Shown: positions 1-64,000 of the stretch, piece after piece
How the letters are laid out: each line of letters opens with the position of its first letter
How positions within the stretch are numbered: the first letter of the stretch is position 1
Origin: Aquipuribacter nitratireducens
GTDB taxonomy: Bacteria > Actinomycetota > Actinomycetes > Actinomycetales > JBBAYJ01
DNA length: 64,000 nt
Reading direction: 5' to 3'
Assembly: GCF_037860835.1 (NCBI RefSeq)
Contig: NZ_JBBEOG010000005.1
Location: forward strand, 62,001-126,000
Notes under the pieces: generated by a model
Databases searched by the model: none
The model's input: only the letters and a program-made list of their open reading frames with translations
Told to the model about the DNA's origin: nothing
Made by a program: the position numbers and the translations under genes

Positions 1-875
1 ATCCGCAGGCGCATTACGAGGCCAACGCCGAGACGCTGGCACCGTTGATGAGCTTCATGCGCGAGCACGCCCGGCCACCGAAGCCTGGAGAACTCCCGGA
101 GACCACCGCAGCCGCGATTCAAGAGGCGCTCGGCAGCCTCGGTAAGGCGCAGCGCCTCATCCGGCAGGTCACTGACGACGACTACTGGGCCGAGGTCACC
201 GTCCAGCGCCGGGCCGAGCTGCTCATTTACGTGGCCCTCTCTCGGTTCGGCCGTCGGCCGAAGCTCTCACAGCTCGACCGGACGCTTGCCACGGACTTGC
301 GACTGCTGTTCGGGACCTACCAGGAGGCATGCCTTCACGCCGACCGACTCCTTCTCGCGTGCGGTGACCAGGCGCTCCTGTATGTCAACGCTCGCAGTTC
401 GACGATCGGCAAGCAGACGCCGAGCGCGCTCTACGTCCATCGGTCGGCGATGACGGAGATCCCGCCGGTGCTGCAGGTCTACGAGGGCTGCGCTCGCGTG
501 CTGGCAGGAACCGTCGACCACGCCAACATAATCAAGTTGTCCGTCAGCGAGCCGCAGATCTCATACCTGAGCTACCCAACCTTTGACCGTGATCCGCACC
601 CGACGCTGCGCTCGTCAGTGACGGTTAACCTGCGGAAACTCAGCGTCGACTGGCGTGACTACAGCCGGTCGGAGAGCCCGCCGCTGCTCCACCGCAAGGA
701 AGAGTTCCTCGGCGCCCATGACCCGAAGCGACCGCTCTACGAGCGATTGACCCGAGCCGAGATGCGGGCTGGACTTTATGAGCATCCCGAACGGATCGGG
801 ACCCTCCGAGGCTGGCGGGACACGCTTGACGCAGCCGGCGTCACGTTGCGAGGCCACCGGCTCCTTCGCGGGTAA
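1..875 (+). CDS. DNA phosphorothioation-associated putative methyltransferase, 3' part
   Basis: The reading frame is open from base 3 of the window, so the start lies outside. The ~290 visible residues resemble the C-terminal part of the TIGR04096-type putative methyltransferase that accompanies dnd (DNA sulfur modification) genes. Recognisable stretches are 'PPVLQVYEGCARVL', 'ISYLSYPTFDRDPHP', 'PPLLHRKEEFL' and the C-terminal 'GTLRGWRDTLDAAGV'. The SAM-binding part is not in the visible portion or not obvious. The family is defined by its genomic company (dndBCDE and restriction genes); its biochemical role is not established. It is followed 278 bp later by a DGQHR protein, which supports a phosphorothioation context. 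The TTG/ATG at 45-50 is only an internal codon of the longer frame. The assignment is by recalled family sequence and is fairly sure; the modification genes themselves would lie to the left. Confidence 0.72.
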   Translation, partial: PQAHYEANAETLAPLMSFMREHARPPKPGELPETTAAAIQEALGSLGKAQRLIRQVTDDDYWAEVTVQRRAELLIYVALSRFGRRPKLSQLDRTLATDLRLLFGTYQEACLHADRLLLACGDQALLYVNARSSTIGKQTPSALYVHRSAMTEIPPVLQVYEGCARVLAGTVDHANIIKLSVSEPQISYLSYPTFDRDPHPTLRSSVTVNLRKLSVDWRDYSRSESPPLLHRKEEFLGAHDPKRPLYERLTRAEMRAGLYEHPERIGTLRGWRDTLDAAGVTLRGHRLLRG

Positions 876-1153
876 CTTCTCGCCCGTGCCCCAGTCCCCC
901 GGCGGGCAGGGCAACGTGCTCTGAACACATGCGCGACGCCGACGAGGTCCGCGCCACCGCGAGGTGCGATCGGGCTCTGCTTGAAGGGTTGGGGTAGCTG
1001 TCTGACCACCCGAGCCACAGCGAGCGCCGGTGGGTGCTCGTCCGACTGGACGGCACCGTATCCCGGACTTCATCCCCGCCGCACCATCGGTGAGGGGGCT
1101 CGCGCGCCTCCTGGCCGCTACGGTCGACCCGTACGCCTCAAGAAGGGTCTCCC

Positions 1154-2863
1154 GTGCTGAACGAGTATCGCTACCCGGCCTTCCTGCTAAAGCAGACCGA
1201 CAGAAGCAAACCACTGGTGCTCTTCGCGGCACCCGCCGGCCACATCGACTCCTGGGCCGGTGTCCCGCAGCGGCGTCGGCTAGCTGGCGAGGAGACCGTG
1301 GGCTGGCAGCGCGAGGAGAACCAAGGCCGACTCAAGGAACTCACCGCGTTCTTCAGCGACGGCCGCAACGTTGTTCAGAACCCTCTCTTGTGCGCGCTAC
1401 AGGACGCTGATTCTGTTCGTTTCGAACCCGGGGCGGAGGACTCGGCAATCGGTCACGTTGTAGTCGTTCCCCGTCCCTACGCCGACATGCCGCTGCTTGA
1501 GCTGCTGCGCGAGGTGCGTGAGCGACTGGCGACGCGCGTTGAGGGGCTGTCATCGGTCGAGCTGGATCCGCAGCGGCTGCGCGCCGCGATCGAGCGCGCC
1601 CGCGACACGCACGACCTCGACGTCGCCGACGACAGCCAGGGTCCAATAGAGCACGATGATGAGCCGGGCGTGGACGAGGACGTGGTCATGCAGGACGAGG
1701 ACGTTGCCGAGGCGGCCTCCGCAGTCTTTGCCGAGGAGACACAAATTGTCGACTTCTACCAGGAGTTGCTCATCCGTATCGACATACTCGAGCGAATCGG
1801 CGAGCAGTCTCATCCCGACTCTCTATTGGGCTTCAGTCGTGACGCGATGCTGAGTTACCTGAAGCCGGTGGTGCTCGTGGACGGCCAACATCGCCTACGG
1901 GGCGCAGTGCTGGCAGCAGAAGCAAGCTTGGACTCTGAAGAGGGTCAGAGAGCGCAGATGGACGCCATCGACGCAGGTGAGGAGCCCGCAGCGGTCAAGA
2001 AGGCACTGCTCGACCAGTACGGCCGCAGCCTGCCAGTGTCCCTGCTAATGGACGACAGCCCGTCCGAGCACGTTTTCCAGTTCGTTGTCGTCAATCAGAA
2101 GGCAACGCCGATGGGACGCGCTCTGCTGGGCACCATCGTTTCGACGAGCTTATCTCGGGACGAACTTGAGCCGGTGGCGGAGCGCCTCAGGGACGCTGGT
2201 ATCCCCCTGGATGACTCCCAGGCCGTCGCGTACATGACCCGGGCCCCGGAGAGTCCTTTCATGGGACTTGTTCAGACCGGAGTTAGCGGAGACGACAATC
2301 GCCACTTGCAGTGGACGGTGCTTAAGGGCTTGACCGCCATATTTCGCGAGTTGCGCGGGGGAAAGCTTTACGGGCAGAATAATGACTATGCAGCAATCTG
2401 GCGCGACAAGTACCTACCCAATTCGGCTCTCGTTGGCGAAGCCGAGGACGCCGAGCACGCCCTTCGCCTGTGGGCAGACGCGGATGGCCCCTGGCGCGCG
2501 ATCTTCACGCGGTTCTATTCCTTGATTCGGGACTGCTTCGGCGACCCAGAAGACATGGAAGCGCACAACGCCTGGGGCAATACGGCATCAAACCTATACA
2601 ACAAGATCAGCCTGACCATTCTCGCCGCGGACTACTTTCAGTTCCTCGTTGAAAGGCGCCTCACGCTCAACTCGGTCGAAGACGTCGACACAACTGTAGG
2701 CGATTGGCTCGAGGACACGAATCAGACTTACTTCAATCGCGACTGGAGGATGACCCTCAAGAAGGATCAGAAGGCCGTCAAGGAGCGTTGGGCCAAGGTT
2801 TGGTCCGAGTACCGAAAGAATCCAACCCGGCTCCCGCGGGTGGAGAACTACACCCCCCAGTGA
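1154..2863 (+). CDS. DGQHR-domain protein (DndB-like)
   Basis: A 569-residue protein with the hallmark DGQHR motif at residues 243-247 in 'VVLVDGQHRLRGAVLAA'. DGQHR proteins include DndB, a regulator and DNA-binding accessory of phosphorothioation systems, and relatives in other DNA-modification islands. The N-terminal 'YPAFLLKQ' resembles the DndB-type opening. An acidic stretch (roughly residues 155-200) rich in D and E separates the N-terminal part from the DGQHR core and looks like a linker. The start is GTG 1154 with AGAAGGG a few bases upstream. The gene lies between a dnd-associated methyltransferase and an HNH nuclease gene that starts 8 bp after its stop, so the last two are probably co-transcribed. 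The protein is longer than a typical DndB (about 350-400 residues), so I call it DndB-like rather than DndB. Confidence 0.75.
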   Translation: MLNEYRYPAFLLKQTDRSKPLVLFAAPAGHIDSWAGVPQRRRLAGEETVGWQREENQGRLKELTAFFSDGRNVVQNPLLCALQDADSVRFEPGAEDSAIGHVVVVPRPYADMPLLELLREVRERLATRVEGLSSVELDPQRLRAAIERARDTHDLDVADDSQGPIEHDDEPGVDEDVVMQDEDVAEAASAVFAEETQIVDFYQELLIRIDILERIGEQSHPDSLLGFSRDAMLSYLKPVVLVDGQHRLRGAVLAAEASLDSEEGQRAQMDAIDAGEEPAAVKKALLDQYGRSLPVSLLMDDSPSEHVFQFVVVNQKATPMGRALLGTIVSTSLSRDELEPVAERLRDAGIPLDDSQAVAYMTRAPESPFMGLVQTGVSGDDNRHLQWTVLKGLTAIFRELRGGKLYGQNNDYAAIWRDKYLPNSALVGEAEDAEHALRLWADADGPWRAIFTRFYSLIRDCFGDPEDMEAHNAWGNTASNLYNKISLTILAADYFQFLVERRLTLNSVEDVDTTVGDWLEDTNQTYFNRDWRMTLKKDQKAVKERWAKVWSEYRKNPTRLPRVENYTPQ

Positions 2864-2870
2864 CTCAGTA

Positions 2871-3818
2871 GTGGATAATGCAGCCACCATCGCCGGGTGG
2901 GTCAATCATGCAGATCGCGCGCTTACGACCGCTTGGTCTCGTGACGCGCTCACTACCCTCGCGGCGCAGTTCGTGCCGGGCGATGCGCTCGGTTCGCTCG
3001 GATGGCTCTTGCGCGCGGACGCCGCCTCCACCTGGGCCCGCTGGTACGTGGAGGGCATGGCGGACATCGGTCGTTACGTCCGGGACCAGGAACTTGGGCT
3101 TGCTCATCTTTACGCAGACCTTCGTTCAACACTCCGGGCGGAGCACCCGCTCTTCCCAAGCGACGAGCTTGCCGAGCTGTCCAGAGTCGTCGCGTCGCTC
3201 GCCTGGAAGGAGGTGCTGCACCGCCGTCGCGGGCGCCGCCTGCGGCTCACGCCACGCGAGCGCGAGGAGATTTGGTTTCGAAGCGAGCCTGGCGCCCATT
3301 GCTATCTGTGCGGCTACAAGTTCCGTCCCGACGCGAAGGGTCGCTTTCTTCGAAGAGCAGATTCAAGGCATGCTGACCCGCCGATGCTGGTGGACTGCGT
3401 TCGACCACGTGGCCGTGTGGCCCGCGACCTCGACGCGGAAATTGATCATGTGCGCCCGGTGGCGGGAGGCGGCGACACCGAGCGCGACAATCTGCGCCTG
3501 GCTTGCGGTTGGTGCAACCGCGTCAAGTCTCGCTACATGGCGCTGTACGACGCCCCGGCGTGGAGCCCCACCACGTTCCTGCATCCCCGACTAGGGTTAA
3601 TTTCGCTGCCACAGCCACTCTGGATCGTCCGCATCGTGGGGGTGCGCGGCCGATGCGAGGCGCCCTTAGGCTGCTCGGCGAAACTTGCGGACGCGGAGTT
3701 GTTTGTGGCCCCGCGCAGGCTAGAGGGAGCCCTTAACCCGACGAACGCGGCTGTGTACTGTTCCGAGCACGACCCTTGGGGGCATGTTCGTTTTGTCGGT
3801 CCGGGAATACTACCGTAG
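2871..3818 (+). CDS. HNH endonuclease with zinc-knuckle cysteines
   Basis: 315 residues. The nuclease core runs from about residue 143 to 220: a first Cys pair (CYLCGYKF, near 144), the catalytic 'EIDHVRPVAGGG' (near 190) and a second Cys pair in 'CGWCNRVKS' with 'DNLRLA' between. This is the zinc-bound HNH/ββα-metal layout. A further C..C pair (CEAPLGC) and a late C-x-E-H follow, so the C-terminal part may hold another metal site. The N-terminal ~130 residues are helical-looking and not recognised. The start is GTG 2871, 8 bp after the stop of the DGQHR gene. HNH proteins beside phosphorothioation genes often act as modification-dependent or modification-blocked nucleases; that role here is inference from context. 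A 1.46-kb ISL3 insertion starts 45 bp after its stop. Confidence 0.75.
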   Translation: MDNAATIAGWVNHADRALTTAWSRDALTTLAAQFVPGDALGSLGWLLRADAASTWARWYVEGMADIGRYVRDQELGLAHLYADLRSTLRAEHPLFPSDELAELSRVVASLAWKEVLHRRRGRRLRLTPREREEIWFRSEPGAHCYLCGYKFRPDAKGRFLRRADSRHADPPMLVDCVRPRGRVARDLDAEIDHVRPVAGGGDTERDNLRLACGWCNRVKSRYMALYDAPAWSPTTFLHPRLGLISLPQPLWIVRIVGVRGRCEAPLGCSAKLADAELFVAPRRLEGALNPTNAAVYCSEHDPWGHVRFVGPGILP

Positions 3819-3863
3819 CCCCGATGGTCACACCCGTCCCATACATTGACGCCGCCGTAAAGG

Positions 3864-5321
3864 GGCTCTTCACGATTGAGGGTGTAGTCGCGATCGGAAG
3901 CCGCCGGCCTCCAGCAGGCTGCGGGCGATGTAGTGGGTGAGGTTGCGGAAGCCGAGTGCGCTGCCGCGGAGGTGCTCGAGCCTGCCGTTCACGGCTTCGG
4001 TCGGGCCGTTGCTCGTGCCGGGTCGGTCGAAGTAGGCGAGGACGTCGTCGGCCCGCTTCTTCAGCGTCCGCCCCAGCGTGCGCAGCTCGGTAAGCGCGGC
4101 CGGAACGCCCGCGCTGAGGCTGGTGATGAGGCTGCTCATCGCGGCCCGCCCGGCGGCCCGGTCGGGATGCCGGTAGGCGCCGATCACGCGCTGGTAGACA
4201 CCCCAGGTGGCCTCGACCGCGACGTGGTCCTCAAACCCGAACAAGGCGGTGAGGCGCTGGTGCTGCCGTTCGGTGAGGAGGTCGGCGCCGGTGTGCAGGG
4301 TGCGACGGGCCCGGTAGAGCGGGTCGTCCTTGCGCCCGCGGTGCCCGTGCAGGTCCTGCTGGACCCGGCGCCGGCAGCGGTCGAGGGCGTCGCCGGCCAA
4401 CCGCGCGACGTGGAAGGGGTCCATGACCGCCGTGGCGTCGGGCAGCTGCTCGGTGGTCGCGGTTTTGAAGCCGGTGAAGCCGTCCATCGCGACGACCTCC
4501 AAGCCGTCCCGCCAGGCCTTCGGGCGGCTCGCGAGCCACGTGGTGAACGCCTGCTTGGAGCGGCCCTCGACCATAGCCAGCAGGCGTGACGGGCCTGTCC
4601 GGTCCCGGACAGGCGTCAAGTCGATGACGACGGTCACGAACTTGTCGCCGCGGCGCGTGTGCCGCCAGACATGCTCATCGACCCCGATCACCTTCACTGC
4701 GTCGAAGCGGGCCGGGTCGTTCAGGAGGACCCGCTGGCCCTCGGTGAGGACGGCGCTGTTCGCGGTGGCCCAGGACACCGCGAGGGCCTCGGCGAGGCGG
4801 GCGACGGTCAGGTGCTGGCAGACCAGCCCGACCAGCGCCCACCGCAACGCGGTGCGGGTGAGCTTGGCCCGCGGTTCGGCGGCGCGGCTGGTGTCCTGGC
4901 GCCACACGTGCCGCAGCCGGTGCATCTGTAGCGGCGGATCGTGAGCAGCAGCGTTGTAGGCCGCCAGCCCAGCGGTTCGTGTGCCAGCCGTCGGGTCACC
5001 GTGTCCCGAGCACGTCCCTCGCAGCCGCAGCGCCGGCACCACCGGTTCGACTCGTCCGTGACGTCGTCGGCGACACGGCAGGCGAGCACCGCACGATCCG
5101 GTTCCAGCTTCTGCCCGACGACCACGAGGCCGAGCTCGTCGAGGCGGCAGAACGTCGTCAGGTCTGGGGTCGCGAAGGTAGCGTCGAGCACGTCGAGGTC
5201 TTCCGGGATGGCGGCGTAGGAACTTCCATCCTCGGGAGGCCTCGACCTCTACCCAGGCACCGACGCGCCCTCCTCTGCCCCCCAACTGCGTCGCTGGCTA
5301 CACCCTCATCTGCGAAGAGCC
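3864..5321 (-). mobile_element. ISL3-family insertion sequence with 8-bp target duplication
   Basis: The element is 1458 bp. Its ends form imperfect 24-bp inverted repeats: left end 3864-3887 begins GGCTCTTCACGATTG, right end 5298-5321 read inward begins GGCTCTTCGCAGATG, and both inner parts end GAGGGTGTAG. It is flanked by a perfect direct repeat CGTAAAGG (3856-3863 and 5322-5329). The GGCTCTTC-type ends and 8-bp duplication are what ISL3-family elements make. Inside is one transposase gene on the minus strand, broken by a frameshift. A third GGCTCTTC occurs at about 5353 just outside the element and may be a trace of another ISL3 end. Confidence 0.9.
3870..5191 (-). pseudogene. ISL3-family transposase, frameshifted
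   Basis: Read on the minus strand from GTG 5191, the N-terminal part has the zinc-finger-like cysteines of ISL3 transposases (WCRRCGCEG and YRCTGCG). After the codons for CTGCG, near 4915, the frame is lost. The rest of the protein (HVWRQDTSRAAEPRAKLTR onward, through 'VIGVDEHVWRH', 'VVAMDGFTGFK', 'VMDPFHVARL' and 'GPTEAVNGRLEHLRG') continues in another frame to the stop at 3870. Adding one base at that point restores a full-length ISL3 transposase of about 440 residues with its DDE residues. This is therefore a one-base deletion or a sequencing error. ISL3 elements are not known to need programmed frameshifting, so I call it a probable pseudogene. Confidence 0.85.
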
Positions 5322-5522
5322 CGTAAAGGCTAAAAATTAGGATGCGGATATTTCGGGCTCTTCGCCAGTACGGGCATGTCTTGCTTATGGTGGGTAAATG
5401 GCCGCGTTGAGTTGGTCGAAGTCAGAGGAGGCGAGCAGCGCCTCGCGCTTCGTCAAGCAGAGGCCATCAGGCGTTGAAGGTGTCGTCGCGTGTATAGGCC
5501 GGCTCGTCGGATCATTTCGACC

Positions 5523-7388
5523 TCACGGTTCGTCGAGCGGGGCGCTGCCCAAGGCGAGCATGGGACTTGGCGTTGCGGGGTATCCCGCGGGGTCGGCTTG
5601 GGCATCCAGGTAGAGCTCGGAGGCCATTGCCGGAGAGGCGGCGCCGAGAGCAATATCCCAGGACTGCTGGTCCAGTCGCCGTGACGCAGCCAGGGCGCGC
5701 GTCGCCCCGGCCCGAGACAGTGGACCGTCCGTTGGGTCGCGGGCGATCAGACGCAGCTCGGCCGCGAGGGCGTCGTCGACGAGTTGAGGCTCTGCCTCCG
5801 CTACCGCACACGCCCATGAGCGGACCCAGTCCGAAGCAACACCCGCCCTGAGCCAGTCAAGGACAGCGCTACGGGCCTCGTCCGGATGCCCACCCGCTAT
5901 ATTGCGCAGGTACGCGGAGGCCGCTGGAGCAATAGTCGGGTGCCATGTGAGGAGGTCAATCAATGTGCTGGAGCTGATCCACTTCTCCGCTCCGGCCAGG
6001 TAGAGGATTGACTCCTCCAGGTCCGTCTGACTGCGACGTTCGTCTTCGGGGTAGCGTCCGCGGCGGAGGCTGAGAACTTCTTGCTCAACGAACGTGGCGT
6101 AGGAGTCCACAAGGGTCGGGTTCAGCCGTTCACGCAGTCCATCAATTACCTCATCGAGGTTTAAGCTCCTGTGGTATAGAAGTTCCCACACGGTCTCGTC
6201 GTCTACACCAATCTCTCGGAGCCTTCCCTCGACCTCATCAGAATCTTCGGACGTCAGCAATCGTTCTTCGGTGATCGACCGTAGCCGGTCCTGCAGCGCT
6301 ACAACCCGAGGGCTGACCGATGCCCCAACGTGTCGTTGATAGGTTTCCATTTTCAAGATGCGGGTCTTGGGTGCGCTTAGGCGAAGCCCGAGTGCGCGCA
6401 GCCTCGACTCGAGAGCCTCCAACTTTCGGCGCCCGTCTTGCAGGTCGTTTGCCTCGAAGACGTAGTCGTCCGCGTAGCGCAGGAAGCGTAGCCCATCAGC
6501 TTCCAGTTGCTGATCGACCGGGAGTAGATAGCAGGTAGCAAAGATCTCGCTAGCGGGTGGTCCTTGTGGCAAACCTAGAGGGCCGCTCATGACCGCGTCT
6601 AAGAATGCCTCAACTGCTTGGGTATATGTGCTCTTAGCGCGGAGTGCCGCCCCGAGCCCGACGCTCAGAAGATTATGGTCCACGCTCTCGTAGAAGCCCT
6701 CGATGTCCGTTTTCACGATGTACGGCGTTTCCCACGCGACAACGCCGCGGGAGAACACATCGTGCTGAATGGTTTCCCGACCGCGCGGCCAGACGACTGA
6801 GGCACTGACAACTCTCTCGAGTGGCTGGAGAACCATCTCCGCAAGGGCCTCCCACACGATCCGATCGAGGGGTGAGAGGAGCGCTGCTGGCCGGCTAGCG
6901 AAGCCGCTCTTCGGGACGCGGAAGAAGTCGGCTCGCTGCGGCTCGACAACACCTTCGTTTAGCCGCGAGACGACCTGAACCAATAGGCTATCGCGCAGCC
7001 TCTCAAGCGGGACCGCCACAGGGCGCGGCGGGAGCATGTCGCTCCGCGACAAGGCTGGAACGATGGCCGGCTCGACGGCTTCCGGATCGAGCGCTCGCGG
7101 AATCATCAACCTAGCAATGGCAGCCGGATCCCAGCGCAGGGATGCGTCACCGGCCTGGCCCGTGACCATGTCAAGGGCGAGCAAACAGTTACGCTCTATG
7201 AGCGTGTCGTGCATTTGGACATCGTTAACGGCGCGAGCGCGCTCGAGATGGACCTGCAGGTCCTCCTTCTTGAGGCCTAAACGTTGGAGACCCCTCAGGA
7301 CCTGGCTCAGGCCAGCTTGGTTATCGTCGGCCAGTCGCTCATGCAGCAGCTGAAGGGCACGCGCGACCGGTGCTACTTCATCAACCAT
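5523..7388 (-). CDS. Reverse transcriptase of the defence/unknown-group type with helical C-terminal domain
   Basis: A 621-residue protein with a group-II-related reverse transcriptase core: 'YIVKTDIEGFYESVDH' (first catalytic Asp), 'GLPQGPPASEIFATCYL' (near 270) and the active-site YADD at residues 305-308, followed by a basic thumb-like helix ending 'GLRLSAPKT'. The first ~120 residues and the last ~280 are not RT; the C-terminal part (from about 400) is α-helical and repeat-like, as in Abi-type and DRT-type RTs. There is no maturase or endonuclease domain, and no retron ncRNA or DGR template repeat was seen nearby, which points to a solitary antiphage RT rather than an intron, retron or DGR. 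Its ATG overlaps by 8 bp the stop of a small upstream gene, implying translational coupling. Which DRT/UG class it belongs to cannot be decided by eye. Confidence 0.8.
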   Translation of the reverse strand: MVDEVAPVARALQLLHERLADDNQAGLSQVLRGLQRLGLKKEDLQVHLERARAVNDVQMHDTLIERNCLLALDMVTGQAGDASLRWDPAAIARLMIPRALDPEAVEPAIVPALSRSDMLPPRPVAVPLERLRDSLLVQVVSRLNEGVVEPQRADFFRVPKSGFASRPAALLSPLDRIVWEALAEMVLQPLERVVSASVVWPRGRETIQHDVFSRGVVAWETPYIVKTDIEGFYESVDHNLLSVGLGAALRAKSTYTQAVEAFLDAVMSGPLGLPQGPPASEIFATCYLLPVDQQLEADGLRFLRYADDYVFEANDLQDGRRKLEALESRLRALGLRLSAPKTRILKMETYQRHVGASVSPRVVALQDRLRSITEERLLTSEDSDEVEGRLREIGVDDETVWELLYHRSLNLDEVIDGLRERLNPTLVDSYATFVEQEVLSLRRGRYPEDERRSQTDLEESILYLAGAEKWISSSTLIDLLTWHPTIAPAASAYLRNIAGGHPDEARSAVLDWLRAGVASDWVRSWACAVAEAEPQLVDDALAAELRLIARDPTDGPLSRAGATRALAASRRLDQQSWDIALGAASPAMASELYLDAQADPAGYPATPSPMLALGSAPLDEP

Positions 7389-7743
7389 GTGATATCACCC
7401 AGTCGCCTCGAGTCTCTTCAAGCGCGTTCTGAAAGGCCCGGAGTGGCATCTGCCTGGCCGGCCCGAACACGCCGTGCGAATGACGAGTGAAGGTGAAGAG
7501 CAGGTTGTCTGGGATGCTGTCGAGAGGGAACGCCCACACGGGACGCTGACCCGTCCCGCCGAGGCTCGCCGGCCGCAGATGCGCGGGCATCTGACTGGGA
7601 TCGTCGAAAGCGCTCATCCCTTCGGGCTTCTCTCTACCCCCGACAGTTCCGTCAGGGAGAGGGCGAACGTCGAGGCCGATCCGTACTCCCAGGTCCTCGG
7701 GACTACAGGCTGGCTGAGAAGGGTCGGAATCGTCCGCTGCCAT
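7381..7743 (-). CDS. Small protein translationally coupled to the reverse transcriptase
   Basis: A 120-residue frame (longer if it starts at ATG 7782) whose stop overlaps the RT start codon by 8 bp. The C-terminal half is well formed: 'RPVWAFPLDSIPDNLLF', 'HSHGVFGPARQMPLRAF', 'QNALEETRGDWVI'. The N-terminal ~45 residues are low in structure and the start is uncertain; no strong ribosome site precedes either ATG. I do not recognise the family. The pattern H-x(4)-P-A-x-x-M-P followed by an amphipathic helix is faintly like small ADP-ribosyl-transfer toxins of the Tse2 kind, but this is weak. The overlap with the RT gene argues that it belongs to the same system, as effector, antitoxin or RT cofactor. 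Confidence 0.55.
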   Translation of the reverse strand: MAADDSDPSQPACSPEDLGVRIGLDVRPLPDGTVGGREKPEGMSAFDDPSQMPAHLRPASLGGTGQRPVWAFPLDSIPDNLLFTFTRHSHGVFGPARQMPLRAFQNALEETRGDWVISHG

Positions 7744-7917
7744 GGCCCTGTGCGCTAAGGCCGCGCTCGCCGAGCTCACCATGGTCGTCCGACCATACGC
7801 GCCCATGCACCGGACGCGCCGCTCAAGACCCATTCTCACCGGGTGCGACGGCGGGGCCAGGCATGCGCGTCCGTGCCCGGCAGTCACCGGCTGACGGCGG
7901 TCGTCACCAGGTTGGCC

Positions 7918-7936
7918 GTGCCCGTCTAGTGCCCCC
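7918..7936 (+). promoter_or_regulatory. Arm-type repeat upstream of att copy 1
   Basis: GTGCCCGTCTAGTGCCCCC, starting 73 bp before the tRNA-Ser 3' repeat at 7991. The same 19-mer with small changes occurs at the same distance before all five other copies. It is made of two GTGCCC half repeats and looks like a tyrosine-integrase arm-binding site; that function is inferred. Confidence 0.6.
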
Positions 7937-7990
7937 GGACCGCTGTGCGCCGACGAACCCGCAGGTCAAGGGTGGTACGGCAGACGCTTT

Positions 7991-8050
7991 TGAAAACCGT
8001 TGAACAGGTAACCATTCCTGTTTCGTGGGTTCGAATCCCACGCCCTCCGC
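7991..8050 (+). repeat. att copy 1: 3' half of tRNA-Ser(UGA)
   Basis: 60 bp running from the anticodon UGA through the variable arm (AACAGG...CCTGTT stem), the T arm (GTGGGTTCGAATCCCAC) and the 3' acceptor strand GCCCTCC plus discriminator G. The expected 5' acceptor strand GGAGGGC and D arm are absent upstream, so this is not a working tRNA gene. It is the first of six such copies. Here the sequence to the right (8051 onward) differs from that of copies 2-5 but resembles that after copy 6 ('tgacctgcggg' and a GTGCCCC-type arm). Confidence 0.85.
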
Positions 8051-8393
8051 TCATCTCGATCATGCCCGTGACCTGCGGGAACACGGTGACCAACGCTCGG
8101 CGGCAGACCGGAGGATCGGCTCAGTGTGCCGACGGTGCCACACACCGTCACCAACGCATCGAGTTCGCCGCCGACCAGGGCCTTTGTCCCGTGGTGCCGG
8201 CTTGTCGAGGGTGGCGACTCGGAGCTTGTGCCCCATGTGTGCCCCCGGATGTGCCTGAGGCGTGCCCGGGAAACTGCGTGCGCGTCGACATGAAACGGCG
8301 TCTTCGCCTTGACGCTTCGCGGCCCGGTGAGGTCGCTGACACCAGCGCGGCCGCGGGACGTGCTGCGACGACTGGGGTCCTCCAACGCTTCCG
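8051..8393 (+). other. Non-coding right flank of att copy 1
   Basis: No convincing gene. It contains a second GTGCCCC-type pair at 8225-8248 (CTTGTGCCCCATGTGTGCC..), nearly the same as the one at 63034-63056 after att copy 6. The region is probably the arm side of an attachment site. Frames on both strands here are short or out of character. Confidence 0.5.
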
Positions 8394-9356
8394 ATGACCC
8401 ATGCTGACCTCATGCTTGGTCGAGCGCCGGTCGCCTTCCACCCCGACCTACGCGCCGGGCGCTTCATCCCTCCGCTCTCCTTCGGCCCGCGCGTGGTGCG
8501 AATGCTGGGCAAGCTGGAGCCACGTCCGGGGCCAGCGGATCCGGCAGTGCGGGTCGAGCAGATGCAGCTGAGTGGTCCGGCGGGTGCGGACCCCGTACAG
8601 GTGCGCCTGATCCGGCCCACCCAGCCGGAGTCGACGCGCATGCCCCTCGTGCTGTGGGTGCACGGGGGCGGTCTGGTGAGCGGCAGCCCGGTCCAGGACG
8701 ACCTGACCAGCCACACGTTCGCGCGTGAGCTGCACGCCACCGTGGCGGCCGTGCGGTACCGGCTGGCACCGGAGCACCCCGGCCCCGCCGCCGTCGAGGA
8801 CGCCTACGCAGCCCTGCACGGACTCCACGAACGAGCCGACGAGCTGGGATTGGACACGACCCGGATCGCGGTGGCCGGAGCCAGTGCCGGGGGAGGGATC
8901 GCCGCCGCGCTGGCGCAGATGGCCCACGACCGCGGCGAGGTCCCGATCGCCTTCCAACTACTGGTCTACCCCATGCTCGACGACCGGACGGTGATCAGGC
9001 GCGACCACGACACCCGCGGGGTGCGGGTGTGGACGCCACGCAGCAACCGCTTCGGTTGGACGTCCTACCTCGGTGGCCCGCCGGGCGCCGACCACGTCCC
9101 CGACTACGTCGTACCCGCCCGGCGGGAGGACCTGACCGGCCTGCCGCCCGCGTGGATCGGCGTCGGTGACCTCGACCTGTTCCACGAGGAGGACCTCGCA
9201 TACGCCGAACGGCTCCGGGCGGCCGGCGTGGCCTGCCAGGTCCACGTCGTTCCCGGCGCGTTCCACGGCTTCGACGCGCTGTTCCGCCGCAAGCCCGTCT
9301 CGCAGGCGTTCCTCGCCGCGCAGGTCGACGCGCTGCGGGAAGCGTTCACGGGCTGA
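8394..9356 (+). CDS. α/β-hydrolase, hormone-sensitive-lipase-type esterase
   Basis: 320 residues, cytoplasmic (no signal). It has the HSL-family oxyanion motif HGGG (H90), the nucleophile elbow G-A-S-A-G-G with Ser164, the acidic residue in 'GDLDLFHEED' (probably Asp261) and the catalytic His291 in 'GAFHGF'. The family hydrolyses short- to medium-chain carboxyl esters. The start is ATG 8394. A strong hairpin at 9456-9493 separates it from the convergent PQQ-dehydrogenase gene. It is the first gene of the 27-kb block and may release an acid or alcohol for the downstream enzymes; the substrate is not evident. Confidence 0.88.
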   Translation: MTHADLMLGRAPVAFHPDLRAGRFIPPLSFGPRVVRMLGKLEPRPGPADPAVRVEQMQLSGPAGADPVQVRLIRPTQPESTRMPLVLWVHGGGLVSGSPVQDDLTSHTFARELHATVAAVRYRLAPEHPGPAAVEDAYAALHGLHERADELGLDTTRIAVAGASAGGGIAAALAQMAHDRGEVPIAFQLLVYPMLDDRTVIRRDHDTRGVRVWTPRSNRFGWTSYLGGPPGADHVPDYVVPARREDLTGLPPAWIGVGDLDLFHEEDLAYAERLRAAGVACQVHVVPGAFHGFDALFRRKPVSQAFLAAQVDALREAFTG

Positions 9357-9455
9357 GCCAAGGTGCACCCGCATCTGCGTCGCGTCACGACTCACGATGC
9401 CGGTCAGTCACACCGGCCGCGTCGGCGGTCATGGCAGTACGCCAGGCGCGACGAA

Positions 9456-9493
9456 GGGCCTGTCGGGCCGGCACCGGCCGACCCGACAGGCCC
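9456..9493. terminator. Bidirectional hairpin between convergent genes
   Basis: Inverted repeat with a perfect 12-bp stem (GGGCCTGTCGGG ... CCCGACAGGCCC) extended by a further imperfect GC stem. It sits 99 bp after the esterase stop and 16 bp after the stop of the convergent dehydrogenase gene, so it can serve both. Confidence 0.8.
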
Positions 9494-9508
9494 CTAGTCG
9501 TCGCCTGA

Positions 9509-12286
9509 CTACTTGACGATCCTCACCTCCGTCGTGGAGGTCAGCTGACGCTGCTCACCGCCGTCGAGGACGGTCGCCACGACCGTCAGGGGCACGGCGC
9601 GGCCCTCCGGCACGTTGTTGTCGACGTCCGCCTTCTCGAACTGGGCGAAGATCTTGCCTCCGGCCACCCAGGACCGGGTTGCGGTGACCGGCGACTCGGA
9701 CAGCGGGGTCCGGAGGACGACGTCACCGTCGACCTCGAGTCCGCGCGGCACGTCGAGCACCGCGGTGAAGCGGCCGTTCACCCCGGTGAAGAGCCCGTTG
9801 CCGGGACCGAGGTCCAGCGTGGACGGCCGGAAGGACAGGGCCCCCGGGACGTCCTCAGGCGTCAGGTACACCTCGATCTTGCCGGTCGGACGCGGGTCCG
9901 TGCAGTCGTTGAAGTAGTACTCGCCGGCCCTGTCGAAGGTGTGCTGGTAGGTCTCGCCGGGCTGCAGCCTGGCGTTGAACTCCCCCTCGAAGAACTGCGT
10001 CGCGCAGTGCTCCTTGAGGTTGGGGAAGTTGGGGAACGTCTCCGTGCCCGGGTTGCGGAAGGTCACCGTGGTCCCGACGGGGACGCGCAGGTGGGTCGGC
10101 GACATACCGGCTGTCGACGTGCTGTCTCGCTGCGCGGCGGTGTCAGCGGTGCGGTTCTGCCGCGCCAGGAGGACGGTGTTGTCCACCGTGGAGCCCTCCA
10201 CGGCTGCTCCGGAGACCGGACGCCGGATCGTCAGGGGCGCGGTGTCCGGGGCCTCTTGGCTGCCCGACTCCGTCGTGTACTCGCCATTCAGCTTGAACGC
10301 CCACAGCGAGTCGCCACGAGTGACCGAGTTGCCGTACGGGTTGGTGTGCCCGGCAGCGAAGACGGCGACGTACTGCTCGCCGTCCACCATGTACGTGACG
10401 GGAGCACCGGCGATGCCCGATCCGGTCTGGAACGTCCACAGCTCCTTGCCGTCGACCGCGTCGAGGGCGTGGAAGGTGCCGTCGTTCTGCCCGACGAACA
10501 ACAGGTCGCTCGCGGTGGTGAGCGGGGTCTGGCCGTGGGACATGTCCAGGCCCCAGTGGTTCGTCCACTTCACCTCGCCGGTGGAGGCGTCGTAGCCGAG
10601 GATCCCGCCGGTCTGGTACTGGCCCGTGGCCCGGTGGCCGTTCTGGCTGGCGCCGCGCCAGTGCGCGACCGGGTTCGTGCCGTAGGGGAAGTACACCATG
10701 TTGGTGCTGTGGCTGTACGAGTTGGCCGAGAAGTCACCACCGCCGTTCTGGCTGGTGGTGGACAGGATCGGCAGGTCCCAGTGCGGGTCGTACATGCAGC
10801 CCTGGCGGTGACCGGAACGCTGCGGGTCGCCGTCCGGGTAGGTGAGGAACGGCTCGTCGGCCTTGACGTAGCTGTCGGGGTTGAAGAGGAGCTTGCCGTC
10901 CTCGTCCGGCTGGTACCCGTTGTAGTTGGGGACCGCGCGCCACGGGTCACCCGGGACGTTGTCCGGGCTGAGCCGCTCCCATACGAGGCACTCGGGTAGC
11001 TGCCGCTGCACGGGGAAGGGCTCTGTCTCCGCGCTGTTCTGCCGGGAGTCGATGATCATCGGCTTCTGCACGTCAGGCAGGGCCGGACGTCCGTTCGTCC
11101 GGTCGAGCACGAACTGGTGGCCTGACTTGCTGCCGTAGAACACGACCTTGCGGGTGGCGCCGTCGATCTCCACGTCGGCGAGGGTCAGCGGGTGGACGTT
11201 GTCCATGTCCCAGACGTCGTGGGGGATGGACTGGTAGTGCCACTTGTAGTCGCCGGTCTTCATGTCCACCGCGACCATCGTGCTGGAGAACAGGTTGTCG
11301 CCAGGGCGCTGCGAGCCGTCCTGCGAGCTGTTGCAGCTGCGCGGGTTGCCGAAGGTCATGTAGTACATGCCGAGCTCGGGGTCGATCGCACCGTGCATCC
11401 ACGGGGTCGCGCCGCCCGTCTGGCCGCAGTCGGTGCCGTTGGGGAGCACCGGCCCCCACGTCTCGGCCGGCTCGAACGTGTTCCCGTTGACGTCGGTGAA
11501 GACGGTCCCGCGTTCCGGTACCCCGTAGAAGGTCCAGACGATGCTGCCGTCACTGGCGTCCAGGGCCGACACCGAACCGCGGTCACCGTTGTTCGTGTGG
11601 ATGTAGACAAGGCCGTCGTGGTACCTGGTCCCGGGAGCCGAGTCCCTGCCGAGCGCGTCGCCCTGGGGGCTCAGCGGAGAGGAGACCCAGACCTCCTCGC
11701 CGGTGTCCTTGTCGAGGGCGAAGATCTGGACGTCGTTGCCTGGAGGCGCGTTGGGGTCGGGGTTCTGGTCGTTGCCGGCACGGCCACCGGAAGCCATGGT
11801 GAAGACCATGCCTTCGCCGACGGACACACCGCGACGGAGGCGGCTGGGGTCGGTCGGCTGCCACTTCCACAGCGAGTCACCGGTCGCGCCGTCGACGGCG
11901 ATCACGCCACCGCTCGGCGTGTCCATGTAGATGACGCCGTCGACGACGATGGGGTGCGTCTGGGAACCCACGTCGTTCGACGCGGGCGCTACGTCGGACA
12001 CATGGGTACGCCAGGTCGGCGCGAGCTTCTTGAGGTTCTGCTTCGTGATCTGCGTCAGCCCGGAGTAGTTCTGGTTCCCCAGGTTGCCGCCGATCGTCGG
12101 CATGTCCGCGCCCGTCGGTTGCAAGCCCGTCACACTCGCCGAGTCGTCGGCACCCGAGCCTGGCACTCGCCGGTTGTCGTCGGCGACGGCAGGCACAGCC
12201 CCCGCCGCCAGCAGCGCAGCGAGCGTCAAGGGAAGGAGGGCAGACGACCGCAGGGTTCTTCTCGAGGTGGCGACCGACCCCCTCAC
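9509..12286 (-). CDS. Secreted PQQ-binding β-propeller dehydrogenase with C-terminal cupredoxin-like domain
   Basis: 925 residues. An N-terminal signal peptide (SALLPLTLAALLAAGAVPAVA) is followed by 'NLGNQNYSGLTQITKQNLKKL', the typical opening of quinoprotein dehydrogenases. Repeated blade motifs follow: 'GGVIAVDGATGDSLWKW', 'VSALDASDGSIVW', 'ILGYDASTGEVKW' and 'FHALDAVDGKELW' (tryptophan-docking type). Residues ~735-810 form a cupredoxin-like β-sandwich ('HLRVPVGTTVTFRNPG', 'GEYYFNDC'). The usual Cys-x-x-His-x-x-Met ligand loop is not complete there (Cys is followed by TDPRPTG), so copper binding is doubtful. A last β-rich domain follows. The fused domain could pass electrons from PQQ. The promoter region contains an operator-like site (12582-12598) shared with the divergent gene. 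The substrate (alcohol, aldose or other) is unknown; no PQQ synthesis genes are in the window. Confidence 0.8.
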   Translation of the reverse strand: MRGSVATSRRTLRSSALLPLTLAALLAAGAVPAVADDNRRVPGSGADDSASVTGLQPTGADMPTIGGNLGNQNYSGLTQITKQNLKKLAPTWRTHVSDVAPASNDVGSQTHPIVVDGVIYMDTPSGGVIAVDGATGDSLWKWQPTDPSRLRRGVSVGEGMVFTMASGGRAGNDQNPDPNAPPGNDVQIFALDKDTGEEVWVSSPLSPQGDALGRDSAPGTRYHDGLVYIHTNNGDRGSVSALDASDGSIVWTFYGVPERGTVFTDVNGNTFEPAETWGPVLPNGTDCGQTGGATPWMHGAIDPELGMYYMTFGNPRSCNSSQDGSQRPGDNLFSSTMVAVDMKTGDYKWHYQSIPHDVWDMDNVHPLTLADVEIDGATRKVVFYGSKSGHQFVLDRTNGRPALPDVQKPMIIDSRQNSAETEPFPVQRQLPECLVWERLSPDNVPGDPWRAVPNYNGYQPDEDGKLLFNPDSYVKADEPFLTYPDGDPQRSGHRQGCMYDPHWDLPILSTTSQNGGGDFSANSYSHSTNMVYFPYGTNPVAHWRGASQNGHRATGQYQTGGILGYDASTGEVKWTNHWGLDMSHGQTPLTTASDLLFVGQNDGTFHALDAVDGKELWTFQTGSGIAGAPVTYMVDGEQYVAVFAAGHTNPYGNSVTRGDSLWAFKLNGEYTTESGSQEAPDTAPLTIRRPVSGAAVEGSTVDNTVLLARQNRTADTAAQRDSTSTAGMSPTHLRVPVGTTVTFRNPGTETFPNFPNLKEHCATQFFEGEFNARLQPGETYQHTFDRAGEYYFNDCTDPRPTGKIEVYLTPEDVPGALSFRPSTLDLGPGNGLFTGVNGRFTAVLDVPRGLEVDGDVVLRTPLSESPVTATRSWVAGGKIFAQFEKADVDNNVPEGRAVPLTVVATVLDGGEQRQLTSTTEVRIVK

Positions 12287-12811
12287 CGCCTGTCGCCCCG
12301 TCCCTCGCAGCTGCGGTGGGCGTCGGGGCCCGGGCGGACCGGCAAGGCCGGCCCGCGAGTCGTGTCGACCAGGATGCGATTCACGGTGCTGTCTCCTTCC
12401 GACCCCGCGTCATCGCGGGATGCGGGTCGTTCGTTGCCGTGGCTGCGTCACGTCGGTATGACGCCGGCGGCGGTCTGTCGGAGGGCCGTCAACGACTCAC
12501 GAGCCTCGTTCTGATCACGCCGGACGACCCGTCGACCTCGGGTGCAAGCCCCCCGGCCTACCGTCGTTCTCGTGAACTTGCGGACCACCTAGTGGACCTG
12601 TTAGACCGCTACATGAACCTTAGACGCTGAGGGGACTGTGCTTCAAGGAGAGGTGTCCGCTTATTGGGCACCGGTGGTGACGCAGGTGCCCGCAGCTCGT
12701 GAGCCGTACGGGCCGAGAAGGGCTCCACGCGACGACGACCGAGGGAACTCGTGCCAAGACGGGCACGGAGCCGTCTGCGAGGATCACAGGAGGCCGAGGA
12801 GGCGAGCAGGT
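12287..12811. other. Divergent intergenic region between dehydrogenase and TIM-barrel/HPPD gene
   Basis: 525 bp without a supported gene. It holds the probable promoters of both divergent genes and one operator-like 17-mer at 12582-12598. A GGAGG-type ribosome site lies just before GTG 12812. Confidence 0.6.
12582..12598. promoter_or_regulatory. Operator-like site A of the putative IclR regulon
   Basis: GGACCACCTAGTGGACC; its complement reads GGTCCACTAGGTGGTCC. It matches sites at 15764, 17872 and 20971 (consensus RGTCC-N7-GGWCC with ACTAG-like centre). It is 230 bp before GTG 12812 and 296 bp before the divergent dehydrogenase start. Confidence 0.5.
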
Positions 12812-14629
12812 GTGACGAGCAAGGGCGAGCTGGTGCGGTCGGTGGCGACCGCCTCGATGGGTGACGACCTGCCACGGCGACTGGAGGCCGCGGCTCGGGC
12901 GGGCTTCGCCGCCGTCGAGCTAAGAGAGCGCGACTTCATCTCCTGCTCACGAGGACCTGAGGCGCTCGCCCGGTACGCGCGGACGGTCGGCGTGGACATC
13001 GACGCCTACCAGCCCTTCGTGCTGCGGCCGGAGGAGGCGCCGGACACGCTACGCCGTCGGGCCACCGCGAAGCTCGACCTGACGGCCGCGCTCGGTGCCC
13101 GGTGCCTCGTGGTGCACGTGCCGTCGGCGGCGTCGGGATCGGCGGGTGGCGCCCTCGAGGACCTTGCAGGACTCGCCGCGCAGCGCGGCGTGCAGCTCGC
13201 GGTCCGGCCCCAGGACGGTCTGCGGGGGTGGGAGGAGCTCATCGCGCTGATGCGCCAGCTCGACGACCACGTGCGCCTCTGCCTGACGAGCGATGCGTGG
13301 CTGGCAGGTCTCATCGACCTCGACGCCTTCCCGACCGAGCTGGTCGGGGGAGTGCAGCTGTCCGGCATCCCGCTCTTCTCGCTGAACGCCGGTCCCGCGG
13401 CTCCCGCACCCGAGGCGGGGATCGTGCAGCTCGTCGCGTCGTTGGTGCACCGCGGGTACGTGGGTCCGCTCACGGTCGAGGCCGTGAACGACCTGGACGA
13501 GGGCCGCCACGCCGACCGCGGTGCAGCCGACGCCATGCGCCTGCTGCTCACGATCGAGGACCAGGCGCGCAAGCAGCTCACTGACGGCGCCGCGGGGGAG
13601 CCACGAGTCGCACGGTCGCTCTCCGAGGTCCCGGTCGCGCCCGAGCCGACCGGCTTCGCCTTCGTGGAGCTCGCGACGGACGAGGGCGGGTCGGGGCTGG
13701 CGGGCGCCGCCCTGCGCCAGCTCGGATTCGTCCCCGGCGGTCGTCACAGGACCAAGCCGGTCCAGCGGTGGACGCAAGGTGAGGCGTCGGTGCTCGTCAC
13801 GACCGAGCGGGGTCGGTCCCCGCGCGGCTCGGTGGCGGTCGGGGCACTGGGCGTGGAGTCCCCTGACCCGGCGGGGGCGAGCCGCCGGGCGCGCCATCTG
13901 CGGGCGTACCCGCATCACCGCCAGCGTGCCGGTGACGAGGCCGACATACCGTTGTTCGCCTCGCCTGACGGCAGCAGCCTGCTCTTCTGCCGTCCCGCGG
14001 GCGAGGCGGGCTCGTGGGTGCACGACTTCACCGCCAACGTGCTGGAGGGGGCGATCCCGCCGGACACCGAGGGCCTGGGGGTCCTGGGTGTGGACCACGT
14101 GGCGCTCGTCGTGGACCGCGACCGCTTTGATGAGGCGGTGCTCTTCTACCGGAGCGTCGTGGGGCTGACGGCCGACGTCCTGGTCGAGCTGCCGTCTTCG
14201 AGCCGTGCCGCGCGGAGCCGTGCCCTGTGCACGGGTGACCGCTCTCTACGGCTCGTCCTCAACGCGCGCCGTACCGGGGCCGACGGGGACTCGCCCGCGC
14301 CGGAGCACGTCGCCTTCTCCTGTCGGGACGTGGTCGCGGCTGGGAAGGAGCTGCGGAGGCGGTCCGGCGGCTTCTTCCTGCGCGTGCCGGACAACTACTA
14401 CGACGATCTCCTCGTACGCAGCTCGCTCGCACCGGATCGGGTCGAGGAGCTGCGGGACGCCGGAGTGCTCTTCGACGAGGACTCCACCGGGCAGTTCCTC
14501 CACCTCTTCACGCCGCTGGTCGGGGACCGCTTGTTCCTCGAGCTGGTGCAACGGCTCGACGGCTACGACGGGTACGGCGCGCCCAACACACCGATCCGGA
14601 CTGCGGCGCATCGCGTCCGTGCGGGCTGA
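12812..14629 (+). CDS. Fused TIM-barrel (3-dehydroshikimate-dehydratase-like) and 4-hydroxyphenylpyruvate-dioxygenase-like protein
   Basis: 605 residues. Residues ~1-265 are a xylose-isomerase-like TIM barrel as in QsuB-type 3-dehydroshikimate dehydratases. Residues ~300-590 are two vicinal-oxygen-chelate modules of the HPPD type. The C-terminal metal ligands look intact: His in 'GVDHVALVV', His in 'QFLHLFTP', Glu in 'LFLELVQR'. In the barrel only the late Gln ('GVQLSG') and Glu ('LTVEAVND') ligand positions are kept. The usual Glu of 'FEALAWG' and Asp of 'DTFH' are replaced ('AVRPQDG', 'LTSDAW') in a by-eye alignment, so dehydratase activity is doubtful. The start is GTG 12812 because AGGAGGCGAG lies just upstream and homology begins there, rather than at the far 5' end of the open frame. 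Activity on a ring or keto acid of the neighbouring pathway is inferred. Confidence 0.72.
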   Translation: MTSKGELVRSVATASMGDDLPRRLEAAARAGFAAVELRERDFISCSRGPEALARYARTVGVDIDAYQPFVLRPEEAPDTLRRRATAKLDLTAALGARCLVVHVPSAASGSAGGALEDLAGLAAQRGVQLAVRPQDGLRGWEELIALMRQLDDHVRLCLTSDAWLAGLIDLDAFPTELVGGVQLSGIPLFSLNAGPAAPAPEAGIVQLVASLVHRGYVGPLTVEAVNDLDEGRHADRGAADAMRLLLTIEDQARKQLTDGAAGEPRVARSLSEVPVAPEPTGFAFVELATDEGGSGLAGAALRQLGFVPGGRHRTKPVQRWTQGEASVLVTTERGRSPRGSVAVGALGVESPDPAGASRRARHLRAYPHHRQRAGDEADIPLFASPDGSSLLFCRPAGEAGSWVHDFTANVLEGAIPPDTEGLGVLGVDHVALVVDRDRFDEAVLFYRSVVGLTADVLVELPSSSRAARSRALCTGDRSLRLVLNARRTGADGDSPAPEHVAFSCRDVVAAGKELRRRSGGFFLRVPDNYYDDLLVRSSLAPDRVEELRDAGVLFDEDSTGQFLHLFTPLVGDRLFLELVQRLDGYDGYGAPNTPIRTAAHRVRAG

Positions 14630-14645
14630 CGCCGGCTGCGGACAC

Positions 14646-14681
14646 GAGAAGGCCCCCGGCAGGCTCGCCGGGGGCCTTCTC
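14646..14681. terminator. Bidirectional terminator hairpin
   Basis: Perfect 15-bp stem GAGAAGGCCCCCGGC / GCCGGGGGCCTTCTC with a 6-base loop. It lies between the convergent stops at 14629 and 14696. Confidence 0.85.
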
Positions 14682-14695
14682 CGTCCTGCGGGAGG

Positions 14696-15700
14696 TCAGG
14701 ACTCGCAGAAGGGCGTGATGCCCATCGCGCTCTCCACGCCGGCGAGGACGTGCTCCTTGAAGAAGTCGCCGCCCTCGAACTCCGCGTCGGTGAAGTTGGC
14801 CGGGTCGTGGCCCAGCGTGGTGAGCCACGAGCGCCCGCCGTCGTAGTAGTGGCACCAGCTGACGGGGTGTGCCTCACCCAGTGCCGCGTGACCGGGATGG
14901 CCGGTGGCACGGTTGGTGACACTGGTCTCCTCGTCCACCTCGAGCAGGACGTTCACGTAGCTCGGGTACGGCACGAGGTTGTACCACTCGTCACGGTATT
15001 GCCACTCCTCCGGCAGGAACTCCGTGGACACGTCCGCCCCGTTGACGGTCTCGATCGTCCCGTCACGGTGAGGACCGTGGTCGTAGAAGTTGGCGCCGCC
15101 GAGCAGACCCTCGTACCAGGGATAGCTGTACTCGGCGCCGAAGGCGTTGTGGATGCCGACGAAGCCGCCACCGCGTCGGATGAACTGCTTGAGCGTGGTC
15201 TGCGCGGTGTCGTCCATGGTGTCGCGGTTGGAGCTGAGGAAGATCACCGCCTGGTAGTTGTTGAGGCTGAACCGGCTGAGGTCCTCCGTGTAGTCCGCCT
15301 GGATGCCCCGCTCCGCGAGCCAGTCCACCATCGCCCGCTGGGCGACGTTGTTGGCGGCGAGCGGCGGGTTGAGCCCCGGGCCGAGGGCCGTGCCGAGGTG
15401 GGCGTGGCGAGGGCCGGCGGTCCGGCTCCAGATGAGCACCCGCTTCGTCTTGCCCTCGGCCCAGCCCTGACCCCAGTCGTTGTAGCAGACCGGGTCGGTG
15501 CCGCGGCAGACGCCGTAGTCGCTGATCTCGTCGGTGTAGATGCGCTCCGCGGTGGCGGGCTGGCCGCCGAGGCCCTTGCCGTTGCCTCCCGGGTTGCCGT
15601 TGCCGTTGCCGGCGCCTGCCCCAGGGTTTCCCATCACCAGGCCGGCGCCTAGCGCGGCCGCGGCGACGAAGCCGAGTCCGGAACGTAGTAGGGATCTCAC
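14696..15700 (-). CDS. Secreted ThuA-domain protein
   Basis: 334 residues from GTG 15700, preceded by AAGGAGATCAC. The N-terminal signal segment (LLRSGLGFVAAAALGAGLVMG) is followed by a Gly/Asn-rich linker. The ThuA fold (class-I glutamine-amidotransferase-like) follows: 'KRVLIWSRTAGPRHAHLG', 'YQAVIFLSSNRDTMD', 'IRRGGGFVGIHNAFGAEY', 'HPVSWCHYYDGGRSWLTTLGHD'. ThuA proteins occur with carbohydrate use genes; catalytic activity is not well defined and the amidotransferase Cys is not conserved in the family. The longer open frame to 16126 overlaps the next gene and has no ribosome site, so I reject it. An operator-like site at 15764-15780 lies 64 bp upstream of the start. Confidence 0.82.
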   Translation of the reverse strand: MRSLLRSGLGFVAAAALGAGLVMGNPGAGAGNGNGNPGGNGKGLGGQPATAERIYTDEISDYGVCRGTDPVCYNDWGQGWAEGKTKRVLIWSRTAGPRHAHLGTALGPGLNPPLAANNVAQRAMVDWLAERGIQADYTEDLSRFSLNNYQAVIFLSSNRDTMDDTAQTTLKQFIRRGGGFVGIHNAFGAEYSYPWYEGLLGGANFYDHGPHRDGTIETVNGADVSTEFLPEEWQYRDEWYNLVPYPSYVNVLLEVDEETSVTNRATGHPGHAALGEAHPVSWCHYYDGGRSWLTTLGHDPANFTDAEFEGGDFFKEHVLAGVESAMGITPFCES

Positions 15701-15763
15701 GTGATCTCCTTCGATCGGTCGTGTGGGGGTCGTGCTGGTGGACGGCCGCGGCAGGACCGGGGA

Positions 15764-15780
15764 GGTCCAGCAGGCGGACC
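15764..15780. promoter_or_regulatory. Operator-like site B
   Basis: GGTCCAGCAGGCGGACC, palindromic arms GGTCC/GGACC with a 7-bp centre. It is 64 bp upstream of the ThuA-gene start, a position fitting a promoter. It matches sites A, C and D. Confidence 0.5.
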
Positions 15781-15918
15781 AACCGTGCCACCTAACAGTA
15801 CGAACATATGTGCTGGTCGGAGCCGTGCGCAAGGGTCGGCCGCAGGTCCGGCAGGCGGACCGCTCGAGGACCGGGCTGGCCCGTGGGCTCGCGCGCGACG
15901 GGCGCGCGGGCCGAGCGC

Positions 15919-17862
15919 TCACGGCAGGATCTGCGTCTCGTCCCCGGCCACGGTGAATCCCGACGGGCTGTACCAGCGCACCACCTGACCGTCGGGTGCG
16001 ATCTCGCTGCGGTAGCTCTTGAGGAAGTCCCACAGGAGCGGTGTCTCCTCCGGGATCGTGTTGTGCGACCGGAACTCGTTCAGCGTGAGGCGGTAGACGG
16101 GCACGTCGGTCCCCGGCTGATGCCACTCCCAGGTCCGCAGCCGGTCCTGGAAGCCCGACACCACGCCCTGCCTGTCCTCGACGTCGTCCAGCGTCAACCC
16201 GTTGTTCGCGAGGTGGTAGGCGACCATCTGGTCCAGGGTGTTCGTCGTGCCGTCCCAGACGGTGCCGCGCAGGTTAGACAGGTCGCCCTCGCCGTAGACG
16301 AAGTAGCTCGGGATGGGCTCGTTGGCCGCCGGGTACACGACGCCTTCCACGTTCACCGTCCCGGCGGCGGTGGGCGCGATGCCGCCCGACGTCGCCGCCA
16401 CCGCGGCGAAGTACTCGGGCATGGCGATTGCGAAGCGCTGCGAGACCATGCTGCCGGCTGACTGGCCCGTCGAGTAGAAGCGCGTGGGGTCCACGTCGTA
16501 CTCGGCGAGCAGCACCTCGCGCAGCTGTTGGAAGAAGACGACCGAGTCGGTGTGGCTCACCGAGACGGAGCTGGCGCTGTACTGCTCCCCGATGACGACC
16601 AGGACCGCACCGCCGTCGTCGGCCACGGATATCCAGTCGGTCGCGTCGAGGAACAGCCGGGCGGTCTGGGTGTTGCCGGGCCACACGAAGACGACGGGCG
16701 CGCGGCTGCCCCACAGCTGCCGCGCCGAGGCGGGCACGTAGACGATGTACTCGCGCAGGTCGCCGTCGACGAGCATGGTGCGGATCTCGACCCCGGGGGC
16801 GGAAAGATCGGCTCGCTCGAAGAGCGCGTTGCCGTACGCGAAGAAATTCTCGTAGCGGGTGTAGTACGTCAGGAAGGCGTCGACCTGGGCGGTGGTCCGG
16901 GCGTTGAAGTAGCTCACGGGCCGGTCGGACACCGCCACCTGGGAGATCGGCCCGGCGTGCGAGGTCATCCAGCGCTGCGAGTCGGCGGACTGCGACCACA
17001 CGCGTCCCAGTGTCTGGTCCCGCACAGCAGTCGGGACCGTGTCGTTGGCCGTGCGCCAGTACGCGAGGCTCGCATCGACCGAGGCGGCCGGGTCGATGTA
17101 CCAGGTGGGGAGCACGGTCTCGTCGTACCGGATCAGCGGGAAGCCCTCGGGGAAGGTCACGGTGGTGTACCCGGCGTCGGTCGTCCCGTCGAAGGTGCGC
17201 GACGCGAACGAGCCGAGGTAGTCCTGTGGCAGTCCGGTGGAGCCGAGGTAGGCCTGGGCGATGACGCGCAGCGGGTGGGCGACCGCCCACGCCTCGAGCG
17301 GGGCCGCGCCGCCGTCGTAGCCGACCAGGTAGTGCTCGCCGAAGATCGAGAAGTACCGGTTGGACTGGTAGAAGGCCATGGCGGCGTCGACGTACTGGCG
17401 CTCCACCTCCGCGCTCGCCCACCCGCCCGGGCCGGGCTCGAGCACGAACAGGCCCTCGTCGCGTGAGTCGGCGATGTCCCGCCATCCGCTCTTCCACAGG
17501 AAGGAAGCCGTATCGGTGCCCTCGGGCACCGCGATGACCGTGTAGTACGCACGGATCGGTGTGTCAGCGGAGATGTAGACCTTCGCCGTCCGGGTCGTCC
17601 CGCCGACGTCGAAGCTCTTCTCCCAGTAACCCGTCATCTCGGCGGGCAGCCTGTTCGCCCGGGAGAAGTCGTAGTCCGGGAACGGTCGTCCGTCGAGCGA
17701 GGTGGCGGGTCCCAGCTTCCCGCTCGGCCCACCGGCGCCTGCGTTCCCCCTGTCCGGCCTGGGAGCTGCCACCGCGGCGGCGGTGCCGGCGTGCGCGACG
17801 AAGGCGCCGAGCGCGGCCGCTGCGGTCCCGCGGACAAACGTGCGTCGTTGCAGAGTCATCAT
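15919..17862 (-). CDS. Tat-exported polyhydroxybutyrate-depolymerase/feruloyl-esterase-like hydrolase
   Basis: 647 residues. The N-terminus 'LQRRTFVRGTAAAALGAF' is a twin-arginine signal. The C-terminal half is an α/β-hydrolase of the LpqC/PHB-depolymerase type, with a 'VVFVWPGNTQTA' oxyanion region, nucleophile motif G-Q-S-A-G (Ser468) and a late His ('FRSHNTIPEETPLLWDFLKSY'). The N-terminal half (residues ~60-380) is a β-rich region I do not recognise. The start is one of two adjacent ATGs with AAGGAGACG upstream. The operator-like site C lies 10 bp upstream of the start, so repression would be direct. Extracellular release of hydroxy acids from a polyester or aryl ester would fit the catabolic operon nearby; that is inference. 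Confidence 0.75.
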   Translation of the reverse strand: MMTLQRRTFVRGTAAAALGAFVAHAGTAAAVAAPRPDRGNAGAGGPSGKLGPATSLDGRPFPDYDFSRANRLPAEMTGYWEKSFDVGGTTRTAKVYISADTPIRAYYTVIAVPEGTDTASFLWKSGWRDIADSRDEGLFVLEPGPGGWASAEVERQYVDAAMAFYQSNRYFSIFGEHYLVGYDGGAAPLEAWAVAHPLRVIAQAYLGSTGLPQDYLGSFASRTFDGTTDAGYTTVTFPEGFPLIRYDETVLPTWYIDPAASVDASLAYWRTANDTVPTAVRDQTLGRVWSQSADSQRWMTSHAGPISQVAVSDRPVSYFNARTTAQVDAFLTYYTRYENFFAYGNALFERADLSAPGVEIRTMLVDGDLREYIVYVPASARQLWGSRAPVVFVWPGNTQTARLFLDATDWISVADDGGAVLVVIGEQYSASSVSVSHTDSVVFFQQLREVLLAEYDVDPTRFYSTGQSAGSMVSQRFAIAMPEYFAAVAATSGGIAPTAAGTVNVEGVVYPAANEPIPSYFVYGEGDLSNLRGTVWDGTTNTLDQMVAYHLANNGLTLDDVEDRQGVVSGFQDRLRTWEWHQPGTDVPVYRLTLNEFRSHNTIPEETPLLWDFLKSYRSEIAPDGQVVRWYSPSGFTVAGDETQILP

Positions 17863-17871
17863 CGTCTCCTT

Positions 17872-17888
17872 GGTCCACTAGACGGACC
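17872..17888. promoter_or_regulatory. Operator-like site C
   Basis: GGTCCACTAGACGGACC. It is the cleanest copy of the 17-mer and sits 10 bp upstream of the Tat-hydrolase ATG, overlapping the likely transcription start or ribosome-site region. A partial second copy (CCGTCCAGTAGACCG) follows about 10 bp further out. Confidence 0.55.
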
Positions 17889-17934
17889 TGATGTACCGTC
17901 CAGTAGACCGCAGGCTATGAGGGCACGACGACGG

Positions 17935-17953
17935 GGCGCAAGATCCTTGCGCC
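17935..17953 (-). terminator. Hairpin after citryl-CoA lyase gene
   Basis: GGCGCAAG-atc-CTTGCGCC, an 8-bp perfect stem 28 bp beyond the lyase stop on the minus strand. A short GCAGCT triplet-like repeat lies beside it. Confidence 0.6.
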
Positions 17954-17980
17954 GGCAGCTGCAGCTGCAGCTGCGGGTGC

Positions 17981-18826
17981 TCAGGCGGAGCGCGTGGCGC
18001 CAGGGCCGTCGTAGGGCGGCAGCAGCGTCGGAGGCATCGGCCCCTTGTTGCGCCTGCCCGATCCGCTCTCCTCCCACGCGTGCGCCAGGATGCCGACGCT
18101 GCGGCTCAGCACGAAGAGACCTCGCGCGAGCGCGGGAGGGAAGCCGAGCTCCCCGTAGACGACGGCCGTGGCCCCGTCGATGTTCATCGGCACGGGCGGG
18201 CGGCCCGGCCGCTCCAGCGCGGCCTCCACCGCCAACGCGGCACGGAGGTGCCGGCCCGGCACCGTGCCGGCCGTGGCGGCGTCGGCGACACGATGGAGGA
18301 GGGGGTCGCGTCGAGGGTCCCGGGGGTGGAACCGGTGCCCGAAGCCGGGGACGTACCGGCTGCGCTGCTTCGCGGCCGCCACGGCGCGGACGCCGGCCTC
18401 CTGCCAGTCCGCGCCCTCCTCGTCCACCAGACGGAGGCACTCGGAGTAGACCTCCATGCACTGCTCGCCCGCGCCGCCGTGGACGTCGCCGAGGACGTTG
18501 ACGCCGGAGGCCATGGCGCTGTTGAGGCCGACCCCGCACGTCGCCGCCATCCGGGCGATGGCGATGGACGGCGCCTGCGGCCCGTGGTCGGTCGAGGCCA
18601 CGAGAGCGGCCTCCAGCAGAGCGGCCTCCTCCGGTGACGGCCGCTCCCCGCGCACCATCAACCAGATCATCTCGACGAACGAGACGGCTCCGATGAGCTC
18701 CTGCACCGGTACACCACGGTGCTCGACGACTCCTGGTGCGATGCGCGTCACCCCGGTGCGCCACCAGGCGGTGACCCGGTCCTCGCTCGGCAGCGGCGGT
18801 GCCGCGCCGCCGGTCTCGCGGGTCAC
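17981..18826 (-). CDS. Citryl-CoA lyase-like protein (citrate-synthase fold)
   Basis: 281 residues, shorter than citrate synthase (~430) and matching the short citryl-CoA lyase group. Recognisable are 'GVNVLGDVHGGAGEQCM' and 'VPGFGHRFHPRDPR' (the active-site His region of the fold). It begins 1 bp after the CoA-transferase stop, and IclR-CoA-transferase-lyase form one minus-strand operon. The pairing suggests that a di- or tricarboxylic acid is activated as its CoA thioester by the transferase and cleaved to acetyl-CoA (or another acyl-CoA) plus an oxo acid. The exact substrate (citrate, citramalate or other) is not shown by sequence. Confidence 0.75.
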   Translation of the reverse strand: MTRETGGAAPPLPSEDRVTAWWRTGVTRIAPGVVEHRGVPVQELIGAVSFVEMIWLMVRGERPSPEEAALLEAALVASTDHGPQAPSIAIARMAATCGVGLNSAMASGVNVLGDVHGGAGEQCMEVYSECLRLVDEEGADWQEAGVRAVAAAKQRSRYVPGFGHRFHPRDPRRDPLLHRVADAATAGTVPGRHLRAALAVEAALERPGRPPVPMNIDGATAVVYGELGFPPALARGLFVLSRSVGILAHAWEESGSGRRNKGPMPPTLLPPYDGPGATRSA

Positions 18827-18827
18827 C

Positions 18828-20048
18828 TCACGCCTCCATCGCCGCGGCCGGTCCGCGAACCGAGAGCTCCTCGTTGTGCTCGCCCAGCCGTGGGGCCCGC
18901 CTGGGCGGTGCCGTCGCGCGACCGTCGACCCTCACGCCGGAGCCCGCGACGCGGACCGTCCGATCGCTGTCGTCGGGGAACGGCAGGTCGGTGAAGAAGT
19001 CGCGGTGCTGCAGCTGGTCGAGATCAACCGCCTGCCGGACCGTCAGGACGCGTGCCGCCGGGACGCCGTGAGTGGACAGCAGCTCCTCCCACTCGCCGGC
19101 GCTGCGGGTCTGCAGAGCCCGGTTGAGCTCGGCATTGAGCTCCGCGCGGTGCACCTTGCGGGACTCCCGGTCGGAGAAGCGCGCGTCGTCACAGAGGTCC
19201 TGCCGTCCGACCAGCCGGCAGAGCACCTCGAACTGCTCCTGCCGGTTGGCGGCGATGTTCAGTGGCCCGTCTGCAGCCACGAAGGTCCCGGACGGCGCGG
19301 CGGTCGCGTTCTGGTCGCCCATGGGCGATGGCTCGATGCCGCTCACCAGGTAGTTCGACACGGCCCACCCCATCGCCGACAGGGACGCCTCGAGCATGGA
19401 GACGTCCAGGTGCGCCCCCTTGCCGGTGCGCTCCCGCGACACCAGGGCCGCGTTGATGGCCATGGCCGCGACCAGACCCCCGACCGTGTCGCAGATGGGG
19501 AACCCGACTCGCAGGGGGGCGGTGTCGACGGTCCCGGTGATGCTCATCATCCCCGACAGCCCCTGAACGATCTGGTCGTAGGCCGGTCGTTGGCTCATCG
19601 GTCCGGACTGGCCGAAGCCGGAGATGGCGCAGTAGACCAGGCGCGGGTTCCGCGCCCGGAGCGTCTCCCACGGGTAGCCGAGCCTGCCCATGACGCCGGG
19701 CCGGAAGTTCTCGACGAGGACGTCGGCGCCGTCGAGGAGCAGCTCGAACCGCTCCCGTCCCGCGGGGTCCTTGAGGTCCACCTCCACCGACCGCTTGCCT
19801 GCGTTCTGGGCGAGGAAGGAGGCGCCGAGGCCGCGCCGGTTGAGCTCGGGGTCGGGGCCGAGCTGTCGGGCGAGGTCGCCGCGCCCGGGGACCTCCACCT
19901 TCGTCACGTCCGCGCCGAGCAGTAGCAGCTGGTACGTGCAGTACGGGCCGGCGAGGACGTTCGTCAGGTCGAGCACGCGGACGCCGGCGAGCAGACCGCT
20001 CCGCGGTGCAACGCCGTCCCCCCACGCGCGATCGTGGTCCGCGCTCAC
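18828..20048 (-). CDS. Type III (CaiB/BaiF) CoA-transferase
   Basis: 406 residues from GTG 20048, whose GTGA overlaps the IclR stop. Family signatures are 'LLAGVRVLDLTNVLAGPYCTYQLLLLGADVTKVE' (given as a region, residues ~12-45), 'NAGKRSVEVDL', 'VLVENFRPGVMGRLG', 'CAISGFGQSGP', and 'HLDVSMLEA' with the conserved Asp that takes the acyl group. The enzyme moves CoA between an acyl-CoA donor and a carboxylic acid. With the lyase gene 1 bp downstream it probably activates the acid that the lyase splits. The open frame extends upstream to 20597 but that part is antisense-frame noise inside the IclR gene. Confidence 0.88.
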   Translation of the reverse strand: MSADHDRAWGDGVAPRSGLLAGVRVLDLTNVLAGPYCTYQLLLLGADVTKVEVPGRGDLARQLGPDPELNRRGLGASFLAQNAGKRSVEVDLKDPAGRERFELLLDGADVLVENFRPGVMGRLGYPWETLRARNPRLVYCAISGFGQSGPMSQRPAYDQIVQGLSGMMSITGTVDTAPLRVGFPICDTVGGLVAAMAINAALVSRERTGKGAHLDVSMLEASLSAMGWAVSNYLVSGIEPSPMGDQNATAAPSGTFVAADGPLNIAANRQEQFEVLCRLVGRQDLCDDARFSDRESRKVHRAELNAELNRALQTRSAGEWEELLSTHGVPAARVLTVRQAVDLDQLQHRDFFTDLPFPDDSDRTVRVAGSGVRVDGRATAPPRRAPRLGEHNEELSVRGPAAAMEA

Positions 20049-20881
20049 CCGGCGCCTCCGGCGGTGAGCGCCGTCCCTCGTCCGGTCATCGCGTCGGCTG
20101 CTGCGCGGAGCGCGGTCACGAACTGCTCGACACGCTCGGGCGTGAACCTGGCCGTCGCGCCGCTCAGCGAGAGGGCCCCGACGACCGTGCCGTCGCCCTG
20201 CAGCAGGGGAACGGCCACCGCCGAGACGCCGGACTCGCGCTCGCCGTGGCTGACCGCGTAGCCCGCGGCAGCCACCTGCGCCACCGCCGCGCCCAGCGAT
20301 GCGGCGTCGAGCCCGGCCGACCCTGCCGGTGCCGTGGCGACGACCCGCTCTAGGAGGTCCGGTGCCGCATCGCGCAGCAGGACCTTGGCCGAGGCGCCTC
20401 CCCACAGCGGCAGCTCGTCGCCGACGCGCACGACGTGCCTGAGCGCCCGCGGGCTCTCCTCCTGCGCGATGCACACGCGGTGGACGTCGCGGCGCACGTA
20501 CAGGTTGACCGTCTCCTGCTGCTGGTCGGCCATCTCGCGCATCCTTCGGCGGGACTCCGGCGGCAGCTCCCACGCGTTGCGAGCCAGGTGCGCCCACCGC
20601 CAGAGTCCTGGTCCGGCGGTGTAGCCGGAGCTAGTGGCCCAGAGCAGCCCGCACTGCACGAGCGTCTGCGTGAGGCGGATGACCGTGGTCTTCGCCAGGC
20701 CCGTCGCGTCGACGATCTCCCGGATCGTGATCTGCGGACGGTCCTCCGTCAGCAGCCCGAGGATGTCCAGGGCGCGCTGCACGCTGCGGACGCCGCCGGC
20801 GCCGTCCTGCGAGGTGCTCGGCGAGGCGTCGGGGACCGGGCTGGCCGCCACTGCGGTGGCGTGCTGCTTGGGCATGGGCAC
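20045..20881 (-). CDS. IclR-family transcriptional regulator
   Basis: 278 residues. The N-terminal winged helix-turn-helix is 'SVQRALDILGLL...ITIREIVDATGLAKTTVIRL'. The C-terminal effector-binding domain includes 'SHGERESGVSAVAVPLL' and 'VVGALSLSG'. It is divergent from the aldehyde-dehydrogenase operon, with 133 bp between starts that contain an operator-like site (20971-20987). The same 17-mer occurs upstream of three other units of the block, so this regulator probably controls the whole catabolic set and its own operon, releasing on binding of a pathway acid. That link is inferred from position and motif, not shown. Confidence 0.88.
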   Translation of the reverse strand: MPMPKQHATAVAASPVPDASPSTSQDGAGGVRSVQRALDILGLLTEDRPQITIREIVDATGLAKTTVIRLTQTLVQCGLLWATSSGYTAGPGLWRWAHLARNAWELPPESRRRMREMADQQQETVNLYVRRDVHRVCIAQEESPRALRHVVRVGDELPLWGGASAKVLLRDAAPDLLERVVATAPAGSAGLDAASLGAAVAQVAAAGYAVSHGERESGVSAVAVPLLQGDGTVVGALSLSGATARFTPERVEQFVTALRAAADAMTGRGTALTAGGAG

Positions 20882-20970
20882 CTCTCGTTCCTCTTCGTTG
20901 AAGCCTGACGCCTGGGTAACGGATCGGTCTCACGCTTGCCAGGTGTCGGGGACCGTCGTATGTTACGCCA

Positions 20971-20987
20971 AGTCCACTGAGCGGTCC
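20971..20987. promoter_or_regulatory. Operator-like site D in the IclR/ALDH divergent promoter
   Basis: AGTCCACTGAGCGGTCC, overlapping a second half repeat GGTCCACAAGGTCC (20983-20996). It lies 28 bp before ATG 21015 and 90 bp before the IclR start. The arrangement fits autoregulation plus control of the main operon. Confidence 0.5.
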
Positions 20988-21014
20988 ACAAGGTCCGTCT
21001 GACGGAAAGAGACG

Positions 21015-22550
21015 ATGGTGTCGAGGTCGGAAGCCCAGTCCCCCGCTGATGTCGAGGACGTCCTGTGCCTCGTGGCGGGCAGCTGGTCCACGGGGGAGTG
21101 GGTCGAGCGCACAAGCCCGTGCGCAGGTCGTGTCGTGAGCCGTACCGCGCAGGCCGACCCGCGGGCTGCCCGGACGGCGCTCGCGTACGCGGCCGAGGGG
21201 GCCTCGGTCGTCGCCGCCATGTCGCCGGCGGCACGGGCCGGTGTCCTGGACCGTGCTGCGGGGCTGCTGCTCCGAGACCGCGACGAGGTGGCCCGACTGC
21301 TGGCGCTCGAGCTCGGCAAGCCCGTCAAGGACGGTCGTGGCGAGGTGCTCCGCGCCGCCGACACGCTCTCGGTGGCGGCTGCCGAGGCACGGCGGATCGG
21401 TGGCGAGGTCCTGCCCACTGCCGGGTGGGAGCGGGGCGTGGGCACGACAGCCATGACCTACCGCGCACCTGTCGGTGTCGTCCTCGTCATCACGCCCTTC
21501 AACGCGCCGGTCAACCTGCTCGCGCACAAGCTGGCCGCTTCGTTCGCGGCCGGCAACACGACCATCGTGAAGCCTCCGCCGCAGGCTCCTGCCTCGTCGA
21601 CCGCACTGGTGCGCGTCCTGCTGGAGGCCGGCATGCCGGTGGAGGCCGTTCAGGTGCTGCACGGAGGAGCGGAGGTCGCGGAGCTGCTGACGGGTGCACC
21701 CGAGGTGGCGGCCATCAGCTTCACCGGCAGCGCCGCGACCGGGCACGCCGTCGCCCGCAGCGGCGCGGGCAAGCGCCTCGTGCTGGAGCTGGGCGGGAAC
21801 GCCGCGACGATCGTCTGCGAGGACGCCGACGTCGCGGCGGCCGCGACGATGACCGCCCGGACCGGCTACAGCAACTCGGGCCAGAGCTGCATCTCGGTGC
21901 AGCGCGTCTACGTCCATCGCTCCCTCGTGGCGGACTTCAGCAGGCTACTCGCCGACGAGGTGGACCGGCTCGTCGTGGGCGACCCCCTGGAGGAGACCAC
22001 GGACGTGGGCAGCATGGTGGACGAGGCCGCCGCCAGCCGGGTTCAGGCCTGGGCCCACGAGGCGCAGCAGGGCGGTGCGACGTTGCTCCGCGGCGGGGGG
22101 CGCGACGGCGCGACCCTGCACCCGACCGTCGTGGTCGACCCGCCGCCCGGCGCCACCATCGTGCGTGAGGAGGTGTTCGGCGCGGCGGTCGTGGTTCTCC
22201 CCTACGACGACTTCGACGCCGTCATCGACGAGTGCAACCGGAGCAGGTACGGCCTCCAGGCCGGCTTGTTCACCCGGGACCTCCATCGCGTCATGACGGC
22301 GTGGCGGCGGCTCGAGGTCGGCGCCGTCGTGGTGGGCGGCACCTCGAACTTCCGGCTCGACCACGTGCCCTTCGGTGGGGTCAAGGACTCCGGCATCGGG
22401 CGGGAGTCCCCGCGGTGGATGGTCGACGACTACACGCACGTGAAGACCCTGCTGCTGCGCGACCTCTCGCTGTGGGGCACCGGCACAGCGCCCGTGACCA
22501 CCGTTCCCGCAGTCCCCGCAGACGCCGCCCCCCAGGAGGACAACGAATGA
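21015..22550 (+). CDS. NAD(P)-dependent aldehyde dehydrogenase
   Basis: 511 residues of the ALDH superfamily. Signatures are 'VITPFNAPVNLLAHK', the general base Glu258 in 'LELGGNAA', the catalytic Cys292 in 'NSGQSCISVQRV', and a late 'VPFGGVKDSGIGRESP'. It is the first gene of the plus-strand operon. Its stop overlaps the start of the ThDP enzyme (ATGA). It probably oxidises an aldehyde made by another enzyme of the cluster (zinc ADH, ThDP enzyme or the secreted dehydrogenase). Subfamily looks like the succinate-semialdehyde/α-hydroxy-aldehyde type, substrate unproven. Confidence 0.9.
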   Translation: MVSRSEAQSPADVEDVLCLVAGSWSTGEWVERTSPCAGRVVSRTAQADPRAARTALAYAAEGASVVAAMSPAARAGVLDRAAGLLLRDRDEVARLLALELGKPVKDGRGEVLRAADTLSVAAAEARRIGGEVLPTAGWERGVGTTAMTYRAPVGVVLVITPFNAPVNLLAHKLAASFAAGNTTIVKPPPQAPASSTALVRVLLEAGMPVEAVQVLHGGAEVAELLTGAPEVAAISFTGSAATGHAVARSGAGKRLVLELGGNAATIVCEDADVAAAATMTARTGYSNSGQSCISVQRVYVHRSLVADFSRLLADEVDRLVVGDPLEETTDVGSMVDEAAASRVQAWAHEAQQGGATLLRGGGRDGATLHPTVVVDPPPGATIVREEVFGAAVVVLPYDDFDAVIDECNRSRYGLQAGLFTRDLHRVMTAWRRLEVGAVVVGGTSNFRLDHVPFGGVKDSGIGRESPRWMVDDYTHVKTLLLRDLSLWGTGTAPVTTVPAVPADAAPQEDNE

Positions 22551-24352
22551 CGCTCGACCTCACCGACAGCGCCGGCCGCGAGGAGATCGCCGCCGACCAC
22601 ACCCCCCTGCCGGCGGGCAGCACCGGCGCGGACGTTGTGGTCCGTCAGCTGGAGGCGATGGGCGTCGAGTACGTCTTCGGGCTCTGCGGGCACTCCAACA
22701 TCGCGCTGCTGGACGCGCTCGGCAAGAGCTCCATCGACTTCGTCGTCTTCCGGCACGAGCAGACCGCGGCCCACGCCGCCGACGGGTACGCCAGGGCCAG
22801 CGGCAAGCCGGGCGTGGTGCTGGTCCACGTCGGTCCCGGCATGACCAACGCGATCACCGGCGTGCTCACCGCGGCCCTCGACTCCGTGCCCCTCGTGGTC
22901 ATCGGCGGTGACATCCCCTCGTACTACCGCGGCCGTCATCCCCACCAGGAGATCAACCTGCACGCCGACGCGGACCAGGTGGCGGTGTACCGGCCCTTCG
23001 TCAAGCGCGCCTGGGACGTGAGCCGGGTTGAGGACCTACCGCGCTTCCTGGAGCGTGCGTTCTGGACAGCGCAGAACGGGCGGCCCGGGGCCACGCTGCT
23101 CAACGTCCCGATGGACATGTTCTCCCGCCCGCTCGACCTCGAGGCCGCGGACCGGTACCCGCTCCCGGTGGCCGCGCCGGCGCCGGACCTGTCGCCGGAG
23201 GCCGCCGACCAGGTCGCCGCCGAGCTCGAGGCGGCGGAGCGCCCGCTCCTGTACGTCGGGGGCGGCCTGCGGGAGCCGGGGTCACGCTCTGCGCTCCTGC
23301 GCATCGCCGAGCGGCTCGACATCCCCATCGTGCACTCCCTGATGGCCAAGGGCACCGTGCCCGACGAGCACCCTCTCGCGCTGGGCATGCCCGGCTTCTG
23401 GGGCCTGGAGCTCACCAACTCCTACTCGCGTCAGGCGGACGTCGTGCTCGCGCTGGCCACTCGCTTCGCCGAGACCGACGCGAGCTCGTGGGAGCCGGAG
23501 CACACCTGGCGGATGCCGCCGACGCGCTTGCTGCACGTCGACATCGACCCAGCCGAGATCGGGCGCAACTACCCCGTCGCGCTCGGCATGGTGGCCGACG
23601 TCGGCAAGGCGGTGCTGGCGATCGACGCCGCCTTGGAGCGGCGCGGGACGGCGCCGGTGCGGCGTCCGGCGTTGCGGGAGGAGATCGCGGCCGCCCGGCG
23701 CGGCGTCTTCGCCGAGACCCGTGAACGGGGGGCGAGCGACGCCTTCCCGTTGCGACCCGAACGCATCCTCCGTGACCTGCTCGAGTCGCTGCCGTCGGAC
23801 GCGGTGCTCGTCACCGACGTGGGGTGGAACAAGAACGGTGTCGCCCAGCGCTACGAGCTGCCCGCGGAGGGTCGGTTCATCACGCCAGGGGGTGCCTCGA
23901 CGATGGGCTTCGGACCCGCCGGTGCGCTCGGTGTGCAGGTGGCGTGGCCCGACAGGACGGTCGTCGCCCTGATCGGCGACGGGGGGATGAGCGCGCAGCT
24001 GGCGGCTCTGCCCACCGCAGTCGAGCGCGGCCTTCCCGTCCTGTTCGTCGTCATGAACAACGCGGCGCACGGCACGATCGCGGACCTTCAGGCCGGGAGC
24101 TACGGGCGTAGCTACGGGTGCGAGTTCCTCGACCGGGACGGCAACCCCTACAGCCCCGACTTCGCGGCACTGGGACGCGCGTGCGGTCTCGACGGGTACG
24201 ACGTGCCGGATGCGGCCTCGCTGCGCGACGTACTGCAGCAGGCCGTCGGTCGCCGGCGGCCGGCGGTCATCGACGTGCCCATGGTCAACGAGCCGGTCCC
24301 GACACCAGGTCACTGGAACATCAAGGACATCTACAAGGGCGCATTCGACTGA
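22547..24352 (+). CDS. Thiamine-diphosphate-dependent enzyme, acetolactate-synthase-like
   Basis: 601 residues with the three-domain ThDP layout: N-terminal Pyr domain with the cofactor-activating Glu71 in 'FRHEQTAAHAADGYAR', a middle domain ('DVVLALATRFAE', 'LLHVDIDPAEIGRNYP'), and the PP domain with 'GDGGMSAQLAALPTAVERG...MNN' (about 476-503), the GDG-x-NN metal-diphosphate motif. The ATG at 22547 overlaps the ALDH stop. Homologues include acetolactate synthase large subunits and related carboligases or decarboxylases (glyoxylate carboligase, sulfoacetaldehyde acetyltransferase). With no small regulatory subunit and a catabolic context, a decarboxylase or carboligase for a 2-oxo acid is likely. 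Confidence 0.85.
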   Translation: MTLDLTDSAGREEIAADHTPLPAGSTGADVVVRQLEAMGVEYVFGLCGHSNIALLDALGKSSIDFVVFRHEQTAAHAADGYARASGKPGVVLVHVGPGMTNAITGVLTAALDSVPLVVIGGDIPSYYRGRHPHQEINLHADADQVAVYRPFVKRAWDVSRVEDLPRFLERAFWTAQNGRPGATLLNVPMDMFSRPLDLEAADRYPLPVAAPAPDLSPEAADQVAAELEAAERPLLYVGGGLREPGSRSALLRIAERLDIPIVHSLMAKGTVPDEHPLALGMPGFWGLELTNSYSRQADVVLALATRFAETDASSWEPEHTWRMPPTRLLHVDIDPAEIGRNYPVALGMVADVGKAVLAIDAALERRGTAPVRRPALREEIAAARRGVFAETRERGASDAFPLRPERILRDLLESLPSDAVLVTDVGWNKNGVAQRYELPAEGRFITPGGASTMGFGPAGALGVQVAWPDRTVVALIGDGGMSAQLAALPTAVERGLPVLFVVMNNAAHGTIADLQAGSYGRSYGCEFLDRDGNPYSPDFAALGRACGLDGYDVPDAASLRDVLQQAVGRRRPAVIDVPMVNEPVPTPGHWNIKDIYKGAFD

Positions 24353-24366
24353 GAGGCGAGACACCG

Positions 24367-24741
24367 GTGCTGCATGTCATCAAGCCGTTCGAGGACGCGG
24401 ACCCCGCGTGGCTGGGTCTGGACACGGACGGGCAGAGGCGAAAGGTCTTCAAGGTCCTCAACGAGGACCTGCGCGACTCGGAGTTCCTCACCGCGGGCCT
24501 CACGATCTTCGAGCCGGGGGAGGCCAGCTCCCTCCACCACCACCCGGACTCCGAGGAGATCAACTTCATCGTGAAGGGCTCGGGCGTCGTCGTCGGTGAG
24601 TCCGGCGAGGAGACCCCCTTCGGTCCGCACACCTTCATGTACATCCCCAAGGGCGAGAAGCACCAGCACATCAACACCGGCACGGAGCCGCTGTGGCTCG
24701 TCTTCGTCTACGGGCCTCACGGCCAGCTCCCCGTCACCTGA
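24367..24741 (+). CDS. Small single-domain cupin
   Basis: 124 residues from GTG 24367, 14 bp after the ThDP gene. Cupin motif 1 is 'GEASSLHHHPDSEEINFIVKG' region (about residues 50-72; His-His-His, Glu) and motif 2 is 'GPHTFMYIPKGEKHQHIN' (late His). Metal-binding cupins of this size act as isomerases, dioxygenases or stabilising partners. It is probably an accessory or sugar/hydroxy-acid isomerase-type enzyme of the pathway. The function cannot be fixed from sequence. Confidence 0.78.
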   Translation: MLHVIKPFEDADPAWLGLDTDGQRRKVFKVLNEDLRDSEFLTAGLTIFEPGEASSLHHHPDSEEINFIVKGSGVVVGESGEETPFGPHTFMYIPKGEKHQHINTGTEPLWLVFVYGPHGQLPVT

Positions 24742-24796
24742 CCTGCCCACAACCCCTCACCGGTGGCGACGGCGCCACCCCCACCTAGGAGAACGC

Positions 24797-25921
24797 ATGT
24801 CCATCCGTCCGCACCGCCGCACCCGAGCCCTGCTCTCCCTGTCCGTCGTCGCCCTGCTGGCCCTCGCCGCCTGCGGGGACGACGGCGGCGACACCAGCCC
24901 CGAGGACGGCGCCACCGACGCGGGTGGTGCCGCCACGACCGACGCAGGCGCCACCGACGGTGCCACCGAGGGCGGCGCAGACGAGGGCGCCGGCGGGGAC
25001 GAGGAGCCCGTGGAGCTGTCGTTCGCGAACAGCTATCCCGACACGCACCCCCACAACGAGTGCGGCGCCTTCGTCGTCCGCGACACGCTCGGCGAGGGTG
25101 ACTCGGGCATCAGCATCGAGGTCTTCTCCAACAGCCAGCTCGGCCCGGACGCGGAGCGGTTCACGTCCGTGGCCTCGGGCGACATCGACATCGACATCCA
25201 GGGCAGCTCGGCCATCTCGGCGAGCTTCCCGGAGATCGGCGCCCTCGACGCCGCCTACGCCTTCGAGGGGCCGGACGCGCTCTTCGAGTTCGTCGACAGC
25301 CCCGCCTTCGAGGACCTGCAGGAGCGGATGCTCGAGGCGACGGGCGTCCGGGTGCTCGACGTCTGGTACTTCGGCATGCGCCACTTCACGGCCAACCAGC
25401 CGATCCGCACCTCGGAGGACTTCTCCGGTCTGCGGATGCGCTTCCCCGACAGCCCCCAGTACCTCGCGAACGCGGAGGCGCTCGGCGCCACGGCCGTGCC
25501 GGTGGCGTTCGAGGAGGTGTACCTGGCTCTGCAGCAGGGGACGATCGACGGGCAGGAGAACCCCATCCCGACGATCCGCGACCTCAACCTCCCCGAGGTG
25601 CAGAGCCACGTCAGCCTGACCGGTCACCAGGTCGGGTCCGTGCTCGCGATCGTGTCCGAGGACACGTGGCAGAGCCTCAGCCAGGGGCAGCAGGAGGCCC
25701 TGCAGGCCGCGATCAGCGAGACGCGCGACGGTGACCGGCAGTGCGTCGAGGACGCCGAGGCCGAGCTCGTCCAGCAGTGGCAGGACGAGGGGACCATGGA
25801 GGTCGTCGAGGACGTCGACCGTGAGGCCTTCGCCCAGCAGGCGGAGGAGTACTTCATGGAGAACTACTCCGGCGACCAGCTCGCGCTCTACGAGCAGATC
25901 CGCGAGATCGCCAACCAGTGA
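24797..25921 (+). CDS. TRAP transporter solute-binding lipoprotein (DctP family)
   Basis: 374 residues; ATG 24797 with AGGAGA upstream. The lipobox LALAAC places the lipid-anchored Cys at 26. A long Asp/Thr/Gly/Ala-rich linker (residues ~27-74) keeps the binding domain off the membrane. The fold has the DctP signatures 'FANSYPDTHPHN', 'DFSGLRMRFPDSPQYLANAEALGATAVPV', 'EVYLALQQGTIDGQENP'; the Arg in 'LRMRF' normally binds the substrate carboxylate. It delivers an organic acid to the DctQ/DctM pair, whose genes are split from it by an SDR gene. A hairpin just after the stop may adjust the ratio of binding protein to membrane parts. Confidence 0.9.
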   Translation: MSIRPHRRTRALLSLSVVALLALAACGDDGGDTSPEDGATDAGGAATTDAGATDGATEGGADEGAGGDEEPVELSFANSYPDTHPHNECGAFVVRDTLGEGDSGISIEVFSNSQLGPDAERFTSVASGDIDIDIQGSSAISASFPEIGALDAAYAFEGPDALFEFVDSPAFEDLQERMLEATGVRVLDVWYFGMRHFTANQPIRTSEDFSGLRMRFPDSPQYLANAEALGATAVPVAFEEVYLALQQGTIDGQENPIPTIRDLNLPEVQSHVSLTGHQVGSVLAIVSEDTWQSLSQGQQEALQAAISETRDGDRQCVEDAEAELVQQWQDEGTMEVVEDVDREAFAQQAEEYFMENYSGDQLALYEQIREIANQ

Positions 25922-25927
25922 CGCCCG

Positions 25928-25963
25928 GCGCCGCCCCCGGTGCCCCTACGCCGGGGGCGGCGC
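25928..25963 (+). terminator. Attenuator-like hairpin after dctP-type gene
   Basis: 13-bp stem GCGCCGCCCCCGG / CCGGGGGCGGCGC with a 10-base loop, 7 bp after the stop. It sits inside an otherwise continuous operon. It could be a partial terminator or an RNA-stabilising stem. Confidence 0.65.
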
Positions 25964-25987
25964 TGTGCCATCCATGAGGAGCAGCAC

Positions 25988-26734
25988 GTGCAGGCACTTG
26001 TCACCGGGGGCCGTGGCGGGATCGGTCGCGCGGTCGTCGCCGGCCTGGAGGCCGACGGCTACGACGTCGTCGTCGCCGATGTAACCCCCGCCCCACCGGC
26101 CAGCACGCACGTCCGGCACGTGCAGGTGGACCTCAGCGCCGAGGCAGGAGTCAGGGAGGCCGTCGCCGCTGCGGCCTCCACCGGCGGCATCGACGCGCTC
26201 GTGGGGTGCGTCGGCATCTCCCCGAAGCGCGACGGGCGCGCGGCCGCACTCCACGAGCTGTCCACCGAGGAGTGGGAGACGGTGTTCCGGGTCAACGTCA
26301 CCTCCGTGTTCCTCACACTCCGGGAGGCCTGGCCCGTTCTCACCGACGGGGTCGGGAGCGTGGTGAACCTCGTCTCGGTGGTGGCCAAGCTCGGAGCCGC
26401 CGGACCCCCGGAGACGTCGTTCGGGCTGCTGCACCCGGCCGGGGCCCACTACTGCGCCTCGAAGGCCGCTCTCGCGAGCCTGACCGCATCCGCGTCCCGT
26501 GCCCTCGCGCCTCGCGGTATCCGCTGCAACGGCGTCGCCCCGGGCGTGATCGGCTCGGGCATGAAGGGGTCCACCGACCCCGCCGTCCAGGAACGGATGG
26601 TGAGGCAGCTGCCGCTCGGCCGGGCAGGCGAGCCGGAGGAGGTGGCGGACGTGGTCCGCTTCCTCGTGTCGCCCGCCGCGCGCTACGTCACCGGCGAGAT
26701 CATCGACGTGGACGGTGGCTGGGTCCCCGACTGA
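25988..26734 (+). CDS. Short-chain dehydrogenase/reductase
   Basis: 248 residues from GTG 25988 (GAGGAG upstream). The cofactor motif T-G-G-R-G-G-I-G is at residues ~6-13, the catalytic Ser in 'NLVSVVAKL', and Tyr-x-x-x-Lys in 'HYCASKAAL'; the C-terminal 'YVTGEIIDVDGGW' is typical of classical SDRs. It sits between the TRAP genes for the binding protein and the small membrane subunit. It is likely a pathway oxidoreductase acting on a hydroxyl or keto group of the imported compound. Confidence 0.85.
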   Translation: MQALVTGGRGGIGRAVVAGLEADGYDVVVADVTPAPPASTHVRHVQVDLSAEAGVREAVAAAASTGGIDALVGCVGISPKRDGRAAALHELSTEEWETVFRVNVTSVFLTLREAWPVLTDGVGSVVNLVSVVAKLGAAGPPETSFGLLHPAGAHYCASKAALASLTASASRALAPRGIRCNGVAPGVIGSGMKGSTDPAVQERMVRQLPLGRAGEPEEVADVVRFLVSPAARYVTGEIIDVDGGWVPD

Positions 26735-26786
26735 TCGTCGGAGTCCGTCGCGCGACATCCGCTCACGACCTCGACGAGGAGGAAGC

Positions 26787-27404
26787 ATGGCCCAGACCGT
26801 CAGGGTCGAGACAGGGCACGAGGTCTACCGGCCCGGCCCCGTGGGACGCGTCCTGCGCACGGTCGAGCTCGTCGAGCTCGTGCTGGGGGGCGTCCTCCTC
26901 GTCCTCATCCTCGTCCTCGTGTCGTCGCAGGTGGTCGCCCGGGTGACGCCGCTGGACAACCCGGTCTGGACCGGTGAGGTCGCGCGGTTCAGCCTCTTCT
27001 GGCTCGCCTTCGGCATCGCGGGCTACCTGATGGGCCGCGAGGAGCACGTCACGCTGACCGCGGTGGACGCCGTCCTCCCCCGCCTGGGCAAGATCATCGT
27101 CCACCGCTTCTCGTTGCTGGTGGTGGCGGCGACCTGCCTCGTCTTCGCCTACGAGGGCTACGACCTGCTGAGCTCCACCGGCCGGCTGCGAACCCCCGCC
27201 GCCGGGATCCCCGTCGGCTGGCTGTACATCCTCCCCACCGCCGGGATGCTCCTCACCGCCGCGCGGGCCCTGCTCATCGTGGCGCTGCCCGCTGCCCGCC
27301 CGATCCCCCATCCACCCGAGACGGCCGACGTCGTCGGGACCGCCCTCCAGGAAGGGCCTCCCGACGACCCCACCGTCGGGCGGAGCGAGAGGACACCGGC
27401 ATGA
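26787..27404 (+). CDS. TRAP transporter small membrane subunit (DctQ family)
   Basis: 205 residues from ATG 26787 (GAGGAGGA upstream). It has four hydrophobic segments, the first at about 30-55 ('LVLGGVLLVLILVLVSSQVV') with the family pattern 'WTGEVARFSLFWLAFGIAGYLMGREEHVTL' spread over the second. The C-terminal tail is longer than usual and hydrophilic. The stop overlaps the DctM start (ATGA). It forms the integral membrane complex with DctM. Confidence 0.88.
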   Translation: MAQTVRVETGHEVYRPGPVGRVLRTVELVELVLGGVLLVLILVLVSSQVVARVTPLDNPVWTGEVARFSLFWLAFGIAGYLMGREEHVTLTAVDAVLPRLGKIIVHRFSLLVVAATCLVFAYEGYDLLSSTGRLRTPAAGIPVGWLYILPTAGMLLTAARALLIVALPAARPIPHPPETADVVGTALQEGPPDDPTVGRSERTPA

Positions 27405-28675
27405 CCGTCACCGTGATGGCCATCGCGATCGCGCTGCTCATCGCCCTCCGCATCCCCATCGCCTTCGCGATCCTCGGACCCTGCCTGCTCTACATGTGGA
27501 CGAGCGGGCAGTCGGTCGGCCTGGCGATGCGCACCGCCACCGGCGGGGTCAACAGCTGGCCGCTGCTCGCTGTGCCGCTCTTCATCCTGGTCGGCGTCCT
27601 GGCCACCCGGGCCGGCATCGCCGACCGCATGTTCGCGCTCGCCCTGGCCCTCCTGGGCCGACTCCGCGGTGCCCTGGGCTACGTCAACGTCGGCGTCAGC
27701 CTGGGCTTCTCCTGGATGAACGGCTCCGCGCTGGCGGACGCGGCCGGTGTCGGGGCCATCCAGGTCCCGCAGATGGTGAAGAACGGCTACCCCCGGCCCT
27801 TCGCGATCGGACTGACCGCGTCGTCGTCCGTCATCGGGCCGATCATGCCCCCGAGCATCCCGGCCGTCGTGTTCGCCTCCGTCGCCGCCGTCTCGACCAG
27901 CGCGCTCTTCGCCGCCGCGGTGGTTCCCGCCTTCATCATCGCGATGCTCCTGACGGCCTTCGTCTGGTTCTGGGCGCGCAAGCGGGAGGACCTGAGGAGC
28001 GTGCGGTTCTCCTGGCGGGAGGTCGGTCGCACCGCCGTCGCCGGCGTGGGTGCCCTCCTTGCGCCCGTGGTCATCCTGGGCGGCATCCTGTCCGGTTTCT
28101 TCACTCCCACGGAGGCCGCTGCCGTCGGTGCCCTCTACATGCTCCTGCTGGGCTTCCTCTACCGGACGCTCACTGTGCGCAACCTCCCTCGGGTGTTCGC
28201 CGACGCGGCGGTGACGACGGCATCGATCATGGTGATCCTCGGGGCGTCGGCGCTCCTCGGGTGGATCCTCGCCCGCGAGCGGGTGCCGCAGACGCTCGCC
28301 GGCCTGTTCCTCGAGATCAGCGACAGCCCCATCGTCTTCCTGCTCCTGGTGAACGTGCTGCTGCTGGTGCTCGGCGCAGTGCTCGAGCCCACGTCCGCGC
28401 TGGTGATCGGCGTGCCCGTCCTGCTGCCCGTCGCCGTCCAGCTGGGCATCGACCCGGTGCACTTCGGCGTCATCGTGGTGCTCAACCTCATGCTCGGGCT
28501 CCTCACGCCACCCATCGGCGGCGTCCTGTTCGTGCTGAGCTCGGTCACCCGGACACCGGTCGCGGAGGTGTTCCGGGGCGTCGCACCGTTCCTGGTGCCG
28601 CTCGCCGCCGCCCTGCTGCTCGTGACCTTCGCGCCCGGGCTCGTGCTGTGGCTGCCGGGGGTGCTCGGGTTGTGA
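27401..28675 (+). CDS. TRAP transporter large permease subunit (DctM family)
   Basis: 424 residues with about 12 hydrophobic segments. Family signatures are 'LLAVPLFILVGVLATRAGIADRMF', 'SWMNGSALADAAGVGAI', 'ASSSVIGPIMPPSIPAVVF', 'GGILSGFFTPTEAAAVG' and 'GLLTPPIGGVLFV', given as landmarks in that order. It couples Na+ or H+ flow to uptake of the acid presented by the binding lipoprotein. The start overlaps DctQ and the stop overlaps the next GTG, so expression is tightly coupled. Confidence 0.92.
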   Translation: MTVTVMAIAIALLIALRIPIAFAILGPCLLYMWTSGQSVGLAMRTATGGVNSWPLLAVPLFILVGVLATRAGIADRMFALALALLGRLRGALGYVNVGVSLGFSWMNGSALADAAGVGAIQVPQMVKNGYPRPFAIGLTASSSVIGPIMPPSIPAVVFASVAAVSTSALFAAAVVPAFIIAMLLTAFVWFWARKREDLRSVRFSWREVGRTAVAGVGALLAPVVILGGILSGFFTPTEAAAVGALYMLLLGFLYRTLTVRNLPRVFADAAVTTASIMVILGASALLGWILARERVPQTLAGLFLEISDSPIVFLLLVNVLLLVLGAVLEPTSALVIGVPVLLPVAVQLGIDPVHFGVIVVLNLMLGLLTPPIGGVLFVLSSVTRTPVAEVFRGVAPFLVPLAAALLLVTFAPGLVLWLPGVLGL

Positions 28676-30666
28676 GCGGCCTTTCGGGGCGTGCCGCCGG
28701 CCGACCTCTGACCCTTCGAGGGGTGCTGCTGCGCAACCGGGTCGTCGCGGCGCCGATGGAGCGCAACTACTGCGACCTCGCCGGCCGCGCCACCCAGCGC
28801 TACGTGGACTACCTCGGCGCGAGGGCCGCCGGCGGTGCGGCCCTCGTGTTCACGGAGTCGAGCTACGTCTCCCAGGTGTCGAAGGCGCGCCCGCACCAGA
28901 TGGGCATGCACGACGACGCCGTGGTGCCCGCGCTGCGCGCCGTGGCCGACGCCGTCCACGCCGGCGGCGCGCTCCTGGGCGTGGAGCTCAACCACGCGGG
29001 GCGCGTCGTGCCGTCGACCGTCTCGCAGCAGGTGCCCGTCGCGCCGTCCGCCGTCGCGTGCCGCGAGATCGGGGGCGAACTGCCGCATGCGCTGAGCGAG
29101 GCAGAGGTCCAGGACGTGGTCCATGACTTCGCCGAGGCGGCGCGGCGTGCCGTCCGAGGCGGCGCAGACGTCATCTCCGTGCACGGGGCGCACGGCTACC
29201 TCATCGGGCAGTTCCTGTCCCCGCGGTCCAACCTCAGGACCGACCGCTACGGGCAGCCGACGGCCTTCCTCACCGACGTCGTCCGAGCGGTGCGAGGTGC
29301 GGTGGGGGAGAAAGTGCCCGTCTTCCTCCGGTTGTCGGCCTTCGAGGGGCTGCCCGGCGGTCTCGACGTCGAGGCGTCCCTGGCGCTCGTCGACCAGATA
29401 CCCCTGGACGCCGTCGACGTGCTCGACCTCTCCGCCGGCACCTACGGCGCGGGACACTGGATCACTCCCAGCGGGGAGGTCGCCGAGGGGTACCTCGCCG
29501 ACATCGCCGCGCGGTACCGACGCCGTAGCGGGCTCCCGGTGTCGGTGGCCGGGCGTGTCGTGTCACCGGACGTCGCGGAGCGACTGCTCGACTGCGGCGC
29601 TGTCGACCTCGTCGCATCGGCCCGTGCGCTGCACGCGGACCCGGCGTGGGCCCGTCACGTCGTCGAGGGCACGCAGCCGCGGCCGTGCATCGCGTGCAAC
29701 CAGGGCTGCGCAGACGTCATCTTCACGGGTCGCCCGCTGTGGTGCGCCGCCAACCCGGGCACCGGTCGAGAGGGCCGAGCCCGCCCCGTCGTCGTCCGTG
29801 ACCGCCCACCGACCGTAGCCGTCGTCGGTGGGGGCCCGGCGGGCCTCCAGGCCGCGCACGTGCTGGCGAGCGGAGGCGCCCGGGTGGTGCTGCACGAGCG
29901 CAGCGCCGTGCTCGGTGGGCAGCACGCCCTGGCGTCCCGGTTGCGCGCCAAACCCCAGTTCGGGCGGCTGCTCACGTGGTTCACCGCCGAGCTGGCACGC
30001 CTGCACGTCGAGGTGCGTCTCGCCTCGGAACCCGATCCGGGTGAGGTGCTGCACGCGGTGGACGGCGTCGTGCTCGCGCTCGGCGCCGAGGACTACCTGC
30101 CCCAGGTCCCCGGGGTCGACCACCCCCGCGTCGTCGGCATCCGCAGGTGGTTGCAGGAGCGCTCCGCGGAGGTGGAGCACGTCGCTGTCTGGGGCGCGGA
30201 CCGTGCGGCCGTCTACGTCGCGGACGACCTCGCCTCCCGCGGGGTCGAGGTCACGCTGATAGCGCGAGCCGACGGTCTCGCGACCGACGCAGGAGCACGG
30301 GAGCGGCTCCACGCGGTCGAGCGCCTCCACGCGTCCGCCGCTGTCCGGCTGCACCTGGGCGCGGTCTTGACCGAGGTGCTGCCGGCCACCCTGCGCCTCT
30401 CCACGGCTGACGGTGTATCCGAGGTGGCGGCGGCCGGTCCGGTCCTGGTGTCGCAGGGCGCGATCCCGGCGGAAGGCTGGCAGCCCTGGAGCACCAGCGA
30501 CGGCACGCCGGTCGAGCGTGCGGTCGGACCCGACCTCGCCACCTTCGACGCCGCCCTGCGGTACGGGCAGTCGGCGGCGGAGCGGCTGCTGCTCACCCTG
30601 TCGGGAGCCACCACCCGCGCCACCACCCCTGCCATCAGCGAGCGCGCGCTTCAGGCCGCGCCGTGA
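28672..30666 (+). CDS. Old-yellow-enzyme-type NAD(P)H:flavin oxidoreductase with Fe-S and FAD domains
   Basis: 664 residues in the layout of 2,4-dienoyl-CoA reductase/trimethylamine dehydrogenase. The FMN TIM barrel (1-330) includes 'APMERNYCD', 'GVELNHAGR' and 'HGAHGYLIGQFLSPRSNLRTD'. The [4Fe-4S] cysteines are C339, C342, C346 and C358 ('CIACNQGC...C'). A second nucleotide-binding part starts with 'VAVVGGGPAGLQAA' (about 382). The FAD/NAD parts look somewhat shortened. GTG 28672 overlaps the DctM stop. It probably reduces an activated C=C bond or oxidises an amine of the pathway substrate. Confidence 0.87.
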   Translation: MSGLSGRAAGRPLTLRGVLLRNRVVAAPMERNYCDLAGRATQRYVDYLGARAAGGAALVFTESSYVSQVSKARPHQMGMHDDAVVPALRAVADAVHAGGALLGVELNHAGRVVPSTVSQQVPVAPSAVACREIGGELPHALSEAEVQDVVHDFAEAARRAVRGGADVISVHGAHGYLIGQFLSPRSNLRTDRYGQPTAFLTDVVRAVRGAVGEKVPVFLRLSAFEGLPGGLDVEASLALVDQIPLDAVDVLDLSAGTYGAGHWITPSGEVAEGYLADIAARYRRRSGLPVSVAGRVVSPDVAERLLDCGAVDLVASARALHADPAWARHVVEGTQPRPCIACNQGCADVIFTGRPLWCAANPGTGREGRARPVVVRDRPPTVAVVGGGPAGLQAAHVLASGGARVVLHERSAVLGGQHALASRLRAKPQFGRLLTWFTAELARLHVEVRLASEPDPGEVLHAVDGVVLALGAEDYLPQVPGVDHPRVVGIRRWLQERSAEVEHVAVWGADRAAVYVADDLASRGVEVTLIARADGLATDAGARERLHAVERLHASAAVRLHLGAVLTEVLPATLRLSTADGVSEVAAAGPVLVSQGAIPAEGWQPWSTSDGTPVERAVGPDLATFDAALRYGQSAAERLLLTLSGATTRATTPAISERALQAAP

Positions 30667-31490
30667 CCATCACGCTGGTGCTGGAGCGCACGAGCGTCAG
30701 CACCTACACGACGCTCTGGAGGGAGGACGTCGGCGCGTTCTGCCAGGCCGTCGCCGAGGCGGGGTTCACGTCCATCGAGGTCCTCGCCGCGCCTCCGGAG
30801 GTCGACCTGGAGGACGTGGCAGCAGCCAGCGGGCGCCTCAACCGCGCCGTGAGAAGTACGGGCCTGACCGTGACGAGCGTCGTGCCGTCCGGTGTCGACG
30901 TCAACCTCGCCAGCGTCCAGGCAGGTGTGAGGGCCTGGAGCCGAGAGCAGTTCCGCAGGACCGCGCACCTCGCTGCGCTGCTGGGTGCCCCCGCCATGGT
31001 CGTGCACCCCGGGCGCCGGCACCCGCTGCGCCCACCACCCGTCGACGTGCTCGTCGGGCACGTGCGGGACGGCCTGACGGATGTGGTCGACGTCGCCAGG
31101 CGGGAGGGGGTGCAGGTGCTGCTCGAGAACGTGCCGACGGGCCTGCTCGACACGGGCGCGGAGTGCCTGGCGCTGACGGACGACGTGGAGGGGCTCGGTC
31201 TGGTGTACGACGTCGCCAACGGTCACATGGTCGAGGACGTGGGAGTCGCCCTTCGCCTGCTGGGACGCCGCCTGCAGCTGGTGCACCTGTCCGACACCCG
31301 ACGCGACCGGTGGCTGCACGACCCCGTCGGGTCAGGCGACGTGCCGTGGGGCGCGGTCCTGGCCGCACTCGACGACGTCGGCTACGGCGGTCCGTTGGTG
31401 CTCGAGACCCTGCACGAGCAGCCGGGAGCCACCGGCTTCCTGCGCGACCTCGAGCACCTGTCGCACCCCTCAGCCCGAGCGCGCGCATGA
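30663..31490 (+). CDS. Sugar-phosphate-isomerase/epimerase-type TIM-barrel protein
   Basis: 275 residues of the xylose-isomerase-like AP_endonuc_2 fold. The metal-site region is visible as 'VQVLLENVP' (Glu), 'GLVYDVANGHMVED' (Asp, His), 'LQLVHLSDTRRDR' (His, Asp) and 'GPLVLETL' (late Glu). The usual metal-ligand set looks complete, unlike the barrel at 12812. The start is GTG 30663 overlapping the previous stop (GTGA). The enzyme probably isomerises or dehydrates a hydroxy acid or sugar acid. Confidence 0.82.
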   Translation: MTITLVLERTSVSTYTTLWREDVGAFCQAVAEAGFTSIEVLAAPPEVDLEDVAAASGRLNRAVRSTGLTVTSVVPSGVDVNLASVQAGVRAWSREQFRRTAHLAALLGAPAMVVHPGRRHPLRPPPVDVLVGHVRDGLTDVVDVARREGVQVLLENVPTGLLDTGAECLALTDDVEGLGLVYDVANGHMVEDVGVALRLLGRRLQLVHLSDTRRDRWLHDPVGSGDVPWGAVLAALDDVGYGGPLVLETLHEQPGATGFLRDLEHLSHPSARARA

Positions 31491-32494
31491 AGGCCGTCTG
31501 CCTGACGGCCCCCAGGCGCGTCGTGGTGATGGACGTGCCCGAGCCCGACGTCGGACCGGGAGAGGTGCTCGTGCAGGTCCGTGCCGTCGGGCTGTGCGGG
31601 TCGGACCTCACGGTGTTCGACGGCGACAAGGCAGTCCCGGCGACGCCGTGGGTGCTCGGTCACGAGTGCGGCGGCACGGTCGTCTCCGTCGGCGCCGGGG
31701 TCGACGCGTCCCTCGTCGGTCGGACGGTCGTCGTGGAACCGAACGTCCCCTGTCGGTCCTGCGGCGCGTGCCGTGAGAGCAGGACGTCGCTGTGCCCGCA
31801 CCGCCGCATCCTCGGCATGAACGTGCCGGGAGTCCTCGCGGAGCGGGTCGTCGTGCCCGGTGATCACGCGTGGCCAGTACCGGACGACTGGCCGCCGCAG
31901 CTCCTCGCACTCGTCGAGCCGCTCGCCGTGGCCGTGGCCGCCGTCCGCCGTGCCGGTCTGGTCGGCGGGGAGGACGTCGCCGTCGTCGGGGGCGGGGCGC
32001 TGGGTCTGCAGCTCTGCCTGGCGCTGGTCGCCGCAGGGCACAGCCCGTCGGTGGTCGACCTCGACCCGGCCCGCGTCGCCGCCGCCGAGACGATCGGTGC
32101 CCGGGCCCACGACGACACCAGGCGGTACGACGTGGTGCTCGAGACCGCAGGTGCGCCCGGAGCGGTTGCGGGCGCCGTCGAGCTGGCGAAGCCCGGTGGA
32201 CGGGTCGTCCTCATGGGTCTGCCCCCGCGACCGGTCGAGCTGCCGGTCTCCGAGGTCGTCCGCCGCGGCCTGGTCGTCCTCGGCTCGATCATCTACGACC
32301 ACCCGCAGGACTTCCGGCAGGCGGTACGGCTGGCTGGTGCGGCGGAGGTCCGCGCCGTCGCAGCGGGGCTCGGCGCGGGTCGGTCGCCGGGTGAGGCGGC
32401 GCTCGCCTTCGAACAGGCGCGGAGTCGGCCGACCAAGTCCTGGGTGGACTGCTCGTCGTGGTCCGCACCCGGCGACGAGCCGGACAGGGAGTGA
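31487..32494 (+). CDS. Zinc-dependent medium-chain alcohol/polyol dehydrogenase
   Basis: 335 residues from ATG 31487 (overlaps previous stop). The catalytic zinc residues are in 'GLCGSDLTVF' and 'VLGHECGG'. The structural zinc is bound by four cysteines in 'CRSCGACRESRTSLC'. The cofactor motif is 'VAVVGGGALGLQLCLALV' followed by 'VVDLDPARVAAA', where Asp favours NAD. It resembles threonine or L-idonate/sorbitol dehydrogenases. It would oxidise a secondary alcohol in the pathway. Confidence 0.88.
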   Translation: MKAVCLTAPRRVVVMDVPEPDVGPGEVLVQVRAVGLCGSDLTVFDGDKAVPATPWVLGHECGGTVVSVGAGVDASLVGRTVVVEPNVPCRSCGACRESRTSLCPHRRILGMNVPGVLAERVVVPGDHAWPVPDDWPPQLLALVEPLAVAVAAVRRAGLVGGEDVAVVGGGALGLQLCLALVAAGHSPSVVDLDPARVAAAETIGARAHDDTRRYDVVLETAGAPGAVAGAVELAKPGGRVVLMGLPPRPVELPVSEVVRRGLVVLGSIIYDHPQDFRQAVRLAGAAEVRAVAAGLGAGRSPGEAALAFEQARSRPTKSWVDCSSWSAPGDEPDRE

Positions 32495-33426
32495 AGGGAT
32501 CCGAGCCGCCGGTGGGACGGCTGCTGCCGGAGCACTCCCACCCCCCGACCAAGGACCTCGCCCTGCTCTCGTTCGCGGTCCTCTGCGGGTCGACGGCGCC
32601 TCCGCTCATGGCCGCGCTCGCGGTTCCCGCCGTCGCCATCGCGTTCTGGCGCAACGCCTTGGCGCTCGTCGTCGTCTGGCCGACCGCACTGCTCCGGCAG
32701 CGCGGTGGCTTCCGCGCCCTGACGCCGCGGGTCGGGCTGGCCGTCGCCTTCGCGGCCGCGATGCTCGGACTGCACTTCGCGGGGATGGCCACGGCACTGC
32801 AGTACACGTCGGTCGCCTCGGCCGCGGCGCTGGTCTGCTCGCAGTCCATCTGGGCCGCGCTCTTCGCCCGCGTGCTGGGGGAACGGCTGCCGCCGCTCGC
32901 GTGGGTCGGCACCCTGGTCGCGCTGTCCGGTGTCGTCGCCGTGACGGGGGTCGACCTGACGCTGTCGCGCAGCACGCTGCTGGGCAACGCGCTCGCCGTG
33001 GTCGCGGGCATGGCAGGCGGGGCCTACATGGTGACCGGTGGGGTCGTGCGGCGCCGGTTGGGTGTGCACGTGTACACGGCCGTTTGCTACACGATGTGCG
33101 CGCTGATGATGCTGGCCCTTGCCGTGGCCCTCGGGCAGGACCTCTGGGGCTACTCCGCGGTGGCGTGGAGCCAGCTCGTCGCCCTCACCGTCCTGGCGCA
33201 GCTGCTGGGGCACTCGCTGTTCAACTTCGTCATGAGGTCGGTCAGCCCCAGCTTCGTCTCACTCGGCCAGCTCTTCACCATGCCGGTGTCGGCTCTGCTC
33301 GCAGCGATCTTCTTGCGGCAGGCACCACCTCTCATGGCGCTGCCCGCATTAGCCCTGATGCTGGCGGGCACCGCCGTGGTCGTGCTGACCCAGCGGCGTC
33401 GAGCTGCCGTCACGGAGGGCGCGTGA
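32491..33426 (+). CDS. EamA/DMT-family transporter
   Basis: 311 residues from GTG 32491 (overlaps ADH stop). There are about ten hydrophobic segments in two repeats of five. A motif region 'AFWRNALALVVVWP' in the first repeat and 'FVSLGQLFTMPVSALLAAIFL' in the second fit the DMT superfamily. As the last gene of the operon it may export a pathway product or toxic intermediate. The 202 bp that follow hold nothing I can identify. Confidence 0.85.
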   Translation: MKGSEPPVGRLLPEHSHPPTKDLALLSFAVLCGSTAPPLMAALAVPAVAIAFWRNALALVVVWPTALLRQRGGFRALTPRVGLAVAFAAAMLGLHFAGMATALQYTSVASAAALVCSQSIWAALFARVLGERLPPLAWVGTLVALSGVVAVTGVDLTLSRSTLLGNALAVVAGMAGGAYMVTGGVVRRRLGVHVYTAVCYTMCALMMLALAVALGQDLWGYSAVAWSQLVALTVLAQLLGHSLFNFVMRSVSPSFVSLGQLFTMPVSALLAAIFLRQAPPLMALPALALMLAGTAVVVLTQRRRAAVTEGA

Positions 33427-33628
33427 CGGGACCGCCGCTGCGTCATCCGTCGAGGTAGTGGAGCCTCGGAAATGGCGCCGCGTAGATGGTCGATGCGAGG
33501 CAGCGACGGCGGTCGGGGCGGTGCTCACGTCCGGCCCGGAGAATCGACCGACGTGGCGATGGCGCCGTCGACGGCGGTGGGGCGGGGGCCGGTCCGGACG
33601 TCGAGGGCTGCCCGGCCACCCGTTGGGC

Positions 33629-34702
33629 CTAGAGACCTGGGGCGCAGGGTCCCTGGCCGAGGACGGCGAGCCCGGCGAGGTCGCCCGACTGGTACGCCGT
33701 GGCTCCGCTCACCGAGGGGTGCATGGCTTCAGTGGGGGCGTCGACGTGACCGAGGCCGACCAGGTGGCCGAGCTCGTGTCGCAGGACCTCCGTGTACGCC
33801 GGCCCCGCTTCGGAGGCCGGTTCCACGCTGGTCAACTCGGTCTCCAGGTACACCACGCCGGTGACGAGGTGGGCGCGTCCGGTGGTCGGGTCGATGGTGT
33901 GGGTGGGACTGGCGACGCCGACGACGTCGCCTGCGAGGTAGGCAACGTCTGCTTCGGGGGCGAATCGGATGAGGACTGGTGCCCAGCGGTCGCCGTAGAG
34001 CTCGGGCAGGAACGCGGGCCGGTCCATGTCCGCGGCCTCGGTGGTGAGGCCGTCGTTGACGAACCGGAGCCCTGTCGCGGCGGACACCTCGGCGAGGACC
34101 GCCTGCAGGTGCACCGCGAAGTCGTCGGGTGCGCCGGTCGGGTCAGTGACGTAGTGGATGGGTCGGCACGGGGACCAACGCACGGGAACCGGCGCGTCGC
34201 CGATGGTCTGCTCGAGGCTGAAGGAGTACGACCCGGCCTGGGCCGGGGTAGGCGGAGTGCCCAACGGTGCGGAGGCCTCCTCGAATCCCGGTGCGGGGTA
34301 CGACCTTTCCGTGGCTGGTGGCAGCTGCGCGGAGGGGGGCGGCGCCGAAACGGCCGCGCCTGAGACAGCGTCGGAGGCCACCGTCCCCGCGGGGGCCCGC
34401 GGCAGTGCCTGACCAGGACTTTGCCGTGGCGCGACTAGTCGCTTCACGCCGGCCAGCACGGAGCCATCGTCCGGGGACAGGCTGAGATACCCGCCGACGA
34501 GGACAACCGCCGCCATTAAGGCAACGAGCAGCAGGACCCAGAAATAGGAGCGGCGCTTGCGCGGACGTTCGGCCGACAGCCGTGATGCCCGCCCCGTCGT
34601 CGCCGGGGTCCGCCACCCCGTGGGAGGCGCGTACGTGCCGGCGGCCTCCTCACGAACCCATTCAGGGATCCGGCCGGTGGGGGATCTTGGAAGGTCATCC
34701 AT
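33629..34702 (-). CDS. Membrane-anchored matrixin-like metalloprotease
   Basis: 357 residues from ATG 34702 (an in-frame ATG at 34753 is also possible). A cytosolic N-terminus rich in Arg and Pro is followed by one membrane segment ('YFWVLLLVALMAAVVLVGGYL', split across residues ~52-73) and a Pro/Ala/Ser-rich stalk. The extracellular domain ends in the zinc motif HELGHLVGLGH (H309, H313, H319), the HExxHxxGxxH of metzincins. A Met-turn is suggested by 'TEAMHPSV'. It probably cleaves or matures a surface protein. It is convergent with the transporter operon and lies just left of att copy 2, so it is at the right end of this cassette. Confidence 0.8.
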   Translation of the reverse strand: MDDLPRSPTGRIPEWVREEAAGTYAPPTGWRTPATTGRASRLSAERPRKRRSYFWVLLLVALMAAVVLVGGYLSLSPDDGSVLAGVKRLVAPRQSPGQALPRAPAGTVASDAVSGAAVSAPPPSAQLPPATERSYPAPGFEEASAPLGTPPTPAQAGSYSFSLEQTIGDAPVPVRWSPCRPIHYVTDPTGAPDDFAVHLQAVLAEVSAATGLRFVNDGLTTEAADMDRPAFLPELYGDRWAPVLIRFAPEADVAYLAGDVVGVASPTHTIDPTTGRAHLVTGVVYLETELTSVEPASEAGPAYTEVLRHELGHLVGLGHVDAPTEAMHPSVSGATAYQSGDLAGLAVLGQGPCAPGL

Positions 34703-34925
34703 CGGCACCCCCACCCCGACATCATCGGCCCGTCCGTCGCGAGATGCAGGCATATCACCCGGTCGGGCGGAGTGCCGACGGCGGTGGCCGTCGGATGGCA
34801 CGACGTACCAAGACCGCCGAATCCGGCGCCTCAGCCGGTAGTCGACCGGCCTGCGCGCCAACAGGTGTTCACCATGCCTCTTGTCCGGCGGTGAACGGGT
34901 GTGACCGGTCGTATCGGTGAGTGGC

Positions 34926-34944
34926 GTGCCCGTCCTGTGCCCCC
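34926..34944 (+). promoter_or_regulatory. Arm-type repeat upstream of att copy 2
   Basis: GTGCCCGTCCTGTGCCCCC, 73 bp before the repeat at 34999, as at the other copies. Confidence 0.6.
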
Positions 34945-34998
34945 GGGCGGCTGAAGGCCAGTAAACGTGCACGTCGGGGGCGGTACGGCCGACGCTCT

Positions 34999-35058
34999 TG
35001 AAAACCGTTGAACAGGTAACCATTCCTGTTTCGTGGGTTCGAATCCCACGCCCTCCGC
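34999..35058 (+). repeat. att copy 2: 3' half of tRNA-Ser(UGA)
   Basis: Identical to copy 1 over all 60 bp that I compared. There is no tRNA 5' half upstream. The right flank (35059-35120) has the shared 'ggtcaaggctg' segment and a TTGTCCACA box at 35109-35117, as in copies 3-5. Confidence 0.88.
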
Positions 35059-35246
35059 GAATCAGACGATTCATCACCAAAGGGGGAAGGTCAAGGCTGA
35101 CGCCCCCGTTGTCCACAGGGGCGCCTCGGCAGACTGCCGCCCGGGCGGGCCGCTTCCGCGCGGTCTCATGGCCACGTTCACAGCTGCGGAGGTGGTTCTG
35201 CCGTTCGCGGGCCACTGTGGCTGAGCGGGCCGTGCAGACTGGCGCG

Positions 35247-36659
35247 GTGCTGCTGACGCTGTCGACCACGATGCCGCAGGCCAGTGACCTCGGGTTCCTC
35301 CTGCACAAGCATCCCGATCGAGCGCAGTCGTTCGACGTCGCGGTCGGGACGGCTCATGTGCTGTGGCCTGAGGTGTCCGACGAGCGGAGCACTGTGGCGT
35401 TGCTGCTTGAGGTCGATCCGGTCGCGCTGGTGCGTGGTCGCGGCCGGCACGGTGATGGCGTCTCGCTGCAGCAGTATGTGAATGACCGGCCCTATGTGGC
35501 TTCGTCGATGCTGGCGGTTGCGCTGGGGAAGGTCTTCCGCACTGCGATGGCGGGTCGGTGCGACGCCCGTCCGGACCTCGTCGGCACTGAGATCCCGCTC
35601 GAGGTGAGCATTCCTGCGCTTCCCAGCCGAGGGGGCGCCGACCTGGTGCGGCCTCTCTTCGAGCCACTCGGCTGGCAGGTCGAGGTGACCCCGCTGCCGC
35701 TGGACGAGACGGTGTCGGCCTGGGGGGACTCGCCCTACGTGGCGCTCCGGCTGACCGGGACGATGACGCTCGCGGCCGCCCTGACGCAGCTGTACGTCCT
35801 GGTCCCGGTGCTGGACGACGGGAAGCACTACTGGGTCACCGGCGACGAGGTGGACAAGCTCCTCCGTGCTGGCGGCGGGTGGCTAGAGGGTCACCCGGAG
35901 CGCGAGCTCGTGACCCGCAGGTACCTCAAGCACCAGCCCGCCCTGGTTGTCGACGCTGTCACGCGCTTGGCGGAGTTGGACGACGTCCGTCCTGTTGACG
36001 ACTCGGCGTCTGAGACTGCGACCGGGGGCGCAGGGTCCGAGGTACGTATTGCGCCGTTGGCGGTGCAGCGACGGGCCGCGGTGCTGCAGGCGCTGCGCGA
36101 GGAGGGCGCGAAGAGCGTCGTCGACCTCGGCTGCGGGGAAGGCTTCCTGCTGCGCGAGCTCGTGCCTGACCCGACGTTCACCTCGGTCGTCGGTGTGGAC
36201 GTGTCGCACCGGGCGCTGCAAGCCGCAGAACGACGCTTGAACCTGGACCGGATGCCGGACTCCCAGCGGGCGCGGCTGCGGTTGCTGCAGTCGTCGGTGA
36301 CCTACCGCGACGACCGGCTGGTCGGCCACGACGCGGTGGTGCTGATGGAAGTCATCGAGCACGTCGACCCGGACCGCCTGCCCGCCCTGGAACGCAGCGT
36401 CTTCGGTCATGCCCGCCCGACATCGGTCGTGGTCACGACCCCCAACGTGGAGCACAACGTGCGCTTCGAGACCCTCGCCGCCGGCACGCTCCGTCACCCG
36501 GACCACCGCTTCGAGTGGACCCGCGCGGAGTTCCGCGGCTGGGCCGACGCCGTCGCCGACCGCAACGGTTACACCGTCGACTACCGGCCCGTCGGCGACG
36601 ACGACCCCGAGGTGGGACCGCCCACCCAGATGGCCATCTTCCGGAGGGTCACGGCATGA
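35247..36659 (+). CDS. hen1: 3'-terminal RNA ribose 2'-O-methyltransferase Hen1
   Basis: 470 residues, the normal length for bacterial Hen1. The N-terminal Hen1-L domain opens 'LLTLSTTMPQASDLGFLLHKHPDR', read as a region (residues 2-25). The C-terminal methyltransferase has the SAM motif 'VVDLGCGEGFLL' and the Mg-binding signature E368-V-I-E371-H372 ('EVIEHVDPDRL'). It methylates the 2'-OH of the 3' end at a break before ligation, so the repaired RNA resists a second cut by a ribotoxin. The start is GTG 35247, where family homology begins; the open frame upstream runs through the tRNA repeat. The stop overlaps the pnkp start (ATGA), the standard bacterial repair operon. Confidence 0.95.
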   Translation: MLLTLSTTMPQASDLGFLLHKHPDRAQSFDVAVGTAHVLWPEVSDERSTVALLLEVDPVALVRGRGRHGDGVSLQQYVNDRPYVASSMLAVALGKVFRTAMAGRCDARPDLVGTEIPLEVSIPALPSRGGADLVRPLFEPLGWQVEVTPLPLDETVSAWGDSPYVALRLTGTMTLAAALTQLYVLVPVLDDGKHYWVTGDEVDKLLRAGGGWLEGHPERELVTRRYLKHQPALVVDAVTRLAELDDVRPVDDSASETATGGAGSEVRIAPLAVQRRAAVLQALREEGAKSVVDLGCGEGFLLRELVPDPTFTSVVGVDVSHRALQAAERRLNLDRMPDSQRARLRLLQSSVTYRDDRLVGHDAVVLMEVIEHVDPDRLPALERSVFGHARPTSVVVTTPNVEHNVRFETLAAGTLRHPDHRFEWTRAEFRGWADAVADRNGYTVDYRPVGDDDPEVGPPTQMAIFRRVTA

Positions 36660-39253
36660 GCGCACTCACCGTCCCCGAGCTGTCGCTGGTGTGCATGGTG
36701 GGGGCCAGCGGCTCCGGCAAGTCCACGTTCGCCGCAGCCCACTTCGGGCCCTTCGAGGTGCTGTCCAGCGACTTCTGCCGTGGCCTGGTCTCCGATGACC
36801 CGAACGACCAGTCCGCGACGAAGGCCGCGTTCGAGGTGCTTCACCACATCGCGGGCAAGCGCCTGGACGCCGGTCGGCTGACCGTGGTCGATGCGACCAA
36901 CGTCCAGCCCGAGGCCCGACGCAGCCTGGTCGCCCTGGCCCGCGAGCACGACGTGCTGCCGGTCGCCATCGTGCTGGACCTGCCCGAGCGGGTGTGCTTG
37001 GACCGCAACGCCGCCCGGGCCGACCGCGCGTTCGGTGACCGCGTCGTCAAGCGTCAGCGCGACCAGTTGCGCCGTTCGCTGCGGTCCCTGCGCAGGGAGG
37101 GTTTCCGCTCGGTGCACGTCCTGCGCAGCGAGGAGGAGGTTGCCGAGGCGGTGGTCGTACGGGAGAAGCTCCTCAACGACTTCCGTGACCGGCCGGGTCC
37201 GTTCGACGTGATCGGAGACGTCCATGGCTGCCGGGGCGAGCTGGAGCAGCTCCTGGGCGACCTCGGCTACACACTGGTGCGCGACGAGGATGGCCGCTGC
37301 GTGGACGCGGTGCCCCCAGCCGGTCGGACGGCGGTCTTCCTCGGAGACCTCGTGGACCGCGGCCCGGACTCGCCGGGCGTGCTGCGTCTCGTGATGGGCA
37401 TGGTCGCCGCCGGCCACGCCTTGGCGGTGCCGGGCAACCACGAGTCCAAGTTGGTCCGTGCCCTGCAGGGACGCGACGTGCAGGTCAGCCACGGCTTGGA
37501 GGCGACACTCGCTCAGCTCGCGGCGGAGACGCCGGAGTTCCGGACCGAGGTCGAACGGTTCTGCCACGGTCTCGTGTCGCACCTCGTCCTGGACTCCGGG
37601 CGCCTCGTGGTCGCCCACGCCGGGCTGGTCGAGAAGTACCACGGACGGGCCTCGGCCCGCGTGCGTAGCTTCGCCCTGTACGGCGACACCACCGGTGAGA
37701 CCGACGAGTTCGGCCTCCCGGTCCGCTACCCGTGGGCGCAGGAGTACCGCGGTGCCGCGACCGTCCTGTACGGGCACACACCCACCCCGGAACCGGAGTG
37801 GATCAACAACACCATGTGCCTGGACACCGGCGCCGTCTTCGGTGGCCACCTGACCGCGCTGCGCTACCCCGAGAGGGAAATCGTCCAGGTTCCGGCGCAG
37901 CGGGTTTGGTATGAGCCCGTCAAGCCGTTCCCGCCCGCCGGCAGCGCCGAGCCGGCCCCCTCCGCCGCCTCGACTCCCAGCAGGGGACACGACGACCTCG
38001 CCATCACCGACGTCCTCGGAGCACGCGGAATCGAGACCCGACTCGCGGGCCGTGTCACGGTCAGGGAGGACAACGCCGCTGGCGCGCTGGAGGTGATGAG
38101 CCGGTTCGCGATGGAACCGCGGTGGCTGCTCTACCTGCCACCCACCATGGCCCCGACCGCCACGATGCCCGACGGAGACGTGCTCGAGCACCCTGCCACC
38201 GCCTTCGACTTCTACGCCAAGGGCGGTGTCACCGAGCTGTTGTGCGAGGAGAAGCACATGGGCTCACGTGCCGTCGCGCTCGTCTGCCGCGACGTCGACA
38301 CCGCACGGTCGCGGTTCGGCGGCACCGACGGTGCCACCGGCGCCGTCTACACCCGCACCGGACGACCGTTCTTCGACCGCGACCTCACCGAGCAGCTCCT
38401 CGCGCGGCTGCGTGACGCCGTGACCAGAGCAGGCTTGTGGGACGAGCTCGACACCGGCTGGGTGCTGCTCGACGCCGAGCTGCTGCCCTGGTCAGCGAAG
38501 GCCGAGGCGCTGCTTCGCGACCAGTACGCCGCCGTCGGCGCCGCCGCACGCGCCGCAGTCCCCGCCGCCGTCGACGTCCTGGAGCGGGTCGCCGCGCGCG
38601 GAGTGAACGGCGACGCGGGATCCGAGAACGGCGTGTCCGAGCTGCTGGCACGCACCCGTTCCCGTGCCGCCAACGCCCAGGCCTACACCGACGCCTACCG
38701 ACGCTACGTGTGGCCGACCGACGGGATCACGGGGATCCAGCTCGCCCCGTTCCAGCTGCTCGCATCCGAAGGACGCACCTGGGCCGACCACCACCACCTC
38801 TGGCACCTCGGCATCGCCGACCGCCTCGCGGACGCCGACCCGGACCTCGTCCGCACCACCCGCAGGCTCCCGATCGACACCAGCGACGCCACATCCCTGG
38901 CCCAGGGCGTGACCTGGTGGGCGGACCTGACCGCCGCCGGCGGCGAGGGCATGGTGGTCAAGCCGCTCGCGAACCTCGTCAGAGCCACGCGCGGCTGGGC
39001 CCAGCCCGGCATCAAAGTCCGCGGGCGTGAGTACCTGCGCATCATCTACGGACCCGACTACACCGAGCCGTACAACCTCGAACGCCTCCGCGACCGGCAG
39101 GTCGGGCACAAGCGGTCCATGGCCGCCCGCGAGTACGCCCTCGGCATCGAGGCTGTCGAGCGCGCCGTGGCACGCGAGCCGCTGTGGCGGGTCCACGAGG
39201 CGGTGTTCGCTGTGCTCGCCCTGGAGTCCGAGCCAGTCGACCCGAGGCTGTGA
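36656..39253 (+). CDS. pnkp: Polynucleotide kinase-phosphatase-ligase Pnkp
   Basis: 865 residues with the three domains of bacterial Pnkp. The N-terminal 5' kinase has the P-loop G16-A-S-G-S-G-K22-S23. The central metallophosphoesterase (2',3'-phosphatase) has 'DVIGDVHGC' (near 185), 'GDLVDRGPDS' and 'GNHE'. The C-terminal adenylyltransferase has the KxxG lysine K533 in 'EEKHMGSRA'. With Hen1 it heals and seals tRNAs or other RNAs cut by anticodon nucleases. It follows hen1 with a 4-bp overlap. Here the pair lies in a cassette between tRNA-Ser repeats, next to phage-defence cassettes, which suggests a role against ribotoxins. Confidence 0.95.
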   Translation: MSALTVPELSLVCMVGASGSGKSTFAAAHFGPFEVLSSDFCRGLVSDDPNDQSATKAAFEVLHHIAGKRLDAGRLTVVDATNVQPEARRSLVALAREHDVLPVAIVLDLPERVCLDRNAARADRAFGDRVVKRQRDQLRRSLRSLRREGFRSVHVLRSEEEVAEAVVVREKLLNDFRDRPGPFDVIGDVHGCRGELEQLLGDLGYTLVRDEDGRCVDAVPPAGRTAVFLGDLVDRGPDSPGVLRLVMGMVAAGHALAVPGNHESKLVRALQGRDVQVSHGLEATLAQLAAETPEFRTEVERFCHGLVSHLVLDSGRLVVAHAGLVEKYHGRASARVRSFALYGDTTGETDEFGLPVRYPWAQEYRGAATVLYGHTPTPEPEWINNTMCLDTGAVFGGHLTALRYPEREIVQVPAQRVWYEPVKPFPPAGSAEPAPSAASTPSRGHDDLAITDVLGARGIETRLAGRVTVREDNAAGALEVMSRFAMEPRWLLYLPPTMAPTATMPDGDVLEHPATAFDFYAKGGVTELLCEEKHMGSRAVALVCRDVDTARSRFGGTDGATGAVYTRTGRPFFDRDLTEQLLARLRDAVTRAGLWDELDTGWVLLDAELLPWSAKAEALLRDQYAAVGAAARAAVPAAVDVLERVAARGVNGDAGSENGVSELLARTRSRAANAQAYTDAYRRYVWPTDGITGIQLAPFQLLASEGRTWADHHHLWHLGIADRLADADPDLVRTTRRLPIDTSDATSLAQGVTWWADLTAAGGEGMVVKPLANLVRATRGWAQPGIKVRGREYLRIIYGPDYTEPYNLERLRDRQVGHKRSMAAREYALGIEAVERAVAREPLWRVHEAVFAVLALESEPVDPRL

Positions 39254-39303
39254 GGGGCGCACTCGTACAGGCCTCGACCCGGAGCTGTCGCTGGTCGGTA
39301 ACG

Positions 39304-39346
39304 CTCTATGAGTCCGTATATGCCTTAGCCTTATACGCCTATAGAG
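39304..39346. promoter_or_regulatory. Inverted repeat before the AAA ATPase gene
   Basis: A locally AT-rich stretch with CTCTAT...CGTATA (39304-39320) mirrored by TATACG...ATAGAG (39332-39346), centred on CTTAGC. It ends 10 bp before GTG 39357. It could be an operator or promoter. It stands out sharply from the GC-rich surroundings. Confidence 0.5.
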
Positions 39347-39356
39347 AGGTGGGCGC

Positions 39357-40541
39357 GTGGACCAGACCCTCAACCCCTACACCCCAGGAGCAGGTAAGCC
39401 CCCACCTGCTCTCGTCGGCCGCGAGGCCGAGCTCGACGCCGGTCGAGTCGTGGTCGCCCGCACCGCTCGCGGCACCTCTGCGACGGCCCCCCTGTTCTAC
39501 GGCCTGCGCGGCGTGGGGAAAACGGTGCTGCTGAAGGCTCTCCATGCTCAGGCCGAGACGGCTGGATGGCTGACGGTCGAGATCGAGGGCAAGCAGGAGG
39601 CGAGCGAGCAACAGCACACTCGCCGGCGCCTCGCCCGTGGCCTAGTCACCGCGGCGCGCGCCACTGCTGGACGGCGCGGCACGCTCAGCGACGCATGGAA
39701 GCGCGCTCTCGGGACTATCAGCTCCTTCTCCGTCGCGGCCGGCGCGACCGGCGTCGAGCTGAGCCTCGGCGTGGACCCCATGCGTGGCCGCGGCGACACA
39801 GGCGACCCGGAGACCGACCTCGAAGAGCTGGTGCGCGACATGGTGCCTGCCCTCAAGGAGTCCGGCATCGGGCTGGGTGTCTTCGTCGACGAGATCCAGG
39901 ATCTGGACCCGGCCACCCTGAGCGCTCTCATCTCCGTACAACACCGAGCCGGTCAGAACGGCTGGCCCTTCCACCTGTACGGCGCAGGCCTGCCCAACGT
40001 CCCCGCCCGACTGGCCGAGGTGCGCTCCTACTCCGAGCGCTTCCACTTCGTCCAGATCGGCGCCCTCTCCGACACCGATGCGAGGGCGGCCTTCGCCGAC
40101 CCCGCATTGCAGGTAGGCGTCGAGTACGAAGCCGCAGCCCTCGACCGCCTGGTGCAGGTCTCGGGTGGCTACCCCTACTTCGTCCAGGTCTTCGGTGACC
40201 AGGCCTGGCGGTTGGCCCCCGGACCCCAGGTCATTACACGTGAGGATGCCGACGTGGCGGTGGCCGAGGCGACGGCCGTCCTGGACGACAGCCTCTTCCA
40301 CTCCCGCTGGAACCGGGCCACGCCGGCGCAGAAGGCCCTGATGCGCGCCATGGCAGAAGACAGCGGCCACAGTCAGATCTCCGACCTCGTTGCGCGCATG
40401 GGAAAGAGAAAGCCGAGCGACCTCAGCGTCACCCGGGACGGGCTCATCAAGAAGGGCCTTATCTACGCCCCCGACAGAGGACTACTGCAATTCACCGTGC
40501 CCCACATGGACGACTACATCCGGCGCCAGCACGAGACCTGA
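39357..40541 (+). CDS. AAA/Orc-type ATPase (STAND-like ATP-binding protein)
   Basis: 394 residues from GTG 39357. 'ALVGREAELDAG' precedes the P-loop 'GLRGVGKTVLL' (about 48-58). Walker B is 'GVFVDEIQDLD' (about 175-185). Then come 'LYGAGLPNVPARLAEVRSYSERFHF' (sensor region), 'VQVSGGYPYFVQVFG', and a C-terminal winged-helix-like part ('SDLSVTRDGLIKKGLIY'). These archaeal-type ATPases are common on mobile elements and as nucleic-acid-associated switches. It is 103 bp after pnkp with its own inverted-repeat promoter region, so it may be an independent gene. Its partner is not obvious. Confidence 0.8.
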   Translation: MDQTLNPYTPGAGKPPPALVGREAELDAGRVVVARTARGTSATAPLFYGLRGVGKTVLLKALHAQAETAGWLTVEIEGKQEASEQQHTRRRLARGLVTAARATAGRRGTLSDAWKRALGTISSFSVAAGATGVELSLGVDPMRGRGDTGDPETDLEELVRDMVPALKESGIGLGVFVDEIQDLDPATLSALISVQHRAGQNGWPFHLYGAGLPNVPARLAEVRSYSERFHFVQIGALSDTDARAAFADPALQVGVEYEAAALDRLVQVSGGYPYFVQVFGDQAWRLAPGPQVITREDADVAVAEATAVLDDSLFHSRWNRATPAQKALMRAMAEDSGHSQISDLVARMGKRKPSDLSVTRDGLIKKGLIYAPDRGLLQFTVPHMDDYIRRQHET

Positions 40542-40719
40542 CCGTTGGTTCTAGACGAACAGGCTGCACCGTCAGCCGGAACTACATGCCCGAGGGCCGG
40601 ACCTCGGTGCCTCCGTTCGGCTGCCGCGCCACCGTGCGGCGCGCGAGGGGTGTACGCGTCCGTGCGCGTGCTGCGGTGTCCGGCGGTCAGCGACGAGCGT
40701 CGACCATCATCAGAATCCT

Positions 40720-40738
40720 GTGCCCGTCCTGTGCCCAC
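40720..40738 (+). promoter_or_regulatory. Arm-type repeat upstream of att copy 3
   Basis: GTGCCCGTCCTGTGCCCAC, 73 bp before the repeat at 40793. Confidence 0.6.
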
Positions 40739-40792
40739 GGGCGGGAGAAGGCTTACAAACCTGCAGGTCAGGGGCCATGTCGCACACGCTCC

Positions 40793-40852
40793 TGAAAACC
40801 GTTGAACAGGTAACCATTCCTGTTTCGTGGGTTCGAATCCCACGCCCTCCGC
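40793..40852 (+). repeat. att copy 3: 3' half of tRNA-Ser(UGA)
   Basis: Same 60 bp as copies 1 and 2. The base before the anticodon loop differs (CTCC instead of CTCT). The right flank has the shared 'agaggggtctggtcaagg' and TTGTCCACA at 40902-40910. Confidence 0.88.
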
Positions 40853-41096
40853 GATAGGAACGATCCGACACAAGAGGGGTCTGGTCAAGGCCGCCGCAGC
40901 GTTGTCCACAGGGCGGCCGCCGCACGTTGCCACGGGGTGTGGACCACAGCGCGCGCCGGTGCAGGCGTGCTTGCCAGCCCTCGTGTCACTGACCCGCAGC
41001 CCTCTACCGGCGGCTGCCTTCTGTCAGTCGCGGCTGCTTGAATCCGGCTGGGCGTGTCGCAGGGACGCGGCTAGCACGGGGGAGGCCATCACTCAC

Positions 41097-44000
41097 ATGG
41101 TCCGCGACCCCAAGCTCCCACTCGGTGACGACCTCTTCTCCGTTGACCCTGCGTCCTACATCGAGTTCGGGTTGTCGACGCTGCAGTGGCCGGATCAGAG
41201 CCGCTTCCCCGTCAACCTGCCCCGGCGACACGTCCGCAGCGTCGTCGATGAAGATCTCCGTTCGTCGGACGCGCCGCTGCTGGTCGCGGGCTACTCCTCT
41301 ATCGCATCGCTGATCGAGGTGGTCGCGTCGTGGCGGCTCGCGCGTAGGAACCGGCCAGGGTCATTCCGGCTGCTGCTCGGGTCTGAGCCGTTCGCCTCTC
41401 AGCGGGCCCACTTCGCCTCTGCACGAGAAGAGTTCACCGACGAGGTACGCGGCTACTGGCTCGAGAAGTCGGTGTCCGTGCGACTGTCGGCGAAGGTTCT
41501 CAGGACGATCGAGGAGCTCGACCAAGGGACCCTGCAGGTTCGCATCATCCCGGGGCCACCGGCTCTGCACGCGAAGATCTATGCTGGCGACAACGCGGCA
41601 ACAGTTGGGTCGAGCAACTACACCGACTTCGGTATGGCCCGCCAGCTTGAGGCCAACGCCCGCTTCGAGGCCGTGACTGAACCGGAGCGGTTCCGGGCGC
41701 TGACGACCATCGCGAACAACCTGTGGTCGAAAGGCATGGCGTGGGACGACGCGTTCCGTCGCCTGCTGCTCGACCTCTTGCAGGTCGTCAGCTGGCAAGA
41801 GGCGCTCGCACGCGCCTGCGCTGAGCTGCTCGACGGCGACTGGGTCCGCGACCTGTTGCCGAACGCCGAGCTCGCGCAGCTGTGGCCATCGCAGACGGCC
41901 GGCATCGCCCAGGCGCTCTGGGTCGTCGAGAACCTCGGCAGCGTCCTCGTTGCCGATGCCACCGGCTCCGGCAAGACCCGGATGGGCGCGCACCTGGTGG
42001 CAGCTGTACGGCATCGCCTTCTCGACACCGGCCGTATGCGGCGCGACCGGGACCTCACCACCTTGGTATGCCCTCCAGCGGTGCTGGAGACGTGGCAGCG
42101 CGAGGCGCTCATCAGTGGGGTCACGATCATGCCGGTGTCACACGGCCTTCTCAGCCGGCCCGACCCCGCCGGTCCACGGCAGGAAGTGGCCGCGGTCGCG
42201 CGCGCGCAGGTGCTGGCCGTCGATGAGGCGCACAACTTCCTGGCGGCTGAGTCGAACCGCACCCGCCGCCTTCGCGAGACGCTCGCAGACCATGTGCTGC
42301 TGTTCACCGCAACGCCCATCAGCCGCGGAGCCCAGGACCTGCTCTCCCTGGTCGGGCTGCTCGGCGCCGACAACTTCGACGACGTGACCCTCGAAGTACT
42401 AGAACGACTCGAGCGCGGAGTCGGCGCGGAGGCCACCCTCACCGAACCGCAGCGCGATCGACTCCGCCGTGAGATCCAGCGATTCACGGTTCGACGCACG
42501 AAGTCGATGCTCAACGAACTCGTCGCCCACGACGAAGAGGCCTATCGGCATCCCGAGACCGACCGTGTCTGCCGCTACCCCGGCCACGAGCCGAACGTCT
42601 ACGGCACCGGCGAGACGCGCGCGGACGAAGAGGCAGCAGAGTCGATCCGAACTGCCGCCAGCGAATTAACGGGTGTCATCCAGCTCGGCCGTCGACTGCG
42701 GGTGCCGCCGGCTTTACGCGACGACGTCTCCGACGAGGCGTGGCTGGCAGGGCGACTCAAGGCGGCGAAGGGACTCGCGCGCCATCACGTCCTCGCAGCG
42801 ATGCGCTCCTCACGCCCGGCCCTCGTCGAGCACATCGCCGGCACAGCCGCCGCGATCCAGGCATACGACCTGTCGTCGGCGTCCAAGGGCCAGGCAACCG
42901 GCAACGTCGCCGCGACTGTTGAAGGCCTAGCCGTCCTGGGTCCTCCACACCTTGAGTTGACGTGCGAGATTCCGGACTGGCTGGCAGACCCTTCGGCGTG
43001 GCAGGAGGCATGCACACGGGAATCGGACACCTACGCCCGGATCCTGGCGGCCGCCCGCAGACTCAGCGCGTCTCGCGAGCGAGCCAAGGCCGACCTGCTC
43101 GCACAGCTCTCCGGCCGTCACCGACTTGTCTTGGCCTTCGACCGCCGACCGATCACGCTGGCCGCGATCCGCGACCAGTTGGACGGCACGAGCGCGGACG
43201 TGCTGGTAGCGACAGGCGAGGCGACGACGGCGCGCAAGCAGGTGCATCGCTTGTTCGCGCGTGACTCGACCGCTCACGCGATCGCCCTCTGTTCTGATGC
43301 GCTGAACGAGGGGTTGAACCTGCAAGGCGCGGCTGCCTTAGTGCACCTGGACCTGCCGACCACCCTCCGAGTTGCCGAGCAGCGGGTAGGGCGGGTCGAC
43401 CGCATGGACAGCCCGCATGACCGCATCGAAGTGTGGTGGCCGGACGATGGCCACGCGTTCGCGACCCGCGAGATCGAGCTGCTGCTGACACGCCGGCATG
43501 CCAGCGAGGAACTGCTCGGGTCGAACCTGCCCATGCCCGCGTTCTCGCACCGCGATGACGACGTCGTGGTCTCAGTGGCGCAGCACATCCGTGACTTCGA
43601 CCGCCCGGACGTGCCGTGGGACGGCATTCACGACGCGCTGGACCCTGTCCGCCGGCTCGTGAGCGGAGACGACGCCCTCGTCCCTACAGAGGTCTATGCC
43701 GAGCACCGGAACACGCGGCAGCGTGTCATGGCGCGAGTGGCGCCAGTTGCCTCGACGACACCATGGGCCTTCCTCGCTCTCTCTGGTACGCAGCAAGGCG
43801 CACCACGATGGCTGCTCCTTGACGGAGATCCGGCGACCGCGACCATCGGTGTGGAGGCGGTCGCAGACCGGCTTCGCGTCCGGCTGGCGGAGCACCCCGC
43901 GAACGTGCTCTTCGACGAGGAGTGCGAGCGCTGGCTCGATAGATTCCTCGCCAGCGCCGCCGAACACGAGGCACTGCTGCTGCCTCGCCGCATGCAGCGA

Positions 44001-44360
44001 GCGCTCGATCAGATGGCCGAGATGACGTCTCTGTGGGCGGATCAGGAACTGCGCAGCGGCAGCCCCGATCAGGCTGCACAGTGGCGCCGGATGCATCGTG
44101 TGGCTAGCCCCGAGTCAGACGACGAGCGGCTCGATCCGTACCTGGTGGGCGAGGTCTGGTGGGACCTGGTCCGACCACTGTTCAGCGACCTCCCGCGCAC
44201 TCGCCGCCGACGGCGCTACACGCGGCTTCGAGACCTTGACTCCCTGCTGCGAATCAGACCCCTCGACCTGTCAGCCTTGCAGAACGCGATGCGCCGCGTC
44301 CCTAGGGTGGAGCCTGTCGACAAGCGGGTAAGCGCCGTCATCCTCGGCGTTCCGCAGTAG
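41097..44360 (+). CDS. Phospholipase-D-like/SNF2-type helicase fusion
   Basis: 1087 residues from ATG 41097 (GGGGGAGG upstream). Residues ~30-230 form a PLD-like domain with one HKD-type motif, H158-A-K160 then 'GSSNYTDFG'. Residues ~275-480 are helicase lobe 1: P-loop TGSGK293T, DEAH at 376-379, 'LLFTATPISRG'. Lobe 2 (about 650-800) ends in motif VI 'AEQRVGRVDRMD' (Q762, R763). About 290 helical residues follow. SNF2 or DEAD translocases joined to PLD nucleases occur in restriction and DISARM-like defence. Here it is followed directly by a PD-(D/E)xK protein, and the two fill a cassette between att copies 3 and 4. It probably scans and cuts foreign DNA; the single HKD suggests dimerisation. 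Confidence 0.82.
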   Translation: MVRDPKLPLGDDLFSVDPASYIEFGLSTLQWPDQSRFPVNLPRRHVRSVVDEDLRSSDAPLLVAGYSSIASLIEVVASWRLARRNRPGSFRLLLGSEPFASQRAHFASAREEFTDEVRGYWLEKSVSVRLSAKVLRTIEELDQGTLQVRIIPGPPALHAKIYAGDNAATVGSSNYTDFGMARQLEANARFEAVTEPERFRALTTIANNLWSKGMAWDDAFRRLLLDLLQVVSWQEALARACAELLDGDWVRDLLPNAELAQLWPSQTAGIAQALWVVENLGSVLVADATGSGKTRMGAHLVAAVRHRLLDTGRMRRDRDLTTLVCPPAVLETWQREALISGVTIMPVSHGLLSRPDPAGPRQEVAAVARAQVLAVDEAHNFLAAESNRTRRLRETLADHVLLFTATPISRGAQDLLSLVGLLGADNFDDVTLEVLERLERGVGAEATLTEPQRDRLRREIQRFTVRRTKSMLNELVAHDEEAYRHPETDRVCRYPGHEPNVYGTGETRADEEAAESIRTAASELTGVIQLGRRLRVPPALRDDVSDEAWLAGRLKAAKGLARHHVLAAMRSSRPALVEHIAGTAAAIQAYDLSSASKGQATGNVAATVEGLAVLGPPHLELTCEIPDWLADPSAWQEACTRESDTYARILAAARRLSASRERAKADLLAQLSGRHRLVLAFDRRPITLAAIRDQLDGTSADVLVATGEATTARKQVHRLFARDSTAHAIALCSDALNEGLNLQGAAALVHLDLPTTLRVAEQRVGRVDRMDSPHDRIEVWWPDDGHAFATREIELLLTRRHASEELLGSNLPMPAFSHRDDDVVVSVAQHIRDFDRPDVPWDGIHDALDPVRRLVSGDDALVPTEVYAEHRNTRQRVMARVAPVASTTPWAFLALSGTQQGAPRWLLLDGDPATATIGVEAVADRLRVRLAEHPANVLFDEECERWLDRFLASAAEHEALLLPRRMQRALDQMAEMTSLWADQELRSGSPDQAAQWRRMHRVASPESDDERLDPYLVGEVWWDLVRPLFSDLPRTRRRRRYTRLRDLDSLLRIRPLDLSALQNAMRRVPRVEPVDKRVSAVILGVPQ

Positions 44361-44471
44361 TTGCCGAGTCCTCCGACGACTGGTTCGAGAAGTCAGGGGG
44401 CATGGACGCATCCAGCCTTCAGTGAGCCTGATCAGCGGCGTGACACCGACTTCGGCGGCCGAGCAGCCTGC

Positions 44472-45665
44472 ATGCTGCTCATGCGCCGCCTCCGCGGCAG
44501 CCTGTTGCTGCAGACTGGCCCGGTGGCGAGACGCATCTTGGTGACGGGCGGGAGCGGGCCCGTTCAGTTCGTCGAGCGCCCCGCGGACAACGAGCACGAG
44601 CTGCAGACGGTCCTCCTGACCAACCCGGCGCTGATGCCGGCAGAGGACCTAGGCCTTGACGACGAGCTACTCGTCGTCGGCCGCGAGACGACTCTGGCCT
44701 CGGGCAGCGTTGACTTGCTCTGCCTCTCGCGCAGCGGCGAGCTGGTCGTCATCGAGTTCAAGACCGGTCCCCAGAACCCGGACTTCCGTCACGCCCTCGC
44801 CCAAGTGATCGATTACGGCTCCGACCTGTGGAAGCTCGGCAGCTGGACCGAGTTCGACGAAGGCGTCGTCCACCGGTACCTCACGAGCCGACACGTCGAC
44901 CCAGGGGTCAAGACGGCCCAAGATCTGAGAGCAGCAGCTGTGGGCACGTGGGGGCTCGACGACACCGGCTGGCAGACGCTCGCCACGCGTCTGGACCAGG
45001 TCCTCATAACAGGGGACTTCCACTTCGTCGTCGCAGCACAACGTTTCACGGAGCAGATGAAGGACTCCGTTCGCTACCTCAACGAGACCACGCGCTACGG
45101 CAAGTACTTCCTAGTCGAGGTCATACGGCTCGACGGGCTCGAGCAGAGGGCCTACGCCGCCCAGGTAGTAGAGCGCCCCCCTGCCCGTACGTCCGCAAGC
45201 GGCACGGCATCGAAGGCGACGCAGACCGACTTCCTCGCCGCCATCGCAGACCCTACCTACCGCGAGGCCGTGAGCGAGCTGTTCGCCACCGTTTCAGCGC
45301 TAGGGCTGATCCTCGCCTGGTACTCCAAGGGAGCCTCGATCCGCTTGAGGTCCCCTGACCGCACGGAGCCAATCTCGATCGGATGGGTCTTTCTAGAAGG
45401 CGGGCAGTGGTACGGAGCCAGACACATCACCCTCGGCGTCGACCCCGGCACCCTCAAAAGCCACCCGAGCCTCGCACCGGCAGTCACCGAGTTCTGCCAG
45501 CGCGTCAGTCGCGTGCAGGGTGGCAAGCCAGCAGCAGGCGTCTTGTCCGCGACGGTCTTCGAGCCCGACGCATTCACTCCTGCGCAGCCTCAGCTTCTTG
45601 CATTGCTAAGCGACCTGCAGAAGGCGGCTGCCGCAATCCCGGTCAGTGGCACGGGCTCGCCGTAG
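44472..45665 (+). CDS. PD-(D/E)xK nuclease-domain protein
   Basis: 397 residues if ATG 44472 is the start; the open frame goes back to TTG 44361 right after the helicase stop, and recognisable sequence begins near residue 20. The nuclease core is D81 ('GSVDLLCLS') and E95-F-K97 ('VVIEFKTGPQNPDFRHALAQVIDYG'), the D-x(n)-E-x-K of NucS/DUF91-like endonucleases. The C-terminal ~130 residues ('EAVSELFATVSALGLILAWY') resemble a DNA- or nucleotide-binding add-on seen in other such proteins; I cannot name it. With the adjacent PLD-helicase it makes a two-gene system. Confidence 0.75.
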   Translation: MLLMRRLRGSLLLQTGPVARRILVTGGSGPVQFVERPADNEHELQTVLLTNPALMPAEDLGLDDELLVVGRETTLASGSVDLLCLSRSGELVVIEFKTGPQNPDFRHALAQVIDYGSDLWKLGSWTEFDEGVVHRYLTSRHVDPGVKTAQDLRAAAVGTWGLDDTGWQTLATRLDQVLITGDFHFVVAAQRFTEQMKDSVRYLNETTRYGKYFLVEVIRLDGLEQRAYAAQVVERPPARTSASGTASKATQTDFLAAIADPTYREAVSELFATVSALGLILAWYSKGASIRLRSPDRTEPISIGWVFLEGGQWYGARHITLGVDPGTLKSHPSLAPAVTEFCQRVSRVQGGKPAAGVLSATVFEPDAFTPAQPQLLALLSDLQKAAAAIPVSGTGSP

Positions 45666-45817
45666 CGGCGGTGCCACGGTGCCACGGTGCCATGACGCGC
45701 CCTTGAATTGTTGGGGTCGGGCTTCAGGACCCCGACCAAGGGTCAGTCGGCCCACAAGGAGCGCCGCACCTCTTGTCCGGTGCCCACCGGTTAGCAGCGG
45801 TTGTCATCGGCGGGGCA

Positions 45818-45836
45818 GTGCCCCGCTCGTGCCCCC
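45818..45836 (+). promoter_or_regulatory. Arm-type repeat upstream of att copy 4
   Basis: GTGCCCCGCTCGTGCCCCC, 73 bp before the repeat at 45891; the least conserved of the six. Confidence 0.55.
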
Positions 45837-45890
45837 GGTACGCGGCCAGCCCGTGTCGTTCCAGGTCAGAGGCGGTACAACAGACGCTCT

Positions 45891-45950
45891 TGAAAGCCGT
45901 TGAACAGGTAACCATTCCTGTTCCGTGGGTTCGAATCCCACGCCCTCCGC
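45891..45950 (+). repeat. att copy 4: 3' half of tRNA-Ser(UGA)
   Basis: 60 bp with two changes from copies 1-3 (AAAGCC for AAAACC, and CCGTGG for TCGTGG), both shared with copy 5. The right flank holds TTGTCCACA at 46001-46009. The ComB-like gene ends 82 bp further on. Confidence 0.87.
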
Positions 45951-46091
45951 AAAGGGAACGATTCACCACGAGAGGGGTCTGGTCAAGGCTGCCGCCACCG
46001 TTGTCCACAGGGTGCCCGGGGGTCCGGCAGGGCGGCACTCACGGCGGTTGAGGAGGTCGGAGGAACAGGACGTTCCCGTCGAGAGTCGTCT

Positions 46092-46859
46092 TCAGGCTGG
46101 CACGAAGGCGTGTCCTCGGAGGACGGGCACCGAGGCGCTGCGATCGAGCTCGGCGGCGATGTCGACATCGGCACCGAAGCCGCTCTCGTGGAGCTCTCGT
46201 CCACTGGCACATGCAGCGAGCTGGGCAGCGAGGTCGGGAGCCGTCGCACGCCTGGCCGCAGCCGCCAGGCCTGCCTCTGGAGACAGGTCCTGCCAGCCGC
46301 GATCGGCCAGAGCCAGCAGCATGGCGCCTGCTCCCCACAGGTCCTCCACGGCGGGACGCAGCGACCCGTCGGGCCAGCGTTCACCGGCGGAGACGACCGC
46401 CACCGTCGCGCTGCGGCGGTCATAACGCTCCTCGACCCACTCGGCCACGGCGGTGGCGTTGCGCAGGCAGGCACCCACGACCACGCCGGCAACGCCGGCC
46501 AGGCGGTGGGCGATGGTCGAACCGTTCGGGGAGGGCAGCACCAGCCGCGCCGGCGGCGGGTCGGCGGTGCGGACAGTCGCGGGGGACAGGCTGATCTGTC
46601 CGGGCTGCGCGACGCGGCGACCGACAGCGAGAACTGCGTCGTGCTCGGCTGCGAAGCGTCCGGCGTCCTGGTCGTCCCACGGGTAGGGCAGCACGTGGAT
46701 ACCGGCGTCGGTGGCCACGCTGAGCGTGGTGGTGAAGGACAGGACGTCGACCACCACTGCGATGTCGACGTCTACGGCGATGGCGCCGGCGCCGGTTATG
46801 CCCCAGTCGTGGCGGACCCGATGGCCGTCCTGGCGATGGGATGGCTGGTAGGTCGGCAC
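46092..46859 (-). CDS. 2-phosphosulfolactate phosphatase-like (ComB family), copy 1
   Basis: 255 residues of the ComB fold: 'VVVDVLSFTTTLSVATDAG', 'LVLPSPNGSTIAHRL', 'VGACLRNATAVAEW', 'VAVVSAGERWPDGSLRPAVEDLWGAG'. ComB removes phosphate from 2-phosphosulfolactate in coenzyme M synthesis, but in actinobacteria the family occurs without that pathway and its role is open. A second copy at 59109-59888 is highly similar. The start is set at GTG 46859 because it matches that copy (VPTYQPAHRQDG versus VPTFKPAHRQDG); GTG 46865 is possible. Confidence 0.8.
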   Translation of the reverse strand: MPTYQPSHRQDGHRVRHDWGITGAGAIAVDVDIAVVVDVLSFTTTLSVATDAGIHVLPYPWDDQDAGRFAAEHDAVLAVGRRVAQPGQISLSPATVRTADPPPARLVLPSPNGSTIAHRLAGVAGVVVGACLRNATAVAEWVEERYDRRSATVAVVSAGERWPDGSLRPAVEDLWGAGAMLLALADRGWQDLSPEAGLAAAARRATAPDLAAQLAACASGRELHESGFGADVDIAAELDRSASVPVLRGHAFVPA

Positions 46860-46998
46860 GTCCACGACGGCGAGGGTAGGTCGGCCGTCTCGGCAGCCGG
46901 TGCTTCGCGGGACGTCCGTCCGACGACTACTCATTGGTGGCCGGCCGCGACGGCTGACAGAGCCTGCGACGGGGGACTGCAGCGCGTGCCGCCTCCCG

Positions 46999-47796
46999 TC
47001 ATTGGAGGAGCCGAGCGCTCGTCTCGTCGACGAACCTGCGGATGGTCGCTGCTTCTGACGGCTGGTCCTCGTTCCCGCCGTCGTACCACCAGTCCCGCGC
47101 CCACAGCACCACGTCCCGGTGCGCGGGCACTGCGTCAGCGACGATGGTTGCCGCGGCCTTCTTGGACACCTGCTCGCCGGTCTCCAGCGCGACTGCGGCG
47201 CGGCACATGCTGAGGACCGCGTACGCCTGCCCGCCGGGGGTGGTCGTGTCGCGCACCCATGTCGGCCAGTCCCTGACATGGTGCAGCAGCGCGTCCCGCA
47301 CCAGCTCGTCGTCGATCGCGGGGATGAGCGTCTGCACCGGCGGTCCGGTCAGCGTGACGCCGTGCCGGCGCGCCAACGACCAGCCCAGCACTCGGTGCGG
47401 GGTCGCGGCGAGCAGGTGCAGGTGCTCGCCCGGGCTCACGCGCGCGATGACGCCAGGCTCCGCCAGGGCGTCGCCGGTCGTCAGCCGTCGCACCGTGTCG
47501 AGGGCCACATACTCGACTTCCACGCGACCACGCCACATCGGGAATCGTGCGTCTACCTGGTCGTGGACGACCCTCAGGCGGACGAGCAGCTCCTCGTCGG
47601 GTTGCTGGGTCAGTACCGCGAGGAGGTCGACGTCGCTGCGTCCCAGGCAGAAGTCACCGGCCGCCAGACGGCGGTGCAGGTACACGCCCGCCAGCGCAGG
47701 ACCGAGGCCTTCGTCCAGCAGCTCGACGGTCGTTTCGAGCAGCGTCTGGACCTCGCCGGGTATCGAGCGCAAGGGGCTGCTTTCCACGTCAGTCAC
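46999..47796 (-). CDS. Aminoglycoside adenylyltransferase-like protein, copy 1, altered catalytic motif
   Basis: 265 residues of the ANT(3'')/ANT(9)-like family: nucleotidyltransferase N-domain and a DUF4111-like helical C-domain ('WPTWVRDTTTPGGQAYAVLSMCR', 'VLWARDWW'). The active site should read G-S-x(n)-D-x-D. This copy has 'YLHRRLAAGDF' then 'RSDVDLLAV', so the Gly-Ser that holds the triphosphate is Arg-Arg. The copy at 61268-62065 has intact 'YLHGSLAVGDF'. The acidic pair is kept. Enzyme activity of copy 1 is therefore doubtful. The start is GTG 47796, matched by the other copy. A NUDIX gene is divergent 100 bp away. Confidence 0.8.
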   Translation of the reverse strand: MTDVESSPLRSIPGEVQTLLETTVELLDEGLGPALAGVYLHRRLAAGDFCLGRSDVDLLAVLTQQPDEELLVRLRVVHDQVDARFPMWRGRVEVEYVALDTVRRLTTGDALAEPGVIARVSPGEHLHLLAATPHRVLGWSLARRHGVTLTGPPVQTLIPAIDDELVRDALLHHVRDWPTWVRDTTTPGGQAYAVLSMCRAAVALETGEQVSKKAAATIVADAVPAHRDVVLWARDWWYDGGNEDQPSEAATIRRFVDETSARLLQ

Positions 47797-47896
47797 CCCG
47801 GCAGCGTCTCGAGGAGCCAGTGACCTTGCCAGTGGATTGAGCTGCGTCCCGCGGCGGGGCCGGCACGAGCATGCTCCCGCCTGACAGGGTGAGACG

Positions 47897-48769
47897 GTGT
47901 CCGAGGCGGGTGTTCGAGGCGGTGTCCGCTGTGGCAGTGACGAGCACATCGTGGTCGCCGCTGTCCTGTGCCGCGCCGGGCGGGCGCTGCTGGTGCACCG
48001 CTCGCCGTCGCGGGGCTGGTACCCCGACGTGTGGGACCTTCCCGGCGGGCACGTCGAGCCTGGGGAGGATCCGCAGCGCGCGCTGGAGCGGGAGCTCACC
48101 GAAGAGCTCGGCATCACGGCCTCCGTCGCCGGTGAACCCTTCGCCCGGCTGCGCGGCGACGACTTCGTGATGGATGTGTGGGTGCTGGACCAGTGGCGCG
48201 GGGAAGCGGCCAACCAGGACGTCGAGGAGCACGACGCGCTGGCATGGCTCACCGCTGATGAGATGACAGCGCTCCGCCTCGCCGATGCGCGCCTGCCTGA
48301 GCTGGTGCGGGCAGCCCTGCAACAATCGTCGCCCTCACCGCAGGCGCGCCCCTCGCATCGCCCCCGCGGTGCGTCTTGCGGTCGGCTGCACCACATCGAG
48401 TTGTGGGTCCCGGACATCGACCGGGCCACCCGCAGCTGGGGATGGCTGCTCAGCGAGCTCGGCTATGAGCCGTTTCAGCAGTGGGCGGGTGGCCGGAGCT
48501 GGCGGCTGCCTCCGACGTACATCGTCCTGGAGCAGTCACCCGCCCTGCTGCCGGGCGGGCACGAACGCACCAGGGCGGGCCTGAACCACCTCGCCTTCCA
48601 CGCCGGCACCCGCGAGCACGTGGACGCCCTCGTCGTCGCCGCCCCGGCTCACGGCTGGACGTTGCTGTTCCCCGAGCGCCACCCCTACGCCGGAGGACCC
48701 CAGCACTACGCCGCCTACCTCAGCGACACCGACGGCTACGAGATCGAGCTGGTGGCCGACGACAGCTGA
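47897..48769 (+). CDS. NUDIX hydrolase fused to a VOC (glyoxalase-like) domain
   Basis: 290 residues from GTG 47897. Residues ~15-130 are NUDIX, with the box GHVEPGEDPQRALERELTEE and LG following. Residues ~160-288 are a vicinal-oxygen-chelate domain: 'GRLHHIELWVPDIDRATRSWGWLL' region, 'AGLNHLAFHAG', 'YEIELVADD', with the usual H/E metal positions. The NUDIX half is almost the same as the single-domain copy at 62170-62637, which lacks the VOC part. VOC proteins include fosfomycin- and bleomycin-resistance enzymes. A detoxifying or nucleotide-sanitising enzyme beside ANT fits a resistance-like block. Confidence 0.82.
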   Translation: MSEAGVRGGVRCGSDEHIVVAAVLCRAGRALLVHRSPSRGWYPDVWDLPGGHVEPGEDPQRALERELTEELGITASVAGEPFARLRGDDFVMDVWVLDQWRGEAANQDVEEHDALAWLTADEMTALRLADARLPELVRAALQQSSPSPQARPSHRPRGASCGRLHHIELWVPDIDRATRSWGWLLSELGYEPFQQWAGGRSWRLPPTYIVLEQSPALLPGGHERTRAGLNHLAFHAGTREHVDALVVAAPAHGWTLLFPERHPYAGGPQHYAAYLSDTDGYEIELVADDS

Positions 48770-48870
48770 CCCATCGACGCTCACCCTGGGAACCCCTCGT
48801 CCCCCGGTGTCTCGCAAAGGGTTTTGTTCACCGGTGGACGGGCGGCGGGGCCCTCGGCAGAGTCCCGTGC

Positions 48871-49626
48871 GTGCGCCAAGACGACCTGTGGGACTCGGAG
48901 GCGGCCCAGTCCTACGACACCCCCGGCACCGGCATGTTCGCCGATGCGGTGCTGAAGCCGACGGTCGCTCGCCTCACCGAGCTCGCCGCGGGCGGCCGCG
49001 CTCTGGAGTTCGCCATCGGCACCGGGCGCGTGGCCGTCCCGCTCGCCGAAGCCGGCGTCCCCGTCACCGGGATCGAGTTGTCCCGCCCGATGCTCGAGCA
49101 GCTGCGCACCAAGGTCGACGAGCAGACCATCCCCGTCGTCGTCGGCGACATGGCCACCGCCCGCGCGCCAGGGACGTTCACCCTCGTGTACCTGGTGTTC
49201 AACACGATCTCCAACCTGCTCACCCAAGCCGAGCAGGTCGCGTGCTTTCGCAACGCCGCGAGCCACCTCGATGCCGGCGGCAGGTTCGTCATCGAGCTGT
49301 GGGTGCCCGAGTTGCGCGCCCTCCCACCCGGGCGGGCAGCGACGGTCGGGACGGTCGAGCCCGGCTACCTGCTCATCGACACCTACGACGTGCTGCATCA
49401 GCGCGTCGTCTCCCACCACGTCACCTACAGCCCCGCAGATGGCGACGGGCGCGACGCCCGGCTGTTCCGCAGTCCCCACCGCTACATCTGGCCCGCCGAG
49501 CTCGACCTCATGGCCCAGCTCGCCGGCTTCGAGCTGGAGTCCCGTCATGCCGACTGGACCGGTGCTCCCTTCACCGCCGAGTCCCCGTCCCACGTCTCGG
49601 TCTACCGGCTGCCCGCTGACAGGTGA
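48871..49626 (+). CDS. Class I SAM-dependent methyltransferase
   Basis: 251 residues from GTG 48871. Motif I 'RALEFAIGTGRVAVPLAEAG', followed by 'VTGIELSRPML' (acidic ribose ligand), 'VVGDMATA' and 'FTLVYLVFNTISNLLTQ'. The C-terminal part has 'RYIWPAELDLMAQLAGFELESRHADW' as in small-molecule methyltransferases. The substrate is unknown. It follows the NUDIX-VOC gene by 101 bp on the same strand and could be co-transcribed. Confidence 0.85.
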   Translation: MRQDDLWDSEAAQSYDTPGTGMFADAVLKPTVARLTELAAGGRALEFAIGTGRVAVPLAEAGVPVTGIELSRPMLEQLRTKVDEQTIPVVVGDMATARAPGTFTLVYLVFNTISNLLTQAEQVACFRNAASHLDAGGRFVIELWVPELRALPPGRAATVGTVEPGYLLIDTYDVLHQRVVSHHVTYSPADGDGRDARLFRSPHRYIWPAELDLMAQLAGFELESRHADWTGAPFTAESPSHVSVYRLPADR

Positions 49627-49654
49627 GCGATCCGGACGGCATGACCGCTGCCGC

Positions 49655-50434
49655 TCACGTCGCGATCAGGGGTACGAGGGGCTCGTAGGCGGGGGCGAAG
49701 TGGGGGTCGGTGGCTACCCGGAAGAGGACGGCCCTGAGCAGGAGCTGTTCCCCTTGCTGGCGCAGGAGGTGCTCGACGAGGTCCGCGCCAGCGCCGGACC
49801 AGGCGACAGCATCGGCGACGATGATCGCGTCGGCGTAGCCGGCCGGGCGCCAGTACGGGCTCATGTCGATGACGGCGGGCGGTAGGCCGTCGCAGAAGAG
49901 GACGTTGCCGCCGAGGTCGCCGTGGATGAGCTGGCAGGGCAGGTCCACCGGACGCCGAAGGGCGAGCAGCGGTATGACGGACTCCGGGAGCTCGCCAGGG
50001 GTCTCACCCCAGGCGACCCTGTCGGCGACCGCCCACCGGTGCGACGCCACCAGCGCCGGCGACCAAGAGACACCGGCCACGGCCCGGTGGAAGCGGGCAG
50101 ACACCTCCAGGACGTCCTGCCACGCGTCCGAGCGGTGCTCACCGTCCAGCCAGTGCCACGCCGACCAGCCGTCGACGACCCAGCTCCCGGACCGTGACCG
50201 CACCGGTCGGATTATCCGGACGTCCTCCGCGGACACCGTGTCGAGCACCTCGGCTAGCCAGGTTGCCAACGCCGGGTCGCCGGCCGGCTTGAGCACGAGA
50301 CCTCCGGCCGCAAAGCTCAGACCCTGGCCCCCGGTCAGCCGCACCGGATGGGACACGTCCCACGCCCGCAGCGCCGACGGCGGGGGTGCGGCTCGTCCAG
50401 GGCCCGTGCAACGGGACGAGCTCCCGCCGCTCAT
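49655..50434 (-). CDS. Aminoglycoside-phosphotransferase-fold protein (TIGR02569-like)
   Basis: 259 residues from ATG 50434. 'LSFAAGGLVLKP' (ATP-site Lys), 'LIHGDLGGNVLF' (catalytic HGDxxxxN) and 'PAVIDMSPYWRPAGYADAI' (metal Asp) give the APH/choline-kinase fold. The close match in mind is the actinobacterial TIGR02569 family of unknown function. It is convergent with the methyltransferase. A HAD-hydrolase remnant lies just beyond its start. Confidence 0.82.
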   Translation of the reverse strand: MSGGSSSRCTGPGRAAPPPSALRAWDVSHPVRLTGGQGLSFAAGGLVLKPAGDPALATWLAEVLDTVSAEDVRIIRPVRSRSGSWVVDGWSAWHWLDGEHRSDAWQDVLEVSARFHRAVAGVSWSPALVASHRWAVADRVAWGETPGELPESVIPLLALRRPVDLPCQLIHGDLGGNVLFCDGLPPAVIDMSPYWRPAGYADAIIVADAVAWSGAGADLVEHLLRQQGEQLLLRAVLFRVATDPHFAPAYEPLVPLIAT

Positions 50435-50545
50435 GTCCCCGACCCTAACCCCGGCTGCTGCCCGGGCCCGCGTCCCCGATGTCGCTGCGAACGGGGACGC
50501 CCCGCCGTGGCACCAGCTGCTGGCCGTAGCGTCGAGTAGGTGTTG

Positions 50546-50686
50546 ATGGTCGGTGACCGCGGCACCCACGACGGTGCGGCCGCCGACCTCGGCATCACCA
50601 CCCTCGTGCTGCCGCCACTGCGCGCGCCCGAGGAGCACCGGCTGCAGGGGGTAGTCGACCTGGCCATGCCGGGTGCGAGCCTGTGA
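50546..50686 (+). pseudogene. C-terminal fragment of a HAD-family hydrolase
   Basis: 46 codons reading 'MVGDRGTHDGAAADLG' then 'ITTLVLPPLRAPEEHRL': the HAD motif IV (GDxxxxDxxxA) and the end of the fold. An in-frame TAG lies 3 codons upstream and no N-terminal HAD part precedes it. It is a relic of a lost gene. Confidence 0.6.
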
Positions 50687-50738
50687 CGGTGTTACCTCGC
50701 TGTGCCGCCCCTGCCGACCTGCCTGGGACGGTGCTGCG

Positions 50739-51761
50739 GTGACGTCGCAGCGGCTGCGTCGTCACGAGGCCGTCGCCGCCTCACTGGCGGCGCTGAACGA
50801 CGCCGCGCTGTCGGCCCTGGTGGGCGACACCGCGACCGGTGCCGTGGGTGTCGGTGGCGGGTCCTCGGTGGTGCGCGTCGGCGGGCTGCCGGTGTTCGTC
50901 AAGCGGGTACCGCTCACCGACCGGGAGCTGGCGGCCCCGCGGAGCACGGCGAACCTGTTCGACGTGCCGACCGCCTGCCAGTACGGCATGCACCGCCTCG
51001 CAGGCCCCGGCGTCAGCGGCTGGCGGGAGCTCGCTGCGAACCTCACCGTCACCGCAGGCGTCCTGGCGGGCGAGACGGATCACTTCGCCCTGCTGCACCA
51101 CTGGCGGGTGCTCCCCGGGCGTCTACCGGTCGCGGCCGAGCACCGCGACGTCGAAGCGGTCGTCGTGCAGTTCGACGGTGCGCCCGGGGTGCGCGCGCGT
51201 CTGGAGGCGCTGCACCGGGCGACCGCGAGTCTCGTGCTGTTCTCCGAGTACCTGCCGGGCACGATGGACGACTGGCTCGCCGACCCGCTCGCTCGGGCGG
51301 AGCAGCTGGAGCGGCAGCTGTTCGAGATGGTCGCGTTTCTGCGCGGCCGGGAGCTGCTGCACATGGACGGGCACTTCGCCAACATGCGGGTTCACGACGA
51401 CCGGGTTCACCTCGTCGACTTCGGGCTTGCCACCTCCACGGCCTTCGACCTCACACCGGCCGAACGGGCATTCGTGATCCGCAACCGGGAGCACGACGCC
51501 GACTACGCCGCGATGCGCCTGGTCAACTGGCTGGTCAGCAGCGTCTGCGGCCTGCCCCCACCGACCGGACCCGGCCCCGACCTCGACGCACGCAACGCGT
51601 ACGTGCACAGGTGCGCGGACGGGGACCTGCCACACGACGTGCCCCCGACCGTGGTGGGCCTGCTGGCCCGGCACGCATCGGCCGCGGCACGGATGAACAC
51701 CTTCACTGCCCGCCTGTATGACGGCGACACCGACGCGGAGTACACCGGACCGACCGCGTGA
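50739..51761 (+). CDS. Protein-kinase-fold protein
   Basis: 340 residues from GTG 50739. 'GVGGGSSVVRVGGLPVFVKRV' is a glycine loop plus the ATP Lys. 'LLHMDGHFANMRV' is an HxDxxxxN catalytic loop, and 'VHLVDFGLATS' gives DFG. The order fits a eukaryotic-like or APH-like kinase. The N-lobe carries an insertion, and I see no membrane segment. The substrate (protein or antibiotic) is unknown. The 196 bp after it hold no gene I can support. Confidence 0.78.
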   Translation: MTSQRLRRHEAVAASLAALNDAALSALVGDTATGAVGVGGGSSVVRVGGLPVFVKRVPLTDRELAAPRSTANLFDVPTACQYGMHRLAGPGVSGWRELAANLTVTAGVLAGETDHFALLHHWRVLPGRLPVAAEHRDVEAVVVQFDGAPGVRARLEALHRATASLVLFSEYLPGTMDDWLADPLARAEQLERQLFEMVAFLRGRELLHMDGHFANMRVHDDRVHLVDFGLATSTAFDLTPAERAFVIRNREHDADYAAMRLVNWLVSSVCGLPPPTGPGPDLDARNAYVHRCADGDLPHDVPPTVVGLLARHASAAARMNTFTARLYDGDTDAEYTGPTA

Positions 51762-51957
51762 AGCGCCAGGCGGTCCGCGCCACGCTCGACAGCTCGCTCG
51801 AGCGGATGAGCTGCACTGCACGGGCCACGACAAGCCCCCTCCGTCGATCTGGAGCAGTGACTCAGGGGCGGCTGACAGGGCACCCCGGCCAGCGCCACCC
51901 GCTGGACGTCCGGTGACGCACGCTCGATGGAGCGCAGTCGGCGCGCTGCCGTCGGGT

Positions 51958-52200
51958 CTAGGGCAGAAGCTCCGAGTACTGCTTGCGGGCCGGCATGTCG
52001 TGGATGACCAATTCGTCGCCGCCCTTGAAGAGCAGCACGACGGTCTCGAGGAGCCGCGCCTGCGTGTCGAACCCGATGCGCAGCTCCCGGTGGGGCCAGT
52101 CGGCGTCCTCGAGCGGCTCCACCCACAGCGGCCAGTCGGCCGCCTGGACAGCGTCAGGAGGAGCTACCCCGTGCTCGAGCGCAATGTCGTGGACCTTCAC
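51958..52200 (-). CDS. Probable toxin of a two-gene toxin-antitoxin pair
   Basis: 80 residues: 'MKVHDIALEHGVAPPDAV', 'LRIGFDTQARLLETVVLLF', 'ELVIHDMPARKQYSELL'. The small α-β-β-β layout with a late H-x-M-x-A-R-K is like BrnT-type RNase toxins, which act as ribosome-independent RNases. Its ATG overlaps the stop of the upstream RHH gene by 4 bp, the usual antitoxin-first or antitoxin-partner coupling. The family call is by general resemblance. Confidence 0.6.
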   Translation of the reverse strand: MKVHDIALEHGVAPPDAVQAADWPLWVEPLEDADWPHRELRIGFDTQARLLETVVLLFKGGDELVIHDMPARKQYSELLP

Positions 52201-52454
52201 GCCGCGAAGGCGGCCAAGGCCCGGCGGATCGCCTCCGATCGCGAGATGTCATCGCGGGCGGCGACGGCGTCGACCGCGGCCAGCTCTTCAGCGGTCAGGC
52301 GGACGGCGACGACCTGCATCGGTTCTGCGCCCCGACCGGGGCGGCCGCGTCCGCGCCGTTTCACCTCTGCGACGTCGTAGCCAGCTTCGGCCTCGTCCGC
52401 CCACTGCTGGACCTGTTCGTCGCTCACATCGCTCACGTCGCTCACCACGAGCAT
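52197..52454 (-). CDS. CopG/RHH-type antitoxin-like protein
   Basis: 85 residues from ATG 52454. The C-terminal 'MQVVAVRLTAEELAAVDAVAARDDISRSEAIRRALAAF' region (residues ~47-84) is a ribbon-helix-helix (β-strand, helix, D/E-x-S-R-S-E-x-I-R helix). The N-terminus has an acidic segment then 'KRRGRGRPGRG', an AT-hook-like basic stretch. It would bind its own promoter and the partner protein encoded directly downstream. Confidence 0.72.
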   Translation of the reverse strand: MLVVSDVSDVSDEQVQQWADEAEAGYDVAEVKRRGRGRPGRGAEPMQVVAVRLTAEELAAVDAVAARDDISRSEAIRRALAAFAA

Positions 52455-52577
52455 CAGCGTATGACGAAAATGCGCAAGGGTGGAGCCGTCTCGGCGAGTC
52501 GAGCCACTGAGCAGCTTGACTGAGGCGCCACCGTGTCCCCCGGTCACCGACCATCGGCGGCCGCCCTCCGGTTGTTT

Positions 52578-52596
52578 GTGCCCGTCCCGTGCCCCC
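52578..52596 (+). promoter_or_regulatory. Arm-type repeat upstream of att copy 5
   Basis: GTGCCCGTCCCGTGCCCCC, 73 bp before the repeat at 52651; identical to the one before copy 6. Confidence 0.6.
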
Positions 52597-52650
52597 GCGC
52601 AACAGCAGAGCGACGAATCGGCAGGTGAGAAGCGGTGTAGCAGACGCTCT

Positions 52651-52710
52651 TGAAAGCCGTTGAACAGGTAACCATTCCTGTTCCGTGGGTTCGAATCCCA
52701 CGCCCTCCGC
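52651..52710 (+). repeat. att copy 5: 3' half of tRNA-Ser(UGA)
   Basis: 60 bp identical to copy 4. The right flank resembles that of copy 2 at first ('cagtcagacgat') and has CTGTCCACA at 52761-52769 in place of TTGTCCACA. Confidence 0.87.
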
Positions 52711-52878
52711 CAGTCAGACGATCCACCAGGAAAGGTGCGCGGTCAAGGCGTCAGCAACGGCTGTCCACAGGCTCCGACGCCGACGGCTACCCGTGGCTCG
52801 ACTAGCACCGGCGCACTCGCTACCAAGAGAAGGTGAAGGAGCGGCCCTGCAGGTCTCTCGCAGGGGACACTCGTCGGT

Positions 52879-53358
52879 GTGAGCCACACGTCACCGACCG
52901 CGTCCGCCCCGTCGGGCGGCCCTGCTCAGGTGGTGGGTGGTCGGCTGGGTCCCGTCGAGGCGGTGCGGACGGTGCTGCGAAAGACGTTCATGTGGTCCGG
53001 TCGGGCGAGGCGCTCGGAGTTCTGGTGGTGGACGCTCTTCGCCTCCGCCGTCTACCTCACCGCCATCGCCGTCGAGCTCCGGCTTGACCCCACTGGCGAC
53101 AGCGTCGTCATCACGGGCGTCGCCTGGGCGGCCCTCCTGCTGCCGACGCTGGCCGTCACCGTCCGACGCCTCCACGACAGGTCGTTCTCCGCGTGGTGGC
53201 TGCTGCTCAACCTGCTCCCCTTCGGGGTGCTCGTCGTGCTGGTGTTGTGCGCCTTCGACAGCTGGGCCGGACCCAACCAGTACGGGCCCGACCCCAAGGG
53301 CCGCCCCAGCCCGGCCAGACCCGCAACCGCAGCCGGCGGACCCGCGGGTCCGCGGTGA
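52879..53358 (+). CDS. DUF805 membrane protein
   Basis: 159 residues from GTG 52879. DUF805 hallmarks are 'GRARRSEFWWWTLF', 'VTVRRLHDRSFSAWWLLL' and 'GPNQYGPDPKG'. Three or four hydrophobic segments lie between residues ~45 and 130. The family is widespread and of unknown function. It is the first gene after att copy 5. Confidence 0.85.
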   Translation: MSHTSPTASAPSGGPAQVVGGRLGPVEAVRTVLRKTFMWSGRARRSEFWWWTLFASAVYLTAIAVELRLDPTGDSVVITGVAWAALLLPTLAVTVRRLHDRSFSAWWLLLNLLPFGVLVVLVLCAFDSWAGPNQYGPDPKGRPSPARPATAAGGPAGPR

Positions 53359-53461
53359 CGCACTTCTCCCGGTGCCTCTCGCCCCAGAGCACGTCGCCCC
53401 AGAGCGCGTCACCCCGAAGCATGTCGTCCCACGGCGCCGCCCGCTGGCGGGACCGCTGCTC

Positions 53462-53989
53462 GTGAGCCGCCGGCGACGCAGGTACCGCGTGAACAGCGCC
53501 GTGCAGGGCCGGCTCGACCCGTCCGACACGACTGACACGGCTGGCGTGGCTGGCGCGGAGGGGGCAAGGCTCGTTTTCGCCGCCGTGCTGACCGCCCTGC
53601 GCGGCGACGCCGAACGCGTCGTGGCCGACCTCTTCGCCCGCGACGCGCCACTCCCATCGCACGCCAGAGCCGCCGCCCTCGAGCTGCACCAGTGCACACG
53701 GCCTGTCCTGCTCGCCACCTACGACCGCAACCCGTTCCAGTCGGTCACCATCGACCCCGGCGACCACGCGCAGTGGCGAGCGCTCCTGAAGGTGGCGCCG
53801 TACTCCAAAGACCTACGCCTCGAGACCACCTTCACCGACCTGCTCGCCTCATTTGGAGGCGTCGACTCCCTGCGCCTTCGGTTGCGCGACGAACAGGCCG
53901 ACCGCGTGCGCCAGGCGCTGCGGGACCTACCCGCCGGTCTCTCCGCTTCCCTCGTGCTGCGCCGCCCCTTATGGCGGAGGCGCCCGTAG
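53462..53989 (+). CDS. Hypothetical protein
   Basis: 175 residues from GTG 53462. I do not recognise it. The N-terminus is Arg-rich; the middle ('GARLVFAAVLTALRGDAERVVADLF') is helical; the C-terminus ('YSKDLRLETTFTDLLASFGGVDSLRLRLRD') looks like an α/β domain. Codon use is like that of the neighbours, which supports a real gene. Confidence 0.5.
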   Translation: MSRRRRRYRVNSAVQGRLDPSDTTDTAGVAGAEGARLVFAAVLTALRGDAERVVADLFARDAPLPSHARAAALELHQCTRPVLLATYDRNPFQSVTIDPGDHAQWRALLKVAPYSKDLRLETTFTDLLASFGGVDSLRLRLRDEQADRVRQALRDLPAGLSASLVLRRPLWRRRP

Positions 53990-54486
53990 CGGCCTGCTCC
54001 CGCTGACGGTTCCAGTCGGGGGAGCAGGGCCCGACTGTGGCTCGGTCGATCCGGTGGTGTGCGACGGAAGCCGGGTGCGTCGGGTCGACCGCACGGCACC
54101 ATCAGCACATGACGGACGAGCCGCGTGGACCGGAGGACCCTGGTTCCGCCGCGGCCGGTCGGCCCGTGCCCGGTGCGGTCGCCCCCGTGTCGCTGCCGGG
54201 GCCGTTGCCTGTGACGTGGCGGTTGTCGAGACGTCGAGAGTCGGCTCCGCATGCTCGTCATCGGCGGCGGGCTCACCGACCCCCGACTGCCGTGACCCAC
54301 CTCAGGTCGGAAGAGCCGAAAATCCTTGACAAGCACGGCATCAAGCGAAGATCGCCTGGAGCTACTGCAATCTCGACAGAGGCATGACCCCGCGCCTCCT
54401 TCGCGGCGATTGGCGATATTCAGCATGATACGATGGATGAATGGCAAGAGTTCTCGTTCCAATACATTGAAGGAGCCGCTTAAGTT
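53990..54486. other. Mixed intergenic region before the STAND gene
   Basis: A frame from ATG 54110 ('MTDEPRGPEDPGSAAAG') looks like the N-terminus of a lost gene but decays after about 40 codons. An ISL3-like end lies at 54296-54317. From there to 54486 the composition drops sharply in GC, and AAGGAG stands 11 bp before ATG 54487. Confidence 0.5.
54296..54317. repeat. ISL3-like terminal repeat, left copy
   Basis: A 22-bp sequence ending GTCGGAAGAGCC; its complement starts GGCTCTTCCGACCTGAGG, like the ISL3 ends at 3864 and 5321. A 21/22 direct copy lies at 58993-59014. The two bracket the STAND gene in the same orientation. Confidence 0.65.
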
Positions 54487-57400
54487 ATGTCGCCGCGACC
54501 AGGAGGTGAGGCCGATAAGATCGGCAATCGCTATGAAGGTTCCTGGACGGTCGCGCGACTGTTGGGGATCCTCGGCGGCCATGCCGAGTGGATCCGCTTG
54601 GAACCGCTCGGTGATCTGGGACGGGGCGCCGAGTTCGTCCTTCATAAGGTCACGTCGGATGAGTCGCACCAGGTCAAGCGTCAGGTTGGCAACGCCAACG
54701 AGTGGACTGTTGCTGGCCTGAAGAAGTTGAAGGTGTTCGAGACCGCAAAGCGGAACGCCGGCGCCGGTCGTAATTATCACTTCGTCTCGACGGTGCCCTT
54801 CCGGCCGCTACAGGAGTTGGCTGATCGCGCGCGAAACTCAAACGACTATTCCTCGTTCGTCCTGGGCGGCTTGCCGAATGACCTTAACGACCTACTCACT
54901 GAACTGGGCGAACTCTACGGTGGCGTGGAGAGCGCTTATGGCGTCTTGCGCCGCTTCTTCGTGCGGCTCGTTGACGAGGCCGAGCTGCGCCACAACAACA
55001 CTGTCATTGCTGAACTACTGCTTGAGGGCGGGACCGGCTTACAGGCCAGAGCTGCTCTCGGAGAGATTATCGATGACAATATTGACGTCCAGCTAACGGC
55101 TGATCGGCTGCTTGAAAAGCTCCGGCCTTATGGGATACAGCGCCGACTGCTTGCCAGCCGGCAGGGCTTGGCGGAGCGGGTGCGGGTAGCCACCGCAACT
55201 TGGCTTAGACGGGTCGAGCGGCAGATGATGCAGCCGGTCATTCCGCGAGCTGAGGCTGGGGCGCTGCGTGACCTCTTGACCAGCTCGGACGAGGCAGTGC
55301 ACTTCTTGGTGGGTGCAGCTGGCGGCGGCAAGACGGCGGTCCTCCATCAGGCAGTCGAGCAGCTAGTAGCCGATGACGTGCCAACCCTGGTTCTTCGCCT
55401 GGACCGGTTCGATCGCTTGGACAGCACAAACGATCTAGGGCAGCAGTTGGAGCTCGACGTATCGCCGGTGGTGGCGCTGGCTGCGGCTTCTGATGGCCGG
55501 CCGTCGATGCTCGTCCTTGATCAGCTGGATGCCGTCAGCCTGGCATCCGGCCGACTTCCCGAGAACTTTGACGTCATAGCCGACCTCGTGTCCGAAGCGA
55601 TGGCCATCCCAGACATGCGGGTGGTGCTGGGCTGCCGTCACTTTGATGTCGACAACGACCATCGGATCAGGACCCTCCGCGACCGGGTGAAGGCTGGCGT
55701 CCAGTCGGTTGCACTTCTAAGCGTGGACCAGGTGACCGAAGTCGTAGGGGGCTTAGGCCTGTCAGCAGCCGCGCTCACCGACCAGCAGTTGGACATCCTG
55801 CGCTTGCCGCTCCATTTGTCTCTACTGGCGACCATCGCCGATGAGCCGGCAGCGCTTGACTTCGCCAACAGCCAGCGACTCTTTGATGAGTATTGGGAAT
55901 ACAAACTGCGCGCTGTTCGTCAAAAGCGCGAGTCTGTTCGCTTTAATCAGGTGGCTAGCCGCATAGCTCGCGCAATCAGCGAACGACAAGCGCTGGCCGT
56001 GCCGATCAGCGTCCTTGATGTGGATGATTTGCTTGATGACGCCATGGTGCTCGTGTCAGAGCATTTGCTGGTGCGCGATGGACGGCAGGTCGCCTTCTTC
56101 CACGAGTCAATCTTTGACTATGCGTTCGCACGTCAGTGGGTCAGTAGTGGCGAGACGCTTGTTCAGTTTCTGGCAGCTGGCGAGCAAGAACTCTTCGTCC
56201 GGGGACAGGTACGTCAAATCATGGCTCACCTGCGAGCGCTCGATCCAGACCGTTACGTCGATGAGGTGCGGGGTTTGTTGGAGTCGGATGCTGTCCGCTT
56301 CCATATCAAAGATGCAGCCGTCGGTGTCCTGAGTGTGCTTCCTGACCCAACCACAGCGGAGGCGGAGCTCGTCGTCCTGGTAGCGGACGGTGACGCCGCT
56401 CTAGCGACCCGTCTATGGACACGCCTCCGAACGCGGGCGTGGTTCGGACGTCTGGATGACGAGGGGTACATAGGCCGCTGGCTGGATGGCGACGATGAGC
56501 AGCAACGCCGTGTTCTGAACTTGATGCCCGGGGCGATCGCCGATGTCCCCGATCGAGTTGCCGCCCACCTTGCGGAGCATCGTCAGACACCAGCATATGG
56601 CGGCTGGGTGCGGTGGGCGATGCGCTTCGCGCAGCTCGAGCAGCACCGCGGCCTCTTCGACACGTACTTGGACGCGGTGCGTTCCGGCCTATATGACGGC
56701 TTTGAGCAGGAGATGTGGCTCGCCGTACATCGCTTGGGTGATCGACGGCCCGAGTGGGCCGTCGAGGTATTGGTGGCTTATCTCGTTGACCGGCCGGGTG
56801 CACTTGCCCCAGATGCCCGTGGCGAAGTGGCAGCCTTGAAAAACCGCGAACACTCCGCGGCTGAACTGGCCCGCGCAGCGGCCGCCAAGGCTCCGCAAGC
56901 GTTCGTCGATGGCCTTCTGCCGTATCTGCTACGGGTGATGGCGGAAACGTCCTATGACAGCCCTCCCCTCTCGGCCCGGCGTGATAAGCAGTTCTCGTTC
57001 CGCTATCCGGAGTCGCGGGCGAATAGCGATCTTGACGATCTGCTGTTGGACGGTATGGCGGCGGCGTTAGCTAGCGTGGTGGCGACCGAAGGGGAAGCCT
57101 TACGTCCGACGCTGGACGTCCTAGCTGCCGACCAGCACGACTCGGCGCAGTGGCTCCTCTACAACGCCCTGGCAGCGGGTGGTCATATCTTCGCCGACTG
57201 GGGAGCAGAACTGCTGCTGGCGGACGATCGACGCCTGATGTGCGGTGATGCCCGCGAGCCGCTATCCATGACGCGCAAGTTGTTGCAGGCCATCACTCCG
57301 TGCGTGTCCAATCTGAACTTTCAGCGCCTCGAGGATAAGCTGAGGACAATCCGCTTCCCTTGGGAAAATCTGCCCTTTGGTTATCCGGCATTCTATTTGC

Positions 57401-58938
57401 TGTCAGCACTTGACGAGGGCCGCTTGTCGGAACAGGGCCAGGGTCGCCTTGCCGAGCTTCGCCGAAAGTACGGCATGGATCAGCCTCCCCAAGATTCCTT
57501 AGGCATCACCGGAGGTGTCGTCGAATCCCCAATTATGGCGGAATCGGCACGCCAGATGGATGATGCCAACTGGCTCAAGGCTATGGGGAAGTACATAGGC
57601 GAGGAACGTGACTACCGTGTTATGACTGGTGGGGCCGAGGAGCTCTCTCGGGTCCTAGAGGAGGAAGTGAGACAGGAGCCGGAGCGCTTTGCGCGACTCG
57701 CCTTGCAGCTTACTCCCCAGCTCAATCCTGCTTACGCTGCCGCAGTTCTCAGGGGCCTTGGTGCAGCACCTGAGCCAGCGGATATCGACGTGGCGCTGCC
57801 GGCGATACGGCATCTAGCCGGCTTCCAGAGCGCAAATGTCGATCGATGGCTGCAGTCGGCTCTGCGCCCTTACCTAGCGGATGTACCACTCGACGTGGTT
57901 GAACTTGTCTGTGCCCGGGCGCTGAGCACGCGGGACCCAGAGGACGACGGCATCCGGATTTGGTCTCAGGACGCCGAGACTGACGAGAGGGTCGCTGACA
58001 TTGAGGGATCTGGCATCAACACGGCGCGCGGCAGCCTGGCAATCACGCTCGGCAATTTGCTCTGCTACGACGTCGACGGGCAGCGAACAGCGGTCGTCGT
58101 TCCGGCCCTTGAGCGCTTCGCTCAGGACCCGTCCATACCCGTGCGCACCTGTGTGGCTCATCTGTTGGCGATGGCGATGCGGCACGCCCGCGAAGAGGCA
58201 ATTACTGCCTTCTGGGCCCTGATCGGGTCAGATGATTCGCTACTTGCCTCACGGTTCGTCGTGCGCTGTATCGCTTACATCGGTGCCGAGGACCCAGAGG
58301 CCGTACGCCCTGTCATCGATCGCATGCTGGCGTCCGACGTGGCCGCCGCTCGGGAGACAGGCGGCGAAGTTGCAGCCTACGCCGCAATGAAATGGGAAAT
58401 GCGGGAGCCGCTGGAAACAGCCCTTGGTTCGGAGATGGCCGAAGTCCGGAAGGGTGTCGCTGGGGCGATGGTGCAGCAGGTGGGACATGCCTCAGACGTC
58501 GAGATCGCGAGCGCGACTCTGGTCGCCCTGTTCGGGGATGACAACGATACGGTGCGCCGCGAGGTGGCCGGCGTAGCCGGTGAGCTGCGGGGTCTGGCTC
58601 TCAGTCCCTTCTACGGACTCCTGGTAGAACTGATCAATTCACCGACGTTCCGCGAAGCGCTTCCGCAGCTACTGATCACCTTAGAGCGAGCACCGGACAA
58701 GGTCGACCCCCTGATCCTACTGACCGCCCAGCGCTTCATCCAAGCCTTGGGTGCCGAGGCGGCTGACATCAGCACAAGTGCCGCCGGTGATGCGCCCGAG
58801 GTTGGGCAGCTTGTAATCCGCGGTTTGGCTCAGACGAGAAAGTCAGATAAACGGGCTGCGCTATTGGACGTGATTGACGACCTGTTGCGTGTTGGCGCCT
58901 ATGGCATCGATGACCTAGTCGCCGAGTCTGAACGGTGA
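54487..58938 (+). CDS. Antiviral-STAND-like NTPase with nuclease-like N-terminus
   Basis: 1483 residues. Residues ~10-110 look like a Cap4/DUF4297-type PD-(D/E)xK nuclease: 'GNRYEGSWTVARLL', 'RLEPLGDLGRG', 'ESHQVKRQ' (near 58-66), 'YHFVSTVPFRPLQEL'. The NTPase has P-loop 'GAAGGGKTAVL' (about 275), Walker B 'SMLVLDQLDAV' (about 340) and 'VVLGCRHFDVDND'. The remaining ~1000 residues are helical and repeat-like, as in HEAT or TPR sensors. This order (effector, STAND NTPase, long sensor) is that of Avs proteins that detect phage proteins and then cut DNA. GC content is lower than in the flanks, and the gene lies between two ISL3-like ends, so it probably arrived separately. The Avs subclass is not decided. 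Confidence 0.8.
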   Translation: MSPRPGGEADKIGNRYEGSWTVARLLGILGGHAEWIRLEPLGDLGRGAEFVLHKVTSDESHQVKRQVGNANEWTVAGLKKLKVFETAKRNAGAGRNYHFVSTVPFRPLQELADRARNSNDYSSFVLGGLPNDLNDLLTELGELYGGVESAYGVLRRFFVRLVDEAELRHNNTVIAELLLEGGTGLQARAALGEIIDDNIDVQLTADRLLEKLRPYGIQRRLLASRQGLAERVRVATATWLRRVERQMMQPVIPRAEAGALRDLLTSSDEAVHFLVGAAGGGKTAVLHQAVEQLVADDVPTLVLRLDRFDRLDSTNDLGQQLELDVSPVVALAAASDGRPSMLVLDQLDAVSLASGRLPENFDVIADLVSEAMAIPDMRVVLGCRHFDVDNDHRIRTLRDRVKAGVQSVALLSVDQVTEVVGGLGLSAAALTDQQLDILRLPLHLSLLATIADEPAALDFANSQRLFDEYWEYKLRAVRQKRESVRFNQVASRIARAISERQALAVPISVLDVDDLLDDAMVLVSEHLLVRDGRQVAFFHESIFDYAFARQWVSSGETLVQFLAAGEQELFVRGQVRQIMAHLRALDPDRYVDEVRGLLESDAVRFHIKDAAVGVLSVLPDPTTAEAELVVLVADGDAALATRLWTRLRTRAWFGRLDDEGYIGRWLDGDDEQQRRVLNLMPGAIADVPDRVAAHLAEHRQTPAYGGWVRWAMRFAQLEQHRGLFDTYLDAVRSGLYDGFEQEMWLAVHRLGDRRPEWAVEVLVAYLVDRPGALAPDARGEVAALKNREHSAAELARAAAAKAPQAFVDGLLPYLLRVMAETSYDSPPLSARRDKQFSFRYPESRANSDLDDLLLDGMAAALASVVATEGEALRPTLDVLAADQHDSAQWLLYNALAAGGHIFADWGAELLLADDRRLMCGDAREPLSMTRKLLQAITPCVSNLNFQRLEDKLRTIRFPWENLPFGYPAFYLLSALDEGRLSEQGQGRLAELRRKYGMDQPPQDSLGITGGVVESPIMAESARQMDDANWLKAMGKYIGEERDYRVMTGGAEELSRVLEEEVRQEPERFARLALQLTPQLNPAYAAAVLRGLGAAPEPADIDVALPAIRHLAGFQSANVDRWLQSALRPYLADVPLDVVELVCARALSTRDPEDDGIRIWSQDAETDERVADIEGSGINTARGSLAITLGNLLCYDVDGQRTAVVVPALERFAQDPSIPVRTCVAHLLAMAMRHAREEAITAFWALIGSDDSLLASRFVVRCIAYIGAEDPEAVRPVIDRMLASDVAAARETGGEVAAYAAMKWEMREPLETALGSEMAEVRKGVAGAMVQQVGHASDVEIASATLVALFGDDNDTVRREVAGVAGELRGLALSPFYGLLVELINSPTFREALPQLLITLERAPDKVDPLILLTAQRFIQALGAEAADISTSAAGDAPEVGQLVIRGLAQTRKSDKRAALLDVIDDLLRVGAYGIDDLVAESER

Positions 58939-58992
58939 CGTCTCTGTCCACTCCACTTCTGGCATGACGGCCTGTTGGATATGGCAGCCCGC

Positions 58993-59014
58993 CCCACCTC
59001 AAGTCGGAAGAGCC
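58993..59014. repeat. ISL3-like terminal repeat, right copy
   Basis: Differs from the copy at 54296 by one base (CTCAAG for CTCAGG). It is followed directly by CGTTGTCTACAGGG, which is the decayed right flank of an att copy (compare 46000-46013). Confidence 0.65.
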
Positions 59015-59108
59015 CGTTGTCTACAGGGTGCTCAATAGGTCTGGCAGGCGGCACTCATGACAATTTGACGAGTGGGAGGAACCGGACCGTGTCCGTCCTG
59101 AGTCGACT

Positions 59109-59888
59109 TCAGGCGGGTACGAAGGCATGTCCTCGGAGGACGGGCACAGAGGTGCTGTGATCGACCTCGGCGGCGATGTCGACATCGGCGCCGAAGCCGC
59201 CATGGTGGAGTTCTCGTCCACTGGCACATGCAGTGAGCTGGGCAGCAAGGTCGGGGGCCACCGCCTGACTAGCCGCTGCCGCCAGATTCGCCTCTGGGGA
59301 CAGGTCGTGCCATTCGCGATCGGCTAGAGCTCGCAGCATGGCGCCTGCTCCCCACAGGTCCTCTACGGCGGGACGCAGCGACCCGTCGGGCCAGCGCTCT
59401 CCGGCGGAGATGACCGCCACCCTCGCGCTGCGGTGGTCGTAATGCTGGTCGACCCACTCGGCGACGGCGGTGGCGTTGCGCAGGCAGGCACCCACGACCA
59501 CGTCCGCGACGCCCGCGAGGTGGTGGGCGATGGTCGAGCCGTTCGGGGACGGCAGCACCAACCGCGCCGGCGACGGGTCTGCAGCGTGGACCGTCGCCGG
59601 GGACAGGCTGACCTGTCCGGGCTGAGCGACGCGGCGACCGACAGCGAGAACTGCCCTGTGCTCGGCGGCGAACTGCTCGGCGTCTGGGTCGGCGTCATGG
59701 TCGTCCCACCGGTAGGGCAGAACGTGGACGCCGGCGTCGGTGGCCACGCTGAGCGTGGTGGTGAAGGACAGGACGTCGACCACTACTGCGATGTCGACGT
59801 CGAGGGCGATGGCGCGGGCGCCGGTCAGGCCCCAGTCGTGGCGGACGCGGTGGCCGTCCTGGCGGTGCGCCGGCTTGAAGGTCGGCAC
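59109..59888 (-). CDS. 2-phosphosulfolactate phosphatase-like (ComB family), copy 2
   Basis: 259 residues from GTG 59888. Same motifs as copy 1 ('VVVDVLSFTTTLSVATDAG', 'LVLPSPNGSTIAHHL', 'SAGERWPDGSLRPAVEDLW'), with identity well over 80% by eye. It differs by a short insertion 'DADPDAEQ' and scattered substitutions. The noncoding DNA beyond its stop is also alike (59016-59108 versus 46000-46091), so the two were duplicated or acquired as blocks. Confidence 0.8.
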   Translation of the reverse strand: MPTFKPAHRQDGHRVRHDWGLTGARAIALDVDIAVVVDVLSFTTTLSVATDAGVHVLPYRWDDHDADPDAEQFAAEHRAVLAVGRRVAQPGQVSLSPATVHAADPSPARLVLPSPNGSTIAHHLAGVADVVVGACLRNATAVAEWVDQHYDHRSARVAVISAGERWPDGSLRPAVEDLWGAGAMLRALADREWHDLSPEANLAAAASQAVAPDLAAQLTACASGRELHHGGFGADVDIAAEVDHSTSVPVLRGHAFVPA

Positions 59889-59903
59889 GTCCAGACGTCG
59901 AGA

Positions 59904-60443
59904 CTAGGTCGGCTGTCTCGGCAGCCGATGCTCCGCGGGGGACACACGTCCCACGATCACTTGCTCGGCTCGCGGGTGCAGACGCATGAGCGGGAAGCGT
60001 GACTCCCGGAAGCCCAGCGCCTCGTACAACGAGCGCCCCTGTCCGGTCGCCACGAGCTCGACGCGGGCAATGCCCCGGTCAGCCGCCCACGAGAGCACGC
60101 CGCGCAGCACCCGGCGAGCGTGCCCCCTGCGCCGGTGCTCCGGGCGGACCACGACGTTGCTGACCAGGACGTCGCCACCGCTCGGTGATGTGGGACTCGG
60201 CGCGGAATCTCTGAGGCACCCCATCGCCATGGCCACGACAGCGCCATCGACGTCGACGACCTGGACGTGGACGTCGTCCGAGGACACGCGAGTACCGAAC
60301 CACTGGAGCGCCTCGATCCTCCACTGCGGATCGTCCACGCCAGGCACATCCATCGCCGCGAACATCAACGCGCGGAGCTCGACCAAGGCCTCGACGTCGC
60401 CGGGCCCGGCAGCGCGCACCCTGGTATCGCTGCTCGTGTCCAT
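59904..60443 (-). CDS. GNAT-family N-acetyltransferase
   Basis: 179 residues from ATG 60443 (AAAGGA upstream; ATG 60452 also possible). 'LVSNVVVRPEHRRRGHARRVL' is motif A with the R/Q-x-x-G-x-G/A acetyl-CoA loop; 'YEALGFRES' is motif B. Small-molecule acetyltransferases of this type often give antibiotic resistance, but the substrate is unknown. With the following NUDIX gene it forms an insert absent from copy 1 of the ComB-ANT block. Confidence 0.85.
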   Translation of the reverse strand: MDTSSDTRVRAAGPGDVEALVELRALMFAAMDVPGVDDPQWRIEALQWFGTRVSSDDVHVQVVDVDGAVVAMAMGCLRDSAPSPTSPSGGDVLVSNVVVRPEHRRRGHARRVLRGVLSWAADRGIARVELVATGQGRSLYEALGFRESRFPLMRLHPRAEQVIVGRVSPAEHRLPRQPT

Positions 60444-60663
60444 GAGGCCCATCCTTTCCCCTGGCTTCGGAGGACGTGGCTTCTGAGGTCGCCGTCCCTT
60501 TGCCCGATCGGTCGCCGGCACGCCGACGCTGGACGACACCTCCCGGTGGGAAAGCGGGGGCGGAGGTGCCATCGGTCGGCGATTTTCGCGCGGGGTCCGG
60601 AACTCGCGGCGCACGGGTCACTGCGCCCCTATACCCCTGGCCCGCTTCGCCTACGTTTCTCTC

Positions 60664-61116
60664 GTGTCGTCGCAGCGCTCTGCCGTGGCCGTGGCCGTGT
60701 ACGGGGTGCTCGTTGACGGCGGGCGGCTGCTGTTGATGCGCCGGGCGGGCAGCGGCTATCGCGATGGCCAACTGTCTCTTCCCGCAGGGCACCTCGACGG
60801 TGGCGAGGACGCCGTTTCGGGGATGATTCGCGAACTGAGGGAGGAGCTCGACATCGTGGCGGATCCGGCCTCGTGCAAGTTGGCGTTGACCATGCACCGC
60901 GCGCCCGAAGGAGCAGGAGACAGGGAGTACGTCGATCTGTTCTTCCTGGTCGAACGCTGGAGAGGGGTTCCGACGATCGCAGAGCCGCACAAGTGCGAAG
61001 AGCTGATCTGGGTCGACCGCCACCAGCTTCCCTGGGATGTCGTCGACTACGTTGCTGCGGCTCTCCGATCCATCGACGCCCGGCAGCCAATGGCACTGCA
61101 CGGCTGGAGGCCGTGA
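60664..61116 (+). CDS. NUDIX hydrolase
   Basis: 150 residues from GTG 60664. NUDIX box GHLDGGEDAVSGMIRELREE followed by LDI; the usual final Gly is Asp. 'GYRDGQLSLPAGH' and 'EELIWVDRHQLPWDVVDYV' are typical of MutT-like nucleotide hydrolases. It is divergent from the GNAT gene (220 bp apart). It is not closely similar to the NUDIX copies at 47897 and 62170. Confidence 0.87.
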   Translation: MSSQRSAVAVAVYGVLVDGGRLLLMRRAGSGYRDGQLSLPAGHLDGGEDAVSGMIRELREELDIVADPASCKLALTMHRAPEGAGDREYVDLFFLVERWRGVPTIAEPHKCEELIWVDRHQLPWDVVDYVAAALRSIDARQPMALHGWRP

Positions 61117-61267
61117 GGGACGCCGGCGACTTCCCGGACTGGCTCCTAAGTTTCGCCGCCTGAGGATGGCTCTGCGGAACGCCTTCTTCGCGAACTCGCG
61201 CGCGTGGGGCCGGCCGCCGTCGCAGACGTCGCCGGCAACGGGGGACTGGACGGCGTACCGGCACCGG

Positions 61268-62065
61268 TCAGTGGAGGAGCTGAGTGCTCGTCTCGTCGAC
61301 GAATCTGCGGACCGCGGCTGTTCGTGGCGGCTCGTCGTCGCTCCCGCCCTGGTACCACCAGTCCCGCGCCCACAGCACCACGTCCCTGTGCGCGGGCACG
61401 GCCTCAGCGATGATCGTTGCCGCGACCTTCTTTGAGACCTGGTCCCCGGCATCTAGTGCGACTGCGGCGCGGCACACGCTGAGGACTGCGTAGGCCTGTC
61501 CGCCGGGGGTGGTCATGCCGCGCACCCATGTCGGCCAGTCCCGGACATGGTGCAGCAGCGAGTCCCTGGCCTGCTCGTCGTCGATCGCGGGGATCACGGT
61601 CTGCACCGGCGGTCCGGTCAGCGTGACGCCGTGCCGGTGCGCCAACGACCAGCCCAGCACTCGGTGCTGGGTCGCTGCGAGCAGGTGCAGGTGCTCGCCC
61701 GGGCTGACCCGCGCGATAACGCCAGGCGCAGCGAGATCGTCGTCGGTCGCCTGCCGTTGCAGCGTGTCGAGAGCCACGTACTCGACCTCCACGCGGCTCC
61801 GCCACATCGGGAACCGTGCGTCCACAGTGTCGTGGACGACCCGCAAGCGGACGAGCAGCTCCTCATCGGGTTGCTGGGTCAGTACCGCGAGAAGGTCGAC
61901 GTCGCTGCGTCCCTGGCAGAAGTCACCGACCGCGAGGGAGCCGTGCAGGTACACGCCCGCGAGAGCAGGGCCGAGGCCTTCTGAGAGCAGGTCGACGGTC
62001 GTCGTGAGCAGCGTCCGCACGTCTCCGGGTATCGAGCGGAGGGAGTTGCTCTCCGTGTCACTCAC
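61268..62065 (-). CDS. Aminoglycoside adenylyltransferase-like protein, copy 2
   Basis: 265 residues from GTG 62065. Intact nucleotidyltransferase motif 'YLHGSLAVGDF' then 'RSDVDLLAV' (GS-x(n)-DxD), and a helical C-domain as in ANT(9)/ANT(3'') enzymes that adenylylate spectinomycin or streptomycin. Same length as copy 1 and clearly its duplicate, but with the catalytic Gly-Ser kept, so this is the likely active copy. Drug specificity is unproven. Confidence 0.85.
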   Translation of the reverse strand: MSDTESNSLRSIPGDVRTLLTTTVDLLSEGLGPALAGVYLHGSLAVGDFCQGRSDVDLLAVLTQQPDEELLVRLRVVHDTVDARFPMWRSRVEVEYVALDTLQRQATDDDLAAPGVIARVSPGEHLHLLAATQHRVLGWSLAHRHGVTLTGPPVQTVIPAIDDEQARDSLLHHVRDWPTWVRGMTTPGGQAYAVLSVCRAAVALDAGDQVSKKVAATIIAEAVPAHRDVVLWARDWWYQGGSDDEPPRTAAVRRFVDETSTQLLH

Positions 62066-62169
62066 CCCGGCAGCGTCCCCAGAAGTCGGCGACCGTGCCA
62101 TTCATTTCCGCGATGGGTCCGCGGCAGGCCGGCACAAGCAGGCGCGCCATGCCTGACAGGGTGAGGCGG

Positions 62170-62637
62170 GTGTCCGAGACGGTGGCCGACAGTGGCAAGG
62201 ACGAGCACATCGTGGTCGCCGGTGTCCTGTGCCGAGCCGGCCGGGCGCTGCTGGTGCACCGCTCGCCGTCCCGACGCTGGTACCCCGACGTCTGGGACCT
62301 TCCCGGCGGGCACGTCGAGCCCGGCGAGGCCCCGCAGCGCGCGCTGGAGCAGGAGCTCGCCGAGGAGCTCGGCATCACGGCCATCGTGACCGGCGAACCG
62401 TTCGCTCGGCTGCGCGGCGACGACTTCGTGATGGATGTGTGGGTGCTGGACCAGTGGCGCGGGGAAGCGGCCAACCAGGACGTCGAGGAGCACGACGCCC
62501 TGGCATGGCTCACCAGTGACGAGATGAGCGCGCTCCGCCTGGCCGATGCTCGCCGGCCGCGCCTGGTGCGGGCAGCCCTGCAACAACCGCGCTCAACGCA
62601 GGGGCGCCCCTCGCGCCTGTCTCCTGGACCTCAGTGA
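62170..62637 (+). CDS. NUDIX hydrolase, single-domain copy
   Basis: 155 residues from GTG 62170. NUDIX box GHVEPGEAPQRALEQELAEE then LG. It is nearly the same as the NUDIX half of the gene at 47897 ('DDFVMDVWVLDQWRGEAANQ' in both). I chose GTG 62170 rather than ATG 62149 because upstream of GTG the two copies are in different frames (one extra G here), so only the GTG start is conserved. The VOC domain is missing: the frame stops shortly after 'VRAALQQP'. Confidence 0.82.
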   Translation: MSETVADSGKDEHIVVAGVLCRAGRALLVHRSPSRRWYPDVWDLPGGHVEPGEAPQRALEQELAEELGITAIVTGEPFARLRGDDFVMDVWVLDQWRGEAANQDVEEHDALAWLTSDEMSALRLADARRPRLVRAALQQPRSTQGRPSRLSPGPQ

Positions 62638-62734
62638 AGCTCGAGTTCGACGCCTGGGAAGGCAGTCGCGGCGGCCACCCGTACACGTTGTGTCCGGCGG
62701 TCACCGACCAGCGGCGACCGTGATCCGGTCGGTT

Positions 62735-62753
62735 GTGCCCGTCCCGTGCCCCC
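62735..62753 (+). promoter_or_regulatory. Arm-type repeat upstream of att copy 6
   Basis: GTGCCCGTCCCGTGCCCCC, 73 bp before the repeat at 62808. Confidence 0.6.
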
Positions 62754-62807
62754 GAGCGGTAAGAGGCCCGCAAAGCTGCAGGTCAGCGGCGGTATCGCAG
62801 ACGCTCT

Positions 62808-62866
62808 TGAAAACCGTTAAACGCTCAACCAGGACGTTTCGTGGGTTCGAATCCCACGCCCTCCGC
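62808..62866 (+). repeat. att copy 6: 3' half of tRNA-Ser(UGA) with a different variable arm
   Basis: The anticodon part and T arm/acceptor match the other copies, but the variable arm is AAACG...CGTTT instead of AACAGG...CCTGTT, still able to pair. The T stem is followed by the same GCCCTCCGC. The right flank resembles that of copy 1. Confidence 0.82.
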
Positions 62867-63262
62867 TGACTGAGTCATGCCAGCTCTGACCTGGGCGAAC
62901 GTCATGACCTGCGGGTTCTTCGGTACGTCGGGGTACGGGGTCCCTTGCCGACGGTCCGCGGGACCGTTCGCCCCGTCCGACAGTCAATGGCCGTTGGCAG
63001 TTGATTGTGCGGTCCGAGCCTCGGATCTTCACGCTGTGCCCCATGCGTGCCCCCGAGAACGATCTTGTCGGGCGTGGCGGTGTAGCCGCGATGATGGCGA
63101 AGACTGCACCACGAGCTGGCCGGGGCCCACGTCACGCTGCCGCGGCCCTGCCGAAGGTCGCCTGGGTTGCCCACGGGACGGCCTATGACGAGTCGAGGCA
63201 GAGAAGCCAATTTCTGTGGTGGCTGCAGCACCGCACCGACAGCCCTCGGCCTGTCGACCTTC
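62867..63262. other. Non-coding region after att copy 6
   Basis: No supported gene. It contains 'catgacctgcggg' and a GTGCCCC pair at 63034-63056, both also seen after att copy 1. Confidence 0.5.
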
Positions 63263-63730
63263 GACGGGCACAGCGTCACCCCGGCCACTGCGGTGGTACC
63301 GAAGTGCGAGATCACCGTCATGATCGTCGCCGTCGCCGTCGTCACCCACAACCTCGCCTACGGCGTCGTCGCCGGCGTCCTGACCGCGATGGTCCTGTTC
63401 GCCCGCCGCGTCGCCCACCTCGCCGAGGTCACCTCCGTCACCGACCCTGACGGCAACCACGTCGTGTTCAGCGTCCACGGTGAGCTCTCCTTCGCCTCCA
63501 GCAACGACCTCGTCTACCGGTTCGACTACGCATGCGACCCCGACGACGTCGTCATCGACCTGTCGCAGACGCACGTGCGTTACGCCTCCTCGGTCGCCGC
63601 GCTCGACGCGGTCACCAGCACGTTCGCACGACGCGGCAAGATCGTCACCACCGACCTCACCGAGCGCAGCGCCACAATGCACAGCCGGCCGCCGGGGAGC
63701 TGTCGGCAGCCGCTGAGCGAGGCCTGCGGC
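63263..63730 (+). pseudogene. SulP-family transporter remnant (last membrane segment and STAS domain)
   Basis: The frame reads 'DGHSVTPATAVVPKCEITVM', 'AYGVVAGVLTAMVLFARRVAHL', 'VVFSVHGELSFASSNDLVYRF', 'DDVVIDLSQTHVRYASSVAALDAV', the C-terminal end of a SulP anion transporter with its STAS domain. The ~400 N-terminal residues are missing, and near the end ('SRPPGSCRQP') the frame slips; the other frame gives the expected 'GELSAAAERG'. It is a decayed gene. Confidence 0.7.
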
Positions 63731-63746
63731 ACGGTCGGCGGGTGCG

Positions 63747-64000
63747 CTACGTGCCGAGCAGGCGGCGCGCGGCGTCGTCGGCGGGGAAGATCAGCTCGAC
63801 CCGCAGCTCGTCGAGCGTGACGTCCGCGGCTCCTCCGAAATGGGCGACCACGGAGATGGTCCGCACGACGTCGTTACCGACTCGGAAGTGCGGGCACAGC
63901 ACCCGACCGGCCGGCGTCGTGGGCGAGGGGACAGGTGGCGGACGGCGTCCGAGGCGAGATCGACCAGGCCGGCCAGGACCTCGTCTCCGGGGTGGCGGGC
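63747..64000 (-). pseudogene. C-terminal part of a MmyB-like transcriptional regulator, frameshifted
   Basis: On the minus strand the frame ending at TAG 63747 reads 'GRVLCPHFRVGNDVVRTISV', 'VAHFGGAADVTLDELRVELI', 'FPADDAARRLLGT', resembling the end of the MmyB-like ligand-binding domain of HTH regulators. Upstream, near 63935, the sense sequence ('HPGDEVLAGLVDLASDAVRHL') is in another frame, so one base seems lost. It runs off the window. Confidence 0.4.

What the first reader, a model, noticed from the sequence alone, without database searches (positions are those of the whole stretch)
41097..45665. Two-gene PLD-SNF2 helicase plus PD-(D/E)xK cassette
The genes fill one att-bounded cassette and nothing else lies in it. 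One protein joins a PLD (single HKD) to an SNF2 motor; the partner has a NucS-like nuclease core and an unrecognised C-terminal domain. No modification methylase is present, so self/non-self discrimination must use another cue. This does not match DISARM, BREX or a Type I/III set as I know them.
Basis: partly seen in the sequence, partly recalled or inferred. Interest (0 to 1): 0.75.

Follow-up and report, generated by a model that had tools for sequence, protein, structure and literature searches.

The report
Two separate defence genes, one cassette
A small tRNA-bounded gene cassette in a bacterial chromosome carries two putative DNA-cutting proteins that look like virus defences, but relatives elsewhere carry one or the other, so they are probably two independent defence genes and not a new two-part system.

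Summary
Two intact co-directional genes fill the interval between two tRNA-Ser-derived repeats. Gene 1 (41097-44360) encodes a single-HKD PLD domain fused to an SNF2 motor with its main motifs intact. Gene 2 (ORF 44361-45665, real start probably 44523) encodes a NucS-like PD-(D/E)xK nuclease. The repeats are two of eight identical 27-nt tRNA-Ser(UGA) 3' ends in one 127-kb tandem array.

The reading as one two-gene system is not supported. In samples of 396, 394 and 200 genomes searched with each gene, only this genome has both. None of seven full-length gene 1 relatives has gene 2 in the fetched flank; the two close gene 2 relatives sit beside type I RM or McrBC-like genes.

Best explanation: gene 1 is a lone HKD-SNF2 restriction-like enzyme, working like SauUSI; gene 2 is an independent accessory nuclease of defence islands. 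The HKD-Snf2 fusion is already published as the effector of DUF499-centred 'Type-2 BR' systems. Different here: no DUF499 hit in the genome, no methylase in the cassette, no fixed partner. A new variant of a known kind. No activity is shown.

The parts
40764..40897 (+). left bounding repeat; tRNA-Ser(UGA) 3' fragment, identical core 40826-40852
   Evidence: 134-nt direct repeat, 86%; exact core; alignment of 8 copies
41097..44360 (+). gene 1: HKD/PLD nuclease domain (H158, K160) fused to SNF2 motor (about residues 264-780) plus uncharacterised C-terminal region (about 785-1087), 1087 aa
   Evidence: SD-like GGGGGAGG upstream of the ATG
44361..45665 (+). gene 2: NucS-like PD-(D/E)xK nuclease with unassigned C-terminal domain; ORF 434 aa from TTG, likely start GTG 44523 (380 aa)
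   Evidence: PADLOC PDC-S11 E 3.3e-12
45862..45995 (+). right bounding repeat; tRNA-Ser(UGA) 3' fragment, identical core 45924-45950
35032..35058 (+). preceding att-like core of the array, left end of the Hen1/Pnkp cassette
52684..52710 (+). next att-like core of the array; further cores at 8024-8050 and 62840-62866

Best explanation
The cassette is a variable unit, without a tyrosine recombinase of its own, in a tandem array of tRNA-Ser(UGA)-derived att sites, and carries two independently acquired defence genes. Gene 1 is a lone restriction-like enzyme: its C-terminal part or SNF2 motor recognises a feature of invading DNA, ATP hydrolysis drives movement along duplex DNA, and PLD half-sites pair (as in SauUSI) to form the active site that cuts where motors stall or collide. 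Gene 2 is a separate NucS-like PD-(D/E)xK nuclease of the kind that rides along in RM and McrBC islands. Shown: intact genes, conserved catalytic and motor residues, array structure, separate distribution, defence or mobile neighbours. Inferred: DNA as substrate, dimeric cutting, translocation, defence. Guessed: the self/non-self cue; a modification-dependent (type IV-like) mode is my preferred guess because the genome has no C5 DNA methylase hit.
For: Invariant HKD (H, K) and SNF2 motifs in relatives 41-54% identical, from Actinobacteria and one record titled Proteobacteria. PLD match to a PDB restriction endonuclease and SNF2 match to RapA. 0 of 7 distinct full-length gene 1 relatives have a gene 2 relative in the fetched flank. 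Close gene 2 relatives lie beside a type I RM locus (L020) and McrBC-like genes (L021). Neighbours of gene 1 relatives: PF00589 recombinases in L026, L028, L035; Eco57I methylase and McrB-like AAA in L027 and L079; McrC in L079; DUF3427 PLD-helicase and a Phd-like gene (below cut-off) in L034; HNH_2 and SIR2_2 in L036. Array: 8 cores, leftmost copy the only one that Rfam's gathering score accepts as tRNA (1 of 8), one PF00589 in that contig. Cassette genes absent from both congeners, which have their own copies of the repeat. No PF00145 hit in the genome, while the control rang in 10 of 14 genomes.
Against: The two genes are adjacent, co-directional and alone between the repeats, with no promoter-like or terminator-like site called in 40700-46000 (a weak scan at this GC content), which is what an operon would look like. 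Gene 1 relatives are rare, so co-occurrence rests on few genomes, and flanks are short on one side in L028, L036 and L079. In L079 and L027 the gene 1 relative lies near a methylase and a McrB-like gene, so it may use partners. No background count of defence genes near random genes was made. No usable structure was obtained (mean pLDDT 49.2 and 33.2). ARAGORN also calls three further repeat copies of the array tRNA-Ser, so 'only one intact tRNA' rests on the alignment and on Rfam.
Confidence: 0.6

Rival explanations
1. A true two-component system: the HKD-SNF2 protein detects and moves on foreign DNA and the PD-(D/E)xK protein is a second, required cutter. The pair is simply young or rare.
For: Sole occupants of one bounded interval, same strand, no terminator or promoter called between them.
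Against: Only the window's own genome has both families, in samples of 396, 394 and 200 genomes searched with each; 0 of 7 gene 1 loci have gene 2 in the fetched flank.
Confidence: 0.15
2. Gene 1 is a detached effector of a DUF499-centred Type-2 BR system or a DISARM/Dpd-type set whose other subunits lie elsewhere in the genome and act in trans.
For: HKD N-terminal to Snf2 is the published Type-2 BR helicase layout (PMC12839542). Best curated NCBIfam match is DpdE, 90.4 bits, over the SNF2 part (residues 284-771).
Against: No DUF499 hit in the genome. Scores far below family cut-offs: DpdE 90.4 of 500, DrmD 61.3 of 610, PLD anti-phage protein 37.8 of 1100. No neighbour recurs in all loci.
Confidence: 0.15
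3. Not defence: a RapA-like SNF2 protein with a PLD repair nuclease, and a NucS-like repair nuclease, serving DNA repair or element maintenance.
For: Sequence matches to RapA and NucS_C are to housekeeping proteins.
Against: Patchy distribution (4 of 396), presence near RM, McrBC, SIR2, HNH and recombinase genes, match to a restriction endonuclease of the PLD type.
Confidence: 0.1

Closest known systems
Type-2 BR (DUF499-centred BREX-related) HKD-Snf2 helicase (PMC12839542; sections 28 and 30 and passages seen)
   Same: HKD endoDNase at the N-terminus of a Swi2/Snf2 motor, proposed there as the restriction effector
   Different: Here no DUF499 hit in the genome, no methylase or DUF3780 ORF in the cassette; 37.8 bits against the 1100 cut-off of NCBI's PLD anti-phage model, whose identity with the BR helicase is my assumption
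SauUSI, type IV PLD-helicase (PMC7913695; abstract and outline seen)
   Same: One polypeptide with nuclease domain and helicase-like translocase
   Different: No DUF3427 (PF11907) match in gene 1 (that SauUSI's recognition part is of this type is recalled); SNF2-type motor and an unassigned C-terminus. A DUF3427 PLD-helicase stands in L034 near a gene 1 relative
DpdE / DrmD SNF2 proteins with DpdK / DrmC PLD partners
   Same: Same two activities
   Different: Separate proteins (separate models; their place in larger gene sets is recalled); scores below cut-offs
PADLOC C3a139 'HKD+Snf2' candidate
   Same: Same architecture by name; matches 4 of 7 gene 1 family members at E<=0.001 and strongly the distant relative in L081 (E 5.2e-43)
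   Different: Window protein itself only E 0.0014, best stretch residues 729-775
PADLOC PDC-S11 candidate (gene 2)
   Same: NucS-like nuclease region, E 3.3e-12; 3 of 3 family members match
   Different: Best match covers residues 65-161 only; the C-terminal domain is not covered by it
CIME/IME accretion arrays at tRNA genes (concept recalled; papers seen only as a search listing)
   Same: att-bounded units without their own tyrosine recombinase in tandem behind a tRNA
   Different: Eight copies over 127 kb; excision and mobilisation not shown

Membership tests
   Only the own genome has both in samples of 396, 394 and 200 genomes; 0 of 7 neighbourhoods
Type-2 BR system | HKD-Snf2 fusion protein | tested here: met
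   (PLDc_2 itself is below its cut-off)
Type-2 BR system | DUF499 ATPase | tested here: not met
   No PF04465 match in the own genome (the control rang in 1 of 14 genomes)
Type-2 BR system | DUF3780 gene in the locus | tested here: not met
   No other ORF of note in the cassette; no DUF3780 model was run and the rest of the genome was not searched for it
Type-2 BR system | N6-methyltransferase in the locus | tested here: not met
   Neither cassette gene is one. Genome: one PF02384 match on another contig, 21.3 bits, just over the cut-off of 20.4
DISARM | DrmA, DrmB and methylase with DrmC/DrmD in one locus (recalled definition) | tested here: not met
   Cassette holds only two genes; DrmD model 61.3 bits of 610
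Dpd | Member of the DpdE family within a dpd gene cluster (recalled definition) | tested here: not met
   DpdE 90.4 bits of cut-off 500; no cluster in the cassette
SauUSI type IV enzyme | PLD + helicase + DUF3427-type recognition domain (recalled) | tested here: not met
   No PF11907 in gene 1 up to E 1; the model does ring for the L034 neighbour
SauUSI type IV enzyme | Cleavage of modified DNA only | not testable with these tools
   needs biochemistry
PDC-S11 (gene 2) | Full-length match to the candidate's model | tested here: inconclusive
   E 3.3e-12 over residues 65-161; PADLOC cut-offs not given
CIME-like unit of an accretion array | att-bounded, no integrase inside, tandem behind an intact tRNA | tested here: met
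   (serine recombinases not searched; ARAGORN of the 8 copies tRNA-Ser)
CIME-like unit of an accretion array | Excision or mobilisation in trans | not testable with these tools
   needs PCR across an empty site

The most novel reading that the evidence does not exclude
Gene 1 represents a self-sufficient class of HKD-SNF2 restriction enzyme, spread on integrative elements and defence islands in Actinobacteria and beyond, that cuts invading DNA with no methylase, no DUF499 ATPase and no fixed partner, using a self/non-self cue read by its own uncharacterised C-terminal domain.
Probability: 0.4. Interest if true: 0.55.

Novelty: new variant of a known kind. Interest (0 to 1): 0.4.

Why it matters
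If gene 1 works alone, it would be a one-protein SNF2-driven counterpart of SauUSI, and would show that the HKD-Snf2 effector layout of larger BREX-related systems can function without their ATPase and methylase. That makes the question of how such a motor tells self from non-self testable in one protein. The tandem tRNA-Ser array is a ready example of how defence and RNA-repair genes may be swapped as small att-bounded units.

Tried and rejected
Tried without result. Gene 1 and gene 2 as single queries in viral contigs gave no relative. The family alignments gave 5 loci for gene 1, weak (23-39% identity; L040 spans residues 62-773 at 23%, E 3e-7; not followed) and none for gene 2. Plasmid tblastn gave no gene 1 match at 1e-30, and for gene 2 gave 12 Rhodococcus records at 24-26% identity, not followed. 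The phages and E. coli collections were not searched. Structure prediction was poor for both proteins (mean pLDDT 49.2 with 4 sequences; 33.2 from one sequence); the Foldseek result for gene 1 lists RapA, SNF2-type and other helicases at low TM-scores and is not used as evidence. No match of gene 2 to solved structures. Rfam: no family at gathering threshold in the window; of the eight repeat copies only the leftmost passes, as RF01852 at 47.8 bits against 47, while ARAGORN calls four of eight tRNA-Ser.

Considered and rejected: DISARM, Dpd, BREX/BR and SauUSI membership (see membership table). Rows dropped: weak gene 2 matches (E 1e-4 to 1e-13) are in the tallies but are not treated as orthologues. 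G895 and G768 are partial and G831 a distant relative of gene 1; they are among the 7 of 200 but not among the 7 full-length loci. L035 and L078 (G856) are taken as one locus because both contigs are 120716 long. The gene 1 searches used stricter E-value limits (1e-10, 1e-20) than the gene 2 searches (1e-3, 1e-5).

Full report
What is there. The interval 40853-45923 lies between two copies of a tRNA-Ser(UGA)-derived repeat (134 nt, 86% identical) whose 27-nt core is exact at six places in the window, against none in 100 shuffles, and at eight places in the genome, all on the + strand of one contig. Aligning the eight copies shows a tRNA-like 5' half only in the leftmost, C5:16280-16373. Rfam's gathering score accepts only that copy (1 of 8, as RF01852, 47.8 bits against 47). 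ARAGORN is laxer and calls four of the eight tRNA-Ser (in the window 34967, 52620 and 62778). In my reading the others keep the part from the anticodon stem to the 3' end, which is what an integrase acting at a tRNA leaves behind (established knowledge). The genome has three PF00589 tyrosine recombinases, and only one, at C5:25487-26080, lies in the array, in its first interval; serine recombinases were not searched. The two congeners searched have four exact cores each, in G035 on one contig, in G018 three on one contig and one on another. Both share the integrase-bearing stretch with this genome and one (G035) shares the Hen1/Pnkp segment, but neither contains gene 1 or gene 2. The cassette is thus variable cargo.

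Gene 1 (41097-44360, 1087 aa). Pfam gives SNF2-rel_dom and Helicase_C over cut-off and PLDc_2 below cut-off. In an alignment of seven sequences (relatives 41-54% identical to the window protein) H158, K160 and N174 of the HKD site, K293 of Walker A, DEAH 376-379 and QRxxR 762-766 are invariant; D165 is not. A profile of the seven matches RapA, eukaryotic SNF2 remodellers and the restriction endonuclease 2c1l (BfiI, name recalled), E 0.0042. The C-terminal 300 residues match nothing in Pfam at E<=1; one genome (G895) has a 193-codon open frame for this region, probably a remnant.

Gene 2 (ORF 44361-45665). The nuclease core matches NucS_C weakly and the PADLOC candidate PDC-S11 at E 3.3e-12. 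D118, E132 and K134 are invariant in the two close relatives (50% and 48%), which start where GTG 44523 lies. The C-terminal domain remains unassigned.

Do they belong together? Samples of the same size and draw were searched with each gene. Order, 396 genomes: gene 1 in 4 at E<=1e-10 (own, G032, G262, G382); gene 2 in 7 at E<=0.001, of which 3 strong (own, G082, G317). Class, 394 genomes: gene 1 in 1 at E<=1e-20 (own); gene 2 in 13 at E<=1e-5, of which 2 strong (own, G082). Family of G262, 200 genomes: gene 1 in 7, four full-length; gene 2 in 1, weak (G759). No genome other than the window's has both. The samples overlap (for example G082, G262), so they are not three independent tests, and the numbers are small. 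Around seven distinct full-length gene 1 relatives (L026, L027, L028, L034, L035, L036, L079; flanks cut to 1-2 kb on one side in L028, L036 and L079), tblastn finds no gene 2 relative at E<=1e-3.

Neighbourhoods. Each of the seven gene 1 loci has at least one defence or mobile-element gene in the fetched flank: L026 Y-integrase and a NERD-type helicase; L027 Eco57I/N6 methylase and a McrB-like AAA_5; L028 a PF00589 recombinase; L034 a DUF3427 PLD-helicase and a Phd-like antitoxin, the latter below cut-off; L035 Y-integrase, 80% identical to that of L026; L036 HNH_2 and SIR2_2; L079 Eco57I methylase and McrB-like AAA_5, McrC and a 650-aa unknown upstream on the same strand. I made no background count for random genes, so this is context and not a statistic. 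Of the two close gene 2 relatives, L020 is beside an HsdR gene and a gene that reads as HsdS, and L021 is beside an AAA_5 McrB-like gene and a gene that reads as McrC (sequences; the HsdS and McrC labels are my reading).

What it most likely does. The anatomy of gene 1, one HKD half-site plus one DNA motor in one chain, resembles SauUSI, whose abstract reports a dimer held by its nuclease domains, target-triggered ATP hydrolysis and translocation, and shredding of DNA between sites (PMC7913695). I infer the same logic here, with a SNF2 motor. The same HKD-Snf2 layout is reported for the helicase of DUF499-centred Type-2 BR systems, together with DUF499, an N6-methylase and DUF3780 (PMC12839542, sections 28 and 30), and an earlier paper noted SNF2 helicases fused to PD(D/E)XK or PLDc nucleases beside DUF499 and COG1743 genes (PMC7641849, passages). 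The genome has no DUF499 hit, no PF00145 cytosine methylase hit and one PF02384 hit just over cut-off on another contig; other methylase families were not searched. A modification-dependent mode would need no own methylase, which fits but does not prove it. L079 and L027, with methylase and McrB-like genes nearby, keep open a mode that depends on host modification.

Novelty. The searches 'phospholipase D, SNF2, anti-phage defense, helicase', 'PLD, SNF2 helicase, defense island', 'HKD, Snf2, phage defense', 'DUF3780, DUF499' and 'SauUSI, phospholipase D, Snf2' (15 of 54 papers listed) led to the BR and EVE papers cited above; passages of a YprA-helicase preprint (PMC12458937) describe PLD nucleases beside other helicases. 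I saw no description of a lone HKD-Snf2 enzyme in what I read, but the library lacks most subscription journals and holds no bioRxiv preprints beyond those in PMC, and PADLOC already holds an 'HKD+Snf2' candidate, C3a139. I therefore rate it a new variant of a known kind.

Noticed in passing
window 8024-62866 and contig C5:16280-143432: Eight tRNA-Ser(UGA) 3'-end copies in one orientation divide 127 kb into seven intervals of about 5 to 54 kb; only the first holds a PF00589 recombinase. Pairs of GTGCCC-like words recur beside the copies and could be integrase arm sites (my reading).
   Followed up: partly
window 34998-39253: The preceding cassette encodes Hen1 (Hen1_L 366.5 bits) and Pnkp (PNKP_ligase 588.7 bits), an RNA-repair pair; a congener carries 4 kb of it at 85% identity. 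An AAA ATPase ORF follows at 39357-40541.
   Followed up: partly
window 46048-48230 and 59065-62491: Two different cassettes share four blocks of 204-300 nt at 83-92% identity; each has a 2-phosphosulpholactate phosphatase-like gene and a gene with an AadA_C-type domain, so cassettes seem to have duplicated or exchanged.
   Followed up: no
window 54487-58938: A 1483-aa ORF with no Pfam match at E 0.001 in the cassette 52710-62840.
   Followed up: no
L079:34-11935: Five closely packed same-strand genes: Eco57I-type methylase, McrB-like AAA_5, McrC, a 650-aa protein without Pfam match, and the gene 1 relative. Could be an operon linking HKD-SNF2 to McrBC.
   Followed up: partly
L081:2657-11207: A distant PLD-SNF2 protein (1147 aa, C3a139 E 5.2e-43) behind a type IIG restriction-methylase.
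   Followed up: no
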